Shown piece after piece: positions 1 to 64,000 of a stretch of 64,000 bases of DNA (position 1 is its first letter; every line of letters starts with the position of its first letter). A program made the translations under genes and the position numbers. The notes beneath the pieces are model-generated. The model ran no database searches. It was given only the letters and a program-made list of their open reading frames with translations, and had not been told where the DNA came from. Origin of the DNA: a virus. The DNA lies in the IMG/VR virus record IMGVR_UViG_3300042291_000666, positions 54,326 to 118,325 of that record, one strand, 5' to 3'.

Positions 1-1958
1 CTCCAGATCAAAGATATATTTCTGATTCAGCATATGTTGGTAAAGTAGATTTGATGACAGTATCTGATGTTGTAGATAAATACGGATATTTGATGAGCCA
101 AGAACAATTGGAATCATTACAAAGAATTTATCCGGCAAGATCTGCTCAATATCAAGTTAATGGATATCAAAATGATGGTTCTTATTATGATGCAACAAGA
201 TCACACGCTTGGAATACTAATGCCCCAGGTTTAGCATATAGACAATATACAAGTAACTACATGGCAGATCCTGCTAGAGGTGGTGATATATTAAATCAAA
301 TTTTAGGAGAGAGTGAAGACTTAGCTTACTTTGGTGATGGTAATTTAATGAGAGTATCTACAATTTATTGGAAGACTCAAAGAAAAATTGGACATCTTAC
401 TAAAATAGAATTTGATGGTGAAGTAACTCAAGAAATAGTTGATGAAACATTTAAAGTAACAGAAAAACCTGTTTATGATACATCAATCTTTAAAAATAAA
501 ACAAAAGATACTCTACTACAAGGAGAACATCTTGATTGGATTTGGATTAATGAGATTTGGGGTGGTGTAAAAGTTGGACCAAATGTACCTGCTATGTGGA
601 AGAGTTCTACAAGTAGTGAAATAAATCCAATATACTTGGGTATTAATAGAACTAAACCAGGTAGATTACCATTCCAATTTAAAGGAAACAATTCTTTATA
701 TGGTTGTAAGTTACCTGTAGAAGGTAGAGTGTTCTCTGATAGAAATACAAGATCTACTTCTTTAGTAGATTTAATGAAAGCATATCAGGTTGGATATAAC
801 ATGGTTAATAACCAGATTGCTGATATCTTAATTGATGAATTAGGTACAGTAATTATGTTTGACCAGAATGCATTACCACGTCACTCTATGGGAGAAGATT
901 GGGGTAAAAACAATTATGCTAAAGCATACGTAGCAATGAAGGATTTCCAAATGCTTCCTCTTGATACTTCAATTACTAATACAGAAAATGCTGTAAACTT
1001 CCAACACTACCAGACTCTAAACATGGAGCAAACTAGCAGGTTAATGAGTAGAATACAATTAGCAAATTACTTTAAACAACAATGTTTTGATGCAATTGGA
1101 ATTAATCCTCAGAGATTAGGTGGTCCGGTAGCAGCAGAAACAGCTACAGGAGTAATGAACGCAATGCAACAATCATATGCTCAAACAGAAATTTATTTTG
1201 TACAGCACTCTGATCAGTTAATGCCAAGAGTACACCAAATGAGAACAGACTTAGCTCAGTTCTATTATAGTACTAATCCAAGTGTAAGATTGAGTTATAT
1301 ATCTACTGAAGCAGAAAAGGTAAACTTTACAATCAATGGTACAGATCTTTTACTAAGAGACTTCAACGTATTTGCTACAACTAAGACAAATCATAGAGCT
1401 ATTCTTGAACAGTTAAAGCAAATGGCATTAACTAATAATACAACAGGTGCTAGTATATATGAACTTGGAAACATTGTTAAAGCAGATTCTATTGGTGAAG
1501 TAACAGATATCTTAAAAGATTCTGAAGCAAGAGTAAATGCTCAAAGACAAGAGGAAATGCAACAACAACGTCAAATGCAAGAACAACAGTTACAAGCACA
1601 GGCGCAAGAGGCTCAAATGAAAGTTCAGATGGAGCAAGAAGAAGCAGAGAAAAACAGACAGAAAGATATTACAGTGGCTGAAATTAGAGCTGCTGGATAT
1701 GGAGCTGGTGTAGATGTAAATGAAAATAAAATAAATGATTACCAGGATGCACTAAAAGATATTCAACAAACAACTCAATATAGAGAGCAAATGAATATGA
1801 AACGTGAAGAGATGGTAAGTAAGTCATCTACAGAATCTCAGAAACTTCAAGTTGAAAGAGAAAGAATTGCAGCACAAACACAGATAGCAAAGACGCAGTT
1901 AGATATAGCAATACAGAATAAAAACAAGTATGATAGCAAAAAACCAAAAGATAAATAA
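1..1958 (+). CDS. Portal protein, 5' end outside the window
   Basis: The frame is open from base 3, so the TTG at 51 is internal and the true start lies left of the window. About 650 residues are visible. The portal forms the dodecameric vertex ring through which DNA is packaged and to which the tail binds. The call rests on its place directly before a scaffold-like gene and the major capsid gene, and on general resemblance to crAss-like portals, including a central helical stretch (YFKQQCFDAIGINPQRLGG). The last 150 residues are rich in Gln, Glu, Met and Arg and look like a long coiled coil, the usual place of the portal crown or barrel. It ends in TAA, followed by a 129-base gap holding a hairpin. 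Function is inferred from context and family memory; no catalytic motif is expected. Confidence 0.85.
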   Translation, partial: PDQRYISDSAYVGKVDLMTVSDVVDKYGYLMSQEQLESLQRIYPARSAQYQVNGYQNDGSYYDATRSHAWNTNAPGLAYRQYTSNYMADPARGGDILNQILGESEDLAYFGDGNLMRVSTIYWKTQRKIGHLTKIEFDGEVTQEIVDETFKVTEKPVYDTSIFKNKTKDTLLQGEHLDWIWINEIWGGVKVGPNVPAMWKSSTSSEINPIYLGINRTKPGRLPFQFKGNNSLYGCKLPVEGRVFSDRNTRSTSLVDLMKAYQVGYNMVNNQIADILIDELGTVIMFDQNALPRHSMGEDWGKNNYAKAYVAMKDFQMLPLDTSITNTENAVNFQHYQTLNMEQTSRLMSRIQLANYFKQQCFDAIGINPQRLGGPVAAETATGVMNAMQQSYAQTEIYFVQHSDQLMPRVHQMRTDLAQFYYSTNPSVRLSYISTEAEKVNFTINGTDLLLRDFNVFATTKTNHRAILEQLKQMALTNNTTGASIYELGNIVKADSIGEVTDILKDSEARVNAQRQEEMQQQRQMQEQQLQAQAQEAQMKVQMEQEEAEKNRQKDITVAEIRAAGYGAGVDVNENKINDYQDALKDIQQTTQYREQMNMKREEMVSKSSTESQKLQVERERIAAQTQIAKTQLDIAIQNKNKYDSKKPKDK

Positions 1959-1961
1959 TTA

Positions 1962-1999
1962 GCGTTAGCTATATACTGCAAAAAACTTTGCAATATTAT
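1962..1999 (+). other. Intergenic hairpin element after the portal gene, copy A of a compound repeat
   Basis: Starting four bases after the portal stop is GCGTTAGCTATAT (1962-1974), followed by a hairpin, TGCAAA (1977-1982) pairing TTTGCA (1987-1992), which runs into TTGCAATAT. The same two words in the same order lie on the minus strand just after the last virion gene (62931-62957). There is no T run after the hairpin, so it is not a classical terminator. It could be a pause, a processing site or a protein-binding site. Confidence 0.35.
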
Positions 2000-2087
2000 C
2001 AAATATAATAAGTTTAGGATAGTGTAAACTAAATAAAGAATTGTTATATTATATATATAAAGTATTAATTATTAAACCAACAATAAG

Positions 2088-3389
2088 ATGAGTACCAAAA
2101 ACAACACAATGAGTAGTAACGTAGAGACTTTAGATATTGACTTAGATACAATATTCAATGCAGCACCAAGCGGTGATGACATGACTTTGCCATCTGGAAA
2201 GGATACTAAATCTACAAACAACATTTTTTCAGGAATAAATAAGAAAGCAGATTTTTCATTTGCTGATCCAGATGCAGATGATGCAGATGATTTAACTGAT
2301 AAAGGTAAAACTCCAACATCAAGTGCAGATCTTCTTGCAGATGATGATAATGAGATTACACCTAAAGCAACTAAAGAAGATGGTAAAAGCATCCTTGATA
2401 GTTTAGGTGATGATGAAGATGAAGAAGAAAGAAAAGAAACTAGAGGTAGAAAACCTATTTCTGGAATTTCTGATGTCTTCTCTAAAATGATTAAAGAAGA
2501 TAAATTAGTACCTTTTGATGATGAAAAGTCTTTTGATGAATATACAGCAAAAGATTGGGAAGAATTAATTGAAGCTAATTTGGAAGAAAAAGCTAATCAA
2601 GTAAGACGTGAAACACCTAAACAGTTTTTTGCTAGCTTACCTGAAGAGTTACAAATTGCAGCAAGATATGTGGCAGATGGTGGTACTGACTTAAAAGGTT
2701 TGTTTTCCACTTTAGGTCAAGTAGAAGAAACTAAGGATTTAGATATTAAATCTGAAAGAGATCAGGAGATTATTATTAAAGAATATTTAAATGCTACTGG
2801 TTACGGTACTTCTGATGAGATTGCTGAGGAAATTGAAATTTGGAAAGATTTAGGAAAGCTTGAACAACAAGCTGCTAAGTTCAAACCAAAGTTGGATAAG
2901 ATGGCAGAACAAATTGTTATCAAAAAAGTGCAAGAGCAACAACTAAAACAAAAACAACAAGAGCAAGCTTCTAAAGCTTATATGCAAAATGTATATGATA
3001 CTTTAAAAGATGGTAACTTGGGAGATATTAAAGTTGATAGAAAAACTCAAGCAATGTTGTATAATGGTTTAGTTCAACCTAGTTATCCTTCAGTAAGTGG
3101 AAGAAATACTAATTTATTAGGACACCTATTAGAAAAGTATCAGTTTGTAGAACCAAATTATAAATTAATATCAGAAGCATTATGGTTATTGCAAGATCCG
3201 GAAGGATATAAAGCAAAGATCATGGATAAGGGAGCTCAACAAAGTATTGAGCAAACAGTAAGAAAACTAAAAACAGAACAGGGTAACCATAGTTCAAGTT
3301 CTCTTGGGATTCAAGATAAAGATGAAGAAACAAGAAGACAACCAACTAAAAAATTACCTAGAACCAACAACATTTTCAAACGGATTTAA
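2088..3389 (+). CDS. Putative capsid scaffold / head assembly protein
   Basis: This is a 433-residue protein between portal and major capsid genes, where tailed phages usually place scaffold or protease genes. The first 130 residues are strongly acidic (runs of Asp/Glu around residues 60-125) and probably disordered. They are followed by a mixed helical region and a Gln/Lys-rich coiled coil near residues 285-300. The C-terminal tail is basic (KKLPRTNNIFKRI), a common design in scaffolds that bind the inner capsid face. No protease motif (Ser/His triad or HExxH) was seen, so a maturation protease is less likely. ATG 2088 follows an AT-rich leader without a Shine-Dalgarno site. Function is inferred from position and composition only. 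Confidence 0.55.
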   Translation: MSTKNNTMSSNVETLDIDLDTIFNAAPSGDDMTLPSGKDTKSTNNIFSGINKKADFSFADPDADDADDLTDKGKTPTSSADLLADDDNEITPKATKEDGKSILDSLGDDEDEEERKETRGRKPISGISDVFSKMIKEDKLVPFDDEKSFDEYTAKDWEELIEANLEEKANQVRRETPKQFFASLPEELQIAARYVADGGTDLKGLFSTLGQVEETKDLDIKSERDQEIIIKEYLNATGYGTSDEIAEEIEIWKDLGKLEQQAAKFKPKLDKMAEQIVIKKVQEQQLKQKQQEQASKAYMQNVYDTLKDGNLGDIKVDRKTQAMLYNGLVQPSYPSVSGRNTNLLGHLLEKYQFVEPNYKLISEALWLLQDPEGYKAKIMDKGAQQSIEQTVRKLKTEQGNHSSSSLGIQDKDEETRRQPTKKLPRTNNIFKRI

Positions 3390-3409
3390 CAATCAAATAT
3401 ATAAACAAT

Positions 3410-3434
3410 TAATAACTAAAAACAAGTAAAAATT
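3410..3434 (+). promoter_or_regulatory. A-rich translation leader of the major capsid gene
   Basis: The bases before ATG 3435 read AATAACTAAAAACAAG followed by TAAAAATT, with no Shine-Dalgarno sequence. Nearly the same leader precedes the genes at 7911 and 10885, so this is a shared initiation context for strongly expressed genes rather than chance composition. Confidence 0.5.
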
Positions 3435-5051
3435 ATGGCAACTCCAGTATTAAATAATGGGATTTTCCTAAGAGACACTAGCTACAAAGCAAGTTCTCAT
3501 GTTGATTCTTATCACTTGACTCAGATGCTAGGTTCAGCAGAACCTATGGATATGGGACCAATTGATTTATGGGCAATGACTCAAAAAGTTGAAATGCCTC
3601 TTTATCAAATGGCATCATTTGGTGGAAAGAATACTATCATGGTAGACAATGCTCGTGGTGAGTACAAATGGCAAACTCCTATTGCACAAGATCTTCCATA
3701 CATTGTGGCAGACATTGAACCAGCTAATGCCGCTAAAGGTGTAGATGGAACAACATTCAAAATTAAAATTTCTAAAAGAACATTTGGACATGGTGATATC
3801 ATCACTTATGACAAATACAATGGATTAGAACTTTACATCACAGCTGATGATATCATCCCTGCTGGTGACGGTTTTATCTATACTGTTCAATTAGTAAACA
3901 ACAACAACGTAGCTAGCTTAGACAATAAGTATTTAGCTAAAGGTACTAAGTTCTTCAGAAAAGGTTCTGCAAGAGGTGAGTACGGAGAAAGATTCTCTGA
4001 CATTGAAACAGGTTCTGGTTTCCGTGAGTTCTACAACTTTGTAGGAGGAGCTGAAGCACACGTACACTATTCTATTTCTAGCCGTGCTGATCTTATGATT
4101 AAAGGTGGTTTGAATGCAGATGGTACTGTACCTGTAACTGAAATCTGGAGAAACTTTGGTGCAAACAATGATCCTGCTGTACCTAGTATTGAAGGATTAA
4201 TTGCTAACATGGGTAAAGCTGGTGCAAGAGAAGCATTTGAAAATGGTTCATTGACTAGAACATTTATCACTAACATGGAAGCTGCGCATTTATCAAAAAT
4301 TGCTTCTGACATTGAAACTTACTTAATGTGGGGTAAAGGTGGTAGAATCAAACAAGATGGTCCAGATGATATTAGATTATCTGTGGGATTATGGGCACAG
4401 TTGGATAACTCATTCAAAAGAGTTTACAACAAGTCTTCTTTCACACTTGATATGTTTAAATCTGAATTGTATAACTTCTACCAAGGTAAAGTTGAGTTCA
4501 AAGGTCCAGATCCACAAAGATCACTTGTTGTTCAAACAGGTATTGGTGGTATGCAATTGATCAACAAAGCTATTGCTGATGAAGTATATGGTTCTGGTTT
4601 AGTACAAAATGCTAGTGATATTGGAGCTGTTAAAGGTTCTGGAATGGATCTAGATTATGGATTTGCTTACACTTCATTTACTATTCCTTTCTTAGCTAAC
4701 GTTAAGTTTGTATTGAACCCTGCGTTTGATAACTTGAATACTAATGATATTGAGAATCCATTAATTGATGGCCGTCCATTAAGTTCTTATAGCTTCATTA
4801 TCTTTGACGTAACAGATGAAGGAAATGATAACATCCATTTATTGAAATTATCTTGGGATAATCAATTGAAATGGTTCTACCAAAATGGAACTATGGATTA
4901 TATGGGAAGAACTCAAGGTTTTGCATCTACTGGTAACTTCAACGGATACCGTGTAATGATGTCACAAACTATGCCTGCTATTTGGGTTAAGGATCCAACT
5001 AAAGTTTTAAAAATTGTTATGAGAAACCCTATTACTGGTGGTTCATTCTAA
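3435..5051 (+). CDS. Major capsid protein
   Basis: The protein has 538 residues, in the size range of HK97-fold capsid proteins of crAss-like phages. It lies two genes after the portal and resembles the crAss capsid family: an N-terminal arm with YHLTQMLGSAEPMDMGPID, a central alpha/beta core, and a C-terminal stretch ending VLKIVMRNPITGGSF. Arm residues around 30-90 would correspond to the N-arm and E-loop that lock neighbouring subunits; this is inferred from the fold, not seen. It has its own A-rich leader and is followed by a GC-rich structured element ending in T8, consistent with a separately tuned, abundant transcript. The minus-strand and +1 open frames inside it are shadows. Confidence 0.9.
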   Translation: MATPVLNNGIFLRDTSYKASSHVDSYHLTQMLGSAEPMDMGPIDLWAMTQKVEMPLYQMASFGGKNTIMVDNARGEYKWQTPIAQDLPYIVADIEPANAAKGVDGTTFKIKISKRTFGHGDIITYDKYNGLELYITADDIIPAGDGFIYTVQLVNNNNVASLDNKYLAKGTKFFRKGSARGEYGERFSDIETGSGFREFYNFVGGAEAHVHYSISSRADLMIKGGLNADGTVPVTEIWRNFGANNDPAVPSIEGLIANMGKAGAREAFENGSLTRTFITNMEAAHLSKIASDIETYLMWGKGGRIKQDGPDDIRLSVGLWAQLDNSFKRVYNKSSFTLDMFKSELYNFYQGKVEFKGPDPQRSLVVQTGIGGMQLINKAIADEVYGSGLVQNASDIGAVKGSGMDLDYGFAYTSFTIPFLANVKFVLNPAFDNLNTNDIENPLIDGRPLSSYSFIIFDVTDEGNDNIHLLKLSWDNQLKWFYQNGTMDYMGRTQGFASTGNFNGYRVMMSQTMPAIWVKDPTKVLKIVMRNPITGGSF

Positions 5052-5060
5052 CAAAAGAAA

Positions 5061-5213
5061 TTGTTAAGCTCCGCACCTCAGCTCTGGCCCTTCGGGGTCA
5101 TCTGGGGGGCGTCTTAGCAATACTGTGATAGGTTGGCCCATATCTCTATTCTGTGTGCATTGACAAGGGATGTCTAGCATGCTGGGGCCAGCTGATTCAC
5201 TTTATTTTTTTTA
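5061..5213 (+). ncRNA. GC-rich structured RNA candidate downstream of the major capsid gene
   Basis: This 140-base stretch is roughly 50% G+C by eye inside otherwise very AT-rich DNA, and no reading frame explains it. Domain 1 is one long hairpin: 5061-5068 pairs 5113-5120, 5072-5074 pairs 5109-5111, 5076-5081 pairs 5102-5107, and 5086-5090 pairs 5095-5099, closed by a C(UUCG)G tetraloop. Domain 2: 5125-5128 pairs 5197-5200, 5131-5139 pairs 5185-5193 (GGCCC/GGGCC core), 5157-5160 pairs 5179-5182, and 5162-5165 pairs 5171-5174. Domain 2 is followed by TTTATTTTTTTT, so the 3' end may form by intrinsic termination. It resembles no tRNA or riboswitch that I recognise. The pairing was read by hand; strand and function are inferred. 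Confidence 0.6.
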
Positions 5214-5235
5214 ACAAACTTAATTATAAAATATT

Positions 5236-5436
5236 ATGGCACTAGATATAAAAAAAGCAAACAAAACATATGAGTTTTCAAACTCAAATGTTTCTCAAAT
5301 TATTGCTTCAAAAGCTGTAGGTAAAGATATATTAGATAGAAATTATGCTGATAATGTTGCAGCAAAAGCAGCAGGATTAGGTAATGGAGATTTATATCAT
5401 ACGGCAGGAGTATTAAAAATTGTTTACGCGGCTTAA
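5236..5436 (+). CDS. Small capsid-associated (auxiliary/decoration) protein
   Basis: A 66-residue protein between the major capsid gene and the rest of the head module. Its last 25 residues (AAGLGNGDLYHTAGVLKIVY) match a short C-terminal motif found in many small phage virion proteins, usually decoration or head-fibre-base proteins. The N-terminal half is helical and polar. Position and the tail motif suggest an auxiliary capsid protein in high copy. Its start follows the structured RNA element by only 22 bases, so that element may control its expression. There is no membrane segment and no cysteine. Confidence 0.6.
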   Translation: MALDIKKANKTYEFSNSNVSQIIASKAVGKDILDRNYADNVAAKAAGLGNGDLYHTAGVLKIVYAA

Positions 5437-5449
5437 GTCAAATAAACTG

Positions 5450-5472
5450 GAGTAAGAATAAAAACCTTACTT
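5450..5472 (+). terminator. Weak AT-rich hairpin, possible terminator
   Basis: AGTAAG (5451-5456) pairs CTTACT (5466-5471) with a nine-base A-rich loop and only TTT after it. It is just 13 bases downstream of the 66-residue gene. The stem is short, so termination would be partial at best. Confidence 0.25.
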
Positions 5473-5496
5473 TAGAAATATTAATAATAATAAATT

Positions 5497-5517
5497 GTAC
5501 ATAATTATGTACTTTTG
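5497..5517 (+). promoter_or_regulatory. Candidate Bacteroidota-type promoter with a 16-base palindrome
   Basis: TACTTTTG (5510-5517) is an exact match to the Bacteroidota -7 box TAnnTTTG and lies 44 bases before ATG 5562. It overlaps a perfect palindrome, GTACATAATTATGTAC (5497-5512), which could be an operator. No clear -33 TTG box is present at the right distance. Confidence 0.35.
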
Positions 5518-5561
5518 ACAATGAGAAAACAATTATTAAATTTTAACACAAAAACCAAATT

Positions 5562-6578
5562 ATGAATGATTACACAATTGTAGAAAAGTATCAGCAAACA
5601 AAGAATCAAACTATTGCTATACGCCCTTATTTTAACTCTTCAAAAGAGAACATGGGTTTAGAGCATTACGGATTAGCTTTGCATGATGGAGTATTTCATG
5701 AAGAAACATTAGCTTGTTTAGAAATGAATGGGGTTAAACGTTATGTTACAGGATTAAATGAATTTGCTCCTGATGTAAAAATGTTAGCTCCAAAAGAAAA
5801 AGAAGCAAAGATCAAAGAAATTAGAAAAGTTGTTTCTCAATTAGAAGCTGAATTAGCTGCTAATGTTGTTGCTGTTGATGATAAAGATTTTTGGAACAAG
5901 CTTACAGTAATGAAGCCTGATAATTCAAAATTTTGGGATAAGATTAGTTTAAGATGTGGTAATGATCCTGTGTTTTTAGATCCAGATAAAGATCCTTATG
6001 ACTTAATTAAATTACATGCTATTCATGCAGGAGGTTTTTCTATTGTAGCAAAATCATTAAGAGAAGCAAGAGAATCAGGTAATCCACCTAAATTCTATCT
6101 TGATACAATGGAAGAAACATTAAGTACTAGAACAGAACTTAGTAAATTAAAAAATAAAGCATTGGTTGAACTACAAAAAATGTATGATTCAAATGCTTCA
6201 AAATTAATGTATGTTGCTAAAATCTGTGATGCTGATAGTGTACAGTATGTTAAAAATACACCTAATGATATTCTTTATGAAAACATGGATGAATATATTC
6301 ATGGTAATGGTGCTGAGTCTTCTAAGAAAAGAGCAGCTTCACAATTTATAGAAGTGTCAGGGTTATCAATGGAAGAATTAAAAATTAGAGCTTTAATTAA
6401 AGACTCTTTATATTATAGATTTATTACTACTAAAGCTGGAGGTTGGATTGAACCAATTGACAGTGGAATTAGATTGGGTAAGTCACCATCTGAATGTCTG
6501 GAATTTTTAAAGAATCCAGAGAATGAAGAAACATTGATGTCATTACTTAATAAAGTAGAGCCATACTGGAACTCCTAA
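5562..6578 (+). CDS. Conserved virion-associated protein of unknown function
   Basis: This 338-residue protein has no motif I can name. It is soluble-looking, with a Lys/Glu-rich helix around residues 85-105 and a largely helical C-terminal half. One pair of Cys (residue 137 region and CDADS) does not form a metal site. Position between capsid and head-to-tail adaptor genes, and the same strand and spacing as its neighbours, suggest a head or neck structural protein or an assembly factor. It starts a unit of three closely spaced genes (10-base and 2-base gaps) that includes the adaptor candidate and the Dps-like protein. A candidate TAnnTTTG promoter and palindrome lie upstream. Confidence 0.5.
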   Translation: MNDYTIVEKYQQTKNQTIAIRPYFNSSKENMGLEHYGLALHDGVFHEETLACLEMNGVKRYVTGLNEFAPDVKMLAPKEKEAKIKEIRKVVSQLEAELAANVVAVDDKDFWNKLTVMKPDNSKFWDKISLRCGNDPVFLDPDKDPYDLIKLHAIHAGGFSIVAKSLREARESGNPPKFYLDTMEETLSTRTELSKLKNKALVELQKMYDSNASKLMYVAKICDADSVQYVKNTPNDILYENMDEYIHGNGAESSKKRAASQFIEVSGLSMEELKIRALIKDSLYYRFITTKAGGWIEPIDSGIRLGKSPSECLEFLKNPENEETLMSLLNKVEPYWNS

Positions 6579-6588
6579 AATTTAAAAA

Positions 6589-7296
6589 ATGGATAATAAC
6601 ACACTTTTAATTAAATTAAAACAAAGACTAAACAAACTAGATAGCCAAGACTATGATAACATAGAGTGTTGGCAGTTTGTTGAAGCTTTTAATAAAGTAC
6701 AGGTAGACTGGTGTAGAAGAAATTTGCACGGGGGTAATATGTACAAAGAAGGTGATGAATTATCTAAAAGAAGAATTGATGATTTACAACCCCTGTTAAG
6801 AGAGTTATCTTTAACAGGAGTTGTAACTGATCAGTACTTTGAAACAAATAACTTTCCTATAAATACTTATTTAGAATACAAAAGAGTAAGTACGGATGCT
6901 ACAAGTGAATGTTGTCCAGATCCTAGATCAATGACAGTATATTTAGCTGAAGAGGCTAATGTATCTTTATTACTAAGAGATCCATTAAAGGATCCAAACT
7001 TTGAATGGGGTGAAACATTTTGTACAATGTTGGGTAACAAAATTAGAATATATAGAAAACCAGATTTTAATATTGTAAACCCTGTATTGACTTACTATCA
7101 AAAGCCTGTTTATATACAAATACAAGGTTGTGTTGATCCATATACAGGTGTTGTTAGTACAACTAATATACCTTGTCAATTTAAAGATGATGTTGTTGAA
7201 GTATTATTAGATGATACGGCTTCACTTATTGCAGGAGATATAGAGAACATTTATCAACAACAAAGGGGCCAAGGTTCTGCTGAAAGAAATAATTAA
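6589..7296 (+). CDS. Head-to-tail adaptor / ring-type connector protein
   Basis: The protein has 235 residues. It fits a widespread tailed-phage connector pattern: an N-terminal helix with WQFVEAFNKVQVDWCRRN, a middle beta region (PLKDPNFEWGETFCTMLGNKIRIY), and a C-terminal acidic helix (FKDDVVEVLLDDTASLIAGDIENIYQQQ). In crAss-like particles such proteins stack under the portal as ring or adaptor proteins. This is family memory plus position, with no catalytic motif. Seven of its cysteines are scattered and not arranged as a zinc site. It is separated from the next gene by only two bases, so the two are co-translated. Confidence 0.55.
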   Translation: MDNNTLLIKLKQRLNKLDSQDYDNIECWQFVEAFNKVQVDWCRRNLHGGNMYKEGDELSKRRIDDLQPLLRELSLTGVVTDQYFETNNFPINTYLEYKRVSTDATSECCPDPRSMTVYLAEEANVSLLLRDPLKDPNFEWGETFCTMLGNKIRIYRKPDFNIVNPVLTYYQKPVYIQIQGCVDPYTGVVSTTNIPCQFKDDVVEVLLDDTASLIAGDIENIYQQQRGQGSAERNN

Positions 7297-7298
7297 TC

Positions 7299-7826
7299 AT
7301 GGAAAATAAAATGAGATCTTTAAAGATAAATACTCAAGTAACTAAAACAATTAGCAGACCATCTGCAAAAGTTGAAGAAAAAGAAGAAAAAGAAGAAGAA
7401 TCTGTTATAGCTAAACCTGTACCAGATACTGGTGTTGGTGGAAGTTCTTTAGATACTATGACTGCTAATTTAGCAACTGAAATGATGAATGCTGCAATCA
7501 GTTTTCATAGACTTCATTTAAAAGTTAATGGAGAAGGTTCTTATTCAGCACATATAGCTTTAGGTGGTTTTTATGAAGGTCTACATGATCACGCTGATAC
7601 TTTAGTAGAAGGATATCAAGGTGTGTCTGAAAAACTTTTATCATACAAAGATTCACCAATTAGAACATTAGATACTGTAGCGGATGCTGTTGGATATTTA
7701 AGAGATTTATACAATACTGTTAACAAATTACAGGGTATGATGCCTTATTCAGAAATTGTAAATAATCTTGATCTTGTAAAAGATTCAATTAATTCAACAA
7801 AATATAAATTAATTTTTCTATCATAA
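7299..7826 (+). CDS. Dps-like ferritin-family protein (DUF5856-like) in the virion module
   Basis: Of 175 residues, the first 45 are a Lys/Glu-rich flexible tail and the rest forms the helices expected of a Dps fold. The ferroxidase ligands keep the exact Dps spacing. His73, His85 (+12), Asp100 (+15) and Glu104 (+4) match E. coli Dps His51, His63, Asp78 and Glu82. The local words also agree (DHADTLVE against DHLDTMAE). Dps proteins oxidise ferrous iron with peroxide in a dodecamer and can bind DNA; a basic N-terminal tail often does the latter. I believe crAss phages carry this as DUF5856. Its place two bases after the adaptor gene suggests it is made with the particle and may be packaged, which is inference. 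Confidence 0.7.
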   Translation: MENKMRSLKINTQVTKTISRPSAKVEEKEEKEEESVIAKPVPDTGVGGSSLDTMTANLATEMMNAAISFHRLHLKVNGEGSYSAHIALGGFYEGLHDHADTLVEGYQGVSEKLLSYKDSPIRTLDTVADAVGYLRDLYNTVNKLQGMMPYSEIVNNLDLVKDSINSTKYKLIFLS

Positions 7827-7910
7827 TTGGAAATTAAAAACTTTTGCTTATATTATATGTGTACACGTAGTACAAATTTATATATTTATTAATAACAAAA
7901 AACAAAAATT

Positions 7911-9374
7911 ATGGCTTATTTTAATCATGCGTTTTACAAAACGTTTGTTGCTACATCAACCCAAGCGTCAGCTGGAGTAGCAACCTCAGCATTAACTGCT
8001 GGTCAGCTTGGTTTAGTTACTGATGCATCATGGCAAACAATTGCTATTGCTGGTGGTACTTTACCTGCTAACTCATTAGCTTATCTTGTACAAGGTAGCT
8101 ACTACACTAAAGATACTATTGGAAACAATCCAGGTAACGGTGGTTACAAGGAATCTGTTAAATCAAAAGGTATCAATCCTAAATTCATCTCAAGAGCATG
8201 GGTTACTAACTGTTTATTGGCTCAACAATCTACTGCGTCTTTATCATTAGGACCTGATTGTGCTCCATGTGGAAAAACTCAGTTCATGAGAATTGATGTT
8301 AAAGGTTCTCCAACATTACGTTTCTTAAATCACAATGCTTATTCTATTGGTGATAGTGCAAACATTTGTTGTGTAGGTGATCAAGAATTTTTAGATCCAG
8401 CATTAGTTTCGGCTACTATGGCTCAAATGGTTCTTGCTAATCCTTTAATTACTCCATTTGTTGCTGAAGGTGACGTTGATGGTGTTGCTACTGCTACATT
8501 AGCTGGTGGTTCTGGATATTCTGTTGCTTCTGGTGTTGCTACTACTGGTGGTTCTGGATCAGGTTTTAAAGTTAATATTTTAACTGTATCTTCTGGTGCT
8601 ATTGCTACTTATAGTGTTGCTGCACGTGGTGCTGGATATGTTGTAGGTGATGTATTAACAGTTGCTGGTGGTACTGGTGGAACTTTCACAGTTACTGCTC
8701 TTACTGCAGGTGGTGTTGTAATTACTGCAACTACTGGTGCTGTAAGTGTACAGTCTGTTTACACTATTGCTCAAACTTTAGGTACAGCTGCTTCTGGAAA
8801 CTATGTTCCTTCACTTGATCCTAATGGTACAACTAAAGTTAGTGCTACAGTTAATTTTGTAGGAGCTTATGTTGATACTAAATTTGGTAACTGTTCATTT
8901 GATACTAGAGATCATTTTAACGCTGAACCTGTAGTTATCATTGCTTCTATCCTTGATGAAACTGGAAATCCATGTAATGATTGTGGTGTTGCTACAAGCA
9001 CTCCTGGTCAAATGCAACAAACTCAAGGTGAAAATGTAGTTAGAGATTTAATCTTATCTGAAAGATACAGACAATCTCCTTTCAATCAAGGAAATGCAGA
9101 TAGTGCAAGAATTAGAGAGATTGAGATGTCAGATGAAATCTTAGCTGCTGTTGATAGATCTGCTACTTATAAAGCATATTATATCCAACATACTGTTCCA
9201 AGATTCAACAACCCAAGTGGTGTGTTTGACAATGATCAATATGTTTACCAAGTATATGTTAAATGTTCTGACACTGCTGCTAACACTGCTGTATTAGCAT
9301 TGGTTAACAAAGTGGTTGCTTTAGCAAATGCTGCTGGTAATAACATTGCATTAGAAACTAACTCTTACTGGTAA
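7911..9374 (+). CDS. Abundant-type virion structural protein with a glycine-rich GSGY insertion
   Basis: The protein has 487 residues. The N-terminal (1-200) and C-terminal (310-487) parts form one conserved-looking body. Between them, about residues 195-290, sits a Gly/Ala/Thr-rich block with LAGGSGYSV, GGSGSGFKV, AARGAGYVVGD and VAGGTGGTFTV, a repeat type that is inserted into surface proteins of many phages. Cys pairs (CAPCG, ICC, CNDCG) may form disulfides or bind metal. The gene has an A-rich leader like the capsid gene and is followed directly by a strong terminator, both signs of high expression. The exact role (head decoration, tail or fibre base) cannot be read from sequence. Confidence 0.55.
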   Translation: MAYFNHAFYKTFVATSTQASAGVATSALTAGQLGLVTDASWQTIAIAGGTLPANSLAYLVQGSYYTKDTIGNNPGNGGYKESVKSKGINPKFISRAWVTNCLLAQQSTASLSLGPDCAPCGKTQFMRIDVKGSPTLRFLNHNAYSIGDSANICCVGDQEFLDPALVSATMAQMVLANPLITPFVAEGDVDGVATATLAGGSGYSVASGVATTGGSGSGFKVNILTVSSGAIATYSVAARGAGYVVGDVLTVAGGTGGTFTVTALTAGGVVITATTGAVSVQSVYTIAQTLGTAASGNYVPSLDPNGTTKVSATVNFVGAYVDTKFGNCSFDTRDHFNAEPVVIIASILDETGNPCNDCGVATSTPGQMQQTQGENVVRDLILSERYRQSPFNQGNADSARIREIEMSDEILAAVDRSATYKAYYIQHTVPRFNNPSGVFDNDQYVYQVYVKCSDTAANTAVLALVNKVVALANAAGNNIALETNSYW

Positions 9375-9409
9375 TCAATATACCTTAAGAGGTTGATTTT
9401 TTAAAAATT

Positions 9410-9446
9410 AAGAGTAGGAGTCAAAAACTCCTGCTCTTTTTTTTTT
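9410..9446 (+). terminator. Strong intrinsic terminator after the 487-residue structural gene
   Basis: AGAGTAGGAGT (9411-9421) pairs ACTCCTGCTCT (9427-9437) with one G-U pair and a CAAAA loop. It is followed by a run of nine T. Confidence 0.9.
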
Positions 9447-9461
9447 CTTTATTCTAATTTT

Positions 9462-9471
9462 TTTGTATATT
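9462..9471 (+). promoter_or_regulatory. Shared AT-rich promoter-like motif TTTGTATATT
   Basis: TTTGTATATT lies just after the terminator and 31 bases before ATG 9503. The same ten bases occur after the hairpin at 18659-18705 and before the gene at 35495, and with one change at 22892-22901. Recurrence at gene borders suggests a late promoter element. Confidence 0.35.
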
Positions 9472-9502
9472 GTATATATAGTGTATCAAAATAAATATCA
9501 AA

Positions 9503-10075
9503 ATGGCTGACAAACATATATTAAGCTTAGAAATACCAACAGTATCTAACTGTAATCTTTTATGTATTAAAGATACTAGTCAGTATTCTTCAGAACTTGC
9601 TGTTGATTGTGAAGAATTATTAATCACACTTCCTGGCTTTACCGTACCTGTGTTACTTAAAGTAACAAAAGGTTTTGACATGTGTTTAACAGCATGTGCA
9701 CTTGCAATACAAAACCTTAATTGTGGAACTATACAACAAGAAATTCCTGATGGAATTTATGTTATTAGATATAGTGTATCTCCAAATTCAAAAGTTTATG
9801 TTGAATATAATCACTTAAGAGTTACTAGATTATTGACAAAATATTATGAAGTATTATGTGATTTAAATATTCAAGCATGTCAACCTGAATCATATAAACA
9901 ACAACTTTTAAATGAGATGAATTATATTAAAATCATGATTGATGCTGCTGTAGCTAATGTTGAATATTGTCAATCTCCAGCTCAAGGAATGCAATTATAT
10001 AATTATGCAAAAGATGGATTGAATAGAATAATTTGTCCTTCTGGTAATTGTGGGGGAAGAACATACTTATACTAA
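9503..10075 (+). CDS. Cysteine-rich virion-module protein of unknown function
   Basis: This 190-residue protein has about a dozen cysteines spread along its length. A beta-rich N-terminal half (LSLEIPTVSNCNLLCIKD, then a strand pair ending VIRYSVSPNSKVYVEYNHLRVTRLL) is followed by a helical C-terminal half and a short GGRTYLY tail. I recognise no family. It is the first gene after a terminator and promoter-like motif. It is followed by a small zinc-ribbon protein and a fibre-tip-type protein, so a role in tail or fibre assembly is likely but unproven. There is no signal peptide or membrane segment. Confidence 0.55.
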   Translation: MADKHILSLEIPTVSNCNLLCIKDTSQYSSELAVDCEELLITLPGFTVPVLLKVTKGFDMCLTACALAIQNLNCGTIQQEIPDGIYVIRYSVSPNSKVYVEYNHLRVTRLLTKYYEVLCDLNIQACQPESYKQQLLNEMNYIKIMIDAAVANVEYCQSPAQGMQLYNYAKDGLNRIICPSGNCGGRTYLY

Positions 10076-10133
10076 TAGTATATACTAAAAGTATATGATG
10101 ATAAAGATTTAAATAAACCAAAAATAAATTGAT

Positions 10134-10337
10134 ATGAACTGTGCAAATTGTAACAAAACATTTACTTGCGGTTGTCAAAAAGCATTTGATGACCAAGGTA
10201 CTGCCATATGTAAAACATGTGTGAATGAATGGGCTAATAAAAGATTATCTGGTGAAGCGGTTACACAACCATTACCAACAAGAGATTTAAATTTAGAATT
10301 AGCAGCTCAACAAATTAGAGATCTGAGAAATAAATAA
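10134..10337 (+). CDS. Small zinc-ribbon protein
   Basis: A 67-residue protein whose first 35 residues carry CANC, TCGC and ICKTC. This gives five or six cysteines in paired spacing, typical of a zinc ribbon or treble-clef finger. The remainder is polar with a helical C-terminal end (LNLELAAQQIRDLRNK). It lies two bases before the next gene, so they are probably co-translated. Such micro-proteins in fibre modules may be structural or act as assembly aids. The zinc site is inferred from cysteine spacing only. Confidence 0.6.
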   Translation: MNCANCNKTFTCGCQKAFDDQGTAICKTCVNEWANKRLSGEAVTQPLPTRDLNLELAAQQIRDLRNK

Positions 10338-10339
10338 AT

Positions 10340-10840
10340 ATGGAGCAAGCACTTATTAAAAGAATTAGGACTGAACAAAATTTTGCAGTACAAGCATATA
10401 CAAATTTTAAAGAAATTAAATTTGGTATAGAACCATGTTGCTATGTTGATTTTGAGACAGCTGCTTTAAATAAGTATTTGTGTGATTGGCAAAACAGTGC
10501 TTCTAACAAAATAATTATTGATAGTGGTCAAGTAGGCATCTTTATTGAACCATTAGCAATAGTTAATACAGAAGCTAGTATGTCTTGCCCAGTTATACCT
10601 ACTAATGTTTGTACAATAATAGATCTTGAAAATATACTTTGTAATACAGGAACTTATATACATACACAAGATGTGCCATTAGCTGTTTGGGTTATAACAC
10701 ATAATTTAGGAAGTTTTCCTTCAGTGACAGTTGTTGATAATTTAAATCAAGTTGTTGTTGGTGATATAACTTACAATAGTTCAAATACATTAACAATAAC
10801 ATTTACCACTGCTTTTGCGGGGTATGCATATTTAAATTAA
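10340..10840 (+). CDS. Fibre or tail-tip protein with a HNLG/PSVTVVD C-terminal domain
   Basis: The protein has 166 residues. The last 60 (YIHTQDVPLAVWVITHNLG, then FPSVTVVDNLNQVVVGDITY) match a small beta domain that often ends phage fibre and baseplate proteins and is exposed on the particle. The N-terminal 100 residues are unlike anything I recognise and hold several Cys (EPCCYVD, SCPVIPTNVC, ILC). The gene sits directly before two long fibre genes. It may form a tip or a fibre attachment piece. Role inferred from the domain and neighbours. Confidence 0.6.
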   Translation: MEQALIKRIRTEQNFAVQAYTNFKEIKFGIEPCCYVDFETAALNKYLCDWQNSASNKIIIDSGQVGIFIEPLAIVNTEASMSCPVIPTNVCTIIDLENILCNTGTYIHTQDVPLAVWVITHNLGSFPSVTVVDNLNQVVVGDITYNSSNTLTITFTTAFAGYAYLN

Positions 10841-10884
10841 AAACAATTAAAACAAATAATAACTAAAAACAAAAAACAAAAATC

Positions 10885-13152
10885 ATGGCAATTAAATATT
10901 TAAATAGTATTAACCTGAATCAGAATGAATTGCAATTTGCAGTTATTCAAAATTTAGGCACACCTCCTGCAACGGCAACGGAAGGTCAAATTTATTATGA
11001 CACAGTAACTGATAAGTTACAGTTAAGAACTGCTAGTGCTTGGGTTCCTATTCTTTCTGGTACAGATACGAATACTACTTATACTTTAGCTACAGCTCCA
11101 ACAGGAACTGCCATTAGATTAACAGGTAGTGATTCTACTACTAATGATGTTACTATAACTGGTGCAGGTACTGTTGTTGTTACAAGAACAAGTGCTAACA
11201 CATTAACAATTACAGGAACTGATTCTGCTGCAGGTACGGTAACTTCAGTAGTTGCTGGTACGGGTATTTCTATTACCGGAACTGCTACTATAACTCCTAC
11301 AGTAAACATTCTTTATGCTGGATTATCTAATGCTATTTTAGCTGCTACTGCAGCTACTCCAGTTGGTGCTGATACATTATGGTTTAGTGATGCAACAGAT
11401 AATACAATTAAGAAAGCTTTACTTTCTACATTCCCTGGATTTGGTGCTGATGGTACTGTAACAAACGTTACTGGTGCTAACTCTACATTTGTTTCAACAG
11501 CAGTTGCTACTGGAACTACAACTCCAGTTATTACAGCTAGTTTAAGTGCAACAGGTACACCAAGTGCTACTACTTTCTTAAGAGGTGATAATACATGGGC
11601 TGCTGCATCAAATTATACTAGTTGGTCATTACAAGGTTCAGCGGGAACTACAGAAGTTATTTCAAGTGGTGAAACTGTTAACTTTTTTGCTGGTGCGGGT
11701 ATAACAACTACTGCTTCTAATTCATTAGGTATTAATTATTTAAGTATTGTAAATACAGGTGTTCTTGCACTTACTGCAGGTACTAATATTTCTATTACAG
11801 GTACTAATACAAATTTAACTATTAATTCAACTGACCAATTCCAAGGTACAGTAACTTCTATTACTTTAGCTGCTGGATCAGGAACTGGTACTGCAATTAC
11901 ATCAAGTGGTACATTTACATTTGCTGGAGGTACAGGTATTACAACTTCTGTATCAGGAACTACTGTAACTATTAATGCTACAACTTTAGGTACTGTAACA
12001 AGTATTACTGCAGGAACTGGTTTAACAGGTGGTACAATTACTTCTACCGGTACAATTGCTGTTAAATATACAGGAGCGGGTAACATTGTAGATGCAGCAC
12101 CAACTGGAATACCTTTAACAAGTTTTGATTATTTCTTAACACATAATTTTATAACAAATAATGCTGAAAAATCTCAAGTTGGTGCATTATCAATAAGTGA
12201 ATTAGATGCACCTTCTGCAGATTTAAGTATTAATACATTTAAATTAACCAATGTTGTTAATCCAACAAATGCTCAAGATGCTGCAACTAAAAACTATGTA
12301 GATACTACATTAGCTGGTTCAGGTGCTTTAATTTACCAAGGTGGATATAACGCATCTACAAACGTACCTAACCTTGATACAACATCAAATATTCTTATTA
12401 ATAGAGGATTTACATATACTGTTACAGTAGATGGTTTATTCTTTGGGGAACAAGTTAGAGTTGGTGATTTAATTATTGCAAATGTAAATATTCCTGCTAA
12501 CAGTCCTTCAAATGCTATAACTAACTTTACAATTGTTCAAGATAATGTTGATTTAGCTAGTACAACTACTGTGGGTATTGCTAGTTTTGCTGCTGCAAGT
12601 TTTGCAGTAAGTGCAGCTGGTGAGGTTACAATCAAAAATGGTGGTGTAATTTTAGGTACACAAACTACAGGAACTTATAACCCTACTGTTGGTTTATCAC
12701 AAACTATTGATATTGGAAATAATACTACATCTGGTGTTGCAGTATTTAATACTGTTACATTAACAAATGGTGTTATTACAGCATTTACCACTGAGAATAT
12801 TCAAGCATCAAGTACAGCTAATCCTGGGGTAATTTTAATTGCAACAGATGTTGAAGCTACTGCTGGTGTTGTAACTACTAAAGCTGTTACTCCAGCACAA
12901 TTAAAATCTAATGCAACTACAATTGCTAATGCAGCTATAGTAGCTAGAGAATTTAAACAAACTGTTACTTTAGCATCAACAGTTATAAATCATGAGTTAG
13001 CTTCAAGAGATCTTATAGTTCAATTGTATGATACAGTTACTTTTGAAACTGTTTATGCAGATATTATTAGAACAGATGTAAATAACTTAACTGTTATTTT
13101 TGGAGCAGTTCCAACTAATGCTATTAGAGTATTAATTACTAAAATAGGATAA
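10885..13152 (+). CDS. Tail fibre protein with GTVTS repeats
   Basis: The protein has 755 residues and is dominated by Thr, Ser, Gly, Ala and Val in short beta-strand repeats. Units beginning GTVTS or GTVTN recur near residues 112, 190, 325 and 370, as expected for a trimeric beta-helical shaft. A typical fibre connector word occurs in the middle (TNVVNPTNAQDAATKNYVD). The first ten residues (MAIKYLNSIN) are almost identical to the start of the next gene product, so both fibres probably dock to the same particle site. The C-terminal 150 residues are non-repetitive and may hold the receptor-binding end. There is no S74 chaperone. A strong terminator follows. Confidence 0.8.
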   Translation: MAIKYLNSINLNQNELQFAVIQNLGTPPATATEGQIYYDTVTDKLQLRTASAWVPILSGTDTNTTYTLATAPTGTAIRLTGSDSTTNDVTITGAGTVVVTRTSANTLTITGTDSAAGTVTSVVAGTGISITGTATITPTVNILYAGLSNAILAATAATPVGADTLWFSDATDNTIKKALLSTFPGFGADGTVTNVTGANSTFVSTAVATGTTTPVITASLSATGTPSATTFLRGDNTWAAASNYTSWSLQGSAGTTEVISSGETVNFFAGAGITTTASNSLGINYLSIVNTGVLALTAGTNISITGTNTNLTINSTDQFQGTVTSITLAAGSGTGTAITSSGTFTFAGGTGITTSVSGTTVTINATTLGTVTSITAGTGLTGGTITSTGTIAVKYTGAGNIVDAAPTGIPLTSFDYFLTHNFITNNAEKSQVGALSISELDAPSADLSINTFKLTNVVNPTNAQDAATKNYVDTTLAGSGALIYQGGYNASTNVPNLDTTSNILINRGFTYTVTVDGLFFGEQVRVGDLIIANVNIPANSPSNAITNFTIVQDNVDLASTTTVGIASFAAASFAVSAAGEVTIKNGGVILGTQTTGTYNPTVGLSQTIDIGNNTTSGVAVFNTVTLTNGVITAFTTENIQASSTANPGVILIATDVEATAGVVTTKAVTPAQLKSNATTIANAAIVAREFKQTVTLASTVINHELASRDLIVQLYDTVTFETVYADIIRTDVNNLTVIFGAVPTNAIRVLITKIG

Positions 13153-13168
13153 ACATTACTTTTATATG

Positions 13169-13207
13169 AAGGGGGGATTTCATAAATTCATGTTTTCCCC
13201 CTTTTTT
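13169..13207 (+). terminator. Intrinsic terminator between the two long fibre genes
   Basis: AAGGGGG (13169-13175) pairs CCCCCTT (13197-13203), with a long AT-rich loop that can itself fold. A T run follows. It is one of the few GC-rich words in the region. Confidence 0.8.
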
Positions 13208-13223
13208 ATAAATAAAAAAATTG

Positions 13224-13231
13224 TACTTTTG
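13224..13231 (+). promoter_or_regulatory. Candidate -7 box TACTTTTG before the second fibre gene
   Basis: TACTTTTG is an exact TAnnTTTG match, 25 bases upstream of ATG 13257 and just after the terminator. It overlaps the palindrome TTGGTACCAA. Confidence 0.35.
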
Positions 13232-13256
13232 GTACCAATATTAAATAAAATTATAG

Positions 13257-16200
13257 ATGGCAATAAGATTTTTAAACAGTATAAATATCCAAGCAGGTAC
13301 ATTAACTGTATCAACTATAGCTAACTTAGCCACAGCATCTAACGTATTTTTAGTTTCAGATGGTGGTTTAGTTAAATATAGAACTGCCGCACAAGTGCGT
13401 TCTGATATTGGAGCAGGCACAGGTACAGTAACTAGTGTTGCTGTAACTAATGGTACTGGTATTTCTGCATCAGTTGCAAATGCATCTACTACACCAAATA
13501 TTACTATTACAAATACAGACTTGGGTTCTTCTCAAGCTATATTTAAAAACTTTGCAGTTGCTGGTGAAAGTACAGTAGTTGCAGATAACAATAATGATAC
13601 ATTAACTTTTGTCAATGGAGCTAACGTTGCTATTACTACTAATGCAACAACAGATACAATAACTATATCCGCAGCAAATACTAATAACTTTCCATCAAGT
13701 TTAGCTTGGGATACCGGAACAGGTATTTTAACTTTAGGTAGAAGTGGTTTATCTTCTTTAACTGTAGACTTAGACGGTAGATATTTAGAACTAGCAGGTG
13801 GAACTTTAACGGGTGGATTATATGGAACATTTGCTAGTTTTGGTGGTACACTTAATTCATATGTTACAATAGATAATTTAGCAAGAAGATTTAATTCTCC
13901 TGAAGGTGCAACTTATATTACAACTAACTCTTCAATAGTTGGAGCTATTAAAATTAAATTACCTATAGCAAGAAATAATTCATCTACAATGATGATGTTT
14001 ACTGTTAAGATCTATCAATATAGTACAGGTAATTGTCATGAATTACAAATTGCTGGATATAATTATGCTGGAGGAAGTTGGTATAATACATCTGTTACAA
14101 ATTTAACAGATAATGGTGGTAATTTAACTGTAAGATTCGGTACTGATGCAACATCTGATTGTGTATGGATTGGGGAAACTAGTTCTAGTTGGTCATATCC
14201 ACAAGTATTTGTAACTGACTTTCAAGCAGGATATAGTGGTCAAGCTAATTCTTGGGGAGAAGCTTGGAACATTACATTTGAAACAGCATTTGATACAGTA
14301 GAAGATACAAGAATAGCATCACAAGTAATTACAAGTAGAAATATTGGTGTACAAAATGTTCTTACAGCTACTGCATTAACTTCAATGAATATATCTCAGT
14401 TTACTAATGATAGTGGTTATACTACTGCTACTGCTGTTGCTAATAATTATGCTTCAAAATTTCTTACATTAACTATAAATGGTACAGGATATGATCTTAG
14501 TGCAAATAGATCTTGGAGCGTTGGTACTGTAACATCTTTTTCTTTTGGATTAGGCACAACAGGAACAGATATAAATGCTACCCTTACTAATAATACTACA
14601 ACACCTGCATTAACTTTAAATGTTCCTGATGCAAGTGCTACTGCAAGAGGTTTAATTACAACGGGTACACAAACTATTGCTGGTGCCAAAACATTTTCAT
14701 CTGGTGTTACTGCATCAAGTTTTGCTTTTGGTACATCATCAATATATAATTATAGTGGTTTAAATGTAATATATCAAGGTGCTACAGGAACTACACATAA
14801 TTTTGGCGGTGGCCCTGGTTTTGTACAAAATAATTTATCAGTACCTAATGGTACATTTAATATTGCTTTACAAACAGCATCAACTATAGCATCATTTGAT
14901 GCATCTAAAAATGTAGTAAGTTTACCTACTGCAACATATCCTTCATTAGCAGAACTTGCTTATGTCAAAGGAGTTACATCTGCTATTCAAACACAACTTA
15001 ATGCTAAAGGTACTGTCAATTCAATAACCGCAGGAACTGGATTAAGTGGTGGAACAATCACAAACTCAGGAACTATTGCGTTAGCAAATACATCTGTTAC
15101 TGCAGGATCATATACTGCTGCTAATATTACAGTAGATGCTCAAGGTAGAATTACATCAGCATCAAATGGTTCTGGTGGTGGTGGTATTACAGGTTCTGGT
15201 ACTGCTGGAAATATTACTAAATGGAGTACTACAACGGGTGTAACAAACTCTATTATGACAGATAATGGTACTACCGTTACTATAAATAGTGGTACATTAG
15301 CTTCACCAGTAAATAGTTATTTGCCAGTACAAACTTTTGCATTAAATAATGGAAACGGTGAGTATGTTGAATTTGGTTCTTTAAGAACAGCTACAGGATC
15401 AGACTGGACAAATGCTGGATTTAGAATACAAGAAAAAATTGACTCAACTTGGATGGGGTATATGCAGTTCAATGGAACTGGTAATCTAGGTGGTATTTCA
15501 TTTGGAACAGGTACAAGTGCTGCAAGTAGACAATCTATTGTAGAAAGAGTAATAATCAATAGTGCTGGTAGCATGGGTATAGGAATTGCTCCACTTAGTA
15601 CACTTGATGTAAATGGTACTATTACAACTAGAGGTCAATTATATATAACATCTGGAGGTTCATCTGTACCTAATTGGTTTTTCCAATTAAATGGTTCTGG
15701 AGATTTAGTTGTTGATGAAGCAATAACTTCTAAAAATTTTATATTTAGTAATTCAGGTAATGTATTTTTAAGTAATGGTGGTCAAGTAACAATTGGTACA
15801 ACAGATGTTGGTACACCTAATTATGGACTTCTACCACAATTAACAGTAGCAAATGCTTCTGGTGGTGTTTTAGATATAAGAACTACTAATACAAATGTTG
15901 TAGCTGGTACATCATTGGGTAGAATACAATTTACTGGAAAAGATGATTCACTTACAGGATATACTTCTGCAGCAATTGAAGCTATTTCAGCAGGTACTAT
16001 TAGTAGTGGTGCAAACGGAGGTGGTAAGTTAAAACTAATGACTTCTATAGCAGGTTATGGTACACCTCCTTTACCTAGAATGTGGATTAATCAAAATGGT
16101 TATGTTACTGTAGGATCTACAGACTTAGGATATAGTGAATTTGCTGTAAATGGTAGTGTTTATGCAACAAGTGGTGTTTATGCTGCTTCTGGTAATGGTT

Positions 16201-16721
16201 GTGCTATTGGAAGTCCTACTATTATAGGTAATGATGTAGGTTTATATGGTCTTGCTGGTGATGAAGTAATTGCCATGTTAAATTATAGTGATGGTTATTA
16301 TTGGTATGGTGGTGGATCAATAAAAACTACAGGTTCATTTGTTGGTATTAGTGCATTACCTGATTATCCATTACATGTAGGATTAGAAAATGGAAATATT
16401 TCTATATATGCTGATTATGATATTGTTGCTTTTTCTGATGAATCTGTAAAAGAAAACATTAGACCTATTGAAAATGTAATTGAAAGAGTACAAAAATCAA
16501 GAGGTGTATTATATGATAGAATTGATAGTGGTCATAAAGACAATATTGGTTTTATTGCACAAGAGTTAGAACTTACTTTCCCTGAATTAGTTGTTACTAA
16601 TGAAGATGGAACTAAAGCTGTTAAATATCAGAATGCTGTAGCTGTTATGTTTGAAGCTATTAAAGAACAGCAAAAACAAATAGATGAACTAAAAGAATTA
16701 GTAAATAAATTAATCAAATAA
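13257..16721 (+). CDS. Long tail fibre / tailspike with C-terminal S74 intramolecular chaperone
   Basis: The protein has 1154 residues. It begins with MAIRFLNSIN, shared with the previous fibre. GTVTS repeats, fibre hinge words (AELAYVKGVTSAIQTQLNAK, TQTIAGAKTF) and long beta-repeat regions follow. The last 95 residues are a Peptidase_S74 chaperone: FSDESVKENI holds the Ser1060 / Lys1065 dyad at the five-residue spacing of phage endosialidase chaperones, followed by GFIAQELELTFPELV, with a coiled coil to the end. These domains assist trimer folding and then cleave themselves off just before the serine. The product is probably a host-receptor-binding fibre whose mature form ends near residue 1059. 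The next gene starts after one base. Confidence 0.88.
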   Translation: MAIRFLNSINIQAGTLTVSTIANLATASNVFLVSDGGLVKYRTAAQVRSDIGAGTGTVTSVAVTNGTGISASVANASTTPNITITNTDLGSSQAIFKNFAVAGESTVVADNNNDTLTFVNGANVAITTNATTDTITISAANTNNFPSSLAWDTGTGILTLGRSGLSSLTVDLDGRYLELAGGTLTGGLYGTFASFGGTLNSYVTIDNLARRFNSPEGATYITTNSSIVGAIKIKLPIARNNSSTMMMFTVKIYQYSTGNCHELQIAGYNYAGGSWYNTSVTNLTDNGGNLTVRFGTDATSDCVWIGETSSSWSYPQVFVTDFQAGYSGQANSWGEAWNITFETAFDTVEDTRIASQVITSRNIGVQNVLTATALTSMNISQFTNDSGYTTATAVANNYASKFLTLTINGTGYDLSANRSWSVGTVTSFSFGLGTTGTDINATLTNNTTTPALTLNVPDASATARGLITTGTQTIAGAKTFSSGVTASSFAFGTSSIYNYSGLNVIYQGATGTTHNFGGGPGFVQNNLSVPNGTFNIALQTASTIASFDASKNVVSLPTATYPSLAELAYVKGVTSAIQTQLNAKGTVNSITAGTGLSGGTITNSGTIALANTSVTAGSYTAANITVDAQGRITSASNGSGGGGITGSGTAGNITKWSTTTGVTNSIMTDNGTTVTINSGTLASPVNSYLPVQTFALNNGNGEYVEFGSLRTATGSDWTNAGFRIQEKIDSTWMGYMQFNGTGNLGGISFGTGTSAASRQSIVERVIINSAGSMGIGIAPLSTLDVNGTITTRGQLYITSGGSSVPNWFFQLNGSGDLVVDEAITSKNFIFSNSGNVFLSNGGQVTIGTTDVGTPNYGLLPQLTVANASGGVLDIRTTNTNVVAGTSLGRIQFTGKDDSLTGYTSAAIEAISAGTISSGANGGGKLKLMTSIAGYGTPPLPRMWINQNGYVTVGSTDLGYSEFAVNGSVYATSGVYAASGNGCAIGSPTIIGNDVGLYGLAGDEVIAMLNYSDGYYWYGGGSIKTTGSFVGISALPDYPLHVGLENGNISIYADYDIVAFSDESVKENIRPIENVIERVQKSRGVLYDRIDSGHKDNIGFIAQELELTFPELVVTNEDGTKAVKYQNAVAVMFEAIKEQQKQIDELKELVNKLIK

Positions 16722-16722
16722 T

Positions 16723-17043
16723 ATGCATACATATACCTGGACTATTGTTGCATTAGATTGCAAAATAAATGAAAACAATTTACAAGATGTTGTATACAAT
16801 GTAAATTGGAGATATACTGCTTCTAATGAAGATGGTGTAAGTGCTGTAAATTTTGGAGCTTTACTTGTACCACCGCCAAGTCAAGAAGATTTTACACCTT
16901 ATGAAGACTTAACAAAAGATCAAGTTGTTGGTTGGTTAGACGCTGGTTTAAATGTTCCGGCAATGACTGCTGATTTGGATAATCAAATTAACTTGATTGT
17001 AAATCCTGTAGATATTACATTACCTCCACCATTTGAAAATTAA
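16723..17043 (+). CDS. Small fibre-module protein, paralogue 1 (DUF7936-like)
   Basis: The protein has 106 residues. It begins YTWTIVALDCKINENNLQDVV, with a second strand VNWRYTAS and then FTPYEDLTKDQVVGWLDAGL. This pattern (Y.W.I, D-V...V.W.Y, then F..Y..LT...V..W) belongs to a small phage family often found directly after fibre genes, which I believe is listed as DUF7936. It probably binds the fibre as a chaperone or accessory cap. Two further divergent copies occur at 17490 and 17831. It starts one base after the fibre stop, so translation is coupled. Confidence 0.6.
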   Translation: MHTYTWTIVALDCKINENNLQDVVYNVNWRYTASNEDGVSAVNFGALLVPPPSQEDFTPYEDLTKDQVVGWLDAGLNVPAMTADLDNQINLIVNPVDITLPPPFEN

Positions 17044-17049
17044 TAAGAT

Positions 17050-17469
17050 ATGTCATTACCATTAAGTGGACCTTTAAGCTTTTCAGAAATAGCTAGTGTA
17101 GTAGGTGTTGGTTCACCTTACTCATTAAACACTATGTCAGCTAATGCTGGATTTGGATCACCAGATTCAGTATCTGAATTTTATGGTTATGGTCCTGGTG
17201 GTTTGATATTATTTTATAGAACTTTTGATTATGGATTTAATCCAAATGAACAGTGTTTTAATAATTGTAATACAGAAGTTTATCATAATGGGGTAAATCC
17301 TTTACCTAGTCCGGGTGATACTGTATATGAAGATCCTGGAGGTAATTTTCCAATACAACCGGGTGGTGTATATTGGGGTATGAGTGAAATACAATATGAA
17401 CCGGCTTTTATAACTTTTAGCACTATATCAAAAAGTCAAGGTGTAGTAGATACTTTAGGATTATGTTAA
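17050..17469 (+). CDS. Small virion protein with an LPLSGPLSFSEI / SVSEFYGY module
   Basis: The protein has 139 residues. The first 50 (LPLSGPLSFSEIASVVG, then SLNTMSANAGF, then SVSEFYGY) form a short module I have seen at the N terminus of many phage and Bacteroidota surface proteins, usually before a variable domain. The remaining 90 residues are such a domain: beta-rich, Gly/Pro-rich and with paired Cys. It lies between two of the short paralogues in the fibre cluster and probably belongs to the fibre tip or adhesion apparatus. No enzyme motif. Confidence 0.5.
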   Translation: MSLPLSGPLSFSEIASVVGVGSPYSLNTMSANAGFGSPDSVSEFYGYGPGGLILFYRTFDYGFNPNEQCFNNCNTEVYHNGVNPLPSPGDTVYEDPGGNFPIQPGGVYWGMSEIQYEPAFITFSTISKSQGVVDTLGLC

Positions 17470-17489
17470 TGTAAATAAATTAAAAAAAT

Positions 17490-17825
17490 ATGACAAAATA
17501 TATTTGGGATTGTAGTATGATTGAGGTTTTACCAACCTTAGAAACATATACTAATGTAGTGTGTAAAGTACATTATAAAGTAACATGTATTGATGATGAA
17601 GATTTATCTGAGTCACCAAAGTCAGTTGATAAACTGGGTATGCAAATATTAAATACAGATAATATAACTGATTTTGTTAATTTTGAAGAATTAACAAATG
17701 ATGATGTTACTGTTTGGGTAAAAGCAGGACTTGGTGAAACCCGTGTTTCTGATATAGAATTAAAACTTAAAGCTAGATATGATAGTATGACTGGCTCATA
17801 TATTACATCTATTAATAAAGATTAA
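17490..17825 (+). CDS. Small fibre-module protein, paralogue 2
   Basis: The protein has 111 residues. It has the same layout as the 16723 product: YIWDCSMIEVLPTLETYTNVV, a second strand VCKVHYKVTC, then FVNFEELTNDDVTVWVKAGLG. Sequence identity is low but the order of aromatic and LT...V.W positions is kept. It is separated from the third copy by five bases. Probably a fibre accessory or assembly protein; the role is not known. Confidence 0.55.
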   Translation: MTKYIWDCSMIEVLPTLETYTNVVCKVHYKVTCIDDEDLSESPKSVDKLGMQILNTDNITDFVNFEELTNDDVTVWVKAGLGETRVSDIELKLKARYDSMTGSYITSINKD

Positions 17826-17830
17826 TAGTT

Positions 17831-18298
17831 ATGAAAAAACCAATTGCTAAAAAAGTTGCTGCAAAAAAGGAAGTAGCAAAAAAAGAAGTAGTAGAAAAGA
17901 AACCTATTGTTAAAACTCCTGTTAAGAAAGTTAAAACAATAAGTAAAATTGTAAAACCTCTATTTATAGAGGAACCAATTATTGAGATTAATTATAGTTG
18001 GGATATTGAAAGTATTGAAATCAATAACCTAACTAATGTTATTTCTCAAATAACCTATGAATTTATAGGTATTCTTATTGATCAAACACATACAATAAGT
18101 GGTACAATAGTAGTACCTAAAATCATTGATACTCATAGTAAAGTAGAAACAAGTGACTATAAGACCTTAACAAAACAAGAGATTATAGATTACATTATAA
18201 GCAAAGTATCTGAAAGACACCTGGATGTGATGAAAGATATGATTATCCAAAACTTCAAGGGAACTAAAATAATTGATAAAACTTTTTGGAAATCCTAA
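17831..18298 (+). CDS. Small fibre-module protein, paralogue 3 with Lys-rich N-terminal tail
   Basis: The protein has 155 residues. The first 45 are almost only Lys, Val, Ala, Glu and Pro (KKPIAKKVAAKKEVAKKEV), a disordered basic tail that could bind DNA, RNA or an acidic partner. After it comes the same module as in the two preceding copies: YSWDIESIEINNLTNVIS, ITYEFIG, then YKTLTKQEIIDYIISKV. A member of the small paralogous set with an added tail. Confidence 0.5.
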   Translation: MKKPIAKKVAAKKEVAKKEVVEKKPIVKTPVKKVKTISKIVKPLFIEEPIIEINYSWDIESIEINNLTNVISQITYEFIGILIDQTHTISGTIVVPKIIDTHSKVETSDYKTLTKQEIIDYIISKVSERHLDVMKDMIIQNFKGTKIIDKTFWKS

Positions 18299-18314
18299 AT
18301 AAGTTATATATTTG
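18285..18314 (+). promoter_or_regulatory. Candidate Bacteroidota sigma-A type promoter before the 94-residue gene
   Basis: TTTG (18285-18288, inside the end of the preceding gene) and TATATTTG (18307-18314) are spaced 18 bases apart. This is close to the -33 TTTG / -7 TAnnTTTG arrangement. ATG 18350 follows 35 bases later. Confidence 0.4.
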
Positions 18315-18349
18315 TAACATAATTTAAAAACAATTTAAAATCAATAAAA

Positions 18350-18634
18350 ATGGCAAAGACAAAGTTACCACAAGAAGAAGCTGTTGAAGTTAAAAAACTT
18401 ACAGTAGAAGAACTAGAAAACCTAGTTGATGTTCAACAAAGAATTAACAATATTACCTTAAACTTAGGTAATGCTGAATTGGCTAAACAATCAATGTTAG
18501 CTGAATATTCTAAAGTGAAAGCGGAATGGGATGTAGTTGCAAAAACATTAGAAGACAAGTATGGTCAGGTTAATGTTAACCTATCTGATGGTTCAATTGC
18601 ACCAATTGACCCTTCAGCTAACCCATTAGGGTAA
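18350..18634 (+). CDS. Small coiled-coil protein of the tail module
   Basis: The protein has 94 residues. An acidic start is followed by one long amphipathic helix (about residues 18-70, VEELENLVDVQQRINNITL, then LAEYSKVKAEWDVVAKTLEDKYG). A short beta tail (VNVNLSDGSIAPID) ends it. Small helical proteins with this ending occur beside structural genes in other phages, but I cannot assign a role. It has its own candidate promoter and a hairpin terminator downstream, so it is a monocistronic unit. Confidence 0.55.
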   Translation: MAKTKLPQEEAVEVKKLTVEELENLVDVQQRINNITLNLGNAELAKQSMLAEYSKVKAEWDVVAKTLEDKYGQVNVNLSDGSIAPIDPSANPLG

Positions 18635-18637
18635 ACC

Positions 18638-18726
18638 CTCTATACATAAATATTTTATAAAAAATTTTATAACTGAACTTTTCTTGTTTGGTTATAAAAT
18701 TTTTTGTATATTATAATTGTATAGAG
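18638..18726 (+). terminator. Nested hairpin, AT-rich terminator
   Basis: The inner stem AAAAAATTTTATAAC (18659-18673) pairs perfectly with 18691-18705 over 15 base pairs, ending in a T run. An outer 9-base-pair stem, CTCTATACA (18638-18646) with TGTATAGAG (18718-18726), encloses it. The two stems compete with or stabilise each other around the promoter-like motif at 18703. Confidence 0.65.
18703..18712 (+). promoter_or_regulatory. Shared AT-rich promoter-like motif TTTGTATATT (second copy)
   Basis: It is identical to 9462-9471 and 35465-35474. It overlaps the end of the hairpin and lies 51 bases before ATG 18764. Confidence 0.35.
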
Positions 18727-18763
18727 CACAACAAACTATTACATTATAGTAAAAAAAATATTT

Positions 18764-20908
18764 ATGATACCAACAAATTCAAGTAATACAACAAACGGAT
18801 GTGATAGTATTTCATCTAATTGTGTCATTTGGCAAGGCCCGGATATTAGTTGTATAAACCTATGTAATGGTGATACAATTAGTGATGTAACAGCTAAATT
18901 AGCTGAACTAGTATGTTCATTAATTGAAGATGGGGTAGCTGCTAATCCAAACTTAACAGGATTAGACATGTCATGTCTTAATATACCTGGTACAACACCT
19001 ACTACTTTAGTACCTGTTTTACAGGAAATGATTAATGCTATATGTGCAGAAAATTCACCAGTAGGACCTACTCCAGAATACATTAAACAAAACTTACCTA
19101 TGATGACTTTACCTGCGTGTTTAGTCTACAATGATCCATCAGGTAATCCAGTAACACAATTACGTTTAGATAACTTTACTCTTTTAATAGCAACTAAAGT
19201 TTGTGATATACTTGCAGTAATAATAACTATCAATACAACATTAACCAATTATAATACTAGATTAACAATATTAGAAGCATGTGTATTACCATGTACAGGA
19301 ACTACAGCAGAAACGCAAGTTGTTCCTACATGTATAATTAATGTTGGTCAATTAACAGATGTGTCTGTTTTATTACTTGCTTTAGAAGTAAGATATTGTG
19401 CATTAGAAACAGCAGTAGGTTTACCTGCAGCAATTAATGCAACAATTTCTCAAGCATGTATATTGTCAACTACAACTACATTAGCTAATCCAGCAGTATC
19501 ATATGGTTCAGAAATAGGATGGAATAATACTCCTGTTAATTTAGCACAAACAGTTCAAAACATGTGGATTGTATTGTGTGATATGTATGAAGCTGTTTCA
19601 AGCATTCAAACTAACTGTTGTCCTTCAGGATGTGAAAGTGTAACCTTTGGTTATAACACATCAAATATATTAGCTAGCAATGGCACAATAACAGGTCTTA
19701 ATTTTAACTTCCAAAATACATCAGGTAACGGTTCTGTTATACCAGCAACATTTAATGATTGTGCTGGTAGTACAATTATTACTGTTAGAGATAGTAATAA
19801 CGTTACAGTTACAAGTACAGTAAGTGTTGCAGCTTTACAAAATTCTGCAGGTGGTGCTACTATATCATTACCAGGTTTAAACACATATGGTCCTTTAACT
19901 ACAAGTGTAGCATTTTGTGTTACAGATGGTAGAGATACATGTAGTGATACAATAATTAAATCAGTTGCAGGAATCATTCCATGTGTATTACCAATTATGA
20001 GTGCAATTACAGAGACAGGTGCTACTGTTACATTTACCAATTCATTAGGCTTATCAGCTGTTTATGTAATTGATATCCTTAATGCTTCAACAAATCTTGT
20101 TGTAGCTACATATACACAAAATAACCCTGGACCTACAGTTACTCATGCATTTACAAGTTTAGGTGCAGGAACACAATATATAACTAGAGTAACTGTACAA
20201 ATTGGTGGTGAAACACGAATCTGCCCTAATACAGCAGCATTTGAAACAACAGCAAATATTCCTGTTATTACTACTATTACAGAAATAAATATATGGTTTG
20301 ATAATTCAGGATCTATGGATCAAACATTAGCACCATTAAATACTATGAGAGATACATTGTTAAAAGATTGTATAGGACCTATTTATGGTTATGATCCATT
20401 AGTACCTGGTAGTGATGCATTATATAATACCAGAGTAAAAGTTTTAAATATGTTTGATACTGGTTGGAATTATAATGAAAGATTTGTACAATGTCTTGCT
20501 ACACCAAGAAACTTTGATAGAGCTCCAGATACTACAGTAAATCAAGTACTTAATCTAACGTTTGCAGATGAATCTGATGATTATGGAGCAACTACAACAT
20601 TTAGTAATACTGTAATAGCTGCACAATATGCAACTGATATTGCTACATTAAGAACTAATTTTACAGCAAGTCCTTTTATAAAAGGTGTTGCTTTTCAAGT
20701 AAATACAGGACCAGGTAGTTACCCAGGATTTAGATCTTTAACGCAAGCAACTTTTGTGAATACGGGTATTTATACACCTAACGCTAATATTAGTAATTTA
20801 CCTGCATTTACTTATGAATTAGATGTAACTGCTGCTTCAACTCCAGCATATTACTTAACTAAAGTTGGTGAAGGATTAACTACTTTAGGATTTGCTATTT
20901 CATGCTAA
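18764..20908 (+). CDS. Large adhesion-type virion protein with C-terminal von Willebrand A-like motif
   Basis: The protein has 714 residues. The N-terminal 290 residues are Cys-rich (about twenty cysteines, many near Gly/Pro/Asn) and mix helices with beta parts. Residues about 290-400 look like an Ig-type beta domain, and about 405-495 like a fibronectin III domain. From residue 508 a region begins with INIWFDNSGSMDQ, a DxSxS MIDAS start (Asp513, Ser515, Ser517) typical of von Willebrand A domains. The later MIDAS acidic residue is not obvious (VAFQVNTG where LVTDG would be expected), so metal binding is uncertain. It lies alone between two hairpin terminators, consistent with a surface adhesin. 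Confidence 0.6.
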   Translation: MIPTNSSNTTNGCDSISSNCVIWQGPDISCINLCNGDTISDVTAKLAELVCSLIEDGVAANPNLTGLDMSCLNIPGTTPTTLVPVLQEMINAICAENSPVGPTPEYIKQNLPMMTLPACLVYNDPSGNPVTQLRLDNFTLLIATKVCDILAVIITINTTLTNYNTRLTILEACVLPCTGTTAETQVVPTCIINVGQLTDVSVLLLALEVRYCALETAVGLPAAINATISQACILSTTTTLANPAVSYGSEIGWNNTPVNLAQTVQNMWIVLCDMYEAVSSIQTNCCPSGCESVTFGYNTSNILASNGTITGLNFNFQNTSGNGSVIPATFNDCAGSTIITVRDSNNVTVTSTVSVAALQNSAGGATISLPGLNTYGPLTTSVAFCVTDGRDTCSDTIIKSVAGIIPCVLPIMSAITETGATVTFTNSLGLSAVYVIDILNASTNLVVATYTQNNPGPTVTHAFTSLGAGTQYITRVTVQIGGETRICPNTAAFETTANIPVITTITEINIWFDNSGSMDQTLAPLNTMRDTLLKDCIGPIYGYDPLVPGSDALYNTRVKVLNMFDTGWNYNERFVQCLATPRNFDRAPDTTVNQVLNLTFADESDDYGATTTFSNTVIAAQYATDIATLRTNFTASPFIKGVAFQVNTGPGSYPGFRSLTQATFVNTGIYTPNANISNLPAFTYELDVTAASTPAYYLTKVGEGLTTLGFAISC

Positions 20909-20938
20909 CTTTTAACAAATAAAAAAAATATTAAAAAA

Positions 20939-21499
20939 ATGGGATGTAATTGTTCAAAATGTAGTAGTAGATGTGGTTGTGCTGATACAGCATTAACTAA
21001 TCCATGTACATATACTGACTGTAGTGTTGGTAGTGAAAGATGTGATGATGTACAATGTGCAGAATGCGTTAGTTATTGTGGTACTTCTTTTCAAATAGGA
21101 AACCCTGGGACTTTATTACAAATAAATAAAGGTGAAAGACTTGATTCTATTATACAGAAATTTGCTATGATACTATCTAATGGTTTAGGCGCATGTACAT
21201 CTAATGATGTTCAACATGATCCATTCAATGTATATGCTGGTGTTATTACAAGTGGTACAGCATCAATATTGTGGAATGGTACTTGGAGTGGAGGCACTGG
21301 TGTTAATATTTATTATAATACACAGATTGCTCCTGGAGCATGGGTTTTAGCTAATCCAGCACCAATTGTACCAACTATATTTAATTATACAATTACAAAC
21401 CTTTTAGCTAGTACAGCATATAAAGTAAAAGTAGTAAGTGTTGGTAACTCATCAGCATGTAAACCAATAGAAATACTATTCTCTACACTAGCAGTATAA
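20939..21499 (+). CDS. Cys-rich protein with C-terminal fibronectin III-like domain
   Basis: The protein has 186 residues. The first 48 hold about fourteen cysteines (MGCNCSKCSSRCGCAD, then CDDVQCAECVSYC), either several disulfides or a metal cluster. Residues about 60-85 form an oligomerisation-type helix (LDSIIQKFAMILSNG). The last 90 residues look like a fibronectin III domain (SILWNGTWSG, then YNTQIAPGAWVLAN, then LLASTAYKVKVVSVG). The same FnIII style occurs in the preceding 714-residue protein, so the two probably form one surface structure. A strong terminator follows. Confidence 0.55.
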   Translation: MGCNCSKCSSRCGCADTALTNPCTYTDCSVGSERCDDVQCAECVSYCGTSFQIGNPGTLLQINKGERLDSIIQKFAMILSNGLGACTSNDVQHDPFNVYAGVITSGTASILWNGTWSGGTGVNIYYNTQIAPGAWVLANPAPIVPTIFNYTITNLLASTAYKVKVVSVGNSSACKPIEILFSTLAV

Positions 21500-21552
21500 C
21501 ATTAAAAAAAACAACAATAGTGGCGGTTTGTTGGTTTTCTGTCACAGGCGTT

Positions 21553-21590
21553 GAAAGAGGCTGGGGTAACTCAGTCTCTTTTTTTTTAAA
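21553..21590 (+). terminator. Strong terminator with GUAA tetraloop
   Basis: AGAGGCTGGG (21556-21565) pairs CTCAGTCTCT with two G-U pairs and a GNRA-type GTAA loop, followed by T9. A smaller stem (CAACAA with TTGTTG, in 21510-21535) precedes it. Confidence 0.9.
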
Positions 21591-21651
21591 TAAACCTGTA
21601 ATATTATAATAAAATTTTTACATTTACATAATTAATTTTAAAAAAGATTCT

Positions 21652-22857
21652 ATGAGTTATTTAAAAAATAAAATACTTGAGTCATTAAAATGGAAGAAAT
21701 CACCGGCTTACTGTGCATCAAGACTAGGAATATCAGAGGAAGAATATATTAAGGTTAAAGAACAAATATCAAATAAATTTAAAAAATCTTCTTACAGACA
21801 AAACCCAGCAATAGCTGAATCTGTAGACTTAGAAAAGGGTCAATCAACAATATCAGGTTCATTTACATATGAACCAAAATCAGCAGAAGAGATAATCAAA
21901 CTTTTAAAAATTGATACAAAGGTTTGGAAATTATCACAATATTGGAATAAACAAATGGGTGACCATTGGAGAGTTTCAGCTTTAATAACTAAAATTAAAG
22001 AAAACAGCAAAGAAGATTTATTAGTAAATTTACTAAACAATTGGAAACCAAAGGTTTATAAAACAACTTCTATAAATAAATCTTATGACTCTAATAAAAC
22101 AGATGTTTGTGGAGTAATCTCTTTACAAGATATTCATTTTGGAAAACAAGGAAATGAAACCATTGATAAAGATTTTGAAGATACAATTAAAAATTTATTG
22201 AATAAAGGGGTAGCATCACATAATATAAAAGTATTATATTTTGTTGTTGGTGGAGACTTAATCAATATGGATACTTTTGCTGGTACAACAACAAGTGGAA
22301 CTCCTGTTGATAATTGTATGTCTGCAACAGATGCTTATATGCAAGCCTTTGATGCAATGCATTGGGCTGTAAATTATATAAAACAATACTGTGAAGAACT
22401 TGTAGTAGTGTATGTTCCGGGTAATCATGATAGGTTATCTTCTCACCATTTAGTACATGCCTTATCTAAATCTATTTATAATGATGGAGATATAACATGG
22501 GATATAAAATATGAAGAAAGAAAGGTTCATGTATGGCACAATAATTTCAATGCCTTTGAGCATGGAGATAAGACAAGTAAAAACAATCCATTAATATATG
22601 CATCAGAATACGCTAAAGAATGGGGTAGCACAACAAACAGAACTCTATATAAGGGTCACATCCATACTGACAGAAAAGTTGAGTATATGACCTCTAATGA
22701 GACAGCAGGTTTTATAGAAAAGACTTTACCTAGTTTAGGCAAGACAGACTATTATCACTATAGCAACAAGTATGTTGGTAATAGAAGATCAGGAAAATTG
22801 GAACTGCAAGATCCAGTTTTAGGAAATATATGTGAATTAACTCATCAATCAATATAA
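21652..22857 (+). CDS. Calcineurin-like metallophosphoesterase
   Basis: The protein has 401 residues. Residues 1-40 look like a small helix-turn-helix (CASRLGISEEEYIKVKEQI). Residues 150-345 hold the full metallophosphatase set: DIH (Asp160, His162), GGD (Asp202), GNHD (Asn258, His259, Asp260), a later EHGD, and GHIH (His336, His338). These residues bind two metal ions and cleave phosphodiesters or phosphomonoesters. Relatives include SbcD/Mre11-type nucleases and many phage phosphatases. The substrate cannot be read; DNA is plausible because of the N-terminal HTH-like part. It starts a unit after a strong terminator and is followed by ring-protein genes, so it might be packaged. Confidence 0.85.
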   Translation: MSYLKNKILESLKWKKSPAYCASRLGISEEEYIKVKEQISNKFKKSSYRQNPAIAESVDLEKGQSTISGSFTYEPKSAEEIIKLLKIDTKVWKLSQYWNKQMGDHWRVSALITKIKENSKEDLLVNLLNNWKPKVYKTTSINKSYDSNKTDVCGVISLQDIHFGKQGNETIDKDFEDTIKNLLNKGVASHNIKVLYFVVGGDLINMDTFAGTTTSGTPVDNCMSATDAYMQAFDAMHWAVNYIKQYCEELVVVYVPGNHDRLSSHHLVHALSKSIYNDGDITWDIKYEERKVHVWHNNFNAFEHGDKTSKNNPLIYASEYAKEWGSTTNRTLYKGHIHTDRKVEYMTSNETAGFIEKTLPSLGKTDYYHYSNKYVGNRRSGKLELQDPVLGNICELTHQSI

Positions 22858-22897
22858 AGAAGCAACTTAAATTTCATTAAGTGGTCTTTTTTTTGTA
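22855..22897 (+). terminator. Intrinsic terminator after the phosphoesterase gene
   Basis: ACTTAA (22866-22871) pairs TTAAGT (22878-22883), with an extra AGA/TCT below, followed by T8. The shared AT-rich motif TTTGTAAATT (22892-22901) begins inside the T run. Confidence 0.6.
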
Positions 22898-22915
22898 AAT
22901 TATAAATATACGTGT

Positions 22916-23482
22916 ATGATAAACAATTTTAAAAAACCAGATTTAAAAGCATCAAGATATAGAGAAAAAAGATTAGGTATATTAAATGAAGAAACAATAA
23001 AAGAATTTAAAGAAAAAAAACCTTTATATTCTAGTATAGATAATGATAAATTAAAAAAAATAATAAAGCTTTATAATATAAATTTATGGCAAGCAGTAAT
23101 AAAAAATAGAGATGGTGTTGAATTACCTGATTCATTAGGATACTTGTTTATTGGAACATGTCCTTCTTCTAAGACGGTAAATACAAACTATGCACTATCT
23201 CAACAATATGGTAAAGTCTTACAAAACAAAAATTGGGAAACTGATGGTAATTTAGGAAAGATATTTTATACTAACTGGTCAACTAAATATAGATTTAAAA
23301 ATAGGGAGTTATGGAGGTTTGTAGCTTGCAGAGAATTTAAAAGAGCGGTAGCTAAAACCTACCCAGAAAGCTGGACTAAATATGTTGTGATGAAAAACAA
23401 ATATAGAGTTGCTCATTTATATGATGTAAATACAGAAGAAACCAAAAAGGAATTAGAGTTTTATAATGAATTTGAAACATAA
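22916..23482 (+). CDS. Conserved tail-module protein of unknown function
   Basis: The protein has 188 residues and is very basic (many Lys and Arg). The start ATG 22916 gives a reasonable N terminus in an AT-rich leader. The C-terminal part has alternating aromatics (FYTNWSTKYRFKNRELWRFVAC, then YPESWTKYVVMKNKYRVAHLYDV). I recognise no domain. It is five bases before a ring-type tail gene, so it belongs to the tail or neck unit. Basic charge suggests contact with DNA or with an acidic partner. Confidence 0.5.
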   Translation: MINNFKKPDLKASRYREKRLGILNEETIKEFKEKKPLYSSIDNDKLKKIIKLYNINLWQAVIKNRDGVELPDSLGYLFIGTCPSSKTVNTNYALSQQYGKVLQNKNWETDGNLGKIFYTNWSTKYRFKNRELWRFVACREFKRAVAKTYPESWTKYVVMKNKYRVAHLYDVNTEETKKELEFYNEFET

Positions 23483-23487
23483 ACAAA

Positions 23488-24165
23488 ATGTCACAGATAA
23501 TAATAGGAGAAGCAATATCAAGAATAAGAGGTCAGGTAAAAGCTGAGGTTCAAGATTCTTTTGTTACAGATAGATATATTTACAGTTTAATAGAAAAGTT
23601 TGCTCAAGTTTTAATGAGGAGACAAGACTCATTAAACAAATTAATGAAATTCAACTCTGTATGGAAGGCTCTTCCGTATATTGAATTAATTGATGTAGAT
23701 AAAGTAGAAGCAGGTTGTTCTGGAATAACTAGTGGATGTACAATCAAACGTACAAAATTAAGATTACCTTCTATGATTGAAGGTTATTGGGGACCACTTA
23801 TACGTACTGTGACTTCAATAGATGCTTCACAAGAACTTCAAGCAACATATCCTGGAACATATACATCCATGACTAAAACAACATCTTTTAAATATAATAG
23901 AACAAAATATTTTTGGTGGTTAGATGGATATATTTATTCACCTAATATTGAATGGGATGCTATTAGAGTTGAGGGAGTATTTAATGATGATATTACTAAA
24001 TGGAATTGTGATGAAAAAGATGATTGTACGCCTAGATATAAACAACCAATGTATATACCTGAAGCAATGTTTGCAGAAATTGAATCTCAAATCATAAACA
24101 TTATGATGAATACAATGAAGGTACCAAGTGAAGATTCTGATAATAAACAAAACATAAATAGATAA
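23488..24165 (+). CDS. Tail ring / adaptor protein
   Basis: The protein has 225 residues. The start is helical (ISRIRGQVKAEVQDSFVTDRYIYSLIEKFAQVLMRRQDSLNKL). A beta region with a Cys pair, YIELIDVDKVEAGC, follows, then a Trp/Tyr-rich stretch (KYFWWLDGYIYSP), and a C-terminal helix ends in a polar tail. The pattern fits the crAss-like ring or tail-tubular proteins that stack below the portal. It overlaps the next gene by one base (TAATG), typical of translational coupling between subunits made in equal amounts. Confidence 0.6.
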   Translation: MSQIIIGEAISRIRGQVKAEVQDSFVTDRYIYSLIEKFAQVLMRRQDSLNKLMKFNSVWKALPYIELIDVDKVEAGCSGITSGCTIKRTKLRLPSMIEGYWGPLIRTVTSIDASQELQATYPGTYTSMTKTTSFKYNRTKYFWWLDGYIYSPNIEWDAIRVEGVFNDDITKWNCDEKDDCTPRYKQPMYIPEAMFAEIESQIINIMMNTMKVPSEDSDNKQNINR

Positions 24166-25106
24166 TGAGCGTATCACATAAATATAGAACATTCAGTCAG
24201 TTATATGAAGATGTTGCAGTTGACTTTACAACTTATTCATTAGAAGGAATGATTGAACCACAGCAATTAATTAAAGTTGCTACTAGAATTAATTATGAAC
24301 TTGGTTTAAAAATACACAGAACTAAAGAAACTATAATTGATGTAGAACATGGTAGAGCTCAATTACCTAGAGATTTTGCATATATCAATTATGCATTTCT
24401 TTGTGGTGAATATCACATTAATGCAACAATGCCATCTGGTACTCATGTTGAAACATTTAATGATGTACCATATGTACCGGCACCTGGTGAAGTTGCTGCG
24501 TGCAGTACAGGAGAAGGATGTGCTGATGTATGTGTAGTTAAAACATGTGAAGATAAAAACAGTTACCAATTAGTTCAGAGAATTTCTCCAAATCAATTTA
24601 GAACTTATAGTACGTGGACTGAATTAAGAATCCAAGATATAAATCAGAAGAGTTGTTTTTGTCCTGATTTGGCAGCACAAGCTCCAGACATTGCGCAAAT
24701 AGTTGATGGTTTTTTAATTACTAATTTTACTAGCGGTAGAGTTTATATAAGTTATCAAGGAGCTATGGAATCACCTGATGGAGATTTATTAGTTCTTGAT
24801 CAACCTCTTTGTAATGAGTATTATGAATATGCATTGAAACAAAGAATATTAGAAAATATGATTTGGCAAGGTGAACAAATGGCTCCTCAATTACAATTAG
24901 TTGAATCACGTTTAAGACCTGCAAGAAATAATGCATTATCATTTGTAAATACACCAGATTTTGCTGAAATGCAAAAAGTCTTTATAATGAATAGAAGAGC
25001 TCAATATCATAATTATTATAATATGTTTATGAGTCATGCTCCTTATAATCCAAGACTTCATAGAGGAGTTAATACATCTAGTAGTATTAACAATCCTACA
25101 CACTAA
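24165..25106 (+). CDS. Tail ring / tail-tubular-like protein
   Basis: The protein has 313 residues. It begins with a helical domain (YRTFSQLYEDVAVDFTTYSL), followed by a strand set (ETIIDVEHGRAQLPRDFAYINYAF). A Cys-rich insert occupies about residues 105-135 (CSTGEGCADVCVVKTC). The C-terminal helical region (NEYYEYALKQRILENMIWQG, then ARNNALSFVNTPDFAEMQKV) resembles crAss-like and T7 gp11-like tail proteins. It is coupled upstream by a one-base overlap. It is followed at 18 bases by the giant tail protein, as in other crAss-like genomes where ring and muzzle genes adjoin. Confidence 0.65.
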   Translation: MSVSHKYRTFSQLYEDVAVDFTTYSLEGMIEPQQLIKVATRINYELGLKIHRTKETIIDVEHGRAQLPRDFAYINYAFLCGEYHINATMPSGTHVETFNDVPYVPAPGEVAACSTGEGCADVCVVKTCEDKNSYQLVQRISPNQFRTYSTWTELRIQDINQKSCFCPDLAAQAPDIAQIVDGFLITNFTSGRVYISYQGAMESPDGDLLVLDQPLCNEYYEYALKQRILENMIWQGEQMAPQLQLVESRLRPARNNALSFVNTPDFAEMQKVFIMNRRAQYHNYYNMFMSHAPYNPRLHRGVNTSSSINNPTH

Positions 25107-25124
25107 TAAAAGAATTAAACTATT

Positions 25125-28100
25125 ATGGCACAGCAAAATGAAAATCCTGGGACATCTTCCGTAAATACTAATTCATTCATAAAAGGAATGAATAAAGATA
25201 TTACGCAAGCAATGGAACCAAAAGAAAGTTGGTGGCATGCACGTAATGCTATGAACAATTCTACTGATGGTGACCTTGGTGTAATTGGCAATGAACCTTC
25301 AAATTTACAATGTGGTGTAATACCATATACAATTATTGGGGCTATACATAGATTTGGTGACCAATGGGTTGTGTATTCTACTGATGATGTAAATTCAGAA
25401 ATTGGAACATTTGATGATAGTCAATGTAAATATGAAGTTATTGTAAATGATCCTTGTTTAAATTTTAATAGAAAGTATTTAATAACTGGTGCAGCAAAAG
25501 AAAATTTTGATTGTACTTGGCAAGTATATTGGGATGATGGAAACAATCCTTCACGTTCATTAAACATTAATAAAGTACCATGGATCAGAACTATATCATC
25601 TGCACCTGGTGATCCATGTATTACATATAATGATACAACACAATTAAATTGTGAAAAAATAAGATTAGCTCCTTTGGTTGATACACCTTGTGTTACGTTA
25701 AGTAAATCAATTGATGGTGGTATGTTACAAAATGGAGCATATCAAGCATTCATTGCTTATATTGAAACTGAACAAAAGGTAACTGATTATATTGGTATTT
25801 CTAATGTTCAAACATTATGGTCACATTCTGGTACAGGAGGTTCATTAAATATTACAGTAAGTAATTTAGATAAAGATTATGATTACTATGAGTTAGTATT
25901 ACTTGTAAGAAATCAAGGTCAAATATATGCTAAACGTATAGGTAGTTATAGTACACAACAACAAGATATTAATATTGATTATATTGATGATACATTAGTA
26001 GCTGTAAGTTTAAAGACAATTCCTCAAAGAAGTCCTGCTTATGAAAAATCAAATGCAATGTATGTTGTAAATGATTGGTTAATTAGACAAGGACCTGTAA
26101 GTCAGTTTGATTTTAACTATCAACCAATAGCAAATGATATCAAAGTTAATTGGGTATCAAATCAAATAGATTCTAGTTATTATCATTTAGGTGGTAATAA
26201 GTTGGGATTTTTAAGAGATGAACAATATGCATTCTTTATTAGATGGATTTATAATACAGGAGAGAGATCTTCTTCATATCATATTCCAGGAAGAGCACCA
26301 AGGCCATTTGCAACCCCTTCAGGGACATTTCTAGAAACAGATGTTATATACGGTAATAATGTTTTAGATTCTGCAGGAGACCCTTTATTTAAGGTTTATA
26401 ATACAGGAACAATTACATCATCTAATTTAACAGAAGTTCAACCAGATGGTTCATTAATTATTGCTAGAGGTGATATGGCATATTGGGAATCAACAGAAAG
26501 ATATCCTGCTAATAGACCTGAGATTTGGGGTGACCTTTGTGGAAAACCAATTAGACACCATAAGTTCCCTACTGAAGAAGTAGGGGGTGCAAATTCACCA
26601 TTGCATATAAGTACAACAGCAGGAGATTTAATTAATGTTCTAGGTGTTGAGTTTACAAATATTGGAAGACCAAAATATAATGACGGAACTTATATAACAA
26701 ATGTAGTTGGTTATGAAATATTAAGAGGATCTAGAGGTGGTGCTAAATCTATTTTAGCAAAAGGATTATTTAGAAATATGCGTAAGTATACTATACCTAA
26801 TGCAGAAAATCTAATAGGTGGATCTGTTCAAGGTTTATATCCTAACTATCCGTACAATGATTTAAGACCTGATGTTTATTTTCATGATGGTAATGCTAAT
26901 AGTATTCATAGAACAGAAGGTTGTGATAACTATAGTCAATCAATGGGTAGTTTTAGACCATTGGGTGCAGCTCCTGCTATAGCTGGTGATCCGTCTGGAT
27001 ATTCAAAAAAAGTATTTACTTTTTCATCTCCAGATCTAATGTTTACTAAACCATTTCTGAATGCATATGAAACTAGAATTTATGGATATTTAACTGGTAA
27101 TCAATCAGGTTATTTTAAAGCATCAGAAGATCATCCTCAATTTAAATTATTAAGAAATGGTGCAGCAATAATGGCTGCAATTGTAGGTTTAGGTTATGCT
27201 GTGGCTCAAGTTCAAGGTGATAGAGGAAGTTCAAGATCATCAGGAACTTCAGGTAATTATATGGCAAATGATTTTTATTTGGGTTTTGGTACAGGTGGTA
27301 CAACAGGTCTTGGTGCAAGTGCTGCAGCAAATGCAGTTGGAGCTGGAATTAATGCCGGTTTAATTGCTACACTTTCAAGTGTATATGAAAATGTTGACAA
27401 TGGTGTAGCTTTAGCTGATTTATGGGTAGGTGGCTCAGGAATGGAATTTGCAAATCAATTATTTTCTACAGCTGCCCTTACAGTAGGTATAGCACCTGCG
27501 GGTTCAGGTGGTGAATATATAATCAATACTAATAAAAATACACCACTTTCTCAATTGCCTGGTGTGTTTAGAGCTATAGTTGCATTGTTTACAACAGCAT
27601 CTAACATTGCTATTGGTGGAAATGAAATAGTAGAATTAATTTATAACTTGGTTAATAAATCTGATTTTGTATTAAAATATAATTCAGCAGGTTTCTTTAA
27701 TGCATTTACAAAAATCAATACAGGATTGTTTAGAATTAAAAATACAGATTCAAATTATCTAGGTCAATCTTTTCAAAGTTTTGATAATGGAAATTACAAG
27801 ATAAATAATTTATTTAGACCTACTACGGTAGCAGTTTCTTTAAGTGATCCTATAGCAGAACCAAGTGTAGTTGATAGATCAAGATTTACAGTTGGTGGGG
27901 ATATGAATGCAAATTTAACTGTTAATGTTTATTCTGGTGATTATTTAACTAACCCATCAGAAAAACAAATAAGACCTATATCTGCTTATTATGGAGCTCT
28001 TAAATTTAATTTTGATAATCAGTATGGTCAACTAGATGGTATTAAACAAGTTCAAATGAGAGGTTGTGTAGAATACTTAGATCCTACTAAACCGGATGCA

Positions 28101-31100
28101 TTTAAATATTCTAGTTCAGCTATATTTGGTGGTGATATATTTATTACTAGATATACTGAAAAAGTTATAATGCCAATATTTGCACAATACTTATTAGGAC
28201 AACCTGATGAATTTACATATGATTATTCTCAACATGTTAATATACCTTATCCAAGATTTTGGTTAAATTCCCAAAAGTTTGATATGAGTAAATTAAGTAG
28301 AGAGATAGCATCTTTTGGTGCAATCAGTGGTAGTGATTTAGATGCATTGTTACCTAATGATTTATTTTACTTAGATAGAGGTGGTGATAGTTGTAATAAC
28401 TTTATCAATAGTATTGTTAACAATAGTGATCCTAATCCAATGTTTGCTATGAGATTTGCATATATGTATTCTCATTCAAATGGTATGTTAGATTTCTTTG
28501 TAGAATCTGAAGTTAATCTAGCTAATAGAGATTGGGAAGATAGACAAGATGCTAGAATATATGATGTATACAGTTATAATGATATTGATGAATTATTTCA
28601 TGCTCAGATTGAAAAGAAAGATAATTTTTATAAGTATGATGAATCATTAAGCCCATCTAAATTTGTAACACAGTTGGGTAGCTTTGGTGAGATTCAACCA
28701 AGATACTATGATCCATATACTGCAGAAAATTGTTATGTTAGTTATCCAAAAAGATTAATCTATTCATTGCAAGCACAAAAAGAATCTAAGAAAGATTTTT
28801 GGAGAGTGTTTTTGCCATTTAATTATCAAGACTTTAAAAACAAAGTAAGTGTAATTAAACCTATTAATAAGAATGGTGCACTTATATTTTTCCCATATCT
28901 ATCTCCACAAATGTTTCAGGGAATTGATACTTTAAAAACATCTTTAGATACTAAACTTACTATTGGTGATGGAGGTTTATTTAGCCAACCATTTCAAAAT
29001 GTTGTTAATTCAGATTTGTCAAATGAGTATGGTTCATGTGAAAGTTTAAGAAGTGTTATGAATACACCAGTAGGTTTGTTTTTTATATCTCAAGCTCAAG
29101 GTAAGATATTCCACTTTACTGGTCAAAATTTAGATCCAATATCTAATGCAGGAATGAAATGGTGGTTTAATAAATATCTACCATCTCAATTGGTTAAACA
29201 ATATCCTGGATTAGAAGATTCACCATTATCAGATAATCCTGTAGTAGGTGTAGGTTGTCAAACAATCTATGATCCTAATGATGATATAGTTTACTTTATG
29301 AAGAAAGACTATAGAGTTAAAGCTTCATATATTGCTGATGTTACATATACTGAAAAAAGAGGATTTGCTTTATCAGGAAATCCTATTACATTGGGAGATC
29401 CAATATTCTTTGATGATTGTTCTTGGACTGTAAGTTATGATCCTAAATCTAAAGCTTGGATATCATTCCATGATTGGCATCCAGAATTTGCATTGCCAAG
29501 TATTAACCATTTCTTTACTACTAAGACTATAGCTACTACTATTCCACAATGTCCTCCAGGTTATAATTTTAATTCTACTAATGGGTTATGTGAAAGATCA
29601 ATAAATATTAATGAGCCGGCTATTGTTACAGTAGATGAAATCAATTCTGTTGTTAATGGTGGACCAGTTAATTGTTTAATAGATATTGTTATTGCAATGG
29701 ATACATCTGGATCAACTAATTCAGGAGGACGCAGACAAGCACAATTAGCATGGTTAAATGCATTTTTAAGTGATTCTAATATAACTGCACCAATGGCAGC
29801 AGGAACAATGCAGATAGGTTTTACATCATGGGGTAGTGGTAATATAAATTATAATATACCTAATCCAGCTGGAGGTACTTGGTCAATGAGCAATACAGTA
29901 ACTCCAACGCAAGTTGCTGCTTGGTATAATGCTAATTGGACAGGTGGCGGTACTAATGTTTCTTTAGGTATGACTTCTGGTCAAACATTGTTAAATAATA
30001 AAGCAGCTAGTCAATTAGGTAATAGAAGTGCACAACCATTTTTTAGACAAATAATTATATTAGTTACAGATACAACAAGTGATCCTGGAAATATTGGTTG
30101 TCCATTTCAAGGTACTGGTGTTTCACCAAGTGCAACTGGTCCAGCAAATCAAAGAGTATATGCATTATTTTGTGGTGCAACTAGTGCTATACCAACTGGT
30201 AATGTATTAGGTAATATATCTTGTACACCGGGCCCTGTAAATGTTGATGGATACCAATTTGGAATTAATGCATCTGTGCCTGCAACTTTTGCTACTGTAG
30301 CAACAGCTATTGCTGGGTCTGTTTGTTCAATTCCATTTGTTTGTACTTGTGCTCCAGGTTATACAAAAGTATTTTTTAATCCAGCAACTAGTGTTTATAC
30401 ATCACCAACAGGTGTATGTGATAATATTACACCACCTGTATGTAGAAAAGTAACTTGTGCATGTCCAACATCTCCTCCGGGAAGTGTTACAACTACAACT
30501 GGTAATTGTGATGATGTTTATTTAATAGGTAATCCAACCTATGTGAATCCAAATCCTCAGATTTGTAATTTCTTTAAATATGAATCTACACCAGCTAATT
30601 ATAAAGTTGGTTCATTCTGGAGACATAATGTTAGATGTGATAGTTTTGCTAATTTCTATGGTACTGATTATCCATGGGAAGTAGAATTGGTTTCTAATAC
30701 TGGACAAATGGTTAATACTGTTAGAAGTATGGAGTATCAATTAGAAAGTTATGTGTACAAAGGAGATATGGGATTTGCTTGTAATGATGACAGATGGGAA
30801 GATTTAAACTTTAACTTTGATCAATCAATCATTTATAATAATGAGCAAGTATCTGGGTTACTACAATTAACTCCTACACCATATAACAATCCTATATTGG
30901 AGTTAAGTTATCCTATTATCACTACAAATAGCATAAATATATTATGTTCTAAAGTAGAACAAAAATATAGATTCAATCAATTTTATGACATTACTAATGA
31001 TAGAGGTGAATTTACAAATGCTGAACAGGCAATCTGGGATACACAGCCTAATGGATATATTAAAGTTTTAAATACTATAAACTTAAATTATAACAAACCT

Positions 31101-31223
31101 CCATTACAGCATAAGAAGTTTAGACATTATTATAATAATGTTATTTTAAGAAGAGTTAAATCAGAAAATAGAAAGATGTTATTGAGATTGAATAACACTA
31201 AATTACTTTTATCAATGAGATAA
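25125..31223 (+). CDS. Giant tail (muzzle/stabilisation) protein with an inserted von Willebrand A domain
   Basis: The protein has 2032 residues. The N-terminal 150 residues (SFIKGMNKDITQAMEPKE, then WWHARNAMN) are those of the crAss-like stabilisation or muzzle proteins, related to T7 gp12 / P22 gp10 tail nozzles. About residues 1515-1760 are an insertion with a complete MIDAS: Asp1526, Ser1528, Ser1530 (DTSGS), Thr1610 (GGTNVSLG) and Asp1649 (LVTDTTSD). This would bind a divalent metal and a ligand, as in von Willebrand A adhesion domains. Cys-rich EGF-like words flank it (CPPGYNFNSTNGLCERS before; CTCAPGYTKV, then CACPTSPPGS after). The tail-body sequence then resumes to the end. The next gene overlaps by one base. 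Confidence 0.8.
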   Translation: MAQQNENPGTSSVNTNSFIKGMNKDITQAMEPKESWWHARNAMNNSTDGDLGVIGNEPSNLQCGVIPYTIIGAIHRFGDQWVVYSTDDVNSEIGTFDDSQCKYEVIVNDPCLNFNRKYLITGAAKENFDCTWQVYWDDGNNPSRSLNINKVPWIRTISSAPGDPCITYNDTTQLNCEKIRLAPLVDTPCVTLSKSIDGGMLQNGAYQAFIAYIETEQKVTDYIGISNVQTLWSHSGTGGSLNITVSNLDKDYDYYELVLLVRNQGQIYAKRIGSYSTQQQDINIDYIDDTLVAVSLKTIPQRSPAYEKSNAMYVVNDWLIRQGPVSQFDFNYQPIANDIKVNWVSNQIDSSYYHLGGNKLGFLRDEQYAFFIRWIYNTGERSSSYHIPGRAPRPFATPSGTFLETDVIYGNNVLDSAGDPLFKVYNTGTITSSNLTEVQPDGSLIIARGDMAYWESTERYPANRPEIWGDLCGKPIRHHKFPTEEVGGANSPLHISTTAGDLINVLGVEFTNIGRPKYNDGTYITNVVGYEILRGSRGGAKSILAKGLFRNMRKYTIPNAENLIGGSVQGLYPNYPYNDLRPDVYFHDGNANSIHRTEGCDNYSQSMGSFRPLGAAPAIAGDPSGYSKKVFTFSSPDLMFTKPFLNAYETRIYGYLTGNQSGYFKASEDHPQFKLLRNGAAIMAAIVGLGYAVAQVQGDRGSSRSSGTSGNYMANDFYLGFGTGGTTGLGASAAANAVGAGINAGLIATLSSVYENVDNGVALADLWVGGSGMEFANQLFSTAALTVGIAPAGSGGEYIINTNKNTPLSQLPGVFRAIVALFTTASNIAIGGNEIVELIYNLVNKSDFVLKYNSAGFFNAFTKINTGLFRIKNTDSNYLGQSFQSFDNGNYKINNLFRPTTVAVSLSDPIAEPSVVDRSRFTVGGDMNANLTVNVYSGDYLTNPSEKQIRPISAYYGALKFNFDNQYGQLDGIKQVQMRGCVEYLDPTKPDAFKYSSSAIFGGDIFITRYTEKVIMPIFAQYLLGQPDEFTYDYSQHVNIPYPRFWLNSQKFDMSKLSREIASFGAISGSDLDALLPNDLFYLDRGGDSCNNFINSIVNNSDPNPMFAMRFAYMYSHSNGMLDFFVESEVNLANRDWEDRQDARIYDVYSYNDIDELFHAQIEKKDNFYKYDESLSPSKFVTQLGSFGEIQPRYYDPYTAENCYVSYPKRLIYSLQAQKESKKDFWRVFLPFNYQDFKNKVSVIKPINKNGALIFFPYLSPQMFQGIDTLKTSLDTKLTIGDGGLFSQPFQNVVNSDLSNEYGSCESLRSVMNTPVGLFFISQAQGKIFHFTGQNLDPISNAGMKWWFNKYLPSQLVKQYPGLEDSPLSDNPVVGVGCQTIYDPNDDIVYFMKKDYRVKASYIADVTYTEKRGFALSGNPITLGDPIFFDDCSWTVSYDPKSKAWISFHDWHPEFALPSINHFFTTKTIATTIPQCPPGYNFNSTNGLCERSININEPAIVTVDEINSVVNGGPVNCLIDIVIAMDTSGSTNSGGRRQAQLAWLNAFLSDSNITAPMAAGTMQIGFTSWGSGNINYNIPNPAGGTWSMSNTVTPTQVAAWYNANWTGGGTNVSLGMTSGQTLLNNKAASQLGNRSAQPFFRQIIILVTDTTSDPGNIGCPFQGTGVSPSATGPANQRVYALFCGATSAIPTGNVLGNISCTPGPVNVDGYQFGINASVPATFATVATAIAGSVCSIPFVCTCAPGYTKVFFNPATSVYTSPTGVCDNITPPVCRKVTCACPTSPPGSVTTTTGNCDDVYLIGNPTYVNPNPQICNFFKYESTPANYKVGSFWRHNVRCDSFANFYGTDYPWEVELVSNTGQMVNTVRSMEYQLESYVYKGDMGFACNDDRWEDLNFNFDQSIIYNNEQVSGLLQLTPTPYNNPILELSYPIITTNSINILCSKVEQKYRFNQFYDITNDRGEFTNAEQAIWDTQPNGYIKVLNTINLNYNKPPLQHKKFRHYYNNVILRRVKSENRKMLLRLNNTKLLLSMR

Positions 31224-34200
31224 TGGAGAAAAAGATACAACAAAAAGAAAGTAGAGGATTACCAGGTGGCCCAAATGAGATGTTTACTTATACTACAGGA
31301 GTATTCTCTACAGAAGGATTTAGAATGGATAGCCCAGATGTAAATAATTATCAAAATATTATTCCATCTGGTTCTATTACCATGAAAGAAAGAGATGGTA
31401 GTCCTTTGAGAAAGGGACCAATCCATGGTATAGATAATCTAGGTAATGAGCAAGTTATGTATCCTGGATATAATTATGAATTTCCAGGTACAGAAGTAAC
31501 AGAAACATTGATGGCTAAAATGGGTGGTGCTCTATTAGATAAAACTATTGAGTGCGGTAATTGCGGTTGGGAATGGAAAGCTGCTGATGGTGGTTCTGAT
31601 GTTATGGATTGTCACAAGTGTGGTGGTAAAGGTTTGATAAAAGCTCAACAAGGACAGGAAATAAAACCACCATTAGGTGGAGGTAAATATTATACTACTG
31701 ATAATAAAGTAGTTGACTGGGGAACTGCTGAATATGAAGATGCTTATAATAGAGGTGAAGTATTATCTGATAAAGGTGTACGTTCTGAAGTAACCTTAGA
31801 TGGTGGAAAACTTGATGATGTAGTTATAAAAAATAATTACAAAAGAGGTTTTTGGGGAAAGTATAGAGATAAAATTATAGATGAAAATAAAGATGCAGGA
31901 TTACTAGGAGCTATTGCTGGTGTACCTATTTCAGCTGTAACAAGTCTTCCACAACTTGCAGCAACATATGGTATTACAGGAAAAATGGAAAGACCTTCTG
32001 AAGCAATGGATATAAAAAATCCTTATTTAGCTATGGGAGTTGATGCTGTGGCTGATCCTACAAATTTAGTTGGTGCAGGATTATTATCAAAAACAAGTTT
32101 GATTGCTCCAGAAATAAAACAAGGAATAAAAGTTTTAGGAAATTATGGTAATGATGTAATTCAAACATCAAAAGCAGCTGGAAAAATTAAGTTACCTACA
32201 TATGCAAATGCTTATAGATGGCAAGCTGATGTAGTACCTGAAAGCTTAGTTAATTGGGGTAAAAGTTTAACACCGGAACAACAATCACTAACAGGTTCTT
32301 GGTATACAGAAAATGTTGAGCAATTACCATTTTATATGAGAACAAGACCTGGATCTGGAAATGTTAATGTTTCAAGACTAAGTAATACAAAAATAGATCA
32401 CTTAAGGGAAACAATGTCTGATGCAGCAAAAGGTATGTCTGGTAAAGCAGAAAGTGTGGCTGCATCAAATACCAGTATGCCGGGTGAATTAATTCTTCCT
32501 GAAGCTTCAAGAAGTAATCTTAAAAAATTTAAGTTTGATGTTAACCCTAGTGAATATACCATACCTGATGAAAGTATTAAAAATCCACAATACCGTAATG
32601 CAGTTATAGATGAAAATACTACTGATATAATTAAACCTATGTTGGAAGCACAATATCAACCTATAATGGGTATACCTAGAAAATATTTTCCTTTTGCAGA
32701 AGGGGGTGAAACTATTCCTCCAACACAATATGTAGTTAAGAAAGGGGATACACTTGGTAAGATTGCTGCAGCAAACAATACTTCTATTGCAAGTATTATG
32801 AGAAACAATGAAAACATTGCTGATCCAAATGTAATTAGTGTTAATCAAAAAATTAATCTTGCAACTCAAAGTGCTGACGCACCTAAAGAAGAAGTATATA
32901 GAGATTGGGATACAATAAGAAATAAAAAAGATGAGATAAATAAATTATCTGATGAACAAAAGATCATACGCTATTACAATGACAAACCAGAAGAAAAGTA
33001 TCTTATATTAGATAAGAAGAATGCTGTAATGAAACTCTATACGGGTGGTAATTTTACAAAGTCATATGAGGTTGGTGTTGGTCAAAATCCTGGTGATGCA
33101 CAAACTGTTACTAAAGTTAAAGATGGTAAAACAGATTGGACAGGTGGAAACAAATCTACTGGTGCAGGTATTTATACTATATCAAATATTGATCCTGCTA
33201 GTAAAGAATATTATGGTTTGCCTGCATTTAATTTAAAAAATGAAAATGGTATTGAAGTAGCAACAACAATACATGGTACTCCAACATCTAGAAGAAGTAA
33301 GTTTAGTAATGGTACTGTTGTAGATAACAGAATGAGTAATGGTTGTATTAATGGTAAGTGTGAAGATCTTAAAGATTTATATAATGAATTAGAGATGGAT
33401 GCAAAAGTTTATATTCTGCCTGAAGACACCGGAAATAATTTTCAAATCATAGATGGTAAACCTGCATTAAAAGTATCTGCTCAAAACAGACAAAAATATA
33501 ATAGTTATGTTGATCAAAAAGGTGTTACACAAAAAGGTCAAGGTGCAAATCAAACAACTAAAACATTAGTATATAAACCAATTAAAGCATTCATTAATGA
33601 AAAAAAATTCAAAGAAGATGTATTTCAATGGAATGACTTTAATGATGAAAAAGAATATACTAATACTACAAAACCATTTATTGTTGGTTTAACTACAAAT
33701 AAAAAAGATGTCATGAAAGCTGCAAAGATTTCATCTGATGTTTATAATGAATTAGCTAAAATGGCTTTTGGTATATATGGAACTGAAAGTAATTTTGGAG
33801 ATGAGCACGTAGCTTTTGGAAATTTATTAAGAGCAGGTAATAAGTTTTTAGATCCTGAATCATCAAGTAGTCCTGATGTTAAATCAAAAGCAAGTACTTA
33901 TGGAGCTGATGAAAATTATAGAAGCGTTGGATATACTCAATTAAGATGGAACTATCTTAATAAAGATGAGAAGGCTGCATTAAAAGAAGTAGGTATTACA
34001 TCTAATAAAGATTTTCTTGATCCTAAAAAAGCAGCTATAGGTACAGTTACTGTATTAGGTATTAGATATAATCAACAACTTACTGATAAACAAAAACAAG
34101 AAGTTTGGAAATACTTACCTTCTAAGTGGAATAACCGTGCTAACTACGGTAGCCGTGTTAAAAGCAATTCATCTTATTTATCATTTAAACAATTAGATAA

Positions 34201-35434
34201 AAAACAGGAAGGTGGTGAATATATTCTAGAAGCTCAGAAAGGAAAAGAAACTGAAGACACTTCATGGACAGCATACTTAAATCCAGCAAACTGGGGTACA
34301 TCTAGATATGATGATGCAGGTACATTTAAAGAAGCCTTTAGAGCAGCACGTGTTGAAGGTGATTCTGATTTCCTATGGAAGGGTGATAGATATTCTACTG
34401 AATTAAAAAAGAATACAGCACCAGCTAAACCAAAAGGAATAACTCCAGAAATTTTAATAAGACAAGCATATAGAGAATCTGCATTTAATCCTAAAGCTGT
34501 TTCTCCAGCTGGTTATAAAGGTTTAGGACAAATTGGAGATGATGTAATTAAAGATTACAAAAAAGCAAATAACATTGCAGGTAATGTTGATCCTTTTAAC
34601 ATGAAACAAAATTCTGAGGTTCAAAAGTATTCAATGAATGAATTGTATAATTCAAGTTTTATTAATAAACCAGGACAATCAGAACAAGTAAGATTAGCAA
34701 AAACATTAGCTGCATATAATTGGGGTAGAACTAATGTTAGTAATTTACTAAATGATTTAAAAGAAGATGGTGTTGACATTTATAATAGTTTAGACTGGAT
34801 TAGTAAATTACCAGATGAACCAAAAAAATATATAAATGATATATTATTACAAAAAAACACTACCTTTAACACTGATTTTTCTAAGGCATTAGGTAATCAA
34901 AAAAATATGCCAATAAAAAGATTATATGGTTTTAGAGATGGTGGTGAATCAAAACCAGGTCCATTAATGATAGCATATAATAGATTGCCAGCAGAAAAGA
35001 AAATGGGTGGTGCTATAGATTACAAACAAGTTGGTGGTGAAAAGAAATATTCAGAACAAGATGGTAGATTGGTTGTAACTACAAAAAAAGTTGATACAGC
35101 AGATGGGCCAAGATACTATCAAGCTAAATCACCTGATTATAATTTTTCAAGAGAATTAGTAGATACAAGATCAAGAACAAGGGTTGCTGATTCAATACCA
35201 AAAGCCAATTTAGATCCACGTATAATTGAATCTTTAAATAAAAAACAATTTGGTGGTCAATTAAATTCTACTAATATTACTATGTATAAAGATTATATAA
35301 AAGGTAATATTGGTAATGAAGAACAAGCAGTAAAAAACTATGATAAATTAAATAGGATTTACTATAATAAAGCAAAAGAGTTAGGAATGACTGCTGCAAA
35401 TTACATAATGACGTATGTTGTAGACAATTCTTAA
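31223..35434 (+). CDS. Multi-enzyme cell-wall protein: zinc ribbon, LysM, L,D-transpeptidase-like, two transglycosylase-like domains
   Basis: The protein has 1403 residues. Domains in order: zinc ribbon at about 110-138 (CGNCGWEWK, then CHKCGG); LysM at about 500-545 (YVVKKGDTLGKIAAANN), which binds peptidoglycan; and a YkuD-type L,D-transpeptidase at about 590-760, with His684 (HGT) and Cys708 (SNGCI). A first lysozyme-like fold follows near Glu855 (GTESNFG, later GYTQLRWNY). A second at about 1075-1190 has Glu1085 (ESAFNP, KAVSPAGYKGLGQI, then AAYNWG), the classic lytic transglycosylase set. It probably attacks the wall during DNA entry and sits in the tail or is ejected. Seven xGG(E/A/Q) motifs lie between domains. 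It is coupled to the giant tail gene by a one-base overlap. Confidence 0.82.
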   Translation: MEKKIQQKESRGLPGGPNEMFTYTTGVFSTEGFRMDSPDVNNYQNIIPSGSITMKERDGSPLRKGPIHGIDNLGNEQVMYPGYNYEFPGTEVTETLMAKMGGALLDKTIECGNCGWEWKAADGGSDVMDCHKCGGKGLIKAQQGQEIKPPLGGGKYYTTDNKVVDWGTAEYEDAYNRGEVLSDKGVRSEVTLDGGKLDDVVIKNNYKRGFWGKYRDKIIDENKDAGLLGAIAGVPISAVTSLPQLAATYGITGKMERPSEAMDIKNPYLAMGVDAVADPTNLVGAGLLSKTSLIAPEIKQGIKVLGNYGNDVIQTSKAAGKIKLPTYANAYRWQADVVPESLVNWGKSLTPEQQSLTGSWYTENVEQLPFYMRTRPGSGNVNVSRLSNTKIDHLRETMSDAAKGMSGKAESVAASNTSMPGELILPEASRSNLKKFKFDVNPSEYTIPDESIKNPQYRNAVIDENTTDIIKPMLEAQYQPIMGIPRKYFPFAEGGETIPPTQYVVKKGDTLGKIAAANNTSIASIMRNNENIADPNVISVNQKINLATQSADAPKEEVYRDWDTIRNKKDEINKLSDEQKIIRYYNDKPEEKYLILDKKNAVMKLYTGGNFTKSYEVGVGQNPGDAQTVTKVKDGKTDWTGGNKSTGAGIYTISNIDPASKEYYGLPAFNLKNENGIEVATTIHGTPTSRRSKFSNGTVVDNRMSNGCINGKCEDLKDLYNELEMDAKVYILPEDTGNNFQIIDGKPALKVSAQNRQKYNSYVDQKGVTQKGQGANQTTKTLVYKPIKAFINEKKFKEDVFQWNDFNDEKEYTNTTKPFIVGLTTNKKDVMKAAKISSDVYNELAKMAFGIYGTESNFGDEHVAFGNLLRAGNKFLDPESSSSPDVKSKASTYGADENYRSVGYTQLRWNYLNKDEKAALKEVGITSNKDFLDPKKAAIGTVTVLGIRYNQQLTDKQKQEVWKYLPSKWNNRANYGSRVKSNSSYLSFKQLDKKQEGGEYILEAQKGKETEDTSWTAYLNPANWGTSRYDDAGTFKEAFRAARVEGDSDFLWKGDRYSTELKKNTAPAKPKGITPEILIRQAYRESAFNPKAVSPAGYKGLGQIGDDVIKDYKKANNIAGNVDPFNMKQNSEVQKYSMNELYNSSFINKPGQSEQVRLAKTLAAYNWGRTNVSNLLNDLKEDGVDIYNSLDWISKLPDEPKKYINDILLQKNTTFNTDFSKALGNQKNMPIKRLYGFRDGGESKPGPLMIAYNRLPAEKKMGGAIDYKQVGGEKKYSEQDGRLVVTTKKVDTADGPRYYQAKSPDYNFSRELVDTRSRTRVADSIPKANLDPRIIESLNKKQFGGQLNSTNITMYKDYIKGNIGNEEQAVKNYDKLNRIYYNKAKELGMTAANYIMTYVVDNS

Positions 35435-35449
35435 ACCTTAAAAATTAGT

Positions 35450-35463
35450 AAATCTATAGATTT
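35450..35463 (+). repeat. 14-base palindrome upstream of the 722-residue cargo gene
   Basis: AAATCTATAGATTT is a perfect palindrome placed just before the TTTGTATATT motif. It could be an operator or a weak hairpin. Confidence 0.3.
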
Positions 35464-35464
35464 A

Positions 35465-35474
35465 TTTGTATATT
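35465..35474 (+). promoter_or_regulatory. Shared AT-rich promoter-like motif TTTGTATATT (third copy)
   Basis: It matches 9462-9471 and 18703-18712 base for base. It lies 20 bases before GTG 35495 and would give the cargo genes a promoter of their own. Confidence 0.35.
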
Positions 35475-35494
35475 AATAATATAATCTAGACAAC

Positions 35495-37663
35495 GTGAAA
35501 GTAAACAAAATAAGTTTAAAGCAACAAGGAGGGGAGAATACTGAACAAGTTGAGGCACAGCCACAACAACAATCAGTAGATCCTGCTATACAACAAATTT
35601 CAGATTTTATTTCTCAAGCAATAAGTCAAGGACAAAATCCTGCTGAAGTTGTTATGTCTTTGGTTGAACAACAAGTTGACCAACAAACTATTGGTCAAGC
35701 TTTGATGATGAATGGTTTTGAAGAAAATGATATCATGTCTTTGTTTGAACAAATGAGTCAAGGTCAACAACCAGAAGAACAAGTTGGTGGTGAACCAATG
35801 CCTGCTGATCAATTAGATCAAACCTCACAACAATTAACTGAAGATGAGAGCATGCATTTTGATGATATGTCAGAAGAAGAAACACAAGAACCAGGGATGT
35901 CTATGGGTAAATCAGGTATAGAAATTAAACCTGAGAATGAAGGTAAGTTTACTAGATGGGCTGAAGCACGCGGTATGTCCGTACAAGAAGCTGCAAGTAG
36001 AGTTATGTCTAATACAGATGAATATCCTCCAGCTGTAGTTAAGATGGCTAACTTTGCTAAAAATGCTGCTGGTTGGAACAAAGAATATGGTGGTGAAAAT
36101 TATCAAATGGGTGGTGTTCCTCAAGGTAAAGTAGCATCAGTTGATAATGTTAATGCTAGAAATAAAGATATGAATTGGCAAAGAGCCCCTTTATATTTTA
36201 ACCCAATGGAACTTGAATATAGCAATGACAACTTTAGTTTAGGTAAAGCTGCGGCTGTTGCTTATGGTGGTTATAAAGAATTTTTAAGTGGTGATGATAA
36301 AAATAAAGATGGTATCAAAGATGGATTCTTTAGAGATGGTGCTAAAAAATCTGCAATAAGGGATGCATCTAAAGGTAATTATTATAATTATGAAATTACT
36401 AAAGATGTTAATGATCCAAATACATATAAGGCGGATAATCTTGATTTATTTAATGCTTCAAAAAATAAAGGTAATTTAAGAACATCTGAGCAATTTGATA
36501 AAGATGTAATGGATTATTCTAGATTTAATTATAATGTAGATACAAATGGTTATGATGGTATTAAAAGCAGCAGACCAATAGATGAAAGAATTTATAATTC
36601 AGCAGGTAACAAAAATGCTTTAGCTGGTAAGGACTTTAATTATTTTAAAGAGTTTCTTGGAGATAAAGATACTAGAGAAATGCTATTAGGTACTCAAGAT
36701 GATCCTGAAGCTGGTCTATTAAGTATAGATCAATATGGTCAAGATTCATCTGTTAGACCAGGTAGTCCTAATCCTTATGAATATAATACCTATATGGGTA
36801 TTAATAAACGTGGTGTTAATCAAAATGCAATGATACCTACTGGAAGCAATGGTCAACCTGCTCCTAGTATGTTTAATATTCAACCAGCACCAGTATCAAT
36901 GATGAATGCAATTCCATCTAATACTTCAACAGATACTCCACAAAAATCATTTCAACAATGGTATGCATCTGGAGATGCTGTAAGAAATCAAGGTAAAAAT
37001 CAAGAACAATTAAAATCTGAGTATGACGCTTATCTTAAACAAGGATTTAAATATGGTGGTGACTTAGATAAAGCTCAATTTGGAATCCCTCAAGGTTTTG
37101 ATTTTAGTTCTCTTACTAATTTTGATGATCCTTTTGGTATGAATGATCCAAGGTTTGGACAGACTGCTAATTATGCTGATACAGCGGGTTATAATCAACA
37201 ACAAACTTTAGCTGCAAATAATCCAGCAACTAATACTACAGCAGGACCAACTGCACCAACAACACCTACATTTGGGCCACCAAAAGTAGAAAGGACTAAT
37301 AAACTTGAAGGTGGATTAAATAGATTTATGGATAGCCCTGGTGTACAAGGTTATGCAAAAGTTTCTGACTTTGCTGTTAAAGCAGCTAATGTTGCTAATG
37401 ATTGGTTTAGAGATCAAACAGTTAATCAAGCAAGAGAAGATAACTTTAATAAACTTGGTGCTGATTATCAATACGCTACTGCAGAAGATCCTTTTAATAA
37501 AAGAGGAATGTGGGATGTTAATACCGGAACAGCTGGTAGTGAAGGAGATAGAACGGTTGGTTTATACATGAGCAAATATGGTGGTGAAAACAATACTGTA
37601 AATGTTGATTCAAATTTATTAGCAAAATTAATTGCAGCGGGAGCTGACATTGAAATATTATAA
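35495..37663 (+). CDS. Virion cargo protein, Gln-rich, with GGE motifs
   Basis: The protein has 722 residues and begins with GTG, the only non-ATG start I accept here; no in-frame ATG gives a better N terminus. The first 130 residues are Gln/Glu-rich helix (VDPAIQQISDFISQAI, then VMSLVEQQVDQQTIGQALM). The rest is low in obvious folds, with Gly/Asn-rich linkers. Five motifs of the form xGG(E/V/D) occur near residues 12, 98, 199, 206, 521 and 696. Such long polar proteins after the tail genes are stored as cargo inside crAss-like particles and ejected with DNA. No enzyme motif was seen. Confidence 0.65.
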   Translation: MKVNKISLKQQGGENTEQVEAQPQQQSVDPAIQQISDFISQAISQGQNPAEVVMSLVEQQVDQQTIGQALMMNGFEENDIMSLFEQMSQGQQPEEQVGGEPMPADQLDQTSQQLTEDESMHFDDMSEEETQEPGMSMGKSGIEIKPENEGKFTRWAEARGMSVQEAASRVMSNTDEYPPAVVKMANFAKNAAGWNKEYGGENYQMGGVPQGKVASVDNVNARNKDMNWQRAPLYFNPMELEYSNDNFSLGKAAAVAYGGYKEFLSGDDKNKDGIKDGFFRDGAKKSAIRDASKGNYYNYEITKDVNDPNTYKADNLDLFNASKNKGNLRTSEQFDKDVMDYSRFNYNVDTNGYDGIKSSRPIDERIYNSAGNKNALAGKDFNYFKEFLGDKDTREMLLGTQDDPEAGLLSIDQYGQDSSVRPGSPNPYEYNTYMGINKRGVNQNAMIPTGSNGQPAPSMFNIQPAPVSMMNAIPSNTSTDTPQKSFQQWYASGDAVRNQGKNQEQLKSEYDAYLKQGFKYGGDLDKAQFGIPQGFDFSSLTNFDDPFGMNDPRFGQTANYADTAGYNQQQTLAANNPATNTTAGPTAPTTPTFGPPKVERTNKLEGGLNRFMDSPGVQGYAKVSDFAVKAANVANDWFRDQTVNQAREDNFNKLGADYQYATAEDPFNKRGMWDVNTGTAGSEGDRTVGLYMSKYGGENNTVNVDSNLLAKLIAAGADIEIL

Positions 37664-37665
37664 CT

Positions 37666-40242
37666 ATGGCAAAAATTAAAATAAATAGTTTACCTGCTGG
37701 CTTTAAATTAGTTAATGGTAAAATAGAAGAAGATCAAATGATGAAAGAAGGTGGCTATGTAACTGGTGATCAAGCCGGCTATGGATTAGTTACCCTACCA
37801 CAGGAGTATTATAATAATGCTAATATGAATACTACCAGAGATGAATCTGTAAGATATAGTTTATCTGGCGTACCTAGGGACAAAGCAAACATTGAAGCTG
37901 AAGGTGGTGAAACTGTGTTAACTGATTTAAACAATGACAATCAATTTGGTCTATATAATATAACTGGACCAAGACACTCTAAAGGTGGTGTGCCAATGTT
38001 TTTACCAGAACAATCTTTTATTTATTCTGATACAGATAAAATGAGATTTAATCAAGAAGAATTAGCTGAGTATGGTATTGAAACTAAATTAAAAATGACT
38101 CCTGCTCAAGTATCTAAAAGATATGATCTTAATAAGTACTATGGTACTATGAAAGATCAATTTGCAGATGAGATAACAGCGCGTAGTTCTGAACTTATGT
38201 TAAAGAAAAACATGATGGGCTTATCTAAATTAGCATTTGGTCAAGAACTTAAAAAGAAATTTGAAGATGGTGTGCCTTTAGCGGCTCATCCATATTTAGT
38301 TTCTATTGGAGAAGATCCAATTGAGTTTACTGCTAAAGTAGAAAACATTACTAAAAAGCAAGCTCAGATGAAAGCATTTGCTGCTTTACCTCCTGATCAA
38401 CAACAACAGTTATTACAATTGCAAGAAATGATGGCTCAAGTTGATGAACAAGAAGGTCAACAAGAAGAACAATCTTTTGAAGATCCATCAATGCAAGATC
38501 CTGGAATGCAAGAACAACAATTGGCTATGGCTGATGAAGATGTTATGGCTATGGGTATGCCTGAAGATGATATGTCTGAAGATGGTATGGCAAGATATGG
38601 TATGGAAATGGGAATGTATCAAGATGGTAAAGAAACACCTGTTAATCCTCTTCCTAAAGATCATCCAAAATATGCAGAAGCACAAAAATTAATTGATTCT
38701 GGTAAATATAAAGTTGTTAAAGGTGATGTTGTAAATGGTACTCAAATGTATAAGTTTGAATTACTTGAACCTGTTGATCCAAAATTTGAAGCAGAAAGAA
38801 AAGCTCAATTAGATAAGCAAATTGTTACTGCTCAAGATCAAAAAGGTACAGGTTCTGTATCTATATATGATGAAAATCTTACTCAACAAGGAAAAGCAAT
38901 CCAAGAAAATAAATTGGGTGCTTATAAATATGGTATATTATCAAATAAAAATAGACCTACATTACAAAATAAAGCAGGTGATAAAGCGTATGGTTCAGCA
39001 GATATTTCAAAACCAGAAGCAAAAGCGGATTTTTATGATAGATGGGGTGATGTTATAGAAAAAATACCTGGGTTTGATTATGATAAACCTACAATGGTGG
39101 ATGCTAACGGTAAGGCAATAGCAGATCCACAATGGACTCAGTTTCAAAAATTAGCTGAAGAAACAAGAAGAAAAGAACATATTGCTGCATTTGGTAATGA
39201 TAAAGATTATATACCTTATTTTAGAAGTGATACAAAAGCTAAAGATTATAAACCAGGTTCAGCTTTTGATGGTAAAATAGGATTGCATACATATAACACT
39301 CCGCGTTTTAAACTTGCTCCTGTAGAACCCGTTACAACTTTTGGTGTTAAAGTACCAGATCCAGAAAGACCTGATATAGAAATTCCTCCGGTTAAAGAAT
39401 ATAAAAGACCTCCAGCAGAATGGTGGAGACAAGATAAAAATAACCTAAGAACGTTGGGTTTAATTGAAGATAACTTATATTTGCCATGGGCACCAGATGC
39501 TGCCCCAGCTAAAATAGATTATGTATTAGATGATTGGAGAAGTAATGCTAATGCAAATTTAGCAGCTGCAAACACTATGGCTGGAGCATTAGGTGCTGCC
39601 GGTGGACCACAGGCTGTAGCTAATTCAAATATTCAAGGTACTGCTTTGCAAGGTATTGCTGAAGGAATCAATAGAGTTAATAGTAATAATGTTGGTATTA
39701 TGAATCAGGTTGCACCAATGCAAGCGCAATTGAATATGCAGACTGATGCAATTAATCAGGGTAGAAATATTAAGGTTTATGATGATACTCAAAAAACATT
39801 ACAAAATGCGGATAACTTTCAGAATTGGAAGATTGCTAAACAAAATGAATTGTTTAATACTGCACTTACTAATAGAGCTAATACATATAACTTAAATTCA
39901 ACATATGATTACTTTGGTATTAGTCCAGAAGATGCTGGAGCTATTGAGTTTACAAATAGTAAAGCTTTGAGAAAAGTTGGAAAAAGCGCAGACCCAATGA
40001 AAAACTTTTATGATCAAGTTGCTGACTATCATAAAGAAACCGGTAAGCCAATGCCTGACGCCCTTATCAAAGCATTATATCCAGGTCAAACAGCAAGTGC
40101 AGATCCTGATATAACTAATGTACAAGCAGAGTGGGCAAAAAAAGGTCTTCCACCACAATATGTACAACCTCAAATGGGTAGATCAGGAAAAGAAATAAAA
40201 AGAATGGTAGTACCATTTTACACAGGAAAGATGGGAACATAA
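37666..40242 (+). CDS. Virion cargo protein (crAss-like structural family)
   Basis: The protein has 858 residues. The conserved-looking head contains EAEGGETVLTDLNNDNQFGL followed by YNITGPRHSKGGVPMFLPEQ and FIYSDTDKM, a stretch I associate with a crAss-like cargo/structural protein family. Residues about 250-325 are extremely Gln/Met/Glu-rich (QQQQLLQLQEMM, then AMGMPEDDMSEDGMARYGM), probably disordered or coiled coil. The C-terminal third is helical and Ala/Asn-rich (NANLAAANTMAGALGAAGG). The gene follows its neighbour by two bases. It is likely ejected into the cell; no catalytic residues were recognised. Confidence 0.65.
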   Translation: MAKIKINSLPAGFKLVNGKIEEDQMMKEGGYVTGDQAGYGLVTLPQEYYNNANMNTTRDESVRYSLSGVPRDKANIEAEGGETVLTDLNNDNQFGLYNITGPRHSKGGVPMFLPEQSFIYSDTDKMRFNQEELAEYGIETKLKMTPAQVSKRYDLNKYYGTMKDQFADEITARSSELMLKKNMMGLSKLAFGQELKKKFEDGVPLAAHPYLVSIGEDPIEFTAKVENITKKQAQMKAFAALPPDQQQQLLQLQEMMAQVDEQEGQQEEQSFEDPSMQDPGMQEQQLAMADEDVMAMGMPEDDMSEDGMARYGMEMGMYQDGKETPVNPLPKDHPKYAEAQKLIDSGKYKVVKGDVVNGTQMYKFELLEPVDPKFEAERKAQLDKQIVTAQDQKGTGSVSIYDENLTQQGKAIQENKLGAYKYGILSNKNRPTLQNKAGDKAYGSADISKPEAKADFYDRWGDVIEKIPGFDYDKPTMVDANGKAIADPQWTQFQKLAEETRRKEHIAAFGNDKDYIPYFRSDTKAKDYKPGSAFDGKIGLHTYNTPRFKLAPVEPVTTFGVKVPDPERPDIEIPPVKEYKRPPAEWWRQDKNNLRTLGLIEDNLYLPWAPDAAPAKIDYVLDDWRSNANANLAAANTMAGALGAAGGPQAVANSNIQGTALQGIAEGINRVNSNNVGIMNQVAPMQAQLNMQTDAINQGRNIKVYDDTQKTLQNADNFQNWKIAKQNELFNTALTNRANTYNLNSTYDYFGISPEDAGAIEFTNSKALRKVGKSADPMKNFYDQVADYHKETGKPMPDALIKALYPGQTASADPDITNVQAEWAKKGLPPQYVQPQMGRSGKEIKRMVVPFYTGKMGT

Positions 40243-40301
40243 ACTTTAAAAGTTTTATGATTTATCTTGTTAAACTTAATAAATTTTAGTAATTTACAAT
40301 T

Positions 40302-43300
40302 ATGGCAACATACGTACCAGGAGTAGAAACATACTTACCAGACATTAAACCATTTACACCAGACTATAAATTTTTGTCTGCTGTACTTGATGTTAGAACA
40401 GATAAGTATAACACTAATTGGAAGGCAACTAATGACCTTTACAATAAGGTTGTTTATGCAGATTTGTCTAGAGCAGATACCAAAGAACAAAGAGATCAAT
40501 ATATAAATCAAATAGCTCCATCTTTAGAGAAGATCTCAGGGATGGATTTATCAATGGTACAAAATGCTGACTCTGCTAAAGCAGTATTTGCTCCATTCTT
40601 TGAAGATGATTTAATAGTAAGTGATATAATGCATACCACTAATTATAGAAAAGAAACAGATTATGCAAATAGACTTATTGATTCTCCAGATGCAGAACAA
40701 AGAAAGAAATATAATTCAGATGGAGTAAGATCATTACAATATCAAATGGAAGACTTTATTACTGCGTCTCCAGATAAAGCAATGAAGATGGGATTACCTC
40801 AATATGTTGAAGGTGCTGATTTAATGGGTATGGCTGAAAAGATGTTGGGAGAAATGAAACCACCATTAAAAATAAAAAGAGAAAGCCCACAAGGTGATTG
40901 GATTATTACTCAACAAAATGGTACTTTGGTAATTCCTGCTGCAACAGCATATCTTGAAAAAACTTTAATGAGTGATCCTAGAATTACAAGATTTTATCAA
41001 AACCAAGCTTTTGTAAGAAGTAGAGACCGTGCTGCAGAAGGAATGGCAACAGGTGAATTTGCAAGTGTAGAGCAAGGTCAAGGAGTTTGGGCTCAAGAAA
41101 CCATAGATAAAATAACTGCACAGAATGAATATTACAGAAAAGCAGAACTTTCTAAAGCAGCTGAAGGTAAAACTGTAGAGGAAAAATGGATTAACTATCA
41201 AAAAACTAATGGTATTGTTCCAGGTTCTGATGATGAAAAAGCAATGAATCAACAACTTTCTGCTTATGAAAGAACTAAAGCTGCTTTAGAAGCTAGAGAA
41301 AAGATCAAGGAATTATCTAATGAACCAGTTAAAGATTTCCAAACTACACTAAATAAAGCATACAATCTTTATTCACAAGCAACTATTGGAAGAGATATAA
41401 ATACAGCAGCAGCTGTTTATGCTAGTAGAGATTCTGAAATAACCATAAGAGAAAATGAATTTGTTAAACAAAAAAAACAATTTCAATATGATATGGCTAA
41501 GATTGAAGCACAAGGACAAAATGCAGAAGACTTAGCAAGACTGAAAGGTGCAATTGATTATGATTTAGCAAAAGCAAAAGGAGAAATTTTATATGGTGCA
41601 GATGGTAAACCTCTTAATCCTGTATTACAGGCAGCACAAGAGCAAGCTGCTCTACTAGGTGACATTACAACTACAGAATTTGCAGTTGATAAAGATGGAA
41701 AACCGGATGCAAATACAGAAATGTATAAAAAATTAGTTGATGATTATACTAAAGTAAGAACAGAAAATAGAGGTGAATCACTTGATGTTGCCACTAAGAT
41801 ATTATCATTCTTAAAACCTGCGGGTGATGTTGATGCTGATGGTAAACCAACACAAAAATATACAATCAAAGTTGGTGGTCAAAATTTTACAGGAAGTATA
41901 GATCAAATAAAAAGTAAACTTAGTGTAAAAGAAGGTGGTGTTTATAAATACAGAGATGATATAACAGCATTATATGATCAACAATCTGCAATATTAAATG
42001 ATCCAAAGCAGATGGCTAAATATCCAGGTAAAGCTAAACAACAAGCTTATAAGGATCTTTATCAACAAGTATATTCAGATGGAGGACTTAATTCAAAAAT
42101 TAAAGTTACTGATAACGCATTTAATGAAGTAAGTAAGATCTATAAAGAAACTCATGATAAAGCACTTGTAGCTTTAAGAAAATCAGATCCTAAACTTAAA
42201 GAATTAATGGATCAAGGTTTACCAGGATTATTTACAGATGGAGAAAGACCAAGAGAAATGAGTCCTGAAAGATACAAAGAAGTTGTTAAATCACTTGCTG
42301 AACAAGGTAAGATAAAAGGTATTGATAGAGTTCAAATGCGTAAGAAAGAGTACATGAATTACGTTGATACAAAATTTATGCAAAATGGAGTAGAAAGAAC
42401 TAATGTTGAAATTGTGTATTCAGATAAACCACTTCCAAATGCTAGAAAATATTATGAAGTAAATTCTGTAATGTATACAGATAAGACAGGAAGATTAATT
42501 AGAGCACAAGATAGAAATCAACTTGATCAAAAAACAGTTAGGCCAGCAACAGTGTTGTCTGATGCGGATATTGAAAAAAAGGCTGAACAAGCTTATAAAG
42601 CAATTAAGACATTTACTAATAGTGCTTTGACTTTACATCAAGGTGAGCAATATAGAACAGCAACTTTTAAAGGTTATATAAACGGAAAAGAAGGTGGTAG
42701 TGATATGTTTACAGATAATATTTACAAAGCTGCAGTAGATCCTTTAAGTGCTACACTAGAAGGTCAAACTATGTTAGCTCAAATGATGAGACAAAAAAGC
42801 ATGTTAGATGCAAAAGGTGGTGGATATAGTATGGTGCTTGGTAATTTAAAAGATGCAACAGATGAGGCATCTATAAAAGATAATGAGTTAGCACGTAGAG
42901 CTTATAATGCTTATATAGCAGATATGACTACTTGGTTAGGTAATCCTAAACGTAGTAATGATGCAGGTAGTGCTCCAAGAGGTAGCATTGCTTATAAGCC
43001 TACATTTGGTGCTGCAAGTGATGGTGAAAAAACAACTGCTGGATATACTATTGATGGATTTAATCAATGGTTAGCAAGTAAAGTTAAAGGTTCAGCAACA
43101 GAAGCTAGTGGAGCTGCCGGAGAATATGGTTTGTTTAAAAAAGAGGAAGTAGAACAATTACGTAATGGAATTAGTATGGTGTTTGATAAACAACAAGACA
43201 TAAGTCCAAGATCTAGTAATAGACAATACTACTCAAAAACATTAGCTGCTATTCAAGCTAGTCCAGAAAAATTTGTTGAGTATGATTATGCTGGTGTAGA

Positions 43301-43568
43301 TGGTTTAACACCAACTGCAACATATAGAGTTGTTAAAACAGGAACAGATGAGTATTATGCTACATATAAAGTTAATACTTATCAACCTAATGGTACATAT
43401 ACTCAAAGTGATTGGGAAACAATTCCAATTAATGTATCTGGTTTTGACGCTGCTAGAGAAATAGATTTACAACTACAAGATATAAAAAGTGTTCTTGAAC
43501 AAGTAAGATTGAAAAATCTACAAGATTATGATAAAAATTCCGCTAGTAAAGGAAAAGGTAAAAATTAA
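40302..43568 (+). CDS. Virion cargo protein, helical
   Basis: The protein has 1088 residues. The N terminus (TYVPGVETYLPDIKPFTPDY, then FLSAVLDVRTDKYN) looks like a crAss-like cargo protein that precedes the polymerase gene. Most of the chain is Lys/Glu/Gln-rich helix (for example residues 310-430), with a more beta-rich part after 720. There are no cysteines to speak of, no membrane segment and no enzyme motif. The gene is separated from the polymerase gene by 39 bases and from the previous gene by 59 bases with an AT hairpin, so it may have its own expression control. Confidence 0.6.
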   Translation: MATYVPGVETYLPDIKPFTPDYKFLSAVLDVRTDKYNTNWKATNDLYNKVVYADLSRADTKEQRDQYINQIAPSLEKISGMDLSMVQNADSAKAVFAPFFEDDLIVSDIMHTTNYRKETDYANRLIDSPDAEQRKKYNSDGVRSLQYQMEDFITASPDKAMKMGLPQYVEGADLMGMAEKMLGEMKPPLKIKRESPQGDWIITQQNGTLVIPAATAYLEKTLMSDPRITRFYQNQAFVRSRDRAAEGMATGEFASVEQGQGVWAQETIDKITAQNEYYRKAELSKAAEGKTVEEKWINYQKTNGIVPGSDDEKAMNQQLSAYERTKAALEAREKIKELSNEPVKDFQTTLNKAYNLYSQATIGRDINTAAAVYASRDSEITIRENEFVKQKKQFQYDMAKIEAQGQNAEDLARLKGAIDYDLAKAKGEILYGADGKPLNPVLQAAQEQAALLGDITTTEFAVDKDGKPDANTEMYKKLVDDYTKVRTENRGESLDVATKILSFLKPAGDVDADGKPTQKYTIKVGGQNFTGSIDQIKSKLSVKEGGVYKYRDDITALYDQQSAILNDPKQMAKYPGKAKQQAYKDLYQQVYSDGGLNSKIKVTDNAFNEVSKIYKETHDKALVALRKSDPKLKELMDQGLPGLFTDGERPREMSPERYKEVVKSLAEQGKIKGIDRVQMRKKEYMNYVDTKFMQNGVERTNVEIVYSDKPLPNARKYYEVNSVMYTDKTGRLIRAQDRNQLDQKTVRPATVLSDADIEKKAEQAYKAIKTFTNSALTLHQGEQYRTATFKGYINGKEGGSDMFTDNIYKAAVDPLSATLEGQTMLAQMMRQKSMLDAKGGGYSMVLGNLKDATDEASIKDNELARRAYNAYIADMTTWLGNPKRSNDAGSAPRGSIAYKPTFGAASDGEKTTAGYTIDGFNQWLASKVKGSATEASGAAGEYGLFKKEEVEQLRNGISMVFDKQQDISPRSSNRQYYSKTLAAIQASPEKFVEYDYAGVDGLTPTATYRVVKTGTDEYYATYKVNTYQPNGTYTQSDWETIPINVSGFDAAREIDLQLQDIKSVLEQVRLKNLQDYDKNSASKGKGKN

Positions 43569-43607
43569 AATCATTACATTTACAACAAATAATATATCCA
43601 ATATTGC

Positions 43608-46600
43608 ATGGAAAATCAAGTTCAAAATAACAGTTTAGATCAAACAATTATAAACAATCAAGTTTCAGAAGATGTTATCCCAAAAGATAATTCATTTGAA
43701 TCTGTAAAAGAAATGTTCAATACTCCAGTAAATGATATTCTCATGAGCAAAATGGATGTTGCTGCATTTGAACAACTTGATTTATTGAAACCAATGATTG
43801 ATGCTACTGGTATGAGATCAAATGGAAATGGTGCTGCAAGAAGACCTACATTAGCTACTAATACATTTGACCCTGTTCTTCAACAAAATCCACCTAATAT
43901 AAATGAACCAGGTGGGATTCAAAGAATGATGGAACAAAAAGTAAAAACTGGTTTCCAACAACGTCAAGCTAATAGAGCTCCTGGAACTGGTATTGCATCT
44001 CCTACTTTTTCAAGTATGCAACAAACTAACTTTAAACGTTATTATGAGCATCCTGAATTTCAAACTTTAGGATGGAAACCATATGCAGATAATGAAGCTT
44101 ACTATAACGCTAACTCAACCATCTATGATGATATGAGTAGAATGTGGGGTCAGTTTGGAAGTTTAGTTGGAACTGGATTTATGAGTGGTTATAGAGCAAT
44201 TGGTGACATGGTTACTGGAGGATCTAATGTTGTTGATTTAAAATCTGCAAATGAATTTGAAGAAGCAATGGCTATTGGTAGTTCAAGTAGAGAAGGCGGT
44301 ATGGCTTGGACTAATAATCTTTTATTAAATTCTGGATATACAGTTGGTATTATTAGTTCTATTGCTTTAGAAGAAGTTGCATTAGCTGCTTTAGAAGTAG
44401 GAACATTTGGTGGAGCTACACCACTTGTAGCTGGAAGAACAACTCTTAATGCAGCAAGACTTGCTGAAGCTGTGGGTAGAGCAACTACTGTTGGAAGAAT
44501 GGCTAGTTCTGGAAGAACAATGATGAATACTTTAAAAGGTATTGATACAGCAAAAGATTTTTGGCAAGCTAGTAAACTTGGAGGTAAAGCTGTTGCTTCA
44601 ATATTTGCTCCAGGAACTATAGCTGCTGTTAATAGATTACATACTACAGAAGTAGTAGCTCAAAATCTAAACAATTTAGCTAAAGCTTCTGAATATGCAG
44701 GAGCATTTTATAGAGATGTTAGAGCTTTAAATTTAGCATTATCAGAAAGTAAACTTGAAGCTGGTATGGTCTTTAATCAAATGATGAAAGATGGTATGAA
44801 TATTAAGTATGCTGAAAATAATGGTGGTTCAGTTACATCAGAACAAATGTCTGATATTGCAAACAATGCACATAAAGCAGCATTTGCAACTGAGATGTGG
44901 AATATGCCTGCTATATTTTTAACAAACAAATTAGTTTTAGGTAATTCATTAGGTGGATTTAATAAATCATTGGGTAGAATATTCAATGAACAAGCATCTG
45001 GTGTTGGAAATAGAATTATTAAAACTGCACAAACTGTTGGTAAAGATGGTATAAAAGCATTATCTCCATTTAAAGATGCTGGTACAGGACTTAAAGGATT
45101 GGCTACAACAATTGCTAATGCAGGAGTAAAAGGTAATATAACAAAATTAGGTCAGGGTTCATTAAGATATTTTGCAGCTAACTTAGGTGAAGGTATACAA
45201 GAACTTTCTCAAGAAGCTATTTCTGTAGGTACTAAGAATTATTATACATCTGTATTAAAAGATCCAATGAATGGGGGTCCTGAATTATATAAAGCATCTG
45301 TCAATGCTGGATTAGGTTCACAACTTTCTGCTCAAGGTTTTGATACATTTATGTCAGGATTTTTAATGGGTGGTGTAGTATCTGGACCACAAAAGTTATT
45401 TTTCCAAGGTGTACCTGCTTTATATCAAAGAGTTTCTAATCCAGAAAAATTTGCTCAGTATAAACAAGATAGAACTGATTATATAAAAAAAGTAGTTGAT
45501 ACATATAATGCAGTTTGGAATGCGCAAGCAGAAGATCCAAATTCAATTTTTGATGCAAAAAGATTTAACTTTTTACAACAAAAAGCAGCAGCAGAATATA
45601 AAACATTATCTGCTTTTGCTATGGATAGATTTTATTTTACTGATGAAACTGACTTTGCTAAATTTAACCAAATACATACTGTATTAAGTACAGGTGGTGC
45701 TGCTTTATTTCAAGATCAATTAGCTGATTATATGAAAATGTCTGACCAAGATTTAGCTGAAGCTTTTCCTTCAAGTAAAGCAGATGTTAAAAATGGAAAG
45801 ATAAGAGAGCGTCTTCAAAGCATGATTAATCAAATTGATAGCACTGAAGAAATATATCAAAAATCAAAAGATAGAAATCCAAATCCATTTACACCTGATT
45901 CATATGAAAAAGGTTCAAGAGAATGGCAACAAGAATCAATAAAGAAAATTGCATTTGAACATGCAAGATATCTTTATATGTTTACTCAAGATGGATTTAC
46001 TAGAGCATTAGAAAGATCAAATAGTATATTTCAAAATTTAGCCACTGAACCATTGTTTGATAAAATGGCAGCTAATGATTTAACTGTATTGTTAGATGAA
46101 AGATCTATTGATAATGAGATACAAATGTTAATGCAAGAAGCTGACATTTTATCTCAAGATAAAGCTAATGATAGTAAAGTAAAAGATAAAACTGAAAAAG
46201 TTAAAAGATTATTATCATTTAAAATTGTATTATCAGAAAATCAAAATAAAGATGGTTCTTTTGATAAAAGAAAAATCAATTTACTTAGAAAAGAATTTGA
46301 AAGCTATGTTAAACATATGGCTGAAGCATCAGGTACATTTGTAAATAAAGATGCTGTTGATGATGCTTTAAAACAAATTATAGATTATACTGCATTAAAA
46401 GGTAGAGCTAAAATGTATGATAAGGCAATTGAATATTTAAATAACCCTGAAAAGTTTAATGAAGTATTTGAAAGAAGTGCTGAAGTAATACAAGATGAAT
46501 TTAAAAATAGAAAGAAAAGATTTGAAGAGCAGGTCCTTGCTTATACTGATGTAATAGAAAGAAATGAGTTAGCTAATCAAATTGCAAAAGCCGGATTTAT

Positions 46601-49600
46601 TCCTGCTAATGATGAAATGAAAATGTTTTTAGAAACTGGGGATACTAAATATCTTAAAACATTTTATAATCAAAAAGGTGAAGTATTAGATTCACGTGAT
46701 AAATTAGACTTAGAAGAAATTCAAGCATTGCTAAATACTTATGAGCAAACTAGACCTGATAAAAAAGTTGAGGAAGATGTTAAGGATGAAGAAGAAATTG
46801 CTGAAGAAGGTAGAGCTGATATAGATGATATATTAGTAACTGCCGGAGTAACTACTGAAGTATCAGTTAAAAACTCAAGTCTTTTAGATAATGCTATTAA
46901 AAAAGCATATGATAAATATTCAGCTATGGAAACAAGAGCTGGAAAGAAACCTATGTCTTTAGAAAATTGGATTACGGGTGATGGTGGTAAAAATCTTAGA
47001 GCTACATTTATTGCAGTTAAAAGAATCTGGGTAGAAAATGATTTGCTTATAAACCCAAATAACCCACTTACAGAACAAGAAATTGAAAATGAAACTAAGT
47101 TTTTACCTTGGTTACAAAGTCAAGAAGGTAAAACAAATGATTTAGTTCAAGCTGTAGTTAATGCTGTTGGATTAACTATTGAAGATATTACAGGTCAAGT
47201 TGAATTGTTACCTGCACAAGGTGAAAATATTGAGGGAAATGAAAATGCTACCGTTGTTGAAAAAGGAGAGGTCATTTCATTAATTGAATTAAATACAGTT
47301 GATCCAGACGGAAATACTTTTAAATCATATCAATTAGTTGATCAATATAAACAACCATTAGATGAAGAAACATTAACTAGATATGATATTCCTACATTAG
47401 GAATATATGATGAAGCCAGTAAAGCTGAAGGTATTAAAATGCAAAAAGCATTAAATGATTTAATTCCTGATAGTACTAAATTTACTTTTGCTGGTGCAAC
47501 TTTAAATTATGGACAACTTATTTATGATAAGACAGGTCTAGAATTTATTATATTAAGTGACCCTAAACAAATTAAAAAAGATGGTAAATTATTAATAATT
47601 CCATCTAATGAAATTAGTCCAATAATTAAAGAAACTGAAAGATCTACTCAACCTATTACAGCTAAAGAGTTTACTAATTCTTTTAGTGTTCAGGATTTAA
47701 ATGTTAAACTATTACCTAGCAATGTAGCTAGACTAAATATCAATGAACCTATTCAACCATATCCTTATAGAAATAAAGATGCTGGAACTGATGATTGGTC
47801 AGAAACTAATGAACAAGCAATAGCAAGATATAATTTAATTATGTCAGTGTTAACGCCAGAAGAAGTAAGCGGTTTAGAATTAGTTGTTTCTGCAGATCCA
47901 GAAGGTGGAACAGAAGGCCCTCTTCTATTTATTCCGGGTAGTAAAGAAGCAAATCCTTATATACAAACAGTAAGAGCAAAGTATTCTGTAGGAATAAGAA
48001 TTGCTAATCCTGCGGTTCAAGCTAAAGTTGATGCTATTGTAGAAAAAATGGGATTAACTAAAAGTACTTCTACAAATGGTGTTTTTGCATTTATGCAAAA
48101 CAATAACTTTGTAATTACAAATTCTCAAGGTACTGTTATTGATCCAGTCAATATGACAATGGATGAATATAAAAATATAATTTACATTCCAGAAGGAATG
48201 GTTAAAAATCCTGAAACAGATTTAAAGCGTGCTCAAGATAACTTTGCTTTAAATAATGTATTGAGTGCAGCATTACCTGGTTTAGTAGCTAAGTATCCAA
48301 ATGGTATTATACCAATGAGTGAATTACCTAATGGTTTATCTTTTGTATATAAAGAAGCTGTAATGATGTATGACAAATCACCAAAGTCATTGACTGATTT
48401 ACAATTTAATGCTGCTGATATAAACGGTAACTATTTAATTTATCAATCAGAAATAGTTAGAGATGAAGACGGTAAGCCTGTCAAACCTTTTCAAAGAACT
48501 AAAATAGCTATATCAAACCTTGAAGGTCAAGCAAGAAGACAACTTATAAATGAGGTTGAAGCAAACTTAAGTGAAGAAGATTTAGCCAAACTTGTTAGTG
48601 GCCAAGATGCATATAATGCAATTGTATTAATGCCTGATGGCAAATATAAAGTGGTTAACTTAAAAGCTAAATCTATTGATAAAGCAAGTTTGATAGAAAA
48701 GTTTACAGCAATAATTAATAAAGCTCAATTAACATTAACTGAAAATCCAGAAAAATCTGATTCTTTCAATAAGAATGCTAATTCTGATTACAATCAAAAC
48801 TTAGCTAATGAGATATTTGTTAGTACAAAAAATGGTTATAAAATTTCTCTTCAAGTTAGTCCTTGGGGTAAAATAGAATTAGATTTATATGATACTGTTA
48901 ACAAGAAAAAATTAGGTGTTGTTAGATTAAAACCAACTGCAAAGGCATCTGTTGATGAGCAACTTAAAACTTTGTTAGATGATTTTAATGCATTGCCTGG
49001 AGTTATAGATGCAGGAATAAAGATTACTCCTGAAAACTTTAGAGAAAGTTTTCCAAGAGATATATCTGCTAAAGACTTAATTGAAAAAACAACAACTGAG
49101 GTTGCACCTAAAGTTGCATCTAATAGTAAAATTGAATTGTCTGGAGATTCTTCTGCTATTCAAACTGCTGTAAATATACCTATATCAACACAAGGTACAT
49201 TTACACCAACAGAAACATTTACAGATGCCCAAGGAAATTCTATTCCTAAAGGTCCTGAATTGACAACAGCTGCAACACCTGAAGAGGTAGCGGATAATGT
49301 TAATGCAGATAATATTAATCCTGAAGACATTAATATAGATGAGATTAATTTATTAAGAAATGCTGTTAGGTTAAGTAATTTAGAAGATGTTAAACAACAA
49401 TTAGAAACTCTTAAAGCAAAACTTACGGAAGGATTAGTTGGAGCAGCTAAAATTAAAGCTGTTAAAGAAAGCAAAGAATACGCAGATCTTTTGGCTAAAA
49501 GAAAGAAATTAGAAAGTGAAGCTAACAAAGTAGTTTCTGTTCAAGATGCTATTGTTGATGCTGAAGATATTGATGTATTTACAGAATGGGCAGCTGCAAG

Positions 49601-52600
49601 TCTTCCAGAGTTTATATCAATAGAAGATATTGAGACTTTAGGTAATAACCTTAAAGCTGGAGGAGTGCGCGTTGGTGCATTTGTATTAGGTCTTAATAAT
49701 ATAGGTGGAGGATTAACTGTTAATGGAACATTATTTACAGGAGCCAAATCTCCATTTAAATATCATGAAGCATTTCACGGTGTATTTAGAATGTTATTAA
49801 CTGATGCAGAAATTAAAAAATATTTAGCTATTGCTAGAAAAGAAGTAAGAGCTAAGTTAAGAGCAGAAGGTAAAAGCTTTGAAGCTGAATTACAAAGATT
49901 CAAAAACTCAGCTGATACTTATTCTAACATGAGCCGTGAAAGATTAGAACAAGAATACTATGAAGAATATTTAGCTGATGAATTTGAGAAATTTAAAGCA
50001 AACGCAAAGTCAACTCAAACAGATTCTTCTGTTAAGTCTTTATTCACTAGAATTATGGAGTGGATTAAATCTGTATTCAACTCCTTTACTAAGAATCAAT
50101 TACTTACTTTATATGAAAACATTGATGCAGGTAAGTTTAAAACAGCGTCAATAACTTCAAATCAGTTTGTCAATAGTTTGATGACAGGTATATCATTAGA
50201 AGCTAATGCATTAATACCATATGATACTGAACAAAATGCCAACAACAAAGTTGGATACTATTTCTTAGATAGTGTTATTGCTGAACCTTTGGTTTCAGGA
50301 ATAGCTGCTATGTATATACAAGAAATTGCAAAAGTAAAAGATCCTAATGTAAAACGTGGAGATATACTTGATAATGTTATAAATGATTTTGCTGCTTTAT
50401 ATGATGAAGAAAGTGAGTCAAATCAAAATCTTTCAGATGACCAGAAAAAATTCTTACCTCAAATAAGTGAGGTGTTCTATAATTTTTCTGATGAGTTAAA
50501 AGCTGAAGTATTTAAAGTATTGAATATTATAACTAAACAAACTCAAGAAGAAGAATACAATAATGAATACTTTGAAGAGCAGGTAGGTTTAAGAAACACA
50601 GAACAATACAACATGGATGCGTCTATGATTGGTGGTTTTGGATCTTTATCTGAAGGTCTAAGAAGTTATTTAGCTACAACAACAATAGCAGAAACTGATT
50701 ACTTTGGTAACAAAGAATTAAAGCCTGGAGTAAAATTAATTGTTCCTATAAACTTTGTATCTGCTTATAATGGATTATTAAAAGCTGTTAAGAATATTGA
50801 AGATCCTAAAAAGATGTTACAGAACATGTACTTCTTTGGATTAGATAATCCACAGACTGGTGCAGTTGTAACAAGATTATTACAAGATTTTGGTTTATCT
50901 GTAGAAACATTATTAGAGCCAGGTCCATTACCTACTAAGATTAAAAATGCTGCTTTATTCCAATCTGTTGTAAAAGGATTTACAACATTTAGAGTTGATT
51001 ACTTATTTGTACAAAGAGATGATGCTGGTGCAGTATTGATTTATTCAGCTGCTGAAAGAGATGATATTAATTCACAATTAGAATCATGGTCTCAAGCTTG
51101 GGGACAAGCTGAAAAGAAAATTAAAGCAGATCCAAAAGTTAGAAAAGAAACTCTTGATACATTAGAAGATTTTGCAAGTTATTTGCAACCTAGTGATAAA
51201 ATAATTTCTGATGCTGAATTGACAGAATTATCTTCTCAATATTCCCAAGATATCTTTAGACTTACAGGTATTAAACTAAGTAAACAATTTATTGTATTTA
51301 GTATTGCATCATCAAGAAATAACCCTACACCAATGCAGGCAGCATTAATAAATGCTTATTCTGAACAAACTCCTGTGAATTATAATGATATGCTTGAAAT
51401 AAATAAATTAATTCAAGATGGTAGTGATTTATTTAGTGAAGGAAAAAAAGGTGCTGAGTCTAGAATTAAAAAATTAGCAATTCAAAATGCTGCTTTTGAT
51501 GAAACAATTGGAGCATCTGTATTTAAAAACCCTGAAGGTAACTTAGTATATGCACATCAATTACCTACATTCCATTTAAAAAGAATACAAGAGTTAAATG
51601 ATGTAGCTGAATTAGAACGTCTTAAAGAATCTGATCCATACTTAGCAAATAACTTCCTTTTAAATAGTGAAGCTTTTTTACAAATGTCTGCAGAAAACAG
51701 ACAAAAAGTTTTAAGAATAGCTGGAAGTAGTGTTGGTAAAATAAACAATACAGAAGAAGAACTCAATGATAAAATTTCTGGAGTATCTAATAAATCAACT
51801 TATGGTAACTATACACCACAAGAATTTACATTAAGCATACTTAATACATATACAGCATTATTAAATACTAAAAGTAACAAGGTTGAATATGTAGAATATT
51901 TTGATAATAAACTTAATAAAAATGTTAGGTCTGCATTAGCACCAGTATTACTTAGAGTGTTAGAAGCATCTAACACAGGTGATTTGATGTATCTACCTGT
52001 AATTAAAGCTGTTAAGTTTGAAAAAGCAGGTGGTGGTAAAGTTGTTTTAACTGATGAAACTGTAAACATTTTTGTTGATAATATCAAGAATGAATATAAT
52101 AGAATTACAAGAGAATCAAATCCTGAGACTAGAACTGAAGAAACTCAACTTGGATACAATACTGAAAATGGTAGAGCATTTAAGTTGACAAACACAGGTT
52201 TATTTGTTACTCCTGATTTAAAAGCTTCATTGGAAACTATTGCTACCCGTGAAAATGCTCCTTCATTTGAAGAAGCTTTAAAAGAATTAAACATTACTGA
52301 TAACAAATTTAGATCTATAGTAAATCAACAATTAGAAAATCAATATGATAAATTTTCTAAAGGTTTAAATGATTTACAAATAGAAGATCAATTAAGTAAA
52401 AGTATAACAGAAGGATTAGCTGTTGATAAAAAGGGAGATAAAAATCTTATTGATTCAGCTGAACTACTTAATCTTACTTATGATAAAGAATATAACTTAA
52501 AACAAATATTTTTTAATGACTGGGTTAATACACTCTCTATAAATGAAGTTCTTTTAGGTGACCAGGCTGTAACATTAAAAGATGGAGTTGATGCCGTTAA

Positions 52601-55600
52601 AAGAGCTAAGATGCAGAATGCAGCATACTATAGTGCTTATAGTTCTATAATGGCTGAAGACATGGGTGTAATGCATACTGTTGATGATATTAGTTTAGTT
52701 GCTTTAGAGGAGCCAGTAGGAGTTTCTGCATTAACAGGGAAAAATATTGATAGATCAGATGCTCAAATGTGGATGACTACAAAAGCATTTAGATATATGT
52801 GGTTTGGATTTGGTAAACTTAATCCTGCTCAAGCAAAACTTATTGATAAAATAGAAGCTGGTGAAAAAATAACTTCTGAAGAATTGTTTGGTCAAGATGG
52901 TTATGTTGATATGGGTAGTATGCTTAACTCTAAAAAGTTAGTATATGGTGATGGTAAAACATTTATTAAAATGTCTGCCTTTGTATTGACACCTGAACTT
53001 ACATCTAATAAAGTAGTAGATGAGAATGGTAATGTAACTTGGGTTGCTAAAGAAACCAGATCTGAATTACATGATTTAAGAATGAAGCTTGAAGGCATTG
53101 AAGCTTTACCTGGAAAACAAACTTTAGGTATAGCCGCTCCATTGAGTGCATTGAAAATGCTTAAACAAAGAGTACAGACATTAAATAGAGTTGGTGAAGA
53201 TAAAGCATTTGAAGAAGGTGATTATACTACACTATCTGCAAAATACATGGGTCTTCAAGTATTAACACCTTCAAACAAGACAGAAGTTATTGATGCAACT
53301 CAAGTAAAGAATATTGTTACTTCAGAGCAAAAAGATGATGTTTTTGTAGAAGCTTTGGGAATGACTGTTGGTCAAATTAGAGCTGCATATAATCTTGCTA
53401 CCTCAACTAAAGTTGAATTAAAGTTTAAAAATAAAAGAAACTTAATTTTTAGTTTTGATAAAGGAATGCAAGAACTTGCAATTTCTAAAGAAAATAATAA
53501 ATTAACTCCTAACTTAACAGCATTCTTAAGATATGCTACAGAGGGTCTTAAAGCATCTCAAGCAAGTAGTAACTTGTTAGAGTTCTTTTCAACTCAAGAT
53601 GGAGAACAAAAGTATGATTTAAATAATCCTATTACCTTAAATAAATTTGAACAATTGTTTTTAAGTTATTTGAGTAAAGGTACACTTGCTGAAAAAGCAC
53701 CTGGTCATGCTGTAGCTTTAGTATCTGATTTTGGTACTAAGGTTTATAGAAGAGTATTCAGTGTAGATGAGAATGGTATTCCTGATAGATCTGAAGTTAT
53801 AAGAGAGAATGTTTGGAATAGTTTAGCTAACAAACCTGATATTATAGAATCAACTAATATAGGTGGTGAAAGATCTTGGAGTGGTATTAAAATTCCTAAA
53901 GAAGGTATTGTTGTACTTGACCGTTTAAGATCTGGTGTAAAAGAATATGATAAAGATGGTAAGTTTACAGGTGAAAGATATACTGAGATGCTTATGCCTG
54001 CTCATTTTAAATCTGTAATGGATTTAGTTGAAAACGCAAATGGTTCATTTCCTGATGTATTATCAAAAATGTTTGGTGTACGTATTCCATCTCAAGATAA
54101 TCATTCAACAATTAACATTAAACATGTTGATTTCTTGCCTGCATTCTATGGTTCATCTGCAATGTTTGCTCAAGAACTTATTGAGATATCAGGAGCGGAT
54201 TTTGATATTGATAAAGTTTACATGCAAATCAAAGAGTTCTATGAAGAGGGTGGGCAGTTTTATGAGTATGGTAAACAAACTACAGAAAACGGTAAGTATA
54301 CAGATTATTTAAAATATGTATCTGAAAAAGTTAAAGTATCAGGTACTACTTATGCTGAGGCAGTAGAGTTATATGACAAGGATGAGCAAGGTGCAACTAT
54401 TGAAAATTCTGTAACTGATGTAGAAGAAGAAATAGCTTCTGATGCTGGATTATCAGAAGATGGAATTAAAGCTTTAAAAATCTTAGGTTTACCTATTACA
54501 AAAGAACAATACTCAGAATATAAAAAGAAATTCCGTGAGCCATATGAAGCTCCAATGAACAATGCAATACTAGATTACAAGTATGCATTGATGGGTAATA
54601 CTGGTGTAACAGAAACAACAAATGAAAATGAAACACCAATTTCATATACAGCTGCTAGTTTGCAAATATTAACTGATGAATTAAAAGCATTAGAGCAATT
54701 ATTACCGGGGTTACTTGAACGTTCAAGAGAAGATGATATTGATATCAACAATATGATTGGTAAGATCAAAGCATTTACCAATAATAAAGGTGCTGCTATT
54801 GGAGCCATTGTATTACCTAACGTATACTTGAGTTTACTAACTGAGTATGGTATCAAAATAAATCCTGATGGTCCACAAATTACCATTAATGGTGTTACTT
54901 ATAATGACTTTGGTGTAACCAGAGAACAATTAGCAAATGGTTTAGAAGGATTGCGTAAGCAAGATATTATTTCAGCATTGATTACAATGGCTACAGATAA
55001 TGCTAAAGAACGTCTTGTTGCTAAACTTGGTTTAAATAAACATGCTCTTGGTGTGGTTGCTAACTTAACTGCTTTAGGTGTTCCTATTAAAACATCTTTA
55101 TTGTTGATTAACAATCCAATGATACAGGATATATATTCTCAAGCATTAAATAAAAAAAATAAGTTAGATCCAGGGGTTCCTACTTTAGTAGACAATATGA
55201 TAGTTGAGTTATTAGAAAAAACAAAAGCTATTAAAAAAGATGATCTAGAAAAAACATTAGCAAACATGGGTATAGATTTTACTACCTATGATGAAGTTAC
55301 TGATGCTTTCTTAATAGATGCGTTTAATAACCCGGAAGAAGTTACTGATAAAGAAAAAATTGCAATATTAAATTTATTTTCAAATGCTGTAAAAGTTAAA
55401 GACTTTACAAGTAATATGTCAGCTATTGCTGGTTTAACAAATGGATTAGGAAAAGATATCTCAGCAGTTAATGAAAAAGCTTTACAAATAGATAAACTAT
55501 TTGATGAAAAAGCAATGATGGATTTAAAACCAATATACAAAAGCAATACTTGGCAATCAAAATATCTTGATATATTTAATCAAATTAAAAATGAATTGTT

Positions 55601-57116
55601 GCCTGTTACATTCTTAACAGCAAGTGAAAACTTTCAATCAATACTAAGTGAAGTATATGAAAATGTAAATTCTAATTCAAATGATTTTAATGAAGAAGTA
55701 AGAACTAAAATATCAAAAGATTTATTGTCATACTTAACTATTAAAGCATATCAAGAAAATAAATTAAAAAATGATCCACAATCTGTGGCTACTTTAAATA
55801 ATGAGTTGATCTATCCTGGAGGAGGTTACCTATCAATTAATGATATTGTTGATAGATTACGCACAACAGAAGCAGGTCAAAATAATTTCTTCTTAGATAA
55901 CTTTGCAATAAATGTAAAAGCAAGTGATGCTAAAAATCAAACTGGTTTAAATACAGTTGATGCAAATACTTTTAGAAGTTTGAATGCTGGTCAAAAAGTA
56001 GATTTACAAAATTCATTTGCTAAACTATATGGTTCTTTAGAAACTAAAAATGATGCTTTATCTGTGATTAATTATATCATGGTTAAAGACGGATTACAAT
56101 TGGGTTATGCTTCTTTATTAGAAGCTATCAGTCCTTTTGTAATGGATGCATATCTAAGTCAAATTGAAACAGCAAATGTTGCGTTAAGAAGTAATGATGA
56201 TGCAAAAGTTAAAGAAGCCTTTGGTTTAAATACAGCAGAATTAAAATCTGATTTTGTTAATAATTATTTGTTATCAAATATAAATGGACCTTTATTGTAT
56301 ACATTTAACAGTAAGTTTGCACCTAAAGGGGTTAATGTAAAGAAAGAAAACAATATTACAACTGAAGTTAAAGTTGATTGGAATCAGATTAATGGTGGTA
56401 CACCTACACGTTTTATTAGATTAAAAACAGAAGATGTATTAGGTAATACCTCTTATGAAACTTTTGCATCTATATCAAAACCTGAATTAACTACACAAGT
56501 TTATAATAAGGTAGAAACAAAAGGCTCTAATCAACAAAACCCAATTGGATTTATGTTTGGAGAAAGACCTACATATAAAGCTGTAAGACAGATGATTAAA
56601 GCTAAAAATGCAAATACAGGTCAGGATGCATATGTAGACAGCGTGACTTATGAAGCAACAGAAAATTATGCATTATCAGCAACTGAAATGATTCAACTAG
56701 GTGCTTTAAATGATGAGAATGCTGACATTGAAGCAACTGAGTTTGGTGTTAACATTAATGGTAACAACATTGCTAATATTAGTGCAATGGAAGCATTGCT
56801 TGCTGCTGAACCAAAAGAAAAAGCAGAAGAGATTGAGTCAGATATTACTGAAATTGGTGAAGCAACAACACTGCTTGATTCAATGAGTGATCTTGAAAGA
56901 GAGTTGTATGACGAGATGAATGCTGAAATAGAAAGTGATTATTCAGCAATTGAAAATTTCTGGGATGCTAACATTCAAAAAAACTCAGAAGCTAAAGAAA
57001 ACTTGAGAGTAAATAATAATGTATTATCTTTGGAAGATCTTATAGATATGTACAACAATGGTATATATGCAAATCAAGAAGAATTTATTGATCAAATTAA
57101 AAAATGTAATCTATAA
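43608..57116 (+). CDS. Virion-packaged RNA polymerase polyprotein
   Basis: The protein has 4502 residues. The N-terminal cargo part (1-900) has hydrophobic, Ala/Gly-rich helices near 245-290 that could insert into membranes. A long charged helical part follows. A HExxH site (His2053, Glu2054, His2057) with a downstream acidic helix (EYYEEYLADEFEKF, about 2117-2129) looks like a zinc metallopeptidase. The polymerase core carries DAQMWMT near 3051, and RIPSQ (Arg3492), then 37 residues on ADFDIDKVYM. Asp3531, Asp3533 and Asp3535 match the magnesium-binding triad of the beta-prime motif NADFDGD. The enzyme would be ejected and transcribe early phage genes. The gene covers 13.5 kb without interruption. 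Domain borders other than the motifs are estimates. Confidence 0.88.
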   Translation: MENQVQNNSLDQTIINNQVSEDVIPKDNSFESVKEMFNTPVNDILMSKMDVAAFEQLDLLKPMIDATGMRSNGNGAARRPTLATNTFDPVLQQNPPNINEPGGIQRMMEQKVKTGFQQRQANRAPGTGIASPTFSSMQQTNFKRYYEHPEFQTLGWKPYADNEAYYNANSTIYDDMSRMWGQFGSLVGTGFMSGYRAIGDMVTGGSNVVDLKSANEFEEAMAIGSSSREGGMAWTNNLLLNSGYTVGIISSIALEEVALAALEVGTFGGATPLVAGRTTLNAARLAEAVGRATTVGRMASSGRTMMNTLKGIDTAKDFWQASKLGGKAVASIFAPGTIAAVNRLHTTEVVAQNLNNLAKASEYAGAFYRDVRALNLALSESKLEAGMVFNQMMKDGMNIKYAENNGGSVTSEQMSDIANNAHKAAFATEMWNMPAIFLTNKLVLGNSLGGFNKSLGRIFNEQASGVGNRIIKTAQTVGKDGIKALSPFKDAGTGLKGLATTIANAGVKGNITKLGQGSLRYFAANLGEGIQELSQEAISVGTKNYYTSVLKDPMNGGPELYKASVNAGLGSQLSAQGFDTFMSGFLMGGVVSGPQKLFFQGVPALYQRVSNPEKFAQYKQDRTDYIKKVVDTYNAVWNAQAEDPNSIFDAKRFNFLQQKAAAEYKTLSAFAMDRFYFTDETDFAKFNQIHTVLSTGGAALFQDQLADYMKMSDQDLAEAFPSSKADVKNGKIRERLQSMINQIDSTEEIYQKSKDRNPNPFTPDSYEKGSREWQQESIKKIAFEHARYLYMFTQDGFTRALERSNSIFQNLATEPLFDKMAANDLTVLLDERSIDNEIQMLMQEADILSQDKANDSKVKDKTEKVKRLLSFKIVLSENQNKDGSFDKRKINLLRKEFESYVKHMAEASGTFVNKDAVDDALKQIIDYTALKGRAKMYDKAIEYLNNPEKFNEVFERSAEVIQDEFKNRKKRFEEQVLAYTDVIERNELANQIAKAGFIPANDEMKMFLETGDTKYLKTFYNQKGEVLDSRDKLDLEEIQALLNTYEQTRPDKKVEEDVKDEEEIAEEGRADIDDILVTAGVTTEVSVKNSSLLDNAIKKAYDKYSAMETRAGKKPMSLENWITGDGGKNLRATFIAVKRIWVENDLLINPNNPLTEQEIENETKFLPWLQSQEGKTNDLVQAVVNAVGLTIEDITGQVELLPAQGENIEGNENATVVEKGEVISLIELNTVDPDGNTFKSYQLVDQYKQPLDEETLTRYDIPTLGIYDEASKAEGIKMQKALNDLIPDSTKFTFAGATLNYGQLIYDKTGLEFIILSDPKQIKKDGKLLIIPSNEISPIIKETERSTQPITAKEFTNSFSVQDLNVKLLPSNVARLNINEPIQPYPYRNKDAGTDDWSETNEQAIARYNLIMSVLTPEEVSGLELVVSADPEGGTEGPLLFIPGSKEANPYIQTVRAKYSVGIRIANPAVQAKVDAIVEKMGLTKSTSTNGVFAFMQNNNFVITNSQGTVIDPVNMTMDEYKNIIYIPEGMVKNPETDLKRAQDNFALNNVLSAALPGLVAKYPNGIIPMSELPNGLSFVYKEAVMMYDKSPKSLTDLQFNAADINGNYLIYQSEIVRDEDGKPVKPFQRTKIAISNLEGQARRQLINEVEANLSEEDLAKLVSGQDAYNAIVLMPDGKYKVVNLKAKSIDKASLIEKFTAIINKAQLTLTENPEKSDSFNKNANSDYNQNLANEIFVSTKNGYKISLQVSPWGKIELDLYDTVNKKKLGVVRLKPTAKASVDEQLKTLLDDFNALPGVIDAGIKITPENFRESFPRDISAKDLIEKTTTEVAPKVASNSKIELSGDSSAIQTAVNIPISTQGTFTPTETFTDAQGNSIPKGPELTTAATPEEVADNVNADNINPEDINIDEINLLRNAVRLSNLEDVKQQLETLKAKLTEGLVGAAKIKAVKESKEYADLLAKRKKLESEANKVVSVQDAIVDAEDIDVFTEWAAASLPEFISIEDIETLGNNLKAGGVRVGAFVLGLNNIGGGLTVNGTLFTGAKSPFKYHEAFHGVFRMLLTDAEIKKYLAIARKEVRAKLRAEGKSFEAELQRFKNSADTYSNMSRERLEQEYYEEYLADEFEKFKANAKSTQTDSSVKSLFTRIMEWIKSVFNSFTKNQLLTLYENIDAGKFKTASITSNQFVNSLMTGISLEANALIPYDTEQNANNKVGYYFLDSVIAEPLVSGIAAMYIQEIAKVKDPNVKRGDILDNVINDFAALYDEESESNQNLSDDQKKFLPQISEVFYNFSDELKAEVFKVLNIITKQTQEEEYNNEYFEEQVGLRNTEQYNMDASMIGGFGSLSEGLRSYLATTTIAETDYFGNKELKPGVKLIVPINFVSAYNGLLKAVKNIEDPKKMLQNMYFFGLDNPQTGAVVTRLLQDFGLSVETLLEPGPLPTKIKNAALFQSVVKGFTTFRVDYLFVQRDDAGAVLIYSAAERDDINSQLESWSQAWGQAEKKIKADPKVRKETLDTLEDFASYLQPSDKIISDAELTELSSQYSQDIFRLTGIKLSKQFIVFSIASSRNNPTPMQAALINAYSEQTPVNYNDMLEINKLIQDGSDLFSEGKKGAESRIKKLAIQNAAFDETIGASVFKNPEGNLVYAHQLPTFHLKRIQELNDVAELERLKESDPYLANNFLLNSEAFLQMSAENRQKVLRIAGSSVGKINNTEEELNDKISGVSNKSTYGNYTPQEFTLSILNTYTALLNTKSNKVEYVEYFDNKLNKNVRSALAPVLLRVLEASNTGDLMYLPVIKAVKFEKAGGGKVVLTDETVNIFVDNIKNEYNRITRESNPETRTEETQLGYNTENGRAFKLTNTGLFVTPDLKASLETIATRENAPSFEEALKELNITDNKFRSIVNQQLENQYDKFSKGLNDLQIEDQLSKSITEGLAVDKKGDKNLIDSAELLNLTYDKEYNLKQIFFNDWVNTLSINEVLLGDQAVTLKDGVDAVKRAKMQNAAYYSAYSSIMAEDMGVMHTVDDISLVALEEPVGVSALTGKNIDRSDAQMWMTTKAFRYMWFGFGKLNPAQAKLIDKIEAGEKITSEELFGQDGYVDMGSMLNSKKLVYGDGKTFIKMSAFVLTPELTSNKVVDENGNVTWVAKETRSELHDLRMKLEGIEALPGKQTLGIAAPLSALKMLKQRVQTLNRVGEDKAFEEGDYTTLSAKYMGLQVLTPSNKTEVIDATQVKNIVTSEQKDDVFVEALGMTVGQIRAAYNLATSTKVELKFKNKRNLIFSFDKGMQELAISKENNKLTPNLTAFLRYATEGLKASQASSNLLEFFSTQDGEQKYDLNNPITLNKFEQLFLSYLSKGTLAEKAPGHAVALVSDFGTKVYRRVFSVDENGIPDRSEVIRENVWNSLANKPDIIESTNIGGERSWSGIKIPKEGIVVLDRLRSGVKEYDKDGKFTGERYTEMLMPAHFKSVMDLVENANGSFPDVLSKMFGVRIPSQDNHSTINIKHVDFLPAFYGSSAMFAQELIEISGADFDIDKVYMQIKEFYEEGGQFYEYGKQTTENGKYTDYLKYVSEKVKVSGTTYAEAVELYDKDEQGATIENSVTDVEEEIASDAGLSEDGIKALKILGLPITKEQYSEYKKKFREPYEAPMNNAILDYKYALMGNTGVTETTNENETPISYTAASLQILTDELKALEQLLPGLLERSREDDIDINNMIGKIKAFTNNKGAAIGAIVLPNVYLSLLTEYGIKINPDGPQITINGVTYNDFGVTREQLANGLEGLRKQDIISALITMATDNAKERLVAKLGLNKHALGVVANLTALGVPIKTSLLLINNPMIQDIYSQALNKKNKLDPGVPTLVDNMIVELLEKTKAIKKDDLEKTLANMGIDFTTYDEVTDAFLIDAFNNPEEVTDKEKIAILNLFSNAVKVKDFTSNMSAIAGLTNGLGKDISAVNEKALQIDKLFDEKAMMDLKPIYKSNTWQSKYLDIFNQIKNELLPVTFLTASENFQSILSEVYENVNSNSNDFNEEVRTKISKDLLSYLTIKAYQENKLKNDPQSVATLNNELIYPGGGYLSINDIVDRLRTTEAGQNNFFLDNFAINVKASDAKNQTGLNTVDANTFRSLNAGQKVDLQNSFAKLYGSLETKNDALSVINYIMVKDGLQLGYASLLEAISPFVMDAYLSQIETANVALRSNDDAKVKEAFGLNTAELKSDFVNNYLLSNINGPLLYTFNSKFAPKGVNVKKENNITTEVKVDWNQINGGTPTRFIRLKTEDVLGNTSYETFASISKPELTTQVYNKVETKGSNQQNPIGFMFGERPTYKAVRQMIKAKNANTGQDAYVDSVTYEATENYALSATEMIQLGALNDENADIEATEFGVNINGNNIANISAMEALLAAEPKEKAEEIESDITEIGEATTLLDSMSDLERELYDEMNAEIESDYSAIENFWDANIQKNSEAKENLRVNNNVLSLEDLIDMYNNGIYANQEEFIDQIKKCNL

Positions 57117-57122
57117 TAAGCT

Positions 57123-60100
57123 ATGGCAAGATGTCCTAATAAAAACGCACCGGAATATAAAGCTTTACAAGAAGTTTATAAAAGTGAAATTGCAACAAAC
57201 AATATTATCAATACTTGGCAAGATGCAAACAACACAGATGTTTTTCCTACTGTAGTTGAAGCAAAGCAATTTGCTCAAAACAATAAAGTTGCTTTTGCAT
57301 TAAAACAAAAAAGTTTTGCTGAGAGCTTATTAAATAATTTAAGAAACAAAAAACTTATTCATAGTGAATTTGGTTTAAATCTTATCAATGCTTCAGATCC
57401 AAACGTTTTTTATACTGAAAGAGTTGCTGATTCAGCAGTTGTTGAAGATAACAAAAGAAAAATAGAGCAATATCTAAAGACTAATAATATTCCTTTAGAT
57501 GCTATTTCTATTATAAAGACTGATAAAACATATAAGATTATAGTTGATCAAAATGTTTTTACACCAAAAGATTTATTACCATCATCTAGAGCTTGGGATA
57601 CGCCAAGAGCTAGAGCAGTTGTAATGCATTTGATGAGAATGTTTCCTGAAGTAAAAGTTAAAATGCTTAGTCCTACTGAAGCTGAAGCTCTTTATAATAC
57701 AATACCAAAAAGTGATAAAAGTAAAGTCAACTTTAAAAATGTAAATTCATTTTATTATAAGAATGTTGCATACCTGGTTAAAGGGAGAGTTACAGATGAA
57801 ACTGCAATTGAAGAAATGCTTCATCCTTTCATTGATGCAATTAAACTAGATAACCCGCAATTATTTAATGGGTTACTTACAGAAGCTAAAGCAAACTTTC
57901 CGGAGATGGTTCAGTCTATTACTGAAGCATACAATGCAAATAGAAACTTTAGTCAATTAGAAAGAGATCTTGAAATAGTAACTCAAGCATTATCTAGACA
58001 TTTTAATAATGAATATGAAACAACTCCAACTAAAAAATTCTTAGATAAAATCAAAGAAGCTTTAGAGTGGTTTGCAAAAGTCATTAATAATTTAAATGAA
58101 TATATAACAGGTAAACCTTTAACAGTAAAAGCTATTAATAATAATACTACGTTTACTGATATTGCTAAACTTTTAAATACAGAAGGTATAAGCTTTAATC
58201 TGGGTACAAGTTCAAATGGAAAAGTAAGATATTCATTATCACCAGCAAAACAAAAAATTGTAAATACTGTATTAGCAACAGCTAATCCAATTCAAACACA
58301 AATAATTAAAAATTTATTTCATGTTGCTACTAATTCTAAACAAGAAATAGATTCATTATCTGTAAACATAAGTGATACTAAATCTGCAAATACAATTGTT
58401 GTTCTTAATGAAGAAGATCATACATATGTTGATATTACTAACCGTGATATTTATAAATCAGCAACCACAGCAATTAAAGGTCAGCTTAAAAATCAAGAAG
58501 AAGTTCAACTTAATTTAGTTGTTGGTAATGAAGTAGATGCATTATTAGATTCTTTAGTATCTAATGAATCATTTGAAGAAGCTTTTCTTAAAATGAAACT
58601 TTTAACTAAAGAACAAGCTGAGAAAGTATTTAACATGTTACAAGATCAGCTTACTCAATTAAAGCCTTTAAACTCTGTTGCTATTTCACAAGTTGTTGTA
58701 TTTGATGAAGCAACAAGAATTGCAGGTACAGCAGATTTAGTTATTATAGATGAGTATGGTAGAATAAGAATTGTTGACTTAAAAACAAGTAAGTCTTCTA
58801 TTAAAGATATGTTTAGCAAAACTGTAAAGCAGAATAACATACCACAAAAACTATCAGGCACAAGATATGAAATGCAAGAGTATGATTTAAATGAAGATTC
58901 TTTTGTCTTAGATAAAAATGGTAAACCTGTTTTAGATGCAGATGGTAATCCAATAGTTGAATTTCTTGGTAGTGATCTAAAAAAACTTTATGGAATAGAA
59001 AAATTATCTACTAGAGGTCAACATGGTTTACAAGTAAATCTTTATAGACGTATGTTTGAAAACATGGGTTATACGGTTTATGAAGGTGATGAAGGTGCTG
59101 TAACTATTCATATAAGAGCAGACATAACAGGTAAAGGAAAAGATCAGGTATTTAATGGTACATTTGAAATAGACGGTAAAGTAGAACATCCATTACTTAT
59201 AAATCATAAACCATCAGAAAACTTACTTTATGTTAATATGCTTATTCCATCTGTAGAAATACTTGATAAAAGTATTAGTGCAGCAGAGGATGCTATTTAC
59301 CGTGGTAGTGAAGATATAGAAGCTATGGAGCAACTAGCTGATACAGTAGAAGCTCAACAGTATTCTGAGTATAATACTATTACAACTGCATTAGAAAACT
59401 ATGCTCTTGCTTTAGTAGAACAAGATAAAGCTTTGGATAAACTTAAAAATAATGTATTTAGAGATAAAACCAAAGAGCAAACCAGAGATGATATTGCAAG
59501 TACGTTAGCCTATATTGCTAGTAATATTAATACAGGACCGATAGCTAGATCTCAAACATATACTCAATTATTAAGAAGCTCTTTAAATCAAATGCAAAAA
59601 TTTAGAGAGTATGTTGAAAATCCAGATAATGTAAGTAAACCGGAATACATCACATATGTTTTAAACTTTGAAAGATTTTTAAGTACATTTAATGCTTTAT
59701 ACGCAATTAAAGATTCTAAAGAACTTAATGCTACTCAAAGAACATTGGTTCTTCAAATGCAACTTGAACATAATAAACTTGTTGGACCTGACAAAAGTGA
59801 AGGTTTAATCAATGATGCTATTATAAACTATGTAAAAGAAACCATCAGACTCAGATCAAGTAATGATTGGGGTGGAAAAGGTAGTGCCTTTACACAAGAT
59901 ATGTTGGATGACCTTATGGTTATGGCTCCTGATATTGCAATGGATGCATTAAATGCTCAAGATATGGCTACTCAAAAAGATCCTATACTTGCTGTAATGG
60001 ATAAAATATATAAGAGTCAAAAACAAAAACTTTTAGATAGAATAGAAGAAAGAGAATACTCAATTAGGAATGCGGGTAATACTTTATTAAAATTATCAGC

Positions 60101-62915
60101 AAATAAAGATTTACAAAGTCTTTATGACTTTATGTTAGAGTATGATAAAGATGGTCTTTTCTCAGGCTTTTATACACAAAAAATTGGTGTACAATATAAA
60201 AATATTCAAGAATCATTAAGAAGTAAACTTTATGATTCAGCTGGTCAACCTTATACATATAGAGATGTTACTGATTTAAGTACAGCAAAACCTGAAGATA
60301 TTCAATATAACATTGATTTGGCTAAAAACAAAGCTGCTTTTAGTAAATTCTTTGAAGCTGAAACTGTAGCTGAAGATGGTACTATAACCACTGGTGAGTT
60401 TCATAAATATACTCAAGAATTTATTGATGCTAGAAATAGATTTGAAACACCAACTATATATAATAATAAACAAGGTGTTTTTTGGACAAGAAAAAAGAAT
60501 ATATCTGAAAGAGATTGGAGTATTTATCAAAATAAATATTATGACTTTGTTGATTATACACAAGCATTAAAAGTTAATGGTGAACCAACCGGTGTAATAA
60601 ATACAAAAAAGACGGGTGCTTTTCCAAAAGTTCAATTTAGAGAAGCGTTAGAAATAACCAATCCTAAAGAAGGAGAACCTCAAGACATGCGTAGTGAAAA
60701 GTATAGAGCATTAATGGATCCAAATAAAACAGATGCATTAAGTGTTGCTCAAAGAGATTTTTACAACATGTTCATAAAATACTATGAAAAAGAATTATTA
60801 AATAAATTACCACAAGGAATTAGGAATCAAATGATGGGCCGTGTTCCTGTGATTAAAAATAATATTTTAGATACATTAAAAGGTCAACCAAATGTTGTTA
60901 CTAAAATGTATGCTGATATGGTTAGAGGTGTTAAAAACTTTACACAAGATACAGCAACTCAAAAGAATGTTGCGTTTGATGAAAATGGTAATTTTGTTAA
61001 TGCTCTTCCTGTTTTTTATACTGGTAAATTAAGAATTGATGGTGAACTTAAAGAGATTGAAGCAGAAATAACAGCATTAAAAGATGAACATAGAAAAGGT
61101 ACAATTGGACCAGAAGCTTTTAAGAAAAAATTAGCTTTGCTTAATGGAACAGCAGCACAACTTAGAGCTCAACCATCAGTAGGTGAACTTAATAAAGATA
61201 TGACTTCAGGTTTACTTAAGTTTAGTGCAATGGCTGAACATTATGAAGTAATGGGTGAAATTGAAGATACCCTTACTGCCATGGTAGAGGTTATTGAAAA
61301 AAGAAAATATACACCAGCTGATGCTGCAATAAGTTTAGGTACTACAATTGACAACAAATTTAAAAAAGCAGGAACAATTAAAGGTGCTGATTCAAATGCC
61401 TTAAAAAGAGCTAAGAAATACATGTCAATGATTTATTATGACAATGAACTTGTTTCTAAAAAAATGGTTGATAAATTAGCGGATGAACTTATAGGTATGT
61501 CTTCATTAGCTTATGTAGCATTTAACCCATTTGGTAACCTTAATAACTATGTTATGGGTAGAATCAATAATGGTATTGAGGTTTTGGGTAGTAGATATTT
61601 TTCTAAACAATCTTATGTAAGAGCAACCAGAGAATATAATACTGAGGGTGTTAAAGGATTGTTAGATAGAGTTTCTGCTGGTGCAGTTGATTTAGCTGAC
61701 ATAGCTACAGCAGGAAAAGCAGGTATAAAGAAAGCAGATTATGATTCAGATCTACCCAACAATAAATATGAAGCTTTAGTAAGTTTTATGAGAATGATGG
61801 ATAAAGCGTCTGATATACGTCAGACTACTTCTGAATTTGATAGCAGATCTGTTTGGTCAAGATTTAAAGAATGGGGTTATGTGATGCAAGATGCCGCTGA
61901 ATATAATGTTCAATCTAAAGTTGGTATGGCAATACTTATAGATACTACAATTAAAAATAGTAAAACTGGTGAAACATTATCTCTTTATGATGCATTTCAA
62001 TATAATTCTGAAACACATAAGGTTGAATTAATAGATGGGTATGATACTATTGTAACTAAAAGTGGAACAGAAAAACCATATACTGATCAATTTAGATATG
62101 ATTTAAGAAATGAAATCAGAGAGGTTAACAAACAAATCCACGGTAACTACGCTGCAGAAGACAGAATGGTTTTACAAAGTCATACTTTAGGTAATTTAGC
62201 AACACAGTTTCACAAGTGGGTAGCTCCTGCAATTAGAGCTAGATTTAGAAGAGAATACTTTGATCAAAACTTAGGTTGGTTAGAAGGCCGTTATAGATCT
62301 TGGTGGAAGTTTATGGGTCATGTTAAACGTGAAATGGTAAGAGGTAACATTAGTGTGAATCCTGCTAACTATAATGAGAGCTTTAAAGAAGCTTATGGTT
62401 TTACCGGTGAAGGTGGAAACATAGATCAAAAGGCTGAAGATAAACTTAGAGGTTTTTACAGAACTACAGGTGAACTTGGTATTATGTTAAGTGTTGTTGT
62501 ATTAAATGCACTATTAGCTGGTATACTTGCTAATGATGATGATGATGAAGAGTTAACTAAAAGATTGAAAAATGTTATAAGACTACAAGGAGATAGAACA
62601 TACAAGGAGATGGTTTTATATACACCAACACCAACTGGTCTTCAACAACAATATCAATTAATTAAAACTCCAATTGCAACTGCAAGAACAATAGGTGAAT
62701 TAGGTGAAGCATTAAACTTAACTCTTCAAACACCAATTGCAAGATTGTATCTAAGCAAAGAAGAATTTTATGCAGATAAGGATTATGTATATCAAAACAA
62801 ACCTAACAAAGGTCAATTAAAGTTATACAAAAACTGGGCTGACGTTGTTCCTATTTTATATTCAATACAGAAATGGGAGAATATGATTAAAGCACAAGAC
62901 TTCTATATCAAGTAA
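57123..62915 (+). CDS. Giant cargo protein with PD-(D/E)XK nuclease domain
   Basis: The protein has 1930 residues. Residues 1-60 (ARCPNKNAPEYKALQEVY) form a head seen in related phage cargo proteins. Near 230-300 is a degenerate metallopeptidase-like stretch (ETAIEEMLHPFIDAI). Residues about 430-660 form a RecB/Cas4-type nuclease: entry strand DHTYVDITNRDIYKSATTAI, Asp538 (GTADLVI), Asp552-x-Lys554 (VDLKTSK) and Gln637/Tyr641 (QVNLYRRM). All key residues are in order. The middle 700 residues are helical. Residues about 1784-1803 are a hydrophobic helix (IMLSVVVLNALLAGIL) followed by DDDDEE, likely a membrane segment. It could act on host DNA or on phage ends at entry. It is the last gene of the plus-strand module. 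Confidence 0.75.
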   Translation: MARCPNKNAPEYKALQEVYKSEIATNNIINTWQDANNTDVFPTVVEAKQFAQNNKVAFALKQKSFAESLLNNLRNKKLIHSEFGLNLINASDPNVFYTERVADSAVVEDNKRKIEQYLKTNNIPLDAISIIKTDKTYKIIVDQNVFTPKDLLPSSRAWDTPRARAVVMHLMRMFPEVKVKMLSPTEAEALYNTIPKSDKSKVNFKNVNSFYYKNVAYLVKGRVTDETAIEEMLHPFIDAIKLDNPQLFNGLLTEAKANFPEMVQSITEAYNANRNFSQLERDLEIVTQALSRHFNNEYETTPTKKFLDKIKEALEWFAKVINNLNEYITGKPLTVKAINNNTTFTDIAKLLNTEGISFNLGTSSNGKVRYSLSPAKQKIVNTVLATANPIQTQIIKNLFHVATNSKQEIDSLSVNISDTKSANTIVVLNEEDHTYVDITNRDIYKSATTAIKGQLKNQEEVQLNLVVGNEVDALLDSLVSNESFEEAFLKMKLLTKEQAEKVFNMLQDQLTQLKPLNSVAISQVVVFDEATRIAGTADLVIIDEYGRIRIVDLKTSKSSIKDMFSKTVKQNNIPQKLSGTRYEMQEYDLNEDSFVLDKNGKPVLDADGNPIVEFLGSDLKKLYGIEKLSTRGQHGLQVNLYRRMFENMGYTVYEGDEGAVTIHIRADITGKGKDQVFNGTFEIDGKVEHPLLINHKPSENLLYVNMLIPSVEILDKSISAAEDAIYRGSEDIEAMEQLADTVEAQQYSEYNTITTALENYALALVEQDKALDKLKNNVFRDKTKEQTRDDIASTLAYIASNINTGPIARSQTYTQLLRSSLNQMQKFREYVENPDNVSKPEYITYVLNFERFLSTFNALYAIKDSKELNATQRTLVLQMQLEHNKLVGPDKSEGLINDAIINYVKETIRLRSSNDWGGKGSAFTQDMLDDLMVMAPDIAMDALNAQDMATQKDPILAVMDKIYKSQKQKLLDRIEEREYSIRNAGNTLLKLSANKDLQSLYDFMLEYDKDGLFSGFYTQKIGVQYKNIQESLRSKLYDSAGQPYTYRDVTDLSTAKPEDIQYNIDLAKNKAAFSKFFEAETVAEDGTITTGEFHKYTQEFIDARNRFETPTIYNNKQGVFWTRKKNISERDWSIYQNKYYDFVDYTQALKVNGEPTGVINTKKTGAFPKVQFREALEITNPKEGEPQDMRSEKYRALMDPNKTDALSVAQRDFYNMFIKYYEKELLNKLPQGIRNQMMGRVPVIKNNILDTLKGQPNVVTKMYADMVRGVKNFTQDTATQKNVAFDENGNFVNALPVFYTGKLRIDGELKEIEAEITALKDEHRKGTIGPEAFKKKLALLNGTAAQLRAQPSVGELNKDMTSGLLKFSAMAEHYEVMGEIEDTLTAMVEVIEKRKYTPADAAISLGTTIDNKFKKAGTIKGADSNALKRAKKYMSMIYYDNELVSKKMVDKLADELIGMSSLAYVAFNPFGNLNNYVMGRINNGIEVLGSRYFSKQSYVRATREYNTEGVKGLLDRVSAGAVDLADIATAGKAGIKKADYDSDLPNNKYEALVSFMRMMDKASDIRQTTSEFDSRSVWSRFKEWGYVMQDAAEYNVQSKVGMAILIDTTIKNSKTGETLSLYDAFQYNSETHKVELIDGYDTIVTKSGTEKPYTDQFRYDLRNEIREVNKQIHGNYAAEDRMVLQSHTLGNLATQFHKWVAPAIRARFRREYFDQNLGWLEGRYRSWWKFMGHVKREMVRGNISVNPANYNESFKEAYGFTGEGGNIDQKAEDKLRGFYRTTGELGIMLSVVVLNALLAGILANDDDDEELTKRLKNVIRLQGDRTYKEMVLYTPTPTGLQQQYQLIKTPIATARTIGELGEALNLTLQTPIARLYLSKEEFYADKDYVYQNKPNKGQLKLYKNWADVVPILYSIQKWENMIKAQDFYIK

Positions 62916-62918
62916 TTA

Positions 62919-62957
62919 TATGCAATTGCATATTGCAATACGCAATATAGCTAACGC
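62919..62957 (-). other. Compound repeat copy B with palindromes after the last virion gene
   Basis: On the minus strand GCGTTAGCTATAT (62957-62945) is followed by TTGCAATAT (62938-62930), the same two words as at 1962-1996. Next to it TATGCAATTGCATA (62919-62932) is a perfect palindrome, and TATTGC/GCAATA form a small stem (62931-62947). Confidence 0.35.
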
Positions 62958-62991
62958 AAAACACTATATGTAGAAACATATAATGAATGAA

Positions 62992-63034
62992 AAAGCCATC
63001 ATTAAACCCTAAAAAAGGACTTAGTGATGGCTTT
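62992..63034 (-). terminator. Convergent terminator for nrdA (and perhaps for the virion module)
   Basis: AAAGCCATCA (62992-63001) pairs perfectly with TGATGGCTTT (63025-63034). On the minus strand the stem is followed by TTCATTC after GGCTT (TTTTT in all), a good terminator. On the plus strand only CTTT follows, so it is weaker in that direction. Confidence 0.75.
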
Positions 63035-63046
63035 AACATACATTAT

Positions 63047-63103
63047 TAGGTTTGTTTTTATACTGTGAGTATAAATATTTTCTATAAACTAAACCTATAG
63101 GTT
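63047..63103 (-). other. AT-rich nested hairpins between nrdA and its terminator
   Basis: TTTATACT (63057-63064) pairs AGTATAAA (63068-63075) around a three-base loop. TAGGTTT (63047-63053) can pair AAACCTA (63091-63097), and AACCTATAGGTT (63092-63103) is a palindrome. This is a structured 3' untranslated region that could also stop plus-strand transcripts. Confidence 0.4.
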
Positions 63104-63107
63104 GATT

Positions 63108-64000
63108 TTATCCTTCACAACTTGCACAATCTAGAATATTTCTGGCAAATTCTTGAGCTGAACTTTGACTAAATTGATAGTACAAAGTTTTAACTCCTTC
63201 CTCATGCGCGTATAAATACAATTGATTAATATCTTTAGCTGGAACAGATGGGTGAATCATTAAGTTAAGTGACTGAGACTGATCAATAAACTTTTGTCTT
63301 TGAGCTGCCTGCAAGATTAACTCTTTAGGGGTGATCTCAATGAATGACTTGAATACTGCTTTTGTAGGAAAATCTAAGTGTTGAACTGAGCCATCCTTTT
63401 TCAAGATGCTTTTCCATACTTCCGGGGTATTCATACCATACTTATCTAACTCACACTCTAAGAAAGGATTCTTATAGATAGTCTTAGACTTGGCCAGATC
63501 TTTAATAAAGTAATTTGATTTGATTGGTTCAATTCCCATACTCACTTGTCCCAAGATGAATGAGCTTGATTTAGTAGGAGCAATTGCAATTAATGTTGAA
63601 TTAGCATAACCTTTTCTAATTGACTCAACACCTTTAGAATCATGCAACCATTTGGAGGCTGCCTCACTTTTATCTTTAAGTGCTTTAAAGATCTGAGAGT
63701 TTAACATCTTAGCTTCCAAGGAATCAAACTCAATCAATTTAGATTGAAACAGGGAATGGTATCCTAGTACACCTAAACCAATTGCTCTATGTTGACTTGC
63801 AAATCTATATGCTCTCTTCATACCGGGCATTACAGCAGACTTCTTAATGAACTCATCCATCACAGCATTTAAAAATAATGTGTAAGTTTCAATAGCGTCT
63901 GTGTTTTTCATCTCTTCCCAGTGCAGCAGGTTGATAGATCCTAAGCAACAAACAAATGAATTAAATGAATCTGTTGGCAACTGAATCTCAGAACATAAAT
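63108..64000 (-). CDS. nrdA: Ribonucleotide reductase class I large subunit, C-terminal part (continues beyond the window)
   Basis: The frame is open to the right edge, so the N-terminal part is missing; about 296 residues are visible. The first visible codons read LCSEIQLP, matching the NLCxEI active-site word with the thiyl-radical Cys and catalytic Glu (E. coli Cys439, Glu441). FVCCLGSIN holds the partner Cys. ANSTLIAIAPTKSSS is the classical phosphate-binding stretch. VKTLYYQFS holds the Tyr-Tyr radical-transfer pair, and the end CASCEG is the C-terminal redox Cys pair. The enzyme reduces ribonucleotides to deoxyribonucleotides for phage replication. YY and the NLC motif indicate class I, which needs a NrdB partner and oxygen. 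It is transcribed toward the virion genes. Confidence 0.95.
   Translation of the reverse strand, partial: LCSEIQLPTDSFNSFVCCLGSINLLHWEEMKNTDAIETYTLFLNAVMDEFIKKSAVMPGMKRAYRFASQHRAIGLGVLGYHSLFQSKLIEFDSLEAKMLNSQIFKALKDKSEAASKWLHDSKGVESIRKGYANSTLIAIAPTKSSSFILGQVSMGIEPIKSNYFIKDLAKSKTIYKNPFLECELDKYGMNTPEVWKSILKKDGSVQHLDFPTKAVFKSFIEITPKELILQAAQRQKFIDQSQSLNLMIHPSVPAKDINQLYLYAHEEGVKTLYYQFSQSSAQEFARNILDCASCEG

Follow-up and report, generated by a model that had tools for sequence, protein, structure and literature searches.

What does an elaborate RNA do when it stands directly behind the major capsid gene of a phage? A phage has to produce its capsid protein in large excess over the rest of the virion proteins, and gene control has been little studied in the crAss-like phages, which are among the most abundant viruses known. 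The question is raised here by a GC-rich, apparently structured block of a crAss-like phage genome.

Genomic setting

The record comprises 118,325 nt in total (31% GC), of which the final 64 kb are here called the window; all coordinates refer to it. The structured block sits between the gene for the major capsid protein (3435..5051, + strand, 538 aa; PHROG phrog_11589 major head protein, E 3e-31), just downstream of which it had been placed by a preliminary description made from the sequence alone, and a 66-codon ORF (5236..5436, + strand) that starts 23 nt past the end of a U-tract. Many relatives retain this ORF, preceded there by a plain terminator, and searches of PHROG and Pfam gave no match for its product. 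In tblastn the capsid gene also matched the csAss phage capsid and structural proteins from Cellulophaga phage phi4:1; these matches, together with portal and capsid PHROGs and a muzzle protein (Pfam crAss_MUZ, 25125-31223, E 7e-28), place the phage among the crAss-like phages, as judged by homology. Of the named phages, Leptolyngbya phage Lbo-JY46 gave the highest-ranking tblastn match, at 28% identity.

Several other features of the window were noted. A single ORF of 4502 codons occupies positions 43608-57116 and is followed by an ORF of 1930 codons with a PD-(D/E)XK nuclease domain. An AT-rich long hairpin of >30 bp lies between two genes at 18635-18763 and is very strong (z -8.4), and the structured spacer at 21500-21651 consists of a hairpin and then a textbook terminator, AGAGGCUGGGGUAACUCAGUCUCUUUUUUUUU (z -3.3). 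At 5494-5516, upstream of the gene at 5562, the string TTG...TACTTTTG resembles the Bacteroidota promoter consensus, which is TTTG/TAnnTTTG; a similar string is also found in relative L013, where the gene at 5236 is absent.

Composition and predicted fold of the block

The block was described beforehand as GC-rich within AT-rich DNA, and the two highest GC values among all 150-nt windows of the record (0.48 and 0.47, against 31% overall) do both fall on it. Its 150-nt windows are also among the most stable, at -49.9 and -48.3 kcal/mol against a record mean of -24.7. On the + strand the whole spacer folds to -61.6 kcal/mol (z -4.0, with 0 of 200 shuffles as good), and on the - strand to -37.0 kcal/mol (z -0.3). 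One strand alone folds well because 7 of the 47 predicted pairs in the element are G-U, and this is a sign of structure at the level of RNA rather than of DNA.

The predicted fold agrees with the two domains that had been drawn by hand. Domain 1 (5060..5121, + strand) is predicted as a hairpin of 24 bp, close to the 23 or so counted by hand, with three internal loops, the expected C(UUCG)G tetraloop and an outer stem AUUGUUAAG/CUUAGCAAU; a near-perfect 9-bp inverted repeat terminates it at both ends. Its folding energy is -32.1 kcal/mol on the + strand (z -5.1) and -17.9 kcal/mol on the reverse strand (z -2.0), and it carries most of the folding signal of the spacer (z -5.1 versus -2.2 for domain 2). 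Domain 2 (5125..5200, + strand) is predicted to have a closing stem of 4 bp (GUGA/UCAC), a 9-bp core stem that begins with GGUUGGCCC at 5131-5139, a single-stranded linker at 5140-5153 and an inner two-part hairpin, as in the hand-drawn model of a GC core, an inner hairpin and a closing stem at the U-tract; with a z of -2.2, against -0.7 on the reverse strand, its fold of -29.5 kcal/mol by itself only modestly beats shuffled sequence. The U-tract UUUAUUUUUUUU (5201..5212, + strand) is flush with this closing stem and matches the U-tract of the relatives' terminator. A possible linker-loop pseudoknot (5141..5170, + strand), in which linker UCUCU would pair with the AGGGA loop at 5166-5170, is suggestive only: the complementarity of 5-8 nt has p 0.05-0.4 against shuffled or random linkers, and there is a long inner helix to span.

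Searches for coding content and homologues

No reading frame of the block accounts for it when the frames are checked, in agreement with the preliminary description. Nor does any Rfam family match it: none of the Rfam 15 covariance models, including that of Mu-gpT-DE, reached its gathering score anywhere in the window, and relaxing the search to E<=10 gave nothing credible for the element, the top sub-threshold match being to a bare UUCG hairpin (PhotoRC-I, 10.7 bits versus a cut-off of 45). A tRNA search of the window found none. Known self-cleaving ribozymes were rejected for want of an Rfam match. An attC-like recombination site was rejected too: a GTTRRRY-like string is present, but by eye the outward-facing pair of core boxes is absent.

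Homologues of the element were sought by blastn among phages, plasmids, its own record and the records of 50 relatives, with nothing beyond chance, in sets that may lack the closest kin of the record to which the window belongs. Exact, gapped and partly degenerate patterns likewise gave no match beyond chance in viral contigs and genome contigs, in scans that were exact or semi-degenerate and that a homologue of 70-85% identity in viral contigs could escape. Two matches were rejected as homologues: a 21-mer in L335, where the similarity is confined to 21 nt beside what appears by eye to be a 23S rRNA gene, and a match in L082 that falls within a reading frame. The sequence is a single known example (n=1, one contig), and a literature search for structured RNAs behind the capsid gene in crAss-like phages yielded nothing.

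Replacement of the terminator hairpin

The six nearest relatives (L001-L006) have 92-95% DNA identity to the window across several kb on either side of the block, and capsid proteins 98-100% identical to that of the window. Their blastn alignments stop at 5054, 3 nt beyond the capsid stop codon, and restart at 5206, 5229 or 5236; the alignment of L001 restarts at 5206, within the U-tract, and those of some more distant relatives restart at 5197-5205. The segment without homology to the nearest relatives (5055..5205, + strand) stands in place of their terminator hairpin of ~25 nt: in a slot of ~70 nt, the six carry a single hairpin, GGGAGG...CCTCCC, followed by T6-8, and a GGGAGG..CCTCCC-TTTTTT slot was found in nearly all of the 80 nearest relatives. 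The leader past the U-tract in the window resembles that of relatives with the plain terminator.

Since homology stops at 5054 and restarts in the U-tract, the terminator hairpin has been exchanged, whereas the U-tract was either kept or regained. In the capsid tree the window stands alone as a 'complex' tip, surrounded by 'plain' ones (nearest L001-L006, then L007-L014), and the exchange is therefore recent. The block has thus replaced the terminator hairpin of the capsid gene in a single, recent event and is joined to a retained U-tract. The ancestral hairpin of ~25 nt gave way to a structure of ~145 nt within about 5% DNA divergence.

Alternatively, the block might be foreign DNA of recent arrival, such as a mobile palindromic fragment, under no selection except that termination must stay intact; or it might be a chimera of assembly. 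Either would fit a GC content far above that of the genome, a single occurrence with no homologue and a recent origin, and the near-perfect 9-bp inverted repeat that bounds domain 1. A DNA palindrome, however, would not give the asymmetry between the RNA strand (-61.6) and its complement (-37.0); the boundary of the insert lies exactly where the closing stem meets the U-tract, there is no sign of a repeat or transposon, and structured spacers of equal GC richness recur in relatives. Both flanks, moreover, match one phage lineage. Together these two origins are considered unlikely, although with a single copy selective neutrality is still conceivable and they are the foremost of the competing accounts.

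The exchange also bears on the idea, put forward in the preliminary description, of a free or packaged RNA like the pRNA of phi29, which would be cut from the capsid transcript as a separate molecule and act in trans or be packaged. The compact shape of the RNA, its two domains and length of about 145 nt and a 3' end that is possibly defined would suit this role, but six relatives with near-identical capsid protein carry the short terminator only, so that no packaging step of the lineage needs the element, and promoter evidence at its 5' end is no better than chance (28 promoter-like sites in the region versus 36.6 expected). The idea found no support and is regarded as very improbable.

The capsid 3' slot in other relatives

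Relatives were collected by capsid protein (80), around a more distant member (80) and by a DNA pattern of the conserved capsid C-terminus (120), which gave 209 distinct downstream sequences, of which 191 were measured together with the window (192). A stem adjoins a T-run in 154 of the 192 measured spacers, and Cellulophaga phage phi4:1 also has a hairpin and T-run after its capsid gene. About 20 of the surveyed relatives (about a tenth) have other large structured RNAs in the slot, in spacers of 115-267 nt whose folding energies range from -32 to -81 kcal/mol and whose z lies between about -3.5 and -8, mostly without a T-run and unrelated in sequence to the window element; in L326, L281 and L300 a plain hairpin stands ahead of a second domain. 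The complex state occurs in 22 of 178 tree rows, and a parsimony count on one FastTree tree, with no support analysis and with a few labels set by hand, requires 11 or more switches from plain to complex or back. The preliminary description had looked to the corresponding gaps of related genomes to judge the element, and they point both ways: close relatives have no such element, whereas distant ones have unrelated structured elements, some of them clearly covarying.

Three groups were recognised among these RNAs. Group A (L077, L242, L253, L254 and L312) has spacers of ~200 nt that form several hairpins and share a conserved segment, CUCCUGAGA...ACGUGGUUCAGGAGCUU, within which GCAAC can, by eye, pair with a downstream GUUGC in a possible H-type pseudoknot. 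Group B (L218, L221, L236, L258, L269, L320, L325 and probably L244) has multi-hairpin spacers of up to 267 nt, with an upstream hairpin around GAUAGUAUC, a core like that of group C and an extra hairpin with GAUCA in its loop; 5 of 18 pairs show compensatory changes, and by eye L218, L221 and L244 have GCA/UGC where other members have GCG/CGC. Group C (L141, L182, L302, L313, L324, L326, L328, L334, L272 and L330) is an element of ~45 nt with a closing stem, an RUNCGU linker and a hairpin with a YUCGYAA loop set against the 3' strand; it follows the plain terminator in L326, and in L272 and L330 it lies at another structural gene, just upstream of its start.

In the group C alignment of ten sequences, 96.9% of cells pair and 9 of 16 pairs show compensatory changes, and sliding the partners by one column reduces pairing to 42%. 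In a linker-loop pseudoknot of 3 bp the outer pair is G-C, replaced by A-U in two of the ten. The aligned sequences were selected by motif, and the invariant loop and lower hairpin are partly an effect of this selection; the closing stem is independent evidence because it lies outside the search pattern. Groups B and C have no match in Rfam, and probes from groups A and B matched no named phage. Group C, with its strong covariation, is an apparently undescribed pseudoknotted RNA element that is absent from Rfam 15, and the covarying elements of the relatives are a directly testable RNA family outside that collection.

In L184 and L189, the capsid 3' spacer has a second domain with GGTTCGATCC that looks like a tRNA acceptor and T-arm; it is perhaps a degenerate tRNA or a tRNA mimic, and it has no match in Rfam.

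Because two related groups show compensatory base changes, the slot recurrently acquires real structured RNAs; relatives carry large structured RNAs there independently of one another, and structure in the slot can be under selection. A more tentative extension, less likely than not, is that in this crAss-like clade the slot would be a hot spot in which plain terminators are repeatedly swapped for elaborate RNAs, including at least one undescribed pseudoknotted family (B/C), that all work by a common principle, such as exonuclease-resistant ends or factor-controlled termination setting the ratio of capsid to tail protein, with the window element as a convergent newcomer.

A proposed role at the 3' end of the capsid transcript

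The favoured reading, to which we give a probability of about 60%, is that the element is an elaborate intrinsic terminator that also protects the 3' end of the capsid mRNA. As RNA polymerase transcribes the capsid gene, domain 1 would fold immediately behind it, and domain 2 would fold as the polymerase meets the U-tract, where the closing stem flush with UUUAUUUUUUUU would end most transcripts while a fraction reads through to the 66-aa gene and further downstream. With its compact 3' end of two domains, the abundant capsid mRNA would then be guarded against 3' exonucleases. Position, U-tract and flush closing stem give support to the predicted termination; read-through and stabilisation of the capsid mRNA are inferred. 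The most economical account is that the element took over the job of the part that it replaced, ending the capsid transcript, and that its large structure also protects the 3' end.

Of the functions first suggested, the '3' stabiliser or partial terminator' is thus the one predicted here, since relatives have a plain intrinsic terminator in the exact slot and the homologous U-tract is joined to the element. Against a terminator count the stem at the U-tract, which has only 4 bp, and the complex elements of relatives, which are mostly without a T-run and need not be terminators.

Control of the 66-residue gene had also been suggested, and the element could be a cis-acting 5' structure on read-through transcripts that controls decay or translation of this gene and of later structural genes. 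The start of the ORF only 23 nt past the U-tract agrees with this, as does the frequent position of group C after a plain terminator (L326) or before the start of a structural gene (L272, L330). Yet the window element lies ahead of its U-tract rather than behind it and does not belong to group C, and the same leader and gene follow the plain terminator in the nearest relatives. This role is possible but not favoured, and we rate it slightly below an origin as foreign DNA or a chimera.

Returning to the terminator with 3' protection, the window and L001-L006 are near-isogenic, with the same capsid protein behind which stands either a 145-nt structure or a plain terminator, a natural experiment that addresses what an elaborate RNA after a capsid gene does.

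Comparison with known and neighbouring systems

Mu-gpT-DE, a structured RNA of Rfam located behind the capsid gene of Mu-like phages, resembles the window element, itself a candidate for a structured RNA, in following a capsid gene, but it belongs to a different phage group and its model does not match at gathering score or at E<=10. A pRNA of the phi29 type needs conservation in its lineage, whereas the window element is missing from relatives with 98-100% identical capsid.

Groups B and C share with the window element mostly the same genomic slot and, loosely, its layout: many have a hairpin upstream of a domain in which a closing stem and a linker lead to an inner hairpin set against the 3' strand. 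Unlike it, they are mostly without a U-tract, and their linker-loop pairing R-C-G/C-G-Y is absent from it. Local alignment of the window element to the structured spacers of relatives gave z of at most 1.1, and covariance model R1 of group C, run on the window with filters off, scored 2.8 bits at best (E 2.2). Because sequence and model fail to match, the likeness of layout is loose and the pairing is not significant, the window element is treated as an analogue of these groups and not as a member.

The nearest likeness in position is to the intrinsic terminator after the capsid gene of relatives and of phi4:1, which shares with the window element its hairpin and U-tract. The closing-stem UCAC ends at 5200 and the U-tract starts at 5201, as in a terminator, but the window element extends over ~145 nt and two domains where the plain terminator is a single hairpin of ~25 nt, and it is GC-rich and unrelated in sequence to the usual terminator of the lineage. 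Its terminal stem has 4 bp, is followed by an internal loop and connects imperfectly with the GC core; unlike the stem of a plain terminator, it encloses a large inner structure (44 nt), and a simple terminator scan skips the element as having too long a loop. By analogy with capsid-gene intrinsic terminators, the capsid gene may be set off from later genes by partial termination; in T7, T-phi is the terminator after gene 10.
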